Below are positions 1 to 24,453 of a DNA stretch of 24,453 nucleotides, piece after piece. Origin of the DNA: Acidobacteria bacterium UBA2994 (GTDB lineage: Bacteria > Acidobacteriota > Vicinamibacteria > Vicinamibacterales > UBA8438); assembly GCA_002346545.1 (NCBI GenBank), contig DEAA01000012.1, forward strand, positions 1 through 24,453. Reading direction: 5' to 3'. The number at the start of each line of letters is the position of its first letter. The stretch's first letter is position 1. The notes under the pieces were generated by a model. That model worked only from the letters and a program-made list of their open reading frames with translations, was not told the origin of the DNA and did not search any database. A program made the translations under genes and the position numbers.

Positions 1-110
1 GCTCTGCCGGAGGCTCCCGCCCGACCAGAACGCTAGTGCCGCGAGGGCTACACCGCTAGGGGGCATTCTCTCTCTAATCGGCAGACTCCATGGAGATTAA
101 GCTGAGCCGC

Positions 111-431
111 ATGAGCGACGCGATTTTGAACCCCGATGATGCAGCGCAACGAGCGCGCGAATTGATCGAAGCCGACGTGAACGCGCGGGTTGAGGCCGTG
201 CGTCAGGTCGTGGCGGCCACCAACGATGCGGACGACGCCGAGCGGCGATGGAAGGATGCCACCGCCGTACACGAACGGGCGTGGCGTGCCGCGCTCGATG
301 CTGGCTGGTCGGAGAAGGATCTGCGCGCAACGGGCGCGCGCGCACCTGGTCAGACGAGCCGCCCCCGGCGTGCTCGAACCGCCGGCACACGATCCTCCAA
401 CGGCGCTGGTTCTGCTTCTTCTGAGGAGTAG
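111..431 (+). CDS. Hypothetical accessory protein, 106 aa
   Basis: I do not recognise a named family. The first ~85 residues are rich in Ala, Arg, Glu and Asp, look helical, and hold an acidic/basic stretch (ARELIEADVNARVEAVRQVV) that could form a coiled coil. The last ~30 residues are a low-complexity Arg/Ser/Ala tail that looks disordered. There are no cysteines, signal peptide or membrane segments. I chose the ATG at 111 (MSDAIL); an in-frame ATG at 90 adds seven residues, and neither has a convincing ribosome binding site (a GGAG lies 15 nt before 111). A strong hairpin follows 20 nt after the stop. Small soluble proteins like this are common in actinobacterial mobile elements, but the function is unknown. 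Confidence 0.55.
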   Translation: MSDAILNPDDAAQRARELIEADVNARVEAVRQVVAATNDADDAERRWKDATAVHERAWRAALDAGWSEKDLRATGARAPGQTSRPRRARTAGTRSSNGAGSASSEE

Positions 432-450
432 CCTTCGGCTCTGATCTTCT

Positions 451-490
451 CAACGGCCCCCGTCACGCTTCGCGCTGATGGGGGCCGTTG
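451..490 (+). terminator. Strong stem-loop, probable terminator
   Basis: CAACGGCCCCC (451-461) pairs perfectly with GGGGGCCGTTG (480-490), an 11-bp stem with an 18-nt loop. It lies 20 nt after the stop of the preceding gene. No T-run follows, so it would be an L-shaped terminator of the kind common in actinobacteria, or an mRNA-stabilising hairpin. Confidence 0.6.
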
Positions 491-504
491 CGTGGGCAAC
501 TTCG

Positions 505-653
505 TTGCCTTTCGGCCTGTGGATGATACGCGCCGGTTTCGCTGCGGCAAGGGCTTTCGCGGCATATCCTCCCTCGCTGCGCTCACTCCGGTATTCCACG
601 GTCCCCTGCCTCCGCGCCCCCAACGCTGTAATTCGGCTTTTGCCGAAAGGCAA
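505..653. repeat. Inverted repeat in non-coding region before the redoxin gene
   Basis: TTGCCTTTCGGC (505-516) recurs as its exact reverse complement GCCGAAAGGCAA (642-653). The right arm also takes part in a local hairpin, TTCGGC-TTTT-GCCGAA (632-647). The 246-nt gap between 432 and 677 has no ORF I would defend. The repeat could be a cis site of a mobile element (recombination, oriT or regulation); nothing in the sequence decides which. Confidence 0.4.
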
Positions 654-677
654 TGAGGTTTGGAGAGGAGAAGTGCC

Positions 678-923
678 ATGAACGATGAACCGCTGACCGT
701 GTACTCCAAGGCCGGCTGTGTGCAGTGCACGGCGACGCTGCGGGCGCTCGATGCCGCCGGCATCGCGTACCGCGTGGTCGACCTCGCCGGTGACCCGGTG
801 GCGCTGGAGCACGTCAAAGAGTCGGGCTTCCTACAGGCGCCGGTGGTCGCGGGCGCCGGCGACCCCTGGTCGGGTTTCCGACCCGATCGGATCGACGAGC
901 TGGTCAAGTCGAGGGTGGCGTGA
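678..923 (+). CDS. NrdH/glutaredoxin-like redoxin, 81 aa
   Basis: Small cytoplasmic thiol-disulfide oxidoreductase with a single thioredoxin fold. The active site is CVQC (Cys14-Cys17) in the context YSKAGCVQCTAT, and the cis-proline loop is QAPVV near residue 55. The length is normal for NrdH redoxins, which reduce class Ib ribonucleotide reductase. No nrdEF or nrdI is nearby, so a different partner is likely here. The ATG at 678 has a strong GGAGAGGAG 8 nt upstream, which decides the start. Three nucleotides separate it from the next ORF, so it heads a compact three-gene operon with two small proteins. The fold is quite certain; the NrdH function is not. Confidence 0.8.
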   Translation: MNDEPLTVYSKAGCVQCTATLRALDAAGIAYRVVDLAGDPVALEHVKESGFLQAPVVAGAGDPWSGFRPDRIDELVKSRVA

Positions 924-926
924 GCG

Positions 927-1133
927 ATGAACACGACAGTGAGCTTCGGCACGATCCAGACGACGTTCCCCAGCGGCGACGAGGACCACTACCGGTTGTC
1001 GCAGAAGGTCGGGGAACGCGACCAACAGCTGCACGACTACGGCCGGCACGGGTACCGGCTCGCGAACACGGTGACAGTCCCCGGAGCCGAGTTCGTGACG
1101 GTGATCGACACGCTCACGAGGGAGGACGGCTGA
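927..1133 (+). CDS. Small hypothetical protein, 68 aa
   Basis: No confident family. The second half (LHDYGRHGYRLANTVTVPGAEFVTVIDTL) has the look of a short alpha-beta protein and faintly resembles the DUF4177-type pattern of a helix, GW/GY-L, then two strands; that is only an impression. It starts 3 nt after the redoxin stop, and its TGA overlaps the next ATG (TGATG), so all three genes are probably translated together. There is no Cys, signal peptide or membrane segment. Confidence 0.6.
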   Translation: MNTTVSFGTIQTTFPSGDEDHYRLSQKVGERDQQLHDYGRHGYRLANTVTVPGAEFVTVIDTLTREDG

Positions 1134-1336
1134 TGCTGCACGAGCACTCCCCCGCACCCGTTCTGCTCACCCCCCACGAGGCGGCAGTCATCCTCGGCCG
1201 CGACGTGGCAGAACTGCGGCGGTGGCGTGGCCAGAACGTCGGGCCCACGTTCCACGACCTCGGCCGCGGACTCATCCGCTATGCCCGTAAATCGGTGATC
1301 GAGGAGGCCAGCTACGACGCCGAATCAAAGCGCTAG
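1133..1336 (+). CDS. Small helix-turn-helix DNA-binding protein, 67 aa
   Basis: Probable excisionase/MerR-like winged-helix DNA-binding protein. The stretch LLTPHEAAVILGRDVAELRRWR (residues ~11-32) matches the usual form of such proteins: an L-[ST]-x-x-E-A-A-x-x-L-G recognition helix start, then a second helix. GLIRYARKSVIEE (residues ~46-58) matches the wing plus closing helix (R-Y-x-x-x-x-[LV]-x-x-[WY/E]). The start overlaps the previous stop by one base. Small proteins of this type often act as recombination directionality factors or plasmid regulators; which applies here is not visible. It ends 81 nt before the convergent merR stop. Confidence 0.65.
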   Translation: MLHEHSPAPVLLTPHEAAVILGRDVAELRRWRGQNVGPTFHDLGRGLIRYARKSVIEEASYDAESKR

Positions 1337-1417
1337 CAGAAACCGCTGCACGCACAGATAGTCATCATGACGAGGCATCGCTCCCGAGCACCGCCTCTTC
1401 CCCTCCGGAGCTGCTGG

Positions 1418-1813
1418 CTACTGCGGAATTATGTTGCAAATGCTGCGCTCGGAGCACGTCGCCGGGTCAAGCGTCCGACTTATCGCGATCATGCCGACCA
1501 GTTCCGCCTCGAGGCGGGCGAGTTCTTCTTGCCGTGCCCGGACCTCTGCAAGTTTGCCAGCTAGCAGGGAGTTCACATGTGAGCACGGGGCCCGTCCGAC
1601 CTCGCGCAGTTCAAGAACTCCTGCGATGTCGGTCAGCTTCAGTCCGGCCGCTTTAGCGGCGCGGATAAACCCGACACGTGCAACCGCACGGTCCTCGTAC
1701 GCCCGGTATCCGTTGCCTTCCCGAGTTGGCGCCGGCAGCAGTCCTTCCCGTTCGTAGAACCGGATGGTCTGTGTGCTGACGCCGGTCATTTCGGCGAGAT
1801 CTCCGATGCGCAT
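1418..1813 (-). CDS. MerR-family metal/thiol-responsive regulator, 131 aa
   Basis: Transcriptional activator-repressor that untwists a promoter with an over-long spacer. Residues 1-40 form the winged HTH (MRIGDLAEMTGVSTQTIRFY, then GNGYRAY), and residues ~75-112 are the dimerisation coiled coil. Cys77 (PCSHVNSLL) matches the Cys82 position of Tn501 MerR. The C-terminus has CSERSIC (Cys120, Cys126). The Cys117-equivalent of classical Hg(II) MerR looks replaced by Ala/Ile and the loop is shorter, so the ligand may be mercury or another soft metal. The start is set by the conserved MRIGDLA. It is divergent from the redox pair at 1868-3531, with a MerR-type operator between. Confident as MerR family; unsure of effector. 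Confidence 0.88.
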   Translation of the reverse strand: MRIGDLAEMTGVSTQTIRFYEREGLLPAPTREGNGYRAYEDRAVARVGFIRAAKAAGLKLTDIAGVLELREVGRAPCSHVNSLLAGKLAEVRARQEELARLEAELVGMIAISRTLDPATCSERSICNIIPQ

Positions 1814-1829
1814 GTCTCTATCCCACCAC

Positions 1830-1861
1830 TTGACCTTGCACCTGGCTACAACGTCTATGGT
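1830..1861 (+). promoter_or_regulatory. MerR-type promoter/operator, probably leaderless
   Basis: The -35 TTGACC (1830-1835) and -10 TATGGT (1856-1861) are 20 nt apart, the stretched spacing typical of MerR-activated promoters. A partial dyad, ACCTTGCAC (1833-1841) against GTCTATGGT (1853-1861), sits in the spacer. The ATG of the next gene begins 7 nt after the -10, so the transcript probably starts at or beside the start codon. Confidence 0.6.
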
Positions 1862-1867
1862 CGGTGG

Positions 1868-2182
1868 ATGGAAATCACGGTGCAGTACTTCGACGGTTGT
1901 CCGAACTGGGAGACGATGGCGGAACGTTCCGCGGTGATTGCCGCGGAACGTTCCGACCTCACGGTGAAACAACAACTCGTGTCGTCGCAGGCGGACGCGG
2001 AAGCGCTCGATTTCCGCGGGTCACCCACGCTCCTCGTCGACGGGGCTGTCTTGTTTCCGGCACCAGATGGGCCGCCAGGCTTGTCCTGCCGGGTCTACCT
2101 GACCCCCGAGGGTCTTGCCGGGTCTCCGACCCTGGATCAACTGCGCGATGCCATCGCCCACACGGAAGCGGCGGCGCAATGA
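1868..2182 (+). CDS. Thioredoxin-fold protein of a mer-like operon, 104 aa
   Basis: Small thioredoxin-fold protein of the type found beside merR and reductase genes in actinobacteria, and sometimes mis-annotated as alkylmercury lyase. It has VQYFDGCPNWE (single Cys11, not CxxC), FRGSPTLLVDG with a cis-proline (Pro53), and GLSCRVY (Cys74). Cys11 and Cys74 could form the redox or metal-binding pair; this is inference. There is no signal peptide, so it is cytoplasmic. The ATG at 1868 is only 6 nt from the predicted -10, and its TGA overlaps the next ATG by 4 nt. The gene contains two palindromes GGAACGTTCC 24 nt apart (1921-1930, 1945-1954), encoding a repeated AERS. It lacks the MerB catalytic Cys/Asp arrangement and is too short to be MerB. 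Confidence 0.72.
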   Translation: MEITVQYFDGCPNWETMAERSAVIAAERSDLTVKQQLVSSQADAEALDFRGSPTLLVDGAVLFPAPDGPPGLSCRVYLTPEGLAGSPTLDQLRDAIAHTEAAAQ

Positions 2183-3531
2183 GTGGCAGGTTCGATCTGG
2201 TCGTGATCGGCGCGGGTATGGCGGGAATGACCGCGGCCAACAAGTGCGCCGCGCAGGGATGGCAGGTTGGGATCGTCGATGAACTGCCCTACGGCGGAAC
2301 CTGCGCGCTGCGCGGTTGCGATCCGAAGAAGATTCTGCGCCGCGGCGCAGAAATCATCGACGCCGCTCAACTGATGAGCGACACCGGGGTCCAGGAGAAC
2401 GGGGTATCGGTGGATTGGCCAGCGCTGATGCGGCGGAAACGCGGCTTCACGGACCGTGTCCCGAAGCGGATGGAGGACGAACTCGTCGGCAATGGCGTCA
2501 CTACCTTCCACGGGCACGCCGAGTTCAGCGGGCCGAACGAGCTCATCATCGACGGCACTGCCCATCGGTCGGACCGGTTCCTCATCGCCTCTGGTGCGAC
2601 ACCGCGCCCCCTGGTCTTTCCCGGTGCGGAGCATCTGATCGACAGCACCGGGTTCCTGGATCTCGATGAGCTGCCTCGCCGAATGGTGTTCATCGGCGGC
2701 GGCTTCATCTCGTTCGAGTTCGCGCACATCGCCGCTCGTGCCGGTGCGGAGTGCACGATCATCGACCGCGGGTCCCGACCGCTGCGGGAATTCGATCCGG
2801 ACCTTGTCGAACTCCTCGTTACCCGATCCGAAGAGGCTGGCATCCGTGTGCTTCGCAACACAACGGTCACCGGAGTTGGGACCACGCTCGCCGGTTACCG
2901 GGTGGGTATCGACACCGCCGGAACAGCGGCCAGCATCGACACCGGCCTCGTAGTCCACGGCGCGGGTAGGGTTCCCAACCTCGACAGCCTGCATTTGGAC
3001 GCTGCGGGTATTGCCAGCAGTCCACGCGGTGTGACTGTCGCCGCCCACTTGCAAAGCATCACCAACCACGCCGTGTTCGCCGCCGGCGACGCCGCGAACA
3101 CGATTGGCCGTCCCCTCACGCCCGTTGCCGTGTTCGAAGGCAAAGTCGTCGCGTCCAACATGATCAAAGGCACCACTACCACGCCCGACTACACGGGCGT
3201 GCCCACCACCGTGTTCGCCATCCCTGAGCTCAACCGCGTAGGTCTTCTCGAGCACGAAGCCGCTGACGCCGGACACGAAATCGCCGTCCGTTTCACTGAC
3301 ACCAGCGACTGGTACTCCACCTACCGGGTAGCCGAAACCACCGCCGCAGCAAAGATCATCATTGACACCGCATCGGACCAGATCCTCGGCGCACACCTCC
3401 TAGGCCCCGGCTACTCTGAACTCATCAACACCTTCGGCCTCGCCATCAAACTCGGCCTCACCACCCGCCAACTCAAATCCGTTACTGCCACTTATCCCTC
3501 CCTTGGCTCGGACCTCGGATCCCTGCTGTAG
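2179..3531 (+). CDS. FAD-dependent pyridine nucleotide-disulfide oxidoreductase, MerA-like context, 450 aa
   Basis: Class I flavoprotein disulfide reductase fold. FAD motif: LVVIGAGMAGMTAA (residues ~8-20). Redox-active pair: GGTCALRGCDPKK (Cys42, Cys47). NAD(P)H motif: FIGGGFISFEFA (near 170-182). Second FAD motif: VFAAGDAAN, then a C-terminal dimerisation domain. It has no N-terminal HMA domain and no vicinal Cys-Cys at the C-terminus (ends LGSDLGSLL), so it is not a standard mercuric reductase. The usual catalytic His-Pro-Thr near the C-terminus reads Tyr-Pro-Ser, so it is not a standard glutathione or lipoamide reductase either. The longer GTG-started ORF from 1864 is rejected because it would overrun the thioredoxin-like gene. 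The substrate is unknown; a low-molecular-weight thiol or the partner protein at 1868 is plausible. Confidence 0.82.
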   Translation: MSGRFDLVVIGAGMAGMTAANKCAAQGWQVGIVDELPYGGTCALRGCDPKKILRRGAEIIDAAQLMSDTGVQENGVSVDWPALMRRKRGFTDRVPKRMEDELVGNGVTTFHGHAEFSGPNELIIDGTAHRSDRFLIASGATPRPLVFPGAEHLIDSTGFLDLDELPRRMVFIGGGFISFEFAHIAARAGAECTIIDRGSRPLREFDPDLVELLVTRSEEAGIRVLRNTTVTGVGTTLAGYRVGIDTAGTAASIDTGLVVHGAGRVPNLDSLHLDAAGIASSPRGVTVAAHLQSITNHAVFAAGDAANTIGRPLTPVAVFEGKVVASNMIKGTTTTPDYTGVPTTVFAIPELNRVGLLEHEAADAGHEIAVRFTDTSDWYSTYRVAETTAAAKIIIDTASDQILGAHLLGPGYSELINTFGLAIKLGLTTRQLKSVTATYPSLGSDLGSLL

Positions 3532-3764
3532 TAGACCGCGAAATCGCTCGCTGTGACGGGGCGAGATAGCCTTCCATGGTTGGTCTCTGCTGAGGACGCA
3601 ATCCAGGTCCGTTTCGAGTCTCGCCCGATCCTTCTGACTGGCCAGGATTACGTTCGCCACACGGAACCGAGGTTGAATCGGCCTGGCGTATACGCGGCAT
3701 CGGCTGGCTGGGCTTGGACTGCCGGCTACCGATTACCGAGCAGATATTGACGCGATGAGCTCGA
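3532..3764. other. Intergenic, no recognised feature
   Basis: This 233-nt gap separates the reductase from the zinc-ribbon ORF. It contains a 65-codon rightward ORF (3553-3750) and a leftward ORF. Neither has a ribosome binding site, known motif or credible composition. No terminator hairpin is obvious after the reductase stop. Confidence 0.4.
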
Positions 3765-3914
3765 ATGAACGTTGACACGGCCACCCAGTGCTCATGCTGT
3801 GGCAGAACGATGCCGCGGTTCAAGCTGCATGAGTTGCGCGACGGAGCGGCCTACCTGTGTCGCCGATGTGGCCTGTGGATCGCCGTGCGGCTGCGCAACG
3901 ACAGCGTTCGCTAA
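3765..3914 (+). CDS. Possible small zinc-ribbon protein, 49 aa
   Basis: An ORF read directly from the sequence: ATG at 3765, TAA at 3912. It contains two cysteine knuckles, CSCCG (Cys9, Cys11, Cys12) and CRRCG (Cys32, Cys35), separated by RFKLHELRDGAAYL. This is the layout of a mini zinc ribbon (two knuckles about 20 residues apart). The frame is closed by a stop just upstream at 3756, so the start is well bounded. The ribosome binding site is weak. The resolvase gene converges from the right and ends 31 nt away. It could be a free-standing DNA-binding or adaptor protein of the element; the function is unknown. Confidence 0.45.
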   Translation: MNVDTATQCSCCGRTMPRFKLHELRDGAAYLCRRCGLWIAVRLRNDSVR

Positions 3915-3945
3915 CGCGCCCTGGCACGGCTGGACGCGAGTAAGT

Positions 3946-4578
3946 CTATTGCTGGTCGTAGGGAGCAGATGCCTGGAGCGTAGCCGCGCCATGCTGGCGC
4001 TCACTAGCTGTCATTTCTGGCTGAGCCATAGCGCGGCGCACGGACGCGGAGCTGACGTGGAGGGTCTTAGCGATCGTTTCCCACGTCGCCGGGGGGTTCT
4101 GAGCGCGCATCTGCCGAGCGACCTCGACCCGCTCAGCGCTCATCACCGTTGGCCTCCCACCGACGCGACCCTGGGCGCGTGCGTACTCCAAACCCAGCCG
4201 GGTGTTCTCCCGAATCGTGTCCACGCGCAGCTGTGCGAATACGGCGACGATGCCGAACAGGGCTCGGCCCATCGGGGTCGTGGTGTCGATCACCGGTTCG
4301 GTGAGGCTCTTGATGTCGACGCCCTTGTCCTCCAGTTCGTGCAGCGTCTCGATCAGGATGCGCTCGGTCCCGCCGAGCCGATCGAGGCGGCGCACCAACA
4401 GCACGTCGCCGGCGCGGAGGTAGTCCATGCACGCGACCCACTGCGGGCGGTCCTTGACCCGGCTGGAGTCGCCGTGGTCGACGAACACGCGCTCCGCTCC
4501 TGCCGCGTGCAGCTCGGCCTCCTGGGCCTTCGGGTTCTGCTCACGCTTGGACACTCGGGCATATCCGACGACGGTCAT
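3946..4578 (-). CDS. Serine recombinase (resolvase/invertase family), 210 aa
   Basis: Site-specific DNA resolvase or invertase of small size. The N-terminal catalytic domain (1-~135) has the nucleophile Ser10 in GYARVS, conserved Arg residues (Arg8 and the region LVRRLDRLGG at 61-70), and the E-helix start FAQLRVDTIRENTRLGL (114-130). A C-terminal HTH (~145-185, ATWETIAKTLHVSSASVRRA) binds DNA. The usual FAxxER reads FAQLRV, a small deviation. Its ATG overlaps the Fic stop by 4 nt (ATGA), so it is the last gene of an antitoxin-toxin-resolvase operon. No transposase is present in the window, so it may serve multimer resolution of a plasmid or be a remnant of a Tn3-like element. Confidence 0.9.
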   Translation of the reverse strand: MTVVGYARVSKREQNPKAQEAELHAAGAERVFVDHGDSSRVKDRPQWVACMDYLRAGDVLLVRRLDRLGGTERILIETLHELEDKGVDIKSLTEPVIDTTTPMGRALFGIVAVFAQLRVDTIRENTRLGLEYARAQGRVGGRPTVMSAERVEVARQMRAQNPPATWETIAKTLHVSSASVRRAMAQPEMTASERQHGAATLQASAPYDQQ

Positions 4579-5333
4579 AGGTCCCTCCCCTGTTCCGCTT
4601 CTCGGCCGGGCGTCGTCGGCCGGCGCGAGCGGCCCGTCGACGTCGACGGTGCGGAGCGTCCCGGCGCGACGCTGCTGCTCAGGTTGGCGAACGCGCGCAG
4701 CTGCTCCATCCGTTCCGGGGTGAGCCGGCCTCCCGCGGCGGGCTGCACGATGCGGTCGAAGATCCCGCGCAGTTCGGTGAAGTCCTGGCGTTCCATAGCG
4801 CTACGTGACGCCTGGTCGTTCTCCGCCCCGGTGACTCGGCTCCAGTCGAGGTCGAATCCGGCGCCGGCGGCGATCTGTGTCCAGAAGATTCGTTGCGTGC
4901 GGCCGTTGCCCTCCCGGAATGGGTGGAGGTAGTTCACCTGGTCGTAGTGGTGCGCCAGGCGATCTACGAACCGGTCACGGTCCAGGCCGTGCAGCTGGTG
5001 CTCGTCCGCGAGCTCCGCGAACGCGAACCCCGCGCCGGACTCCAGTCGGGACACCGGCATGAAGAACTCCGCGCCCGGGTCGGTGCCCTTGCGGATGTCG
5101 ACGGTGCGCAGCTGGCCGGCCCAGTCGTAGACGTCCTGGAAGAGCTGCCGGTGGATTGCCTGGAGCTGTCGGAGATCTCCGGTGACCTTCACCGGGCGGG
5201 TGATCATCTCGGCCCGTCGCCACTCGGTCAGTTCCGCTTCGGCGCGATCCAGCGTGGCACGGTCGGTCAGGCCGAGCCGGTTGCGGAGGAGGCCCGATGC
5301 GGGCTCGAGGTACGGGTCGACGAAATCAGGCAA
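4575..5333 (-). CDS. fic: Fic-domain AMP-transferase toxin, 252 aa
   Basis: Fic proteins usually transfer AMP from ATP to a target Ser, Thr or Tyr hydroxyl, and several act as toxins. The full active-site motif HPFREGNGRTQR is at residues 137-148 (catalytic His137, acidic Glu141, Asn143, Arg145, Arg148). The flap region upstream (VDIRKGTD, residues ~78-85) is also typical. The start is probably TTG at 5333, which overlaps the antitoxin stop (TTGCCTGA); a longer ATG ORF to 5480 would run through the antitoxin frame with an unlikely composition. The last ~35 residues are a low-complexity Ser/Arg/Pro tail. It lies after a VbhA-like antitoxin and before a resolvase in one overlapping operon, so it is probably inhibited in trans (class I Fic). 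Confidence 0.9.
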   Translation of the reverse strand: MPDFVDPYLEPASGLLRNRLGLTDRATLDRAEAELTEWRRAEMITRPVKVTGDLRQLQAIHRQLFQDVYDWAGQLRTVDIRKGTDPGAEFFMPVSRLESGAGFAFAELADEHQLHGLDRDRFVDRLAHHYDQVNYLHPFREGNGRTQRIFWTQIAAGAGFDLDWSRVTGAENDQASRSAMERQDFTELRGIFDRIVQPAAGGRLTPERMEQLRAFANLSSSVAPGRSAPSTSTGRSRRPTTPGREAEQGRDL

Positions 5334-5529
5334 GGCCCCAGCGGGCCCGTGTGCGGCGTCCCAGCTCGTCGACGTCGAACTCCCCCGCTGCGTAGGCGGC
5401 CGCGTCGGCGCGGTACTCAGCGCCGGCGGTGAGGCCTTCCATCGCGGAGCTGTGGGCGGCGTCGGCCACGACGCGCTCACGCAGCTCGCGCTCGGCCGCG
5501 GAAATGGTGCTGGCGGTCTTGACGCTCAT
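5326..5529 (-). CDS. VbhA-like antitoxin of Fic toxin, 67 aa
   Basis: Class I Fic antitoxin. The inhibitory helix motif (S/T)xxxE(G/N) is present as S-SAM-EG (Ser27, Glu31, Gly32); its Glu is known to push away the ATP gamma-phosphate in the Fic active site. It is followed by the usual AEYRADAAAYAAGEFDVDEL, and the protein ends RTRARWGL, as in actinobacterial members. The ATG at 5529 has GAGGGAGG 5 nt upstream, and the gene overlaps the Fic start by 8 nt, which fixes the antitoxin:toxin order. A repeat-rich region lies 35-100 nt upstream. Confidence 0.88.
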   Translation of the reverse strand: MSVKTASTISAAERELRERVVADAAHSSAMEGLTAGAEYRADAAAYAAGEFDVDELGRRTRARWGLA

Positions 5530-5564
5530 GGTGGCCTCCCTCGTTGCTTCTAGTCTACCCGACT

Positions 5565-5625
5565 TGCTCAAAAACCTATAGTGGAGGTTTTGCACAGAAT
5601 GGGGTTTTGACAAGGGTTTTGAGCA
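5565..5625. repeat. Nested inverted repeats upstream of the antitoxin operon
   Basis: The outer arms TGCTCAAAA (5565-5573) and TTTTGAGCA (5617-5625) are exact inverted copies. Inside, AAAACCT (5571-5577) and AGGTTTT (5585-5591) form a 7-bp dyad with a 7-nt spacer. GGTTTTG occurs three times (from 5586, 5603 and 5615). This could be an operator for autoregulation by the antitoxin-toxin pair, or a resolvase binding site (res). The block is more AT-rich than its surroundings. Confidence 0.5.
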
Positions 5626-5726
5626 CCGGAGCTTCCCCGACATCTCGCGGCTTGCACCGCGCGCTGGTCGGCCTGCTCAGAATCGATCGTTTCTGGTGTG
5701 ACGGACGACGGCATGCGGAAGATCAT

Positions 5727-5744
5727 CCGGGTTACCCGACCCGG
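5727..5744. promoter_or_regulatory. Dyad upstream of the response regulator gene
   Basis: CCGGGT (5727-5732) and ACCCGG (5739-5744) form a perfect dyad with a 6-nt spacer, 20 nt before the first ATG of the response regulator. It may be an operator or part of the promoter; no good -35/-10 pair is visible. Confidence 0.25.
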
Positions 5745-5764
5745 TTTGCGCCGGGCGTACGCTG

Positions 5765-6478
5765 ATGGTCTCGATCGCGGAAGACGGGACGACGACCATG
5801 GGCGACTCGGCACAGGGGCCACGCGGTTCGCTGCTCTATGTTGAAGATGATGCGGAGATCGCTGCGCTGACCGTCGAAGTGCTGGAAGAGGTGTACGACG
5901 TCGAGCATGCCGCGGACGGCGAGACCGCGCTCCGGCTCGCGCTGAGCAGGCGATACGACGCCATGGTGGTCGATCGACGCCTCCCCGGCATGGACGGCGT
6001 CGATTTCATCTGTGCCGTGCGTACCGCGCACATCACGACGCCGGTCCTGATGCTGACCGCGCTCGGCACCGTGGACGATCGTGTCACCGGTCTCGACGGC
6101 GGAGCGAACGACTACCTGGTGAAGCCGTTCGATTACGACGAGCTGCTGGCGCGCCTTCGGGCGCTGCGACGCGCGTTCAGGGCTGATGGGGTACGTCGAC
6201 GCCTCGGCGAGTGGGTGTTCACGCCGGACGCCCAGGCCGCGTACGATCCATCTGGAATCCGAGTGGCGCTGACGGCGACGGAGAGCGCGCTCCTGGAGCT
6301 GTTGAGCACCAGCCCCGAGCACGTGTTCAGTCGGGACGAGATCCTCCGCGCCGTGTTCCATGAAGGAGATACGACGAGTTCGGTGGACACGTACGTGCAC
6401 TATGTGCGGCGCAAGACGTCCCCCGACATGATCGAGACCGTCCGCGCACGCGGCTACCGCGCGGGAACACCGTCATGA
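5765..6478 (+). CDS. OmpR/PhoB-type response regulator, 237 aa
   Basis: Cytoplasmic DNA-binding response regulator. Receiver domain, residues ~22-135: acidic pair in YVEDD (Asp28, Asp29), phospho-acceptor Asp70 in VVDRRLPGMDG, Thr98, and Lys120 in LVKPF. The winged-helix output domain (~145-233) ends TVRARGYR, as in OmpR members. The start may instead be the ATG at 5798 (MGDSAQ); neither has a clear ribosome binding site. The TGA overlaps the kinase ATG by 4 nt. The pair faces the flavin-redox operon across a convergent overlap, so it is a candidate regulator of that operon or of the VIT1 gene (inference). Confidence 0.93.
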   Translation: MVSIAEDGTTTMGDSAQGPRGSLLYVEDDAEIAALTVEVLEEVYDVEHAADGETALRLALSRRYDAMVVDRRLPGMDGVDFICAVRTAHITTPVLMLTALGTVDDRVTGLDGGANDYLVKPFDYDELLARLRALRRAFRADGVRRRLGEWVFTPDAQAAYDPSGIRVALTATESALLELLSTSPEHVFSRDEILRAVFHEGDTTSSVDTYVHYVRRKTSPDMIETVRARGYRAGTPS

Positions 6479-7452
6479 GCGACGCCGATAATCGACGCGT
6501 GCGTCGCGCAGCGCTATCCATCGGACTCTGGGTCGGAGTCTCGTCGGGTGTGATCGTCGCGATCGGCATCGGCGTGCTGATCGCGGTGGTGCTCTCAACG
6601 TCGCGCCGCGAAGGCGAGGAGCACGGCGGCGGCTGGTTCGGCGGTCCCGCCGGAACGCGGGACGACTTCATCGTCGACATCGACGTGATCGTTCCGGCCG
6701 TGATCATCCTCGGAGTGATCGGCGTGGTGCTGCTCGGGGTTGTCGCCGCGGTCGCCGCTCGACGATCGGTCCGCCCGCTCGGGGAGGCGCTGCGTCGGCA
6801 GCGAAACTTCGTGGCCGACGCGAGCCACGAACTGCGTACGCCGCTGACGGCGCTGAGGAGCCGTATCCAGGTGTTGCAACGCCGTCATGACCGAGGCGAG
6901 GACCTCGGAGCGGGTCTCACCAACCTCCGGCGCGATGCGGACATGATGGCCGACGTGCTCAACGACCTGCTCATCGCCGCGGAAGGAGAATCGTTCGCCG
7001 ACGGGAACGCGGACGTCGCGACAGCGGCGGCGACAGCGGTCGCAGCGATGACGACGAGCGAGAAGCGCTCCGAGGTCTCGCTCGCGATCACCGTGGATCA
7101 GGAGGTGAAGGCGCAGCTGCCGGAAGTCACGCTCGTCCGCATCCTGGTCGCGCTGCTCGACAACGCCGTGCAGCACTCCCCGGCGCGAGGTACCGTCTCG
7201 ATCCGCATCGCGCGGGACGCCCGCAACGTGACGGTGCGCGTCATCGACGAGGGCTCCGGGATCGAAGGCATCTCGCCCGAGCAGGTCTTCGAGCGCTTCG
7301 CGCGTCCGCGCGAGAGTGGGCGCCCTCGCAGCTTCGGTCTCGGACTCTCACTCGTGCGAGATGTCGCTCGCCGTGCCGGAGGGTCCATCGAGGTCGAACG
7401 GTCGACAGCATCCGGCACGACTTTCCTGCTCACACTGCCGGCTCATCCCTGA
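6475..7452 (+). CDS. Sensor histidine kinase, 325 aa
   Basis: Membrane sensor kinase. Transmembrane helix 1 is ~15-40 and helix 2 ~72-95. Between them is a short external loop (~41-71) with His-Gly-Gly-Gly and acidic residues (EGEEHGGGW, DDFIVDID), too small for a ligand domain and possibly metal-sensing. There is no full HAMP domain, only RRSVRPLGEALRRQR. The H-box is FVADASHELRTPL with His118, the N-box is LLDNAVQHS (Asn230), and the G-boxes are DEGSG (258-262) and GLGLS (288-292). It is shorter than most such kinases. It is coupled to the response regulator by ATGA, and its 3' end overlaps the convergent apbE by 10 nt. Confidence 0.93.
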   Translation: MSDADNRRVRRAALSIGLWVGVSSGVIVAIGIGVLIAVVLSTSRREGEEHGGGWFGGPAGTRDDFIVDIDVIVPAVIILGVIGVVLLGVVAAVAARRSVRPLGEALRRQRNFVADASHELRTPLTALRSRIQVLQRRHDRGEDLGAGLTNLRRDADMMADVLNDLLIAAEGESFADGNADVATAAATAVAAMTTSEKRSEVSLAITVDQEVKAQLPEVTLVRILVALLDNAVQHSPARGTVSIRIARDARNVTVRVIDEGSGIEGISPEQVFERFARPRESGRPRSFGLGLSLVRDVARRAGGSIEVERSTASGTTFLLTLPAHP

Positions 7453-8282
7453 ACGAGTGCGTCTCCTCCGATCGGATGCGAACCGACCGTCGTCGTCTGC
7501 ACGTCCACCATCGTCGTGCCGAGCCAGCGGGTCACGCGACGATCAGCATCGACGACGATGCCGGTGCGCGACCCCGCAGCCGCGATCCACGAGCGGTTCG
7601 CCGGGCCGGCCACCACGGCAGCGGTCGCCCAGACGTCCGCTTGCGTGAGACCGTCGGTCACGATCGTGGCCGACGCGGTGCCTGTCGCGGGCCTACCGGT
7701 GCGCGGATCGAGGATATGATGCCCGCGCTCCGCCGTCCCTGAGGTCGCCACCGCACCGTTCACCACGTCGACCACCGCGATCAACTGACCGCGGTCGTGC
7801 GGGTCGGCGATTCCCACCGGCCATCGCCAGTCGGCTCCCTCGGCTGTGAACAGCTGCAGGTCTCCTCCGGCGTTGATGCCGACCGCGGTCGCGGCAGCCA
7901 GCAGCGGCTCGAGGTGCCGACGGCCCGCAGCTTCCACCGCCCAGCCCTTGACGTATCCCGTCGGGTCGAACCTTCCCCGCCACCGGGCGGAGACCAGGCC
8001 GCCAGTCTCCTCTTCGGCGCGTTCGCAGGCATCCGCGACCAGCGCCACCCTGCTGTCAGCGTCGGCGATGGAGAGTTCACCGCGACGGATGCGGCTGATG
8101 TCGGAATCAGTGCGATATGTCGAGAAGACCCGGTCGATGTCACGCAGTTCGTCGAAGCATGCTCGCACTGCCCGGTCGGCGCCCTCGTCGGTCATTTCCC
8201 CCGGAGCAATCAGATGGATGCTCATCGGAATGCCCATGATCTCCTCGACCCAGACCCGCGTCACCTCATTCGCGGTACGCAT
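7443..8282 (-). CDS. apbE: ApbE-type FAD:protein FMN transferase, 279 aa
   Basis: Attaches FMN covalently to Ser/Thr of FMN-binding domains using FAD. It has the family motifs DPTGYVKGWAVE (106-117), GINAGGDLQ (135-143), HHILDPRTG (188-196) and the metal-binding region TDGLTQADVWAT (209-220). The start overlaps the upstream stop by one base (TGATG), giving MRTANEV; an internal Met at residue 16 is possible. No signal peptide or lipobox is visible, although many ApbE proteins are lipoproteins or exported, so flavinylation may occur before secretion, or export may use another route. It is the last gene of the reductase-FMN protein-ApbE operon, and its substrate is probably the adjacent FMN-binding protein. 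Confidence 0.92.
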   Translation of the reverse strand: MRTANEVTRVWVEEIMGIPMSIHLIAPGEMTDEGADRAVRACFDELRDIDRVFSTYRTDSDISRIRRGELSIADADSRVALVADACERAEEETGGLVSARWRGRFDPTGYVKGWAVEAAGRRHLEPLLAAATAVGINAGGDLQLFTAEGADWRWPVGIADPHDRGQLIAVVDVVNGAVATSGTAERGHHILDPRTGRPATGTASATIVTDGLTQADVWATAAVVAGPANRSWIAAAGSRTGIVVDADRRVTRWLGTTMVDVQTTTVGSHPIGGDALVQG

Positions 8283-8761
8283 CAGCTCTGCGCCTGGTCG
8301 ATCGCGCTCTGCAGCGACGAGAGGTAGCCACCGCTCGTGTATGTGGCACCGGACACCATCTGGATCTTCGAGCTCTGCGCCTGGATCGTCTCCGAGACGA
8401 GCCTCGGGATCGCGGTGCCGTTGATCTGCCGGTCCCGACCGTTGCTGTTCGGGTAATCGACCGCCTGTGCGTCCGTGATCTGTCCACCGGAGACGGTTAT
8501 CTGCACCTGCACCGGCCCGTAGCGGGTCTGCGATGATGCGCCGGTGTAGGTTCCGTCGGCGAGGCCGGTGCCAGACATGGTTCCCGAGTTCGTCGATGTG
8601 GTTCCCGAGCCGCTCGCGCCGGTCTCGGCGGTCGTCAATGAACTGCCCGCTGTCGCCGCACTGGCGTCGGTCGGGGTGACCGCCTCCAGAGACGTTCGGT
8701 AGCTGAACAGCAGCACGAGTCCGCTGACGGTCGCGAGCAGCGTGTAGAGGATCTTCTTCAT
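8282..8761 (-). CDS. Membrane-anchored FMN-binding domain protein, 159 aa
   Basis: Extracytoplasmic flavin electron carrier. The N-terminus MKKILYTLLATVSGLVLLFS is a membrane anchor or signal. Residues ~28-68 are a Ser/Thr/Gly linker, and residues ~70-157 form the FMN-binding domain. The flavinylation motif SGATYT (137-142) should carry FMN on Thr142. GTYTGASSQTRYGPVQVQIT is the usual opening of these domains. It lies 14 nt after the ferric-reductase-like gene and overlaps apbE by one base. Electrons would pass from the membrane reductase to this flavin and on to an external acceptor, possibly Fe(III); the acceptor is inference. Confidence 0.9.
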   Translation of the reverse strand: MKKILYTLLATVSGLVLLFSYRTSLEAVTPTDASAATAGSSLTTAETGASGSGTTSTNSGTMSGTGLADGTYTGASSQTRYGPVQVQITVSGGQITDAQAVDYPNSNGRDRQINGTAIPRLVSETIQAQSSKIQMVSGATYTSGGYLSSLQSAIDQAQS

Positions 8762-8775
8762 GGCCGTCTCCCTGC

Positions 8776-10197
8776 TCAGATCGTGAACGATTCGGAATGG
8801 ATGCGATGGGCGGGGAACCCGGCGCCAACCAGGTCGCGCCTGAGGTCTTTCATCCAGGCCTCACCGCCACAGATGAACACGTCGTGGTCCTTCGGCTCCG
8901 GCACGAGATGGCGGAGGAGATCTGCGCCCGACCACGCCTCGTGCGTGGCAGGGATCCAGCTCGACGCGCCGGAAGATCGCGGGCCGATGAACGGCAGGTA
9001 GCTCAGGCCACGGGTACTGATGAGGTGAGCGATGGCCTCCTGCCGAAGAGCGTCCTCGGCCGCGGACTCCCGGGTGATAAGCATCGCTTCTCCCGGTCCG
9101 TAGCCTTCCGTCTCGAGCAGCGAGACGAGCGGTGCGACCCCGGCGCCTGCGCCGATCATAAGCAGCTTCGTCCCGGTCCTGCGCTCACCGGTCATCTCCC
9201 CGTATGGTCCTTCCACGATGACCCTGGTGCCAGGGAGCAGCGCGGTGAGGCGTCGCGTGCCGTCGCCCAGCACACGGGCAGTCAACGTCAGCTCGCTTCC
9301 CGGCGCAGCGGAGAGCGAGAACGGGTGCGCGCGAGTCCAGCCCGGTCCATCGAGGAACCGCCAGACGAAGAACTGACCAGCCCTGGCACCGAGCGTCGCG
9401 AGGTCGCGACCGGTGACCCGGATGGTGACGCCCCGAGCACCGTCCGCCTCGACCCCCGCCACCCGCAGGGCCCGACGAGTGGACCGCAGCAGCGGCATCC
9501 CGATGCGGAAGAGCAGTACCGATCCTGCGGAGAGCGCCCAGATCGACCACCAGTAGACGGTCGCGATCGGTGAGGACAGGAAGTCGGCGCCCGTCCACAG
9601 CTGGTGCGGCAGCGCGAGCCCGACGCCCAGGTACGCGTACAGGTGCAGGAGGTGCCAGGACTCGTACCGCAGGTGCCGACGAGCACGCCGGATCGAGGTG
9701 ACGACCACGAGCAGGATCAGCAGAGTGCCGGCAGTCGCCAGGAGCATGCCGGGGTATTCCCAGATGAAGCTCCACAGCTGGACGAGCGGGTTGATGCCGG
9801 CAGCCATCGCGTAGCCCACCGCGAGCAGTGCGATGTGCGCGCCCATCAACCAGAACGACCAGAATCCGACGAAGCGATGCAGCCGCGTGATCCCGTCGCG
9901 ACCGAATCCGCGCTCGAACAGCGGGACGCGCGCCATCAGCAGCACCTGATAGAGCAGCAGATTCGCCGCGACCAACCCGGTGAGGCGTCCGAGCGTCGTG
10001 ACGGTCTCGGCGTTGACTCCCAGGACTGCGGTCACTCCACCACAGGCGATCCACAAAGCGACGACGAACAGGCTGGTCGCCCAGATCACCGTGATCGCCG
10101 CTGCACGCCAGACCCGCGCGCGGCCATGGGCTGCCCGCCGTGGCTCAGGGGAAGCGGCGGGGACGGAAGCACGCGGTCTCGTCGTCAGAGTGGTCAT
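8776..10197 (-). CDS. Ferric reductase-like transmembrane oxidoreductase, 473 aa
   Basis: NAD(P)H-to-haem-to-outside electron transfer protein. About six helices lie between residues 31 and 232, with haem-ligand candidates His107 and His121 on one helix and His182, His185 and His198 on later ones. A ferredoxin-reductase-like FAD domain follows (AHPFSLSAAP near 290-299), then an NAD(P) domain (MIGAGAGVAP 347-356, FICGGEAWM), ending ESFTI. This matches the ferric reductase/NOX family in length and order. It heads the operon feeding the FMN-binding protein and ApbE. The ATG at 10197 lacks a good ribosome binding site (CGATTCCCCT precedes it). Residues 1-30 are a basic cytoplasmic tail. Confidence 0.9.
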   Translation of the reverse strand: MTTLTTRPRASVPAASPEPRRAAHGRARVWRAAAITVIWATSLFVVALWIACGGVTAVLGVNAETVTTLGRLTGLVAANLLLYQVLLMARVPLFERGFGRDGITRLHRFVGFWSFWLMGAHIALLAVGYAMAAGINPLVQLWSFIWEYPGMLLATAGTLLILLVVVTSIRRARRHLRYESWHLLHLYAYLGVGLALPHQLWTGADFLSSPIATVYWWSIWALSAGSVLLFRIGMPLLRSTRRALRVAGVEADGARGVTIRVTGRDLATLGARAGQFFVWRFLDGPGWTRAHPFSLSAAPGSELTLTARVLGDGTRRLTALLPGTRVIVEGPYGEMTGERRTGTKLLMIGAGAGVAPLVSLLETEGYGPGEAMLITRESAAEDALRQEAIAHLISTRGLSYLPFIGPRSSGASSWIPATHEAWSGADLLRHLVPEPKDHDVFICGGEAWMKDLRRDLVGAGFPAHRIHSESFTI

Positions 10198-10270
10198 AGG
10201 GGAATCGTGCTGCGCCGACTCTGAGACAGGTCTAAGGAACGGCTCCCGATAGGCAACTCATATCTGTCTC
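10198..10270 (-). promoter_or_regulatory. Candidate promoter region of the flavin-redox operon
   Basis: Leftward -35 TTGCCT (10251-10256) and -10 TTAGAC (10230-10235) are only 15 nt apart, so this is a weak call. GAGACAG (10223-10229) and CTGTCTC (10264-10270) form a 7-bp inverted repeat around it, a possible binding site for the nearby response regulator or another factor. Confidence 0.28.
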
Positions 10271-10987
10271 TCAGGCAACGCCACTCGTCCCGAGCAGCGT
10301 ACCGATCGCGAACGTGACCACCAGCGCGATCGCCCCACCGAGCACCACCCTGATCGTGGGCCTCAGCGCGGGGTTCCCGCCGATCCTCGCGCTCAGGAAT
10401 CCGGTCAGCGCGAGCGCCAGCAGCACCACCGCGAAAGCGACCGGCACCCGGATCTCGGGAGGCGGGAGCAGTATCGCCAAGAGCGGAAGCAGCGCTCCGA
10501 GTGCGAAGGCAAGTGCGGAGGCCCCCGCCGCCGCCCACGGACTGACCACCTGATTCTCCGTGATGCCTAGTTCCGCTTCGAGGTGCGCGGTCAGCGGGTC
10601 GTGCGCGGTGAGCTCCTCCGCAACGAGGCGTGCGGTCGCCGGGCTAAGACCTTTCGCCTGATAGATGCCCGCCAGCTCCTCGAGCTCGGTCGCAGGATTA
10701 TCGGCCAGCTCTCCTCGTTCCTTCTCGATCAGAGCCCGTTGGCTGTCTCGCTGGCTGCTCACCGACACGTACTCCCCGAGCGCCATCGAGATCGCACCGC
10801 CGACGAGACCGGCGACACCCGCGGCGAGCAGCGTCGCGGAATCGGTCGTCGCCCCCGCGACACCGACGACGAGCGACGCGACCGACACGATGCCGTCGTT
10901 CGCGCCGAGCACTCCGGCTCTGAGCCAGTTGAGCCGCCCAGCGAGATCGCCGCGGTGGGGTTCACCCGGATGCGTCGCCAACATCAT
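10271..10987 (-). CDS. VIT1/CCC1-family Fe/Mn transporter, 238 aa
   Basis: Membrane transporter that removes iron or manganese from the cytoplasm in related organisms. It has the family signature LRAGVLGANDGIVSVASLVVG (residues ~22-42; helix 1) and GAISMALGEYVSVSSQRD (64-81; helix 2). A cytoplasmic metal-binding region rich in Glu follows (EKERGELADNPATELEELA, 88-106). Three more helices lie at ~150-175, 180-201 and 212-233. I chose the tandem ATG at 10987, with GGGAG 13 nt upstream, since the in-frame upstream extension has no membrane or family features. It is upstream of and codirectional with the ferric-reductase operon, which suggests a shared iron theme. Confidence 0.88.
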   Translation of the reverse strand: MMLATHPGEPHRGDLAGRLNWLRAGVLGANDGIVSVASLVVGVAGATTDSATLLAAGVAGLVGGAISMALGEYVSVSSQRDSQRALIEKERGELADNPATELEELAGIYQAKGLSPATARLVAEELTAHDPLTAHLEAELGITENQVVSPWAAAGASALAFALGALLPLLAILLPPPEIRVPVAFAVVLLALALTGFLSARIGGNPALRPTIRVVLGGAIALVVTFAIGTLLGTSGVA

Positions 10988-11229
10988 CGCCCCGTTCTTT
11001 CTCCCGGCGCGGCTATGGAAGGCACATCCCGACGTAGGTCGAGCTCTGCGTGCGCGGAATGCCACTTCGTGAGAGGTCGAGTCATCGGACAAGAGTACGC
11101 CCGCCACAAACGCGCCCTCCGCAGCTCGACCGCTAGCAAGTCCGGTCGCGGCACCAACCGAAGGCCCATGCCAGAACGGGGTTCCGGCTCCCGTTAGCGG
11201 CGACCGCCCCGGCAACCAAGTGATACCGC
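10988..11229. other. Intergenic region between VIT1 and the palindrome
   Basis: There are 342 nt without a gene between VIT1 and the P450 start. Apart from the VIT1 ribosome binding site (GGGAG on the minus strand at 11001-11005), this part shows no ORF with family features, RNA gene or clear promoter. The elements I can defend are the palindrome at 11230 and the promoter at 11294, listed separately. Confidence 0.4.
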
Positions 11230-11251
11230 GCCGGAAACGATCGTTTCCGGC
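11230..11251. promoter_or_regulatory. 22-bp perfect palindrome, candidate operator
   Basis: GCCGGAAACGA followed directly by its exact mirror TCGTTTCCGGC. A gapless 22-bp dyad in a non-coding region is a strong operator candidate for a dimeric TetR- or LacI-type regulator. It lies 42 nt before the predicted -35 of the P450 gene and 243 nt upstream of VIT1. No such regulator is encoded nearby. Confidence 0.6.
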
Positions 11252-11293
11252 ACGGCCGGGTCCGTGCCACCTGCACTGCGGAGGTCAAGTCCC

Positions 11294-11323
11294 TTGCCAC
11301 ATAAACAACTTCGCGAATACCGT
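11294..11323 (+). promoter_or_regulatory. Candidate leaderless promoter of the P450 gene
   Basis: -35 TTGCCA (11294-11299), 18-nt spacer, -10 TACCGT (11318-11323). The chosen ATG follows after 6 nt, so transcription would start at the A of the start codon. The lack of a ribosome binding site before this ATG fits. Confidence 0.4.
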
Positions 11324-11329
11324 CAGAGC

Positions 11330-12550
11330 ATGCCCGAGGATAGGAGATCTGCGCTTCCCGTTCTTCCCATCGATCGAACGCTCGAGTTCCTCGTGCGCGG
11401 GTACGCGTTCGGGCAGCACGGGTTCGATGCGGTGGGACGCGATGCGTTCACGACTCGCCTGATGGGGAAACGTGTGACTTTCGCCCGCGGCAGCGGCTGG
11501 GTGCGCTTCTTCTACGAGGGTGACCGATTTACTCGGGATCGGGCGATGCCTCGCTCGGTGAAGCACTCGTTGCAGGATGAGGGAAGCGTGCAGACCCTCG
11601 CCGGGGATGAGCACCGGAATCGTAAGGCACTTTTCATTGACGTGCTCGATGCGTCAGCTCGCATCGATCTGGATCGCCATGTCGCGGAGGCGTGGCGGAA
11701 GGAATGGGCCGCGGCGTCCGGAAACCGCGTATCTCTGCTGGAGTTGGCTGGGCGCGCTCTGACCGCGGGGGTGTGCACCTGGGCGGGAATTCCGCTCAGC
11801 GACCGCGACCTTGATCGAAGAGCGTCCGAGTTTGCAGGGATGATCGATGGCGCAGGCTCCTTCGGACCACGAAACCTGCGAGGGCGGGCGCTCCGGCTGC
11901 GTACCGAAGCATGGGCGCGACAGGTGCTCCGCGACGCGCCGCCAGAGACCATCGCGGCCAGAGTGGCAGGTCATCGGGACGCAGACGGTCAGTTGCTCGA
12001 CGAGCGTACTGCAGCCGTGGAATTCCTGAACCTGCTTCGACCCACCGTTGCGATTGCGCGCTTCATCGTGTTCGCGGCTCTCGCGTTGCATCTTCATCCC
12101 GAATGGCGTTCGCGTGTCGCCGAGCACGAGGAGACCCGTCTCGCCTTCGCCCAGGAAGTGCGCCGCACTACGCCGTTTTTCCCCGTGGTCGGCGGGACCG
12201 CCGCGCGCGATATGGAATGGGACGGTGTCCGTTTTACGCGCGGTGATTGGGTGATCCTTGATCTTTTCGCCACCAATCGTGATCCTCAGCTCTGGACAGA
12301 TCCGTGCACCTTTGCTCCCGCCCGATTCATGTCGAGTGAGCCGCACCACAACGCGCTTGTGCCGCAAGGCGGTGGTTTTTACGAGGACGGCCACCGCTGC
12401 CCGGGCGAGCCGGCGACGGTGGACCTCCTCGCTTCCGCTGTGGGACGGCTGGCCACTGCGGAGTACACAGTCCCGCGCCAGGACTTTCGAGTCGACCTGC
12501 GGCGATTCCCGGCGCAACCCGAGGACGGGTTTGTGCTCATTCCCGCCTAA
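11330..12550 (+). CDS. CYP152-family cytochrome P450 (fatty-acid peroxygenase), 406 aa
   Basis: H2O2-driven P450 acting on long-chain fatty acids. CYP152 hallmarks: the Arg-Pro pair in NLLRPTVA (Arg237-Pro238), which replaces the usual acid-alcohol pair and binds the substrate carboxylate; EVRR (276-279) followed by TTPFFP; and the haem loop GGGFYEDGHRCPGE with Cys357. The residue matching His85 of OleT and Gln85 of BSbeta is Gln88 (GSVQTLAGDEHRNRK), which favours hydroxylation over decarboxylation to alkenes. The ATG at 11330 gives a normal CYP152 N-terminus (DRTLEFLVRGYAF); a GTG at 11264 would add 22 unusual residues. It is convergent with cadD. Confidence 0.92.
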   Translation: MPEDRRSALPVLPIDRTLEFLVRGYAFGQHGFDAVGRDAFTTRLMGKRVTFARGSGWVRFFYEGDRFTRDRAMPRSVKHSLQDEGSVQTLAGDEHRNRKALFIDVLDASARIDLDRHVAEAWRKEWAAASGNRVSLLELAGRALTAGVCTWAGIPLSDRDLDRRASEFAGMIDGAGSFGPRNLRGRALRLRTEAWARQVLRDAPPETIAARVAGHRDADGQLLDERTAAVEFLNLLRPTVAIARFIVFAALALHLHPEWRSRVAEHEETRLAFAQEVRRTTPFFPVVGGTAARDMEWDGVRFTRGDWVILDLFATNRDPQLWTDPCTFAPARFMSSEPHHNALVPQGGGFYEDGHRCPGEPATVDLLASAVGRLATAEYTVPRQDFRVDLRRFPAQPEDGFVLIPA

Positions 12551-12614
12551 CCACTGCGGGTGAACGCTAATGATCGGAACGTCGATCCCGGCTCGGCCTG
12601 CTTCGTTCTGGTGG

Positions 12615-13220
12615 TCAGAGCCCGAATGCCCCGCCACTGATCAGGATGAAGAGACCGAGGCCGATCAGAACGATCGGGAACAGGATGTGCTCCCAGCGCT
12701 CCAGGATTTCCGCGATCGAACGTCGGGTAGCGATGAACTTGGCGATGTACACCAGGACCGCGACGAGCGCGAGGAACACAACACAGTAGGCGACCACGGC
12801 GGCGGGTCCGACACTCAGGAAGACCGGCACGTAGACCCCGATGTTGTCCCCGCCGTTTGCGAAGGTGACCCCGGCTACAGCCCAGACGGCGACCTTTTTG
12901 CCTTCGATCTTGCCCTCATCGTCATCGTCGTCGTCGCGACGTCGACGCCATGCCTGCCAGGCCGCCCATAGCCCCAACGCCAAGGGGATCAGGCCGAAGT
13001 AGGGGATGACCTCTGGAGGCAGGAATGCTCCGGCGACGAGAGCTACGAGTACGGCTGCGCCGAGAATGCCGGCGAATCCCAGATACTGCCCGACCAGGAT
13101 TCGAGCGGTCGTGCCCCGTTGTCCCGCGCCGCGGGCGAAGAACAGCGACAGCACGATGATGTCGTCGATGTTCGTGGCAAGGAACAGGCCGATCGCTTGC
13201 AGGATGGAGAGGAAGATCAT
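12615..13220 (-). CDS. cadD: CadD-type cadmium resistance transporter, 201 aa
   Basis: Membrane protein of the cadmium resistance transporter family (LysE-like fold, about five or six helices). Signatures: ATNIDDIIVLSLFFAR (residues 15-30) and FANGGDNIGVYVPVF (120-134), a pair of Asn-Asp motifs likely to line the metal path. The cytoplasmic loop is RRRR followed by six Asp and EGKIEGKK (92-109), an unusually charged segment that may bind metal. The start ATG overlaps the cmtR stop by 4 nt, so the sensor and transporter are cotranscribed. An upstream ATG extension would read into cmtR and is rejected. Confidence 0.9.
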   Translation of the reverse strand: MIFLSILQAIGLFLATNIDDIIVLSLFFARGAGQRGTTARILVGQYLGFAGILGAAVLVALVAGAFLPPEVIPYFGLIPLALGLWAAWQAWRRRRDDDDDDEGKIEGKKVAVWAVAGVTFANGGDNIGVYVPVFLSVGPAAVVAYCVVFLALVAVLVYIAKFIATRRSIAEILERWEHILFPIVLIGLGLFILISGGAFGL

Positions 13221-13576
13221 GCGGTCGCCTCCGTCGTGCAGCATTCCGGGACCGCGCAGGAGGGATCGATGCACCCGGCTGCATGGTCAACGGCCAAGGT
13301 CGTGTCCAGCAGCGCAGTAAGCGCCCGGCTCAGACGGGGGTCGGCGACCTCGTACCGGGTTCGGCGGCCCTCGGGCTCGGCGACGACGATGCCGCAGTCA
13401 CGGAGGCAGGTCAGGTGGTTGGACACGTTGGACGGGCTGAGGTCCAGCTCGCGGGCGAGTGCCGCAGGATAGATCGGGCCGTCAAGCAGGGTCATGAGAA
13501 TGCGTGAGCGTGTGGGGTCGGCCATGGCTCGGCCGAGTCGGTTCATCACGTCCAGACGATCAGTTATAGTCAGCAC
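13217..13576 (-). CDS. cmtR: CmtR-like ArsR/SmtB-family Cd/Pb sensor (copy 1), 119 aa
   Basis: Winged-helix repressor released by soft metals. With the GTG at 13576 as start, cysteines fall at 57, 61 and 102, the same numbers as the Cd/Pb ligands of Mycobacterium tuberculosis CmtR (SNVSNHLTCLRDCG, then GC at 102). This numbering supports GTG 13576 over the GTG at 13591. Cys107, 112 and 113 follow in a Cys-rich tail (SCAVPECC) that may add ligands. It overlaps cadD and is divergent from the VKOR gene, with a dyad-rich operator between. The mRNA is predicted to be leaderless (-10 TATGTT 6 nt upstream). Confidence 0.93.
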   Translation of the reverse strand: MLTITDRLDVMNRLGRAMADPTRSRILMTLLDGPIYPAALARELDLSPSNVSNHLTCLRDCGIVVAEPEGRRTRYEVADPRLSRALTALLDTTLAVDHAAGCIDPSCAVPECCTTEATA

Positions 13577-13606
13577 ACGATGAACATACACGGTTCACTG
13601 TATGAT
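13571..13606. promoter_or_regulatory. CmtR operator and divergent promoters (copy 1)
   Basis: Rightward -10 TATGAT (13601-13606) for the VKOR gene; leftward -10 TATGTT (complement of 13583-13588) with -35 TTAGCG (complement of 13607-13612) and an 18-nt spacer for cmtR. Dyads: CATACA (13585-13590) with TGTATG (13599-13604), and TGAAC (13581-13585) with GTTCA (13593-13597). The TGAA...TTCA pattern recalls ArsR/SmtB operators. The 36 nt match copy 2 (21811-21846) at 25 positions. Confidence 0.6.
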
Positions 13607-13644
13607 CGCTAACCGTCCCGTACAGATCTCGCGATGGGTGAAAG

Positions 13645-14235
13645 TTGTCACAGTTCGTGCGCCGTGAATTCTTCTTCGGCTTGTTCCTCATGCTGTCTGG
13701 CGCCATCGGGTTGACGGCAGCGATGGCATTGTCCGTCGAGAAGATCGAAAAGCTGACCAACCCCGATACGGGCCTCAGCTGCGACTTCTCCGTGTTGGTG
13801 CAATGCTCCGCGAACCTCGACAGCGCTCAGGGAGCCGCATTCGGGGTTCCCAATCCGTTCCTCGGGTTGGTCGGGTTCGCGCTCGTGTTGTGTGTCGGAG
13901 TCGCACTGTGGGCGGTACCTCACTTCGCGCGCTGGTTCTGGGTACTGTTCAATTTCGGTGTCGCCGGAGCTTTTGGGTTCGTGGTCTGGTTGATTGGGCA
14001 GAGCATCTATGTGCTCGGCACGCTCTGCCCCTGGTGTCTGGTTGTGTGGCTGACAACGATCCCGCTGTTCTTCTTCGGGACAGTCCGGAACCTGCGTGAG
14101 GGCGTCTTTGGTCGCAGGGCAAGACGAGTCGGTGCGTTGTTGTGGCCGTGGATGACGCTCGTGACGGTCGCCGCATACCTAGTGGTCGCCGTGCTCGCTC
14201 AGCTCCGCCTGAATGTCCTGGCGAGCATCATTTAG
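13645..14235 (+). CDS. Vitamin K epoxide reductase (VKOR) family protein, 196 aa
   Basis: Membrane quinone-linked enzyme that re-oxidises DsbA-type proteins in actinobacteria. About five helices. The loop cysteines Cys46 and Cys54 (LSCDFSVLVQCS) shuttle electrons to the catalytic CPWC (Cys128-Cys131). GVPNPFLGLVGFA (67-79) carries the family's conserved Pro/Gly. The start is probably TTG at 13645, after GGGTGAAAG, with a stop in frame just upstream at 13639; GTG at 13657 is an alternative. Its natural partner in this window is the DsbA-like protein at 17487-18143. It is transcribed away from cmtR copy 1 and so probably under CmtR control (inference). Confidence 0.92.
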   Translation: MSQFVRREFFFGLFLMLSGAIGLTAAMALSVEKIEKLTNPDTGLSCDFSVLVQCSANLDSAQGAAFGVPNPFLGLVGFALVLCVGVALWAVPHFARWFWVLFNFGVAGAFGFVVWLIGQSIYVLGTLCPWCLVVWLTTIPLFFFGTVRNLREGVFGRRARRVGALLWPWMTLVTVAAYLVVAVLAQLRLNVLASII

Positions 14236-14261
14236 CCCGAGGGACCCATATTCGGCAGAAG

Positions 14262-14780
14262 CTACTTCTCGCGAGTGGAGGTCGTCGTCGGTTTGGAGCG
14301 CAACTGGGATCGGTGGCTGCGGAGCATCTGGAGGATACCGAGGCCGACGCCGATTCCGATGAAGATGTCGGCGAGGTTTCCAATGAAGAGGTTGCCATAG
14401 GCGAGGAAGTCGGTGACGTGGCCGTGACCGAATCCGGGAGGGGCGAATAGGCGGTCGATGAGGTTGCCGACCGCTCCACCCCAGACGAATCCGATCGCGA
14501 TCGCCCACGCCATGGACGTCGCCCGCCAGGCGGCATAGAACAGCACGATCGCTGCCGCGATTCCGATCACGGTGAACACCCATGTGCTGTTTGATCCGAG
14601 AGACATGATCGTGCCGGGGTTGAATGCCAGTTGCAGGCCCAGCAGGTCGCCGATCAGCGGAATGCGTTGTTCCTCGCTCAGCTGCCCGAGCGCCATGGCC
14701 TTCGTGCCCTGGTCTACGAGAGCCATGGTGAGCGCGACCAGGCACGCGACGGCTAGCCTCCGGCTCCGACTGCGCATCAT
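14262..14780 (-). CDS. lspA: Lipoprotein signal peptidase, 172 aa
   Basis: Inner-membrane aspartyl protease that cuts prolipoproteins before the lipidated Cys. Four helices. The catalytic pair is Asp109 in GGAVGNLIDRLF and Asp138 in LFIGNLADIFI (most LspA have FN before xADI; here it is GN). Asp23 (VDQGTK) and Asn54 (FNPGT) are also conserved. The start is the tandem ATG at 14780. It is last in the leftward envelope operon, 142 nt after ccsB, and convergent with the VKOR gene (26-nt gap). A second, housekeeping lspA is expected elsewhere on the chromosome (inference). Confidence 0.93.
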   Translation of the reverse strand: MMRSRSRRLAVACLVALTMALVDQGTKAMALGQLSEEQRIPLIGDLLGLQLAFNPGTIMSLGSNSTWVFTVIGIAAAIVLFYAAWRATSMAWAIAIGFVWGGAVGNLIDRLFAPPGFGHGHVTDFLAYGNLFIGNLADIFIGIGVGLGILQMLRSHRSQLRSKPTTTSTREK

Positions 14781-14922
14781 TGTGCGCCTCGGCCCACGGA
14801 GGGGAGACTTTGGCAATGCCGCCAGGTGCAGTCCATTTGCACAGACGGCCATGGGGAGATATTGCGAAGCTCCGAAACGAGCAACGGTGTGGGCATGCGG
14901 TAATCCTGTCAAGTGGTAGAGG

Positions 14923-15936
14923 TCAGGTGAGGCCGGAGTAGGCGTGCAGGCCTTTGAAGAACATGTTGACGATGGTGAAGTTGAACAGGACGGCGGTGAA
15001 GCCGATAATCGACAGCCATGCGGATCGAGTTCCCCGCCAGCCACGGGTTGCGCGGGCGTGGATGTAGCCGGCGTAAAGAACCCAGATCACGAAGGTCCAG
15101 ACTTCCTTAGTGTCGAATCCCCAGTAGCGGCCCCAGGAGTCGTTGGCCCAGATTGATCCGGCGATCAGGGTGAAGGTCCAGAAGATGAACCCGACGATCG
15201 CGAACCGGTACGCCAGAGACTCCAGTGCCTCCGCGGTGGGAAGCGTGCGCAGATACCCCAGGCCGGACCGCTTCGCGTCCTCACCACCCTTTCCTGACGC
15301 CCGTCGTTCTCGTCGGGCTTGCAGGAGTTGCGTGGCGGAGAGACCGCAGGAGATCGCGAACAGGGCCGTGCCGAGCGAGGCTACGAAGACGTGGATGATG
15401 AGCCACACGCTTTTGAGCGGGTCCATCAGCGGGGTGACTTCGACGTAGAACGCAAGGGTCGCACCACCGAGGAGCAACGCGACCATACCGATGAGAAACG
15501 AGCCCAGGAATCGTAGGTCGTACCGGCGGAGCACGGCCAGGTAGACCGCAACGATCAGCAATGTCCCGGTGAGTGCGAACTCGTACATGTTCGCCCACGG
15601 GACCCTTCCCGCATCGAGTCCTCGCCCGATGGTGCCGGCGAGGTGAAACACGAACGCGAACCCGGTCAGGACGGTGCCGATTCGCGCCCAGAGCAGACGT
15701 TGCCGCTGGCCCGGCCGGGTGCGGACCTCGTTCAGCGCGGCGCGTTCGTCGCCTGTGTTCTGCGTGTCTCCGCCCGCGGTCACGAGCGCGGGCACCCGCT
15801 GGGGTTCGTCGCGGCGTACTGAGCGTTGTGCAAGGTCGATGGCGTAGGCCACGAACGCGAGCAGGTACACGGCGATCGCGGTCCACACCAGCAGCAGGGA
15901 GATGCTGTCCAGGGTCAGGGATTCGGGGTCAGGCAT
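14923..15936 (-). CDS. ccsB: Cytochrome c biogenesis protein CcsB/ResC, 337 aa
   Basis: Haem-handling subunit of the System II cytochrome c synthetase. Tryptophan-rich WWD domain: SIWANDSWGRYWGFDTKEVW (261-280). Conserved histidines: His98 (FHLAG), His182 (IIHVF), His293 (YIHARA) and His331 (KGLHAYSGL). PWANMYEF (113-120) is also typical. About eight helices, with a hydrophilic loop at ~38-80. The ATG at 15936 overlaps the lnt stop by 8 nt. It works with ResB (18140-19861), here separated from it by dsbA and lnt, an unusual order. Confidence 0.95.
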   Translation of the reverse strand: MPDPESLTLDSISLLLVWTAIAVYLLAFVAYAIDLAQRSVRRDEPQRVPALVTAGGDTQNTGDERAALNEVRTRPGQRQRLLWARIGTVLTGFAFVFHLAGTIGRGLDAGRVPWANMYEFALTGTLLIVAVYLAVLRRYDLRFLGSFLIGMVALLLGGATLAFYVEVTPLMDPLKSVWLIIHVFVASLGTALFAISCGLSATQLLQARRERRASGKGGEDAKRSGLGYLRTLPTAEALESLAYRFAIVGFIFWTFTLIAGSIWANDSWGRYWGFDTKEVWTFVIWVLYAGYIHARATRGWRGTRSAWLSIIGFTAVLFNFTIVNMFFKGLHAYSGLT

Positions 15937-17515
15937 CGGTTGCTCCTCGTGCAGATCGGTGGCGGTGGCGGTGGCGGCTGATTCCGGCGATGGTGAGACC
16001 GGTGATCGCGCCGAGGGCGATCAGGGCGGTGAGGGCACCGCCGAGCACGACGGCGGGGGTGAGACCGTCTCGCAGCGGCACGCGGGTGATCGCCGCGGCT
16101 GCCTGGTCGACGCCGGCGCCTTCGATGATCTGCCCGTCCGGGGCGATGACTTGGCTGGTGCCGACGGTGGAGACGTTCACCACGGCACGTCCGGTCTCGA
16201 TCGCACGCATCCGAGCGAACGCGAGCTGTTGAAGATTCTCGTCGGTGCCGCGGAAATCGGCGTTGTTGGTCTGAAACACGTAGACCTGAGCGCCCTGGCG
16301 GGCGCCGTCCCAAATGACGGAGTCGTAGATGACGTCGAAGCAGATCGCCAGTCCGACTTTCACCCCGTCGACGGTCACGAACGGGGGGTTCTGCCCGGGG
16401 GTGTATTCGCGTTGGATCAGGCCGATGAGGTCGGGCGCGATCCGCTCGTAGAACCACCGGTCCGGGACGTACTCCCCGAACGGGACGGGGTTGACCTTGT
16501 CATGCAACTGCGGGGTGCCTTGCCCGTCCCACAGTATCGAGGTGTTGAACACGTCACCGTCACGTGCGGTGGCGGCGTTGGTCAGCAGCGGTGCGCCGGC
16601 CCGGGCGACGAGATCAGTGAGCCGCCGGGCGGTGGCCGGGTCGGTAAGGGGGTCGCTGTCGACGGCACCCTCGGGCCACACCAGCAGATCCATGTCCTCC
16701 CCCAGCAGAGGGTCGGTCGCGGCCGTCTGCGCGGCCAGCACATCCCCGGAGGTGCGGTCATCGAAGTACCCGGAGGGTCCGTTGCCCTGCACCCAGCCGA
16801 TGTCCATCCGGCCGGCGTCCCCGGTAGGGAACTGCGGCACGAGCACCAGGGCGGTCACGATCATCGCTGCAGGCAGGACGCCGCGCATGCGTCGGAACCC
16901 TCCAGCCCGCCACCACTGCACGAGGCACGCGCAGGCGGCGACGATGAGGAAGCCCAGACCGGTCACCCCGACCCAGGACGCCGCCTCCGGGAGCGGGCCG
17001 TTCGCCTGGGTCATCCCGATCCGCGCCCACGGGAACCCGGAGTAAGGCCAGGACCCCATCACCAGCTCCCGCACGCTCCACAGCCCCGCCACCAGCAGCG
17101 GCACCCCGACGAACCACACGACGGCGTGTCCGCGGGCGCGGTCGGTCCACCGGTACGCGAGGGCGATGGGGATCGCCCCGACCCCGAACAGCACCGTTTC
17201 CAGACCGGCCAACGCCACCCACGGGACGGGCCCGAGATACGTGCCCACCCACACCAGGTGGGTGAAGAAGAACGCCGCACCGAAGGCAACACCGACCAGG
17301 AACGCGCCGCCGATGCTGCGGCCGATCATCGTGCACAACGCGAGGGTGATGCTCACAAACGCGAGCGGCCACCACCCTACAGCGGGGAAGGACAGGTCCA
17401 GGAGCCCACCAGCAGCCGCGGCGACGAGGAGCGCCGCCCAGAGCGGTATCTTCCGGCGCGCGGCGGGAGATGCCGCCGCCGCCGCGTCAGTCAGCGAGGG
17501 CGCGGTCGAGAGCAT
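15929..17515 (-). CDS. lnt: Apolipoprotein N-acyltransferase, 528 aa
   Basis: Adds the third acyl chain to lipoproteins. Several N-terminal helices (residues ~25-225), then an external nitrilase-like domain with the triad Glu282 (LVWPEGAV), Lys340 (HDKVNPVPFGEYVP) and Cys392 (GLAICFD), and a last helix near 490-515. The C-terminus is a His/Arg-rich tail (HRHRHRSARG). Length is normal. The start lies inside the dsbA-like gene (29-nt overlap). Pairing with lspA suggests that lipoprotein maturation is part of the module; the TlpA-like lipoprotein of the same operon is an obvious client. No lgt is present. Confidence 0.94.
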   Translation of the reverse strand: MLSTAPSLTDAAAAASPAARRKIPLWAALLVAAAAGGLLDLSFPAVGWWPLAFVSITLALCTMIGRSIGGAFLVGVAFGAAFFFTHLVWVGTYLGPVPWVALAGLETVLFGVGAIPIALAYRWTDRARGHAVVWFVGVPLLVAGLWSVRELVMGSWPYSGFPWARIGMTQANGPLPEAASWVGVTGLGFLIVAACACLVQWWRAGGFRRMRGVLPAAMIVTALVLVPQFPTGDAGRMDIGWVQGNGPSGYFDDRTSGDVLAAQTAATDPLLGEDMDLLVWPEGAVDSDPLTDPATARRLTDLVARAGAPLLTNAATARDGDVFNTSILWDGQGTPQLHDKVNPVPFGEYVPDRWFYERIAPDLIGLIQREYTPGQNPPFVTVDGVKVGLAICFDVIYDSVIWDGARQGAQVYVFQTNNADFRGTDENLQQLAFARMRAIETGRAVVNVSTVGTSQVIAPDGQIIEGAGVDQAAAAITRVPLRDGLTPAVVLGGALTALIALGAITGLTIAGISRHRHRHRSARGATDA

Positions 17516-18143
17516 CGGTGAGATCCGTCAGCTGGGTGAGCTCGAGCTTTTCGCCGTCGAGGAAGAACGTGGGCGTGCCCTGCACACCCATCTGCTGCCC
17601 TTCGGCGAAGTCTTCCTCGACCCGCTCCCGGGTGGCGGGGTCTTCCACCGCCTGGTCGTAGGCGGCCATGTCCAGGCCAAGGTCCTCGGCGAAGCCGCGG
17701 AACAGGTCAGCTTCGGAGACTTGCTGCTCGCCCCACTCGGCCTGCGTCTCGAACATGCGGTGGTACATGTCCTCGACCCGGTCCTGCTGGGCGGCCGCTT
17801 CCACCGCGAGGGCGGCGTTCATCGAGTTGTAGTGGCTGGGGATCGGGTAGTACCGGAACACATAGTTGATCTGTCCGTCGTACTGCTCACGAATCTCCTC
17901 GACGTACGGGTATAACGCCCCACATGCCTCGCATTCGAAGTCGAGGAACTCCACCAGGGTCGGCGCGTTCGGCCCGGCGCTATCAAGGACGTGGGAGTTG
18001 CTGCGGGCACCCGGTAACGCGTCCGCGGCGTTGTCGCCTGCGGGCGCTTGAGGGCGGGTGGAGATCGTGTAGATGATCGCGACGATGACGAGCGCGACCA
18101 CGGCGGCGATCGCGATGAGGGTCACTTTCATGGGGGTCTTCAT
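17487..18143 (-). CDS. DsbA-like membrane-anchored thiol-disulfide oxidoreductase, 218 aa
   Basis: Thioredoxin-fold oxidase with a helical insert (DsbA/Thioredoxin_4 type). Signal anchor at ~5-27, active site CEAC (Cys71-Cys74) after LVEFLDFE, and cis-proline Pro191 in GVQGTPTFFLDG. It is exported and membrane-tethered. It could donate disulfides to envelope proteins and be re-oxidised by the VKOR protein at 13645. The start ATG overlaps the resB stop by 4 nt; Met5 (18131) is an alternative start. It lies inside the cytochrome maturation operon. Confidence 0.92.
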   Translation of the reverse strand: MKTPMKVTLIAIAAVVALVIVAIIYTISTRPQAPAGDNAADALPGARSNSHVLDSAGPNAPTLVEFLDFECEACGALYPYVEEIREQYDGQINYVFRYYPIPSHYNSMNAALAVEAAAQQDRVEDMYHRMFETQAEWGEQQVSEADLFRGFAEDLGLDMAAYDQAVEDPATRERVEEDFAEGQQMGVQGTPTFFLDGEKLELTQLTDLTDALDRALAD

Positions 18144-19861
18144 CGTGAATTCCTTTGGCTGGGTGTCTGTGAGCTCGGGCGATCACGGGCGGCGAGGTGG
18201 GTGTCGCGGATGCCGGCGATCGCGTCGGGCAGTTGCGGATCCTCCCCGCGCGCGAGACCGGCGTATTCCAGGCGCAGGGTGGGCTCGTCCGGGTCGCCGG
18301 TGACGGATGCTTTGACGAACACGCGGCGTCGGGGAACGAGAAGGCCGGTGATCAGACCCAGCGTGGCGAGGGTGGCGAAGGCGAGCACCCAAGGACCGCC
18401 GGTGTCGCGTTTGATGTCCAGCGACGCGAACCGTTTCACCGCCGCCAGGGGATTCGTGCCGCCGGACGCGTCCTCGAAGGTGACCGTGCCCCACCCATTG
18501 GGCAGGTCGGCGGTCTGCCCAGGAGTGAGCTGGATCGACTCGGCACCGCTCGTGCCGCCGGTGAGTTGGGTCATTCCGCTGGTGTCGAGGGTGTACACCG
18601 ACCGGGGCACGCCGTTGTCGATGCCGAGGCTGCCGGAGAACACGTTGAACGTGACGACCGGGTTCACCACGTCGGGATACACCGAGGTGAACGCCCCGGT
18701 GTCAAGAGCGCCCTGGGTGGGATAGAAGAAACCAACAAGCCCGACCTGTTCGGGAAGCCCGTCCGGGACCTTGATGATGCCAAGCGAGGTCATCATGCTG
18801 TCTTGCGGGAGGAACGGCTGCGACTCGCTGTACACGACCGTGCCCTCGGAGTTTCGGACGGTGATGGTGGGTGCGTAGCCGTTGCCGAGCAGATAGACCC
18901 GGTCGCTGCCGACCGTAATGGGGTAGTTCACGCGCACGCTCTCGGTGTCCTCAGTCCCCGTGCGGGCGTCGCGGATGGTGAGGTTCGCGGCGAAGTCGCC
19001 CGCTTGGCCGCCACCGGGTTCTCCCGGTGGCACGTAGCTGACGTCGAAGCTGTCGAGGGTCAGCGAGTACGGGTCCAGCTGCGTTCCATCCACGAACCTG
19101 CCCGGAGTGAACGAGGAGTAGTCGTTGAGGGTGTTGACGAACGTGGTCCCCTCGACGATGACCCGCTGCCCGGTATAGGAGAAGCCGCTGGCGGCGAGCA
19201 CGGCGACCAACACCCCGACCAGGGAGGCATGAAAAACCAGGTTGCCGGTCTCCCGGAGGTACCCTCGCTCGGCCGACACCGACCAAGACCGTGCGGTGTC
19301 GTACCGCTCGATGCGGTATCCGCGGCGGCGCAGATCGGCGGCGGCGGAGGCGATCGTGGCCGCCGCGTCCGCGGCGGGGTCCTCGGCCTTTGTCGGGACG
19401 TCTGCGACAAGGTGGGCGCTCAGCCGGCTGAGACGTGCCGGGGTGCGTGGTGGGCGGGTGCGGAGGGCTTTCCAGTGGTGACGGGTGCGGGGAATGATGC
19501 ACCCGATCAACGAGATGAACAGCAGCAGGTAGATGCCGGAGAACCAGGCAGAGTTGTATAAGTCGAACACCTGCAGCCCGTCGAGGATCGGAGCCAGGTC
19601 GGGGTTGGTTCGGAAGTATTGGAGGACCCCGTTGGGGTCCGCGGTGCGTTGCGGGAAGATCGACCCGGGAACTGAAGCGATGGCCAGCAGGAGCAGCAGC
19701 AGAATCGCGGTGCGCATACTGGTCAGCTGCCGCCACCCCCACCGCAGCCACTCGACCGGCCCCAGCGTCGGGGAGGCAATGGCGTCCGGCTCGTCCTGAT
19801 CGATGTGATCGGCGGGTCGGGACGGGTCGGTGGGGAGCGGGTCAGAGAGGGAGCGTGACAC
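18140..19861 (-). CDS. resB: Cytochrome c biogenesis protein ResB/Ccs1, 573 aa
   Basis: Large membrane subunit of the System II synthetase. Helices at ~50-66 (TAILLLLLLAIASVPG), ~108-124 and ~208-226; a large external domain (~227-490); and a final helix at ~495-515 (PWVLAFATLATLGLITGLLV). The conserved NLVFHASL contains the expected haem-related His211. Opening motifs SIFPQRTADPN and FDLYNSAWF are typical of actinobacterial ResB. The start is GTG at 19861, overlapping the ccdA stop by 20 nt. Together with CcsB, CcdA and the TlpA-like protein it completes System II. Confidence 0.94.
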   Translation of the reverse strand: MSRSLSDPLPTDPSRPADHIDQDEPDAIASPTLGPVEWLRWGWRQLTSMRTAILLLLLLAIASVPGSIFPQRTADPNGVLQYFRTNPDLAPILDGLQVFDLYNSAWFSGIYLLLFISLIGCIIPRTRHHWKALRTRPPRTPARLSRLSAHLVADVPTKAEDPAADAAATIASAAADLRRRGYRIERYDTARSWSVSAERGYLRETGNLVFHASLVGVLVAVLAASGFSYTGQRVIVEGTTFVNTLNDYSSFTPGRFVDGTQLDPYSLTLDSFDVSYVPPGEPGGGQAGDFAANLTIRDARTGTEDTESVRVNYPITVGSDRVYLLGNGYAPTITVRNSEGTVVYSESQPFLPQDSMMTSLGIIKVPDGLPEQVGLVGFFYPTQGALDTGAFTSVYPDVVNPVVTFNVFSGSLGIDNGVPRSVYTLDTSGMTQLTGGTSGAESIQLTPGQTADLPNGWGTVTFEDASGGTNPLAAVKRFASLDIKRDTGGPWVLAFATLATLGLITGLLVPRRRVFVKASVTGDPDEPTLRLEYAGLARGEDPQLPDAIAGIRDTHLAARDRPSSQTPSQRNSR

Positions 19862-20594
19862 TGAGCATCACCCCCTGCAGAACGGACATCAACGCGCCCC
19901 AGATGCCCGTGACCATCAGCACGCCCAGGGCAATCAGCAGGCTGCCGCCGATGATGTTGACCACCCGGATGTGGCGTCGGAGGAAGGTGACTGACCGGGT
20001 GGCCCAGCCCAGTCCGAGCGCGAGCAGGAAGAACGGGATGCCCAGGCCGAGGGAGTAGGCCAAGCCGAGCAGGGCTGCCCGGCCGGGATCGCCGAGATTC
20101 CAGGACACCGACATGATGGCCGCCAGTGTTGGTCCGATGCAGGGAGTCCAGCCGATCCCGAGCGCGATGCCCAGCAGCGGTGCGCTGAACAAGCCCACGT
20201 TGCCACGGAAACGGGGTCGGAGGGTGCGTTGCGCGCGCGGGAACGCGCCGATGAACGCCAGGCCCATGATGATGACAACCACACCGAGCACCCGGGTGAG
20301 GATGTTCGCGTATTCGAGGAAGAACAGCCCCGCCACCCCACCGAGCACCGTGACGGTCATGAACACCAAAGTGAACCCGGCAACGAACAACGCCACCCCG
20401 CCGAGCAGCCGTCCACGGGCAGTGGCGGGGTGGCCTTGTGTCGAGGAGGTGGAGAGGGAGGACCCGAGGTAGCCGAAGTATCCGGGGACAAGCGGGAGCA
20501 CGCACGGGGAGACGAAGGAGATCAGGCCCGCGAGCATGGCGATGAGCACGGCCACCCACAGTGCGCCGTCGAAGATGAACCCTTCGGCGCTCAT
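19842..20594 (-). CDS. ccdA: CcdA-type thiol-disulfide electron transfer membrane protein, 250 aa
   Basis: Carries electrons from cytoplasmic thioredoxin across the membrane to extracytoplasmic thioredoxin-like proteins. Six helices; the redox Cys pair is Cys31 (SFVSPCVLPLVPGY) and Cys152 (GWTPCIGPTL), the standard CcdA arrangement. Its ATG overlaps the tlpA-like stop by 4 nt (ATGA). The reductive pathway CcdA to TlpA-like protein keeps the haem-binding cysteines of apocytochromes reduced in System II. The co-existing oxidative DsbA/VKOR branch makes the operon a two-way thiol system. Confidence 0.95.
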   Translation of the reverse strand: MSAEGFIFDGALWVAVLIAMLAGLISFVSPCVLPLVPGYFGYLGSSLSTSSTQGHPATARGRLLGGVALFVAGFTLVFMTVTVLGGVAGLFFLEYANILTRVLGVVVIIMGLAFIGAFPRAQRTLRPRFRGNVGLFSAPLLGIALGIGWTPCIGPTLAAIMSVSWNLGDPGRAALLGLAYSLGLGIPFFLLALGLGWATRSVTFLRRHIRVVNIIGGSLLIALGVLMVTGIWGALMSVLQGVMLSVTLPL

Positions 20595-21250
20595 TCGCTC
20601 TCCGCCAGCGCGTCCGCGACGAGGGTGGACAGGATCGACGCGGCCGGCAGCTGCCCGATGATCCGGGCGGCGACCCTCCCCTGCCTGTCCATCACCAGAG
20701 TCGTCGGGGTCGCCTGGATGGGAGTGACCGCAGCGAAGGCGAGCTTGGTCTTCCCGTCAACGATGTCGATCACGCTCGGGTAGGTGATCCCGTAGTCCTC
20801 CGCGAACGACAGCGCGGTGGCGGGCTGGTCGTAGATGTTCACCCCGATAAACCCCACCCCTTCGGGCTGATAGGTCTGCCACACCTCTTCCAGTAGCGGC
20901 GCCTCGACCCGGCACGGGCCACACGCGGCATACCAGAAGTTCACGACGTACACCTCGCCAGCAAAGTCGTCGCTGCTCACCGGGTTGCCGCGCTCGTCGA
21001 CGCCGGCGAACACCACCGTCTCGCCACGCTCATCCGGGGCGATCTCGACGATGCGCTCGTCGACGCTGGTGGAACCGGTGCCGTTGTTCGCCGTGGCGGC
21101 CAGCCCGTCCTGGGATGTGCATCCTGCGATCGTGAGCACAGCGGCGGCGGCGAGCATCGCGGCGGCCGCACGGAACGCGCGCCAGGATCTCCGATGGGCA
21201 ACCGGGGGGACGGCGCGGGTGACGGAGGTCACCCGAAACGGGTTTGCCAC
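20591..21250 (-). CDS. TlpA/ResA-like thioredoxin lipoprotein, 219 aa
   Basis: Extracytoplasmic thiol reductase. The N-terminal signal ends in lipobox LTIAGC (Cys44), after a basic n-region. The thioredoxin domain has ACGPC (Cys110-Cys113) in VNFWYAACGPCRVEAP, with Ala-Ala where the usual Trp-Cys context has WC, and a cis-proline in IQATPTTLVMD. I chose the GTG at 21250 because GGAG lies 6 nt upstream (21257-21260); the TTG at 21262 has no binding site. Its predicted lipidation links it to LspA and Lnt of the same operon, and CcdA is its likely electron donor. A structured segment (21270-21336) precedes it. Confidence 0.92.
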   Translation of the reverse strand: MANPFRVTSVTRAVPPVAHRRSWRAFRAAAAMLAAAAVLTIAGCTSQDGLAATANNGTGSTSVDERIVEIAPDERGETVVFAGVDERGNPVSSDDFAGEVYVVNFWYAACGPCRVEAPLLEEVWQTYQPEGVGFIGVNIYDQPATALSFAEDYGITYPSVIDIVDGKTKLAFAAVTPIQATPTTLVMDRQGRVAARIIGQLPAASILSTLVADALAESE

Positions 21251-21269
21251 GACGTTCTCCAATACCAGA

Positions 21270-21336
21270 ACTCAACAGGCGTGCGGTCTGGCAGTGCCAG
21301 CGACTGCACGCTCGTACGGGTGCGAGGGAGTTGAGT
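21270..21336 (-). other. Structured intercistronic RNA element before the tlpA-like gene
   Basis: Outer stem ACTCAAC (21270-21276) with GTTGAGT (21330-21336). Inside it, GCGTGC (21279-21284) pairs with GCACGC (21306-21311) and extends to CTGGC (21288-21292) with GCCAG (21296-21300) around a 3-nt loop. A weaker hairpin fits in 312-325 of the same block. The shape is a three-way junction ending 9 nt before the GGAG of the next gene. There is no T-run, so it looks more like a processing, stability or translational control element than a terminator. Confidence 0.45.
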
Positions 21337-21342
21337 CGTGGA

Positions 21343-21762
21343 TCAGGTTCGGGAAACGCCCAGCTGCGTAAGAGAGAGCACCGGACTCCGGGACGGCGGG
21401 ACCGCGATCAACTCACGCACCATCCCCGCGACACGCTCGATGCTGTACGTGCGGGACGGTACCCGCCAGGCCAGGACGACGAACGCCAGCGCACACGCCA
21501 CTCCCATCAGGCACAGGACGGCACCGAGATCTCCGGCCTCACCCGCGTACCCATCTGCTGTCACCGCCGGGACGGCGCCCGGTTCGTCGGTGACGATCAA
21601 CTCCGCGATCGGCGCTGCCTGAAGGCCCTCGGTTTCCGAGTACGTCGTCACCCACGACCCCATCAGGAGCGCCACGACGAGCCCTAGACCTACCAGCAGC
21701 CTCGCCACCGACGAGCCCACGCGCGCAGCGGCAGCGCGGTCAGCCGGGGTGGAGCGGATCAT
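21343..21762 (-). CDS. Hypothetical two-helix membrane protein, 139 aa
   Basis: I recognise no family. Two hydrophobic helices at ~21-40 (RLLVGLGLVVALLMGSWVTT) and ~79-99 (GAVLCLMGVACALAFVVLAW), joined by an acidic ~38-residue segment, probably external, with a cytoplasmic basic tail (ERVAGMVREL). Cys84 and Cys90 lie inside helix 2. The ATG at 21762 is about 42 nt from the predicted start of transcription. As first gene of the envelope-redox operon, divergent from cmtR copy 2, it is likely to be coregulated; it could be an accessory subunit of the module. The in-frame extension upstream overlaps cmtR and is rejected. Confidence 0.7.
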   Translation of the reverse strand: MIRSTPADRAAAARVGSSVARLLVGLGLVVALLMGSWVTTYSETEGLQAAPIAELIVTDEPGAVPAVTADGYAGEAGDLGAVLCLMGVACALAFVVLAWRVPSRTYSIERVAGMVRELIAVPPSRSPVLSLTQLGVSRT

Positions 21763-21810
21763 TGCGGACGGTCCTACGCTCGGGGTGCTCAGGGATCGGG
21801 ATAGTCGACG

Positions 21811-21846
21811 ATCAAACACTACCAGGTGTATATTCAGCGAATGCTG
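21811..21846. promoter_or_regulatory. CmtR operator and divergent promoters (copy 2)
   Basis: Rightward: -35 TCGACG (21805-21810), 18-nt spacer, -10 TATATT (21829-21834), then 6 nt to the cmtR ATG, so leaderless. Leftward: -10 TTTGAT (complement of 21811-21816) for the envelope operon. A small dyad ACAC...GTGT lies between. It aligns with 13571-13606 (complement) at 25 of 36 positions, including GTGTATnTTCAnCG and ATCAnACA. Confidence 0.6.
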
Positions 21847-22212
21847 ACCTTTGCGTCTCGTGTTGATGTGATGAATCGTCTCGGCCGCGCGATGGCCGAT
21901 CCGACCCGCTCCCGGATCCTCCTCGAGCTTCTTGCGGCCCCCGGCTATCCTGCCCGGTTGTCGGAGTCGTTGGGCCTGACCCGGACGAACGTCTCCAACC
22001 ACCTCGCGTGCCTGCGTGGCTGCGGCATTGTGGTCGCGACCCCGAAAGGACGCCAGACCCGATATGAGATCGCGGACCCGCATCTGACCCGCGCAATTTC
22101 GATGCTCGTGGACACTGTGCTGGCCTACGACGATGGCGCACCGTGCACCGACGAGAACTGCGACGTGCCGTTCTGCTGCGACACCACGACCACGACGGGG
22201 GCTGCACCGTGA
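21841..22212 (+). CDS. cmtR: CmtR-like ArsR/SmtB-family Cd/Pb sensor (copy 2), 123 aa
   Basis: Paralogue of the copy at 13217, with identical stretches such as DVMNRLGRAMADPTRSRIL. From the ATG at 21841 the metal ligands are again Cys57 and Cys61 (NVSNHLACLRGCG) and Cys102, with extra tail cysteines at 107, 112 and 113 (NCDVPFCC). The fold is a winged-helix dimer. The GTG at 21826 is rejected because its codons lie in the operator/-10. Its TGA overlaps the GTG of the ATPase gene (GTGA), so the sensor and pump are one operon; M. tuberculosis cmtR is likewise linked to the ATPase gene ctpG. Confidence 0.94.
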   Translation: MLTFASRVDVMNRLGRAMADPTRSRILLELLAAPGYPARLSESLGLTRTNVSNHLACLRGCGIVVATPKGRQTRYEIADPHLTRAISMLVDTVLAYDDGAPCTDENCDVPFCCDTTTTTGAAP

Positions 22213-24341
22213 GCGAGGAATACTTCGGGCCGGACGAGCCTCGCAAGACCAGCACCGTGCGCCGGATCGAACTGGGCCGCCCGCTCACCGCCGGTGACGC
22301 CTGTTGTGGCCCCGAGGGCACCCGCACGACGGTCGACACGCTTACGGCGGCCCGGAGGCATGAAGACGGTGACGCATGCTGCGGACCAGACCCCGCCTCC
22401 CCTGTAGACACGGATGCGGAAGAGATCGAGGTGCGTCCGCCGTGGTGGCGGGACACCGCGCTGCTGCCCTCCGCGATCGCGGGCGTTTTCCTCCTCGTCG
22501 GGTACATCCTCGAATGGACAGGGGTTCCGATCCCTGCCGTGATCCTCCAGGCAATCGCTCTGGTCGCGGGCGCGTACACGTTCGTCCCCGGTGCCATCCG
22601 ACGGCTGCTGCGCGGCCGCCTCGGCGTCGGGCTGCTGATGACGATCGCCGCGGTCGGAGCGGTGCTGCTTGGCCACGTCGGCGAAGCCGCCGCGCTGGCG
22701 TTCCTGTTCTCTCTCGCCGAAGCTCTCGAAGACCGGGCAATGGACCAAGCCAAAGAAGGCCTCCGCGCGCTCCTCTCCCTCATCCCCGACACCGTGCGGG
22801 TCTCCCGCCTGGGCGGCGATGTCACCATCCCCGCAGCCGACGTCCGTGAACTGGACATCCTCGTCGTCGGCGCCGGCGAACGGATCGCCACAGACGGCGT
22901 CGTCGTGGAGGGCCAGTCGAGTCTCGACACTTCAGCGGTCACCGGCGAATCCATTCCATTGGAGGTCGGACCCGCCGACCCGGTCATCGCCGGCTCGGTA
23001 AACGGGTCTGCAACCCTCCGGATCGAGGCCACCGCAGACGGACGCGACAACTCCCTCACTCAGATCGTCGCACTCGTCGAGCAAGCACACGCCCACAAAG
23101 GCGACCGGGCACGCCTCGCTGACCGCATCGCCCGCCCCCTCGTCCCGGCCGTGCTGATCCTCGCAGCCCTCGTTGCGCTGTTCGGTGTCCTCATCGGTGA
23201 CCCGTCTACGTGGATCGAACGAGCCCTTGTTGTCCTAGTCGCCGCATCCCCGTGCGCCCTGGCAATCGCGGTGCCCGTCACGGTCATCAGCGCGATCGGT
23301 GCGGCCTCCAAGTTCGGTGTCGTGATCAAGTCGGGAGAAGCGTTCGAGCAGCTCGGCACGATCCGCGCCGTGGCCCTGGACAAGACCGGCACCCTCACCC
23401 GCAACGAGCCAACCGTCATTGACGTGCAACCCGCCACCGGAACCACCCGCGACGACCTCCTCGCCTGGGCAGCGGCCGTCGAGGCCACCAGCACACACCC
23501 GCTCGCCGCCGCCATCACCGCCGCCGCACCCGGCGCCATCGCGGCGACGAACGTGACCGAAGAGGCGGGCCACGGCATCACCGGCCAGATCAATGGCCGA
23601 ACCATCCGGATCGGCAACACCCGCTGGCTCAACCCCGGCAACCTTCGCATCACCGCCGACACCATGGCCGCCCAGGGCATGACCGTGGTCGTCGTCGAAA
23701 CGGATCGACAGATCGCCGGGCTCATCGGAGTCAGAGACGAGCTGCGTCCGGAATCCGCCGAGACCGTACGGATGCTGCACGATCAGGGCATTGAGACCAT
23801 CATGCTCACAGGCGACAACGACCGAACCGCCCGCGCAATCGCCCAGGAAGCCGGCATCACGGACGTCCGGGCCGAGCAACTGCCCAAGGACAAGGCCGAC
23901 GCGATCGCCGCCCTCGTCGCATCCCGACCGACAGCGATGGTTGGCGACGGCATCAACGACGCCCCCGCCCTCGCCACAGCGACGGTCGGGATCGCGATGG
24001 GCGTGAAGGGCTCCGCCGCGGCGATCGAGTCCGCCGACGTCGCTTTTACCGGCCATGACCTCCGCTTCATTCCCGGGGCGCTCGCTCACGCCAAGCGCGG
24101 CCGGCGGATCATGACCACCAACATCGGCCTGGCCCTAGCGATTATCGTCGTACTTTTTCCCCTCGCCCTGTTCGGCGTGCTCGGCCTCGCCGGCGTCGTA
24201 CTGGTACACGAGATCGCCGAAATCGTCGTTATTCTTAACGGTGTTCGTGCCGCTCGCCGCCCGGGTGTACTTCGGCAAGTCGCCTTCATGCCGGTCCCGC
24301 GATCTGAGCCCCATGCGCCTGTAAATTTCGCGGCCAGATGA
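22209..24341 (+). CDS. P1B-type heavy-metal-translocating ATPase (Cd/Pb/Zn-type), 710 aa
   Basis: ATP-driven metal exporter. The N-terminus has no HMA domain but two short Cys-Cys motifs, DACCGPEG (Cys32-33) and DACCGPDP (Cys57-58), likely to bind metal. Actuator TGES (245-248), ion-site motif SPC (347-349) instead of the CPC of classical CadA, phosphorylation site DKTGT (Asp391), nucleotide-domain STHPLA, MLTGDN and GDGINDAPALA. The last helix has HEIAEIVVILNGVR. SPC with a C-terminal HE...LN pattern resembles the P1B-4 group (Co/Ni/Zn/Cd), so the specificity is not settled; the CmtR partner favours Cd/Pb. The start is GTG at 22209, translationally coupled to cmtR. Confidence 0.92.
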   Translation: MSEEYFGPDEPRKTSTVRRIELGRPLTAGDACCGPEGTRTTVDTLTAARRHEDGDACCGPDPASPVDTDAEEIEVRPPWWRDTALLPSAIAGVFLLVGYILEWTGVPIPAVILQAIALVAGAYTFVPGAIRRLLRGRLGVGLLMTIAAVGAVLLGHVGEAAALAFLFSLAEALEDRAMDQAKEGLRALLSLIPDTVRVSRLGGDVTIPAADVRELDILVVGAGERIATDGVVVEGQSSLDTSAVTGESIPLEVGPADPVIAGSVNGSATLRIEATADGRDNSLTQIVALVEQAHAHKGDRARLADRIARPLVPAVLILAALVALFGVLIGDPSTWIERALVVLVAASPCALAIAVPVTVISAIGAASKFGVVIKSGEAFEQLGTIRAVALDKTGTLTRNEPTVIDVQPATGTTRDDLLAWAAAVEATSTHPLAAAITAAAPGAIAATNVTEEAGHGITGQINGRTIRIGNTRWLNPGNLRITADTMAAQGMTVVVVETDRQIAGLIGVRDELRPESAETVRMLHDQGIETIMLTGDNDRTARAIAQEAGITDVRAEQLPKDKADAIAALVASRPTAMVGDGINDAPALATATVGIAMGVKGSAAAIESADVAFTGHDLRFIPGALAHAKRGRRIMTTNIGLALAIIVVLFPLALFGVLGLAGVVLVHEIAEIVVILNGVRAARRPGVLRQVAFMPVPRSEPHAPVNFAAR

Positions 24342-24365
24342 GGCACCCCACTGGGAAGAGAAAAC

Positions 24366-24453
24366 ATGCGAACGAGCGTGGAGTGGATGGAGCGAAACCA
24401 AATCCCGCTCTACCTCGCCGCGCTCGTGTTCGGTGCGGCGGTGGGCCTGCTAG
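24366..24453 (+). CDS. Start of a membrane transporter gene, probably ACR3/bile acid:Na symporter family (partial)
   Basis: The ATG at 24366 follows GGGAAGAG and opens a frame that runs off the window. The visible 29 residues (with MERNQIPLYLAALVFGAAVG) resemble the N-terminus of bile acid:sodium symporter/ACR3-type transporters, which often follow metal ATPases in actinobacterial resistance islands and export arsenite or other ions. It starts 24 nt after the ATPase stop and so is probably in the same operon. The fragment is too short to be sure. Confidence 0.5.
   Translation, partial: MRTSVEWMERNQIPLYLAALVFGAAVGLL

Follow-up and report, generated by a model that had tools for sequence, protein, structure and literature searches.

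Gene content of the locus

The stretch of DNA analyzed here, referred to below as the window, is an entire contig of 24,453 bases filed under the assembly Acidobacteria bacterium UBA2994. In the window, two CmtR sensors, each with one pump, lie on either side of a set of genes for envelope maturation:

11264 to 12550, plus strand: cytochrome P450-like gene (PF00067, 28.3 bits), within a conserved unit of ca. 13 kb
12615 to 13220, minus strand: cadD, CadD-type cadmium transporter gene (Pfam), overlapping the cmtR1 stop
13217 to 13576, minus strand: cmtR1, CmtR-type ArsR/SmtB repressor (NCBIfam; start refined to 13576)
13645 to 14235, plus strand: vkor, VKOR family membrane protein for disulfide generation (PF07884, 118 bits)
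14262 to 14780, minus strand: lspA, signal peptidase II (PF01252, 92.8 bits; start near 14780)
14923 to 15936, minus strand: ccsB (CcsA/CcsB), System II heme handling (TIGR03144, 239 bits; cut-off, 187.6)
15929 to 17515, minus strand: lnt, apolipoprotein N-acyltransferase (TIGR00546, 222.8 bits; cut-off, 132.9; also PF20154 and PF00795)
17487 to 18143, minus strand: dsbA-like gene, exported thioredoxin-fold protein with CEAC (PF13462, PF01323)
18140 to 19861, minus strand: resB (PF05140, 426 bits)
19842 to 20594, minus strand: ccdA (position; PF02683, 24.1 bits, below the cut-off of 27.1)
20591 to 21262, minus strand: tlpA/resA-like lipoprotein gene (PF08534 and PF00578 over their cut-offs; lipobox IAGC; CGPC)
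21343 to 21762, minus strand: smp, which opens the operon and encodes a small membrane protein (from sequence)
21841 to 22212, plus strand: cmtR2 (NCBIfam and structure match; start refined to 21841)
22209 to 24341, plus strand: P1B-type Cd-family ATPase (NCBIfam), start overlapping the cmtR2 stop

Every gene named by the initial annotation is present, with ccdA recognized from its position and the subthreshold Pfam match. An NCBIfam search assigned no name to CcdA; its position and two cysteines are conserved across loci.

Both sensors scored above the cut-off of 150 bits for the CmtR equivalog NF047906 (167.5 bits for cmtR1 and 161.2 bits for cmtR2), and the products of both have the CmtR cysteine motifs, the CLRxC of the recognition helix (CLRDC in cmtR1) and a C-terminal cysteine motif. 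The solved structure closest to CmtR2 was Mycobacterium tuberculosis CmtR (2jsc; E value, 5e-35), and alignment to this structure matched the metal cysteines, which we take to be C57, C61, and C102 of CmtR. The cmtR2 gene is probably leaderless, with a start 6 nt past a -10-like hexamer. CadD matched PF03596 with 107 bits (cut-off, 26.2) and scored 111.8 bits with TIGR00779, below the cut-off of 181.65. The ATPase matched the Cd family model TIGR01512 with 480.2 bits (cut-off, 313.5).

The inner genes form a tight operon in the order smp-tlpA-ccdA-resB-dsbA-lnt-ccsB-lspA, with vkor separate. No gaps separate tlpA, ccdA, resB, dsbA, lnt, and ccsB, with spacings of -1 to -26 bp as measured between annotation matches. 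ResB and CcsB of System II are both found in the window. In an alignment of CcsB to 25vk, a CcsA/CcsBA chain, the WWD-type segment and the histidines are retained, and 7s9y was another match. Residues 13 to 504 of Lnt matched the solved Lnt 5vrg (E value, 4e-31); for LspA, a structure search at an E value of 0.001 gave no solved match. The VKOR protein has CPWC and the loop cysteines. Pfam and NCBIfam searches with smp gave no match, and in an alignment of its family (n = 10) one cysteine was invariant and a second was nearly so, with SRT at the C terminus. Comparison of the unbroken maturation genes of the window with those of loci L005, L007, and L008 yielded dN/dS values of 0.07 to 0.28, indicating purifying selection. 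The P450-like gene is also found in L003, L004, L005, and L008. A P450 gene is present in the FB24 plasmid cluster as well.

Origin and conservation of the block

The contig is misbinned actinobacterial DNA that is foreign to its assembly because WhiB was found in none of 21 genomes (the assembly and its kin) and the ResB of the window was carried by none of 20 kin. The block is carried by a mobile resistance cassette of the cadmium type that belongs to soil actinobacteria.

The arrangement is more than chance because the block of ca. 13 kb is kept in L003, L004, and L008 at 89 to 99.95%, and the inner gene order recurs in further loci. The block recurs in Microbacteriaceae, so that neither the synteny nor the combination of metal export genes with those for envelope redox, cytochrome c, and lipoproteins is restricted to a single genome. 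Enclosure by two CmtR modules, as described by the initial annotation, holds for the sub-type of the window, but most relatives have a single module on one side. The cmtR and pump genes are upstream of the block and on the same strand in L006, L007, L009, L010, L011, L012, L092, and L095. They are just upstream in L006, L007, and L009 to L012, with gaps of at most about 220 bp when open reading frames without a match are counted, and in L092 and L095 gaps of 600 to 800 bp without an annotation match lie between the pump cluster and tlpA. The lnt gene can be lost, being split in L008 and deleted from L006.

Comparable gene sets in different orders were found on plasmids of Micrococcaceae, Streptomycetaceae, Nocardiaceae, and Gordoniaceae. 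Lnt, LspA, or Lgt recurs in 11 of 15 plasmid stretches, and a clear metal resistance gene is absent in 5 of the 15.

Extra copies in metal islands

A second ResB match was present in 10 of the 11 genomes holding close relatives, the exception being a record labeled Planctomycetota. Thus, in the relatives, the inner genes are not the sole cytochrome maturation set. At least two ResB matches were listed for 32 of 149 Microbacterium genomes, and an Lnt gene was found in 148 of these genomes, exactly one in 107.

In a ResB tree of 72 loci, chosen nonrandomly, 40 island copies and 32 housekeeping copies fell into separate groups with an SH-aLRT support of 99. Metal genes lay no more than 9 kb from 38/40 island but 0/32 housekeeping ResB loci, and these counts were unchanged when only P1B, CadD, and CopC-type genes were considered. 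A cmtR gene (at least 60% identity, anywhere in the fetched stretch) accompanied 24/40 island loci versus 0/32 housekeeping loci; it was rarer in the type B islands (10/23). The separate housekeeping ccs set of the relatives belongs to a clade of its own, and neither metal genes nor dsbA, lnt, or lspA lie close to it. The separate island ResB clade and the difference in metal gene proximity demonstrate that the relatives carry the inner genes as additional copies and that these are colocated with metal genes. Assignment of the block as a housekeeping ccs locus was rejected; it falls outside the housekeeping clade and has metal genes nearby.

Predicted regulation

Four candidate regulatory features were located next to the sensor genes:

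13561 to 13592, arms on both strands: predicted two-arm CmtR operator at the cmtR1 start, by the 68-bp gap to vkor (matrix)
13601 to 13606, plus strand: probable vkor -10 box, TATGAT (from sequence)
21816 to 21821, minus strand: probable smp operon -10 box, TAGTGT (footprint of 8 loci)
21825 to 21837, plus strand: predicted CmtR operator common to cmtR2 and the smp operon (top matrix match of the window)

The smp operon and cmtR2 are divergent, with the CmtR-like operator inside the 78 bp between them. This site scored 15.3 in a third, smaller matrix, and L008 has TAATGT at the -10 box of the smp operon. On the cmtR1 side, the arms at 13561 to 13573 (plus) and 13580 to 13592 (minus) ranked in the top three for the window in two larger matrices, scoring 15.5 and 12.8 in one of these, and both fell below 15 in the third, smaller matrix. 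The vkor -10 position reads TATGAT or TACGAT in L004, L005, L008, and L089. At a cut-off of 15, which was chosen once scores had been seen, there were no matrix matches in 589,800 bases of the 32 housekeeping loci.

The divergent cmtR2 is broken or absent in L005, L006, L007, and L089, yet an operator match is retained 54 to 61 bp before smp (scores of 18.7 in L005, 16.9 in L006 and L007, and 22.6 in L089), and these sites were not part of the matrix. L006 and L007 are near copies, and thus the four loci represent about three independent cases. The cmtR1 frame that L007 still has is also broken near its start. A matrix scan of L010 to L012 revealed no second operator before the inner block; therefore, CmtR control there would need read-through. 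Control of the inner operon by CmtR is predicted from these sequence features, with the prediction weaker for vkor.

Possible role of the envelope maturation genes

The best explanation, and one that we lean toward accepting, is that the block encodes a metal-derepressed spare envelope maturation line that stands in for metal-sensitive housekeeping enzymes. In a horizontally moving metal resistance cassette of Microbacteriaceae, CmtR would act from short intergenic operator regions that the genes for the pumps (P1B ATPase and CadD) share with the smp-to-lspA operon and vkor, and would repress all of them. Release of CmtR by Cd(II) or Pb(II) would then cause the pumps and the envelope enzymes to be made together. 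TlpA and CcdA of a spare System II line may reduce heme-binding cysteines while ResB and CcsB deliver heme; DsbA and VKOR would be a spare disulfide pair; LspA and Lnt would provide spare lipoprotein finishing, maturing the TlpA lipoprotein as well. Assembly of respiratory cytochromes and exported proteins could then be sustained while soft metals disable housekeeping enzymes or apo-proteins. We infer this stand-in function for the envelope enzymes. In Rubrivivax, Cd lowers the amount of respiratory complexes and, like Cu, targets heme synthesis (PMC7283390). The published metal targets (HemN and periplasmic assembly) are from a Gram-negative organism.

A spare set fits the data better than repair of damaged machinery does because the genes encode complete biosynthetic enzymes, and no repair enzyme was recognized. 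The initial annotation had linked the genes to attack of soft metals on thiols. This rationale does not extend to LspA, which is an aspartic protease rather than a thiol enzyme, and therefore thiol attack alone cannot account for the whole set. The island CcsB proteins have one or two cysteines (23 distinct proteins), whereas none of 28 housekeeping CcsB proteins has any. The island proteins are not cysteine poor, and nothing suggests that they are "metal-hardened" enzymes.

It is possible, although we consider it unlikely, that the block is dedicated to maturing one client, or a few, encoded on the island and is not a backup for housekeeping clients. Candidates include the TlpA lipoprotein, which has a lipobox, smp, CopC-like or other metal-binding lipoproteins, and a cuproenzyme; type B islands additionally carry CopC, CtaG, and M23 peptidase genes, and multicopper oxidase or DUF305 genes are found on some plasmids. 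However, a scan of open reading frames of at least 60 amino acids, after removal of those that mainly overlapped other genes, found no CXXCH protein in 39/40 island loci, which leaves ResB and CcsB without a local cytochrome client; the sole match was an open reading frame of L128 that is probably unrelated. Type A loci have no CXXCH protein and no other obvious client. Therefore, any cytochrome client there would be a host protein.

It is more doubtful that the block itself detoxifies, with CcdA, TlpA, DsbA, and VKOR shifting the redox state of metal-binding surface thiols and ResB and CcsB moving heme outward. Four thiol-disulfide genes within one cassette, and the metal genes adjoining nearly all island loci, speak for such thiol and heme homeostasis, but it leaves the Lnt, LspA, and Lgt genes that recur on the plasmids unexplained. 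Slightly less probable still is that the envelope genes are passengers of resistance elements and add nothing to tolerance. Islands collect many unrelated genes, and the split or deleted lnt genes are compatible with cargo, but the low dN/dS values, the tightly packed genes, the retention of the operator, and the occurrence in several families of comparable, differently ordered sets argue against it. Although actinobacteria normally have genes for ResB, CcdA, TlpA, and CcsB, the notion that ordinary housekeeping cytochrome c genes had cmtR modules inserted alongside by chance is hardly credible, as it is contradicted for the relatives by their separate housekeeping set.

Comparison with known systems and implications

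The M. tuberculosis cmtR-pacL2-ctpG operon resembles the modules described here in its CmtR-type sensor, P1B pump, and self-controlling regulator, but the accessible part of its description lists a small PacL and the pump with no envelope maturation genes, and reports an APC motif for CtpG, versus SPC here (PMC13043812). The pbr lead resistance operon of Cupriavidus metallidurans (pbrA, pbrB/C) also links lipoprotein maturation to metal resistance, but it has MerR-type control and a phosphatase fusion, and the available text does not mention genes for cytochrome c, Dsb, or Lnt (PMC3431237). In metal islands of Brevibacterium (cmtR, lspA, resA, czcD), cmtR adjoins lspA, ctpG, or resA, but the source, as far as accessible, offers annotation tables only and describes no resB-ccsB-lnt block or regulation (PMC12467314). 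ResB, CcsB/CcsA, and TlpA/ResA are present as in System II (Ccs), together with a probable CcdA (by position and subthreshold Pfam match). In contrast to that system, they form an extra copy, in the relatives, within a metal island, with dsbA and lnt interposed and a CmtR-like operator ahead.

More tentatively, the preferred reading, a metal-induced spare line, may extend to a general class of resistance by target replacement, in which actinobacterial mobile elements carry the whole maturation line for exported proteins as a spare because soft metals would hit the envelope mainly at this line. If so, spare copies of System II, Dsb/VKOR, and Lgt/LspA/Lnt, which are cysteine and heme dependent, would have been assembled repeatedly, in varied orders, in several families.

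Annotation of metal resistance currently tallies pumps and sensors. A spare line could explain why genes for signal peptidase II and Lnt are found next to metal pumps, and operator retention despite loss of the divergent repressor provides a sharp prediction on regulation. If resistance includes a CmtR-controlled spare line, this would indicate the envelope target of Cd and Pb in Gram-positive bacteria. These results suggest that metal resistance here includes sustaining the assembly of surface proteins in addition to pumping metals.

Gene content of the block

Profile searches recovered all of the genes that the initial annotation had placed between or in two CmtR sensor-pump modules, with CcdA slightly below the Pfam cut-off. 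Among solved structures, the top match of CmtR2 was CmtR of M. tuberculosis; VKOR and LspA had no solved-structure match at E 0.001.

Features of the metal island in the window
12615-13220, minus strand, cadD
13217-13576, minus strand, cmtR1 (CmtR equivalog, 167.5 bits, cut-off 150)
13645-14235, plus strand, vkor
14262-21762, minus strand, lspA, ccsB, lnt, dsbA, resB, ccdA, tlpA and smp, left to right
21343-21762, minus strand, smp (small membrane protein)
21841-22212, plus strand, cmtR2 (CmtR equivalog, 161.2 bits, cut-off 150)
22209-24341, plus strand, P1B ATPase, Cd family by profile

Because the inner genes almost touch or overlap, tlpA to ccsB looks like a single tight operon. Spacing between annotation hits is 83 bp from smp to tlpA, then -1 (to ccdA), -17 (to resB), -1 (to dsbA), -26 (to lnt) and -5 bp (to ccsB), with 145 bp between ccsB and lspA. 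Neither Pfam nor NCBIfam gives the smp product a name, and it did not convincingly match the one DUF6153 protein compared. Its family has one invariant cysteine, a near-invariant second cysteine six residues further and a C-terminal SRT.

Elsewhere in the window, a perfect 20-bp palindrome, CCGGAAACGATCGTTTCCGG (11231-11250), lies directly upstream of a P450-like gene near the edge of the conserved unit of about 13 kb, and looks like the operator of some other regulator. A divergent merR and a mercuric-reductase-like flavoprotein gene without an HMA domain match (1418-3531) lie close to a glutaredoxin-like gene (660-923). The cluster at 5765-11215, which looks like a flavin/iron redox module, holds a two-component pair, ApbE, an FMN-binding protein, a ferric-reductase-like protein and a VIT1 family protein. 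A comparison of 11100-11300 with 24150-24453 showed no exact inverted repeat of at least 11 bases.

Origin of the contig

The window is the entire contig C81 of its assembly. WhiB is a hallmark of actinobacteria. There was no WhiB match in the assembly or its 20 relatives, in a search whose sole positive among 14 control genomes was Corynebacterium, and the window ResB had no match at E 1e-5 in the 20 relatives. Thus, the possibility that the island is native to its assembly was rejected (WhiB absent in 21/21 genomes, ResB in 20/20 kin). A 13.2-kb stretch shares 99.955% identity with locus L003, on a contig filed under a Planctomycetota metagenome-assembled genome, and the other ten loci from the genome scan (L004 to L013) are labelled Microbacterium (seven), Agromyces, Micrococcales and Actinomycetales. 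We concluded from these results that an actinobacterial contig, probably Microbacterium-like, was misbinned here. No 16S match was found in the assembly. Two other contigs of the same assembly, C11 and C16, carry pieces of a type B island, the second island form described below.

Island loci are distinct from housekeeping loci

The housekeeping genes of the window's host cannot be read, and therefore the question of whether the inner genes are an organism's only cytochrome maturation set was put to relatives. As far as relatives show, they are not: a further ResB match was present in 10 of the 11 genomes carrying the close relatives, the exception being the record labelled Planctomycetota. ResB matches occurred in 144 of 149 Microbacterium genomes, 32 of which had two or more (a few perhaps split genes). 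A gene for Lnt was found in 148 of the 149, with exactly one in 107.

We retrieved 60 stretches, none longer than 20 kb, as a non-random set drawn mostly from genomes with at least two ResB copies plus five single-copy genomes. Fetched loci, L003 to L013 and the window gave 72 classed ResB loci, partial contigs L028 and L029 being left out; contig ends made stretches shorter than 18 kb in 5/32 housekeeping and 5/40 island rows. The housekeeping label is defined by the absence of dsbA, lnt and lspA within 9 kb, and that absence is thus not an independent result; metal genes formed no part of the definition. The ResB tree, made by a quick method with no bootstrap and a midpoint root, provides an independent split: the 40 island rows separated from the 32 housekeeping rows with SH-aLRT 99, and the tree reassigned L090 to the islands and placed L128 among type B rows.

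Metal genes lay within 9 kb of ResB in 38/40 island rows versus 0/32 housekeeping rows, a count unchanged when limited to P1B, CadD and CopC-type genes. The two island rows lacking them within that distance were L128 and L148, the latter overlapping the L008 stretch, where copC and a pump are present. CmtR of at least 60% identity occurred anywhere in the stretch in 24/40 island rows (14 type A, 10 type B) versus 0/32 housekeeping rows, and within 9 kb of ResB in 15/40 island rows. The names ctaG, csoR, copA, copZ, copD, czcD, dyp, ycnI and terC were given by eye and borne out on one representative each, copA only as a P-type ATPase. The gene called acr3 encodes an SBF-family transporter, a putative ACR3 at most, and its omission changes no count.

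Type A loci have the gene order of the window, smp-tlpA-ccdA-resB-dsbA-lnt-ccsB-lspA, with vkor within 9 kb in 8 of the 16 loci so classed. Type B loci have dsbA, a flavin-oxidoreductase-like gene, copC, lspA, tlpA, ccdA, resB, ctaG and lnt, followed by ccsB and copD. Eight type A loci (L006, L007, L009 to L012, L092 and L095) have cmtR and a pump gene upstream of the block on the same strand. For L006, L007 and L009 to L012, inter-ORF gaps reach about 220 bp at most, counting ORFs without an annotation hit; gaps of 600 to 800 bp without a hit remain in L092 and L095. The second cmtR is divergent in the window, L003, L004 and L008. This recurring placement of cmtR and pump makes the strongest genomic case that they and the block are controlled jointly.

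Nei-Gojobori dN/dS between the window and L005, L007 and L008 was 0.07 to 0.28 for unbroken tlpA, ccdA, resB, dsbA, lnt, ccsB, lspA and vkor, and 0.37 to 0.45 for smp. Against the much closer L004, values reached 0.39 (dsbA) and 0.53 (smp). Comparisons with stops in range were left out (cmtR1, p1b and p450 for L004; lnt and p450 for L008; cmtR1 for L007). L008 has a split lnt gene, and in L006 lnt has been deleted.

Predicted CmtR operators

The cmtR promoters share the motif TGTATAGTCAG, three bases, and RTGCTGACTAT over the start codon, with an additional GTCA-like element upstream. Reportedly, going by the title of a 2009 study by Chauhan, CmtR binds multiple operator sites. Across the whole window, the top three matches of a first matrix were both cmtR promoters and a second arm at cmtR1. 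Candidate independent operators for vkor (13597) and smp (21808) were weak, ranking only 9 and 10, and were not counted; the vkor candidate lines up with the upstream half-site seen at cmtR promoters.

A second matrix, built solely from cmtR promoters of other loci, had no match of 15 or more, a cut-off chosen after the scores were seen, in the housekeeping loci, which total 589,800 bases. Matches were found 54 to 61 bp before smp in L089 (22.6), L005 (18.7), and L006 and L007 (16.9 each). In L089 and L007 the cmtR2 coding sequence has been lost as far as the operator; L006 keeps at most a degenerate remnant, and the L005 copy is cut by an insertion. Because L006 and L007 are near copies, these represent about three independent cases of an operator retained without an intact divergent cmtR2. 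This retention suggests that the smp operon uses the operator and that CmtR comes from the other cmtR gene, intact in L005, L006 and L089 and broken near its start in L007. In each of the eight aligned loci the operator is followed by a TAnnnT-type box, which reads TAATGT in L008 and TAGTGT in the other seven. In L005, insertions at 7413-8054 and 17005-18102 appear to break cmtR2 and cadD, and the operator before smp is kept.

One more operator is predicted before the block in L009 (15.8). No second operator match was found before the block in L010 to L012, in which its expression would depend on read-through. The two arms between cmtR1 and vkor scored 15.5 and 12.8 in one matrix and both fell below 15 in the matrix from other loci, which makes the prediction weaker on the vkor side. 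Three type B loci (L131, L133 and L135) have a CmtR-operator-like match of 17.4 and no CmtR of 60% identity in the stretch.

Comparable gene sets on plasmids

ResB relatives occurred on 94 plasmid records. Among the 40 of these listed, set against 60 of the 86 CmtR-like records, at least 14 had a CmtR-like match (51-86% identity) within 10 kb of ResB, two of the 14 being equally long and maybe one plasmid. Fifteen stretches were read. Seven were hand-picked from the ranking; the other eight came from an evenly spaced list of 16, to which two of the hand-picked stretches also belong, giving ten from that list. Metal genes (P1B pumps, CadD or ArsR/SmtB genes, CopC) were present in 10/15 stretches and in 6/10 of the evenly spaced ones, counts that depend on incomplete PLSDB gene tables. 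The weakest case was Streptomyces FR1, with a multicopper oxidase and a cupredoxin. Lnt, LspA or Lgt was present in 11/15.

Stretches without clear metal-resistance genes were those of R. pyridinivorans P23, Clavibacter pCT3, Pseudarthrobacter pA, Rhodococcus WAY2 (cobalt-type CbtA/B only) and Tsukamurella; the Clavibacter and Tsukamurella stretches look like housekeeping haem loci. Comparable sets in other gene orders, with ResB only 34-46% identical, were found in Arthrobacter FB24, Streptomyces CdTB01, Gordonia pG135 and Rhodococcus pBD2.

Possible role of the block

CmtR is already known in combination with a P1B pump (PMC13043812), as is a signal peptidase combined with a pump for lead (PMC3431237). 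Island tables for Brevibacterium place cmtR alongside lspA and resA (PMC12467314), and one Microbacterium study includes ResB and CcdA among its metal-resistance annotations (PMC12554309). Searches of open-licence literature found no description of the module, of how it is conserved or of its operator.

System II cytochrome c maturation (ResB, CcsB, CcdA, TlpA) joins haem to cysteines that CcdA and TlpA keep reduced, and Lnt has an active-site cysteine. The thiol-dependent members of the block are Lnt, DsbA, VKOR, TlpA and CcdA; LspA is not known to depend on thiols. The idea that the island proteins are metal-hardened through cysteine loss was rejected, as such loss was not seen and CcsB shows the reverse. 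CcsB has one or two cysteines in island proteins (23 distinct) and none in housekeeping proteins (0/28).

No CXXCH protein was found in type A loci when all ORFs of 60 amino acids or more were scanned, and therefore any cytochrome client would belong to the host. Across the island loci, 11 ORFs bore the motif, and all but the one in L128 were largely covered by another gene. Strictly understood, the repair that the initial annotation had proposed has no gene-level support. Cadmium lowers respiratory complexes and targets haem synthesis, according to one report (PMC7283390). On these grounds, we interpret the block as a predicted metal-induced spare maturation line.
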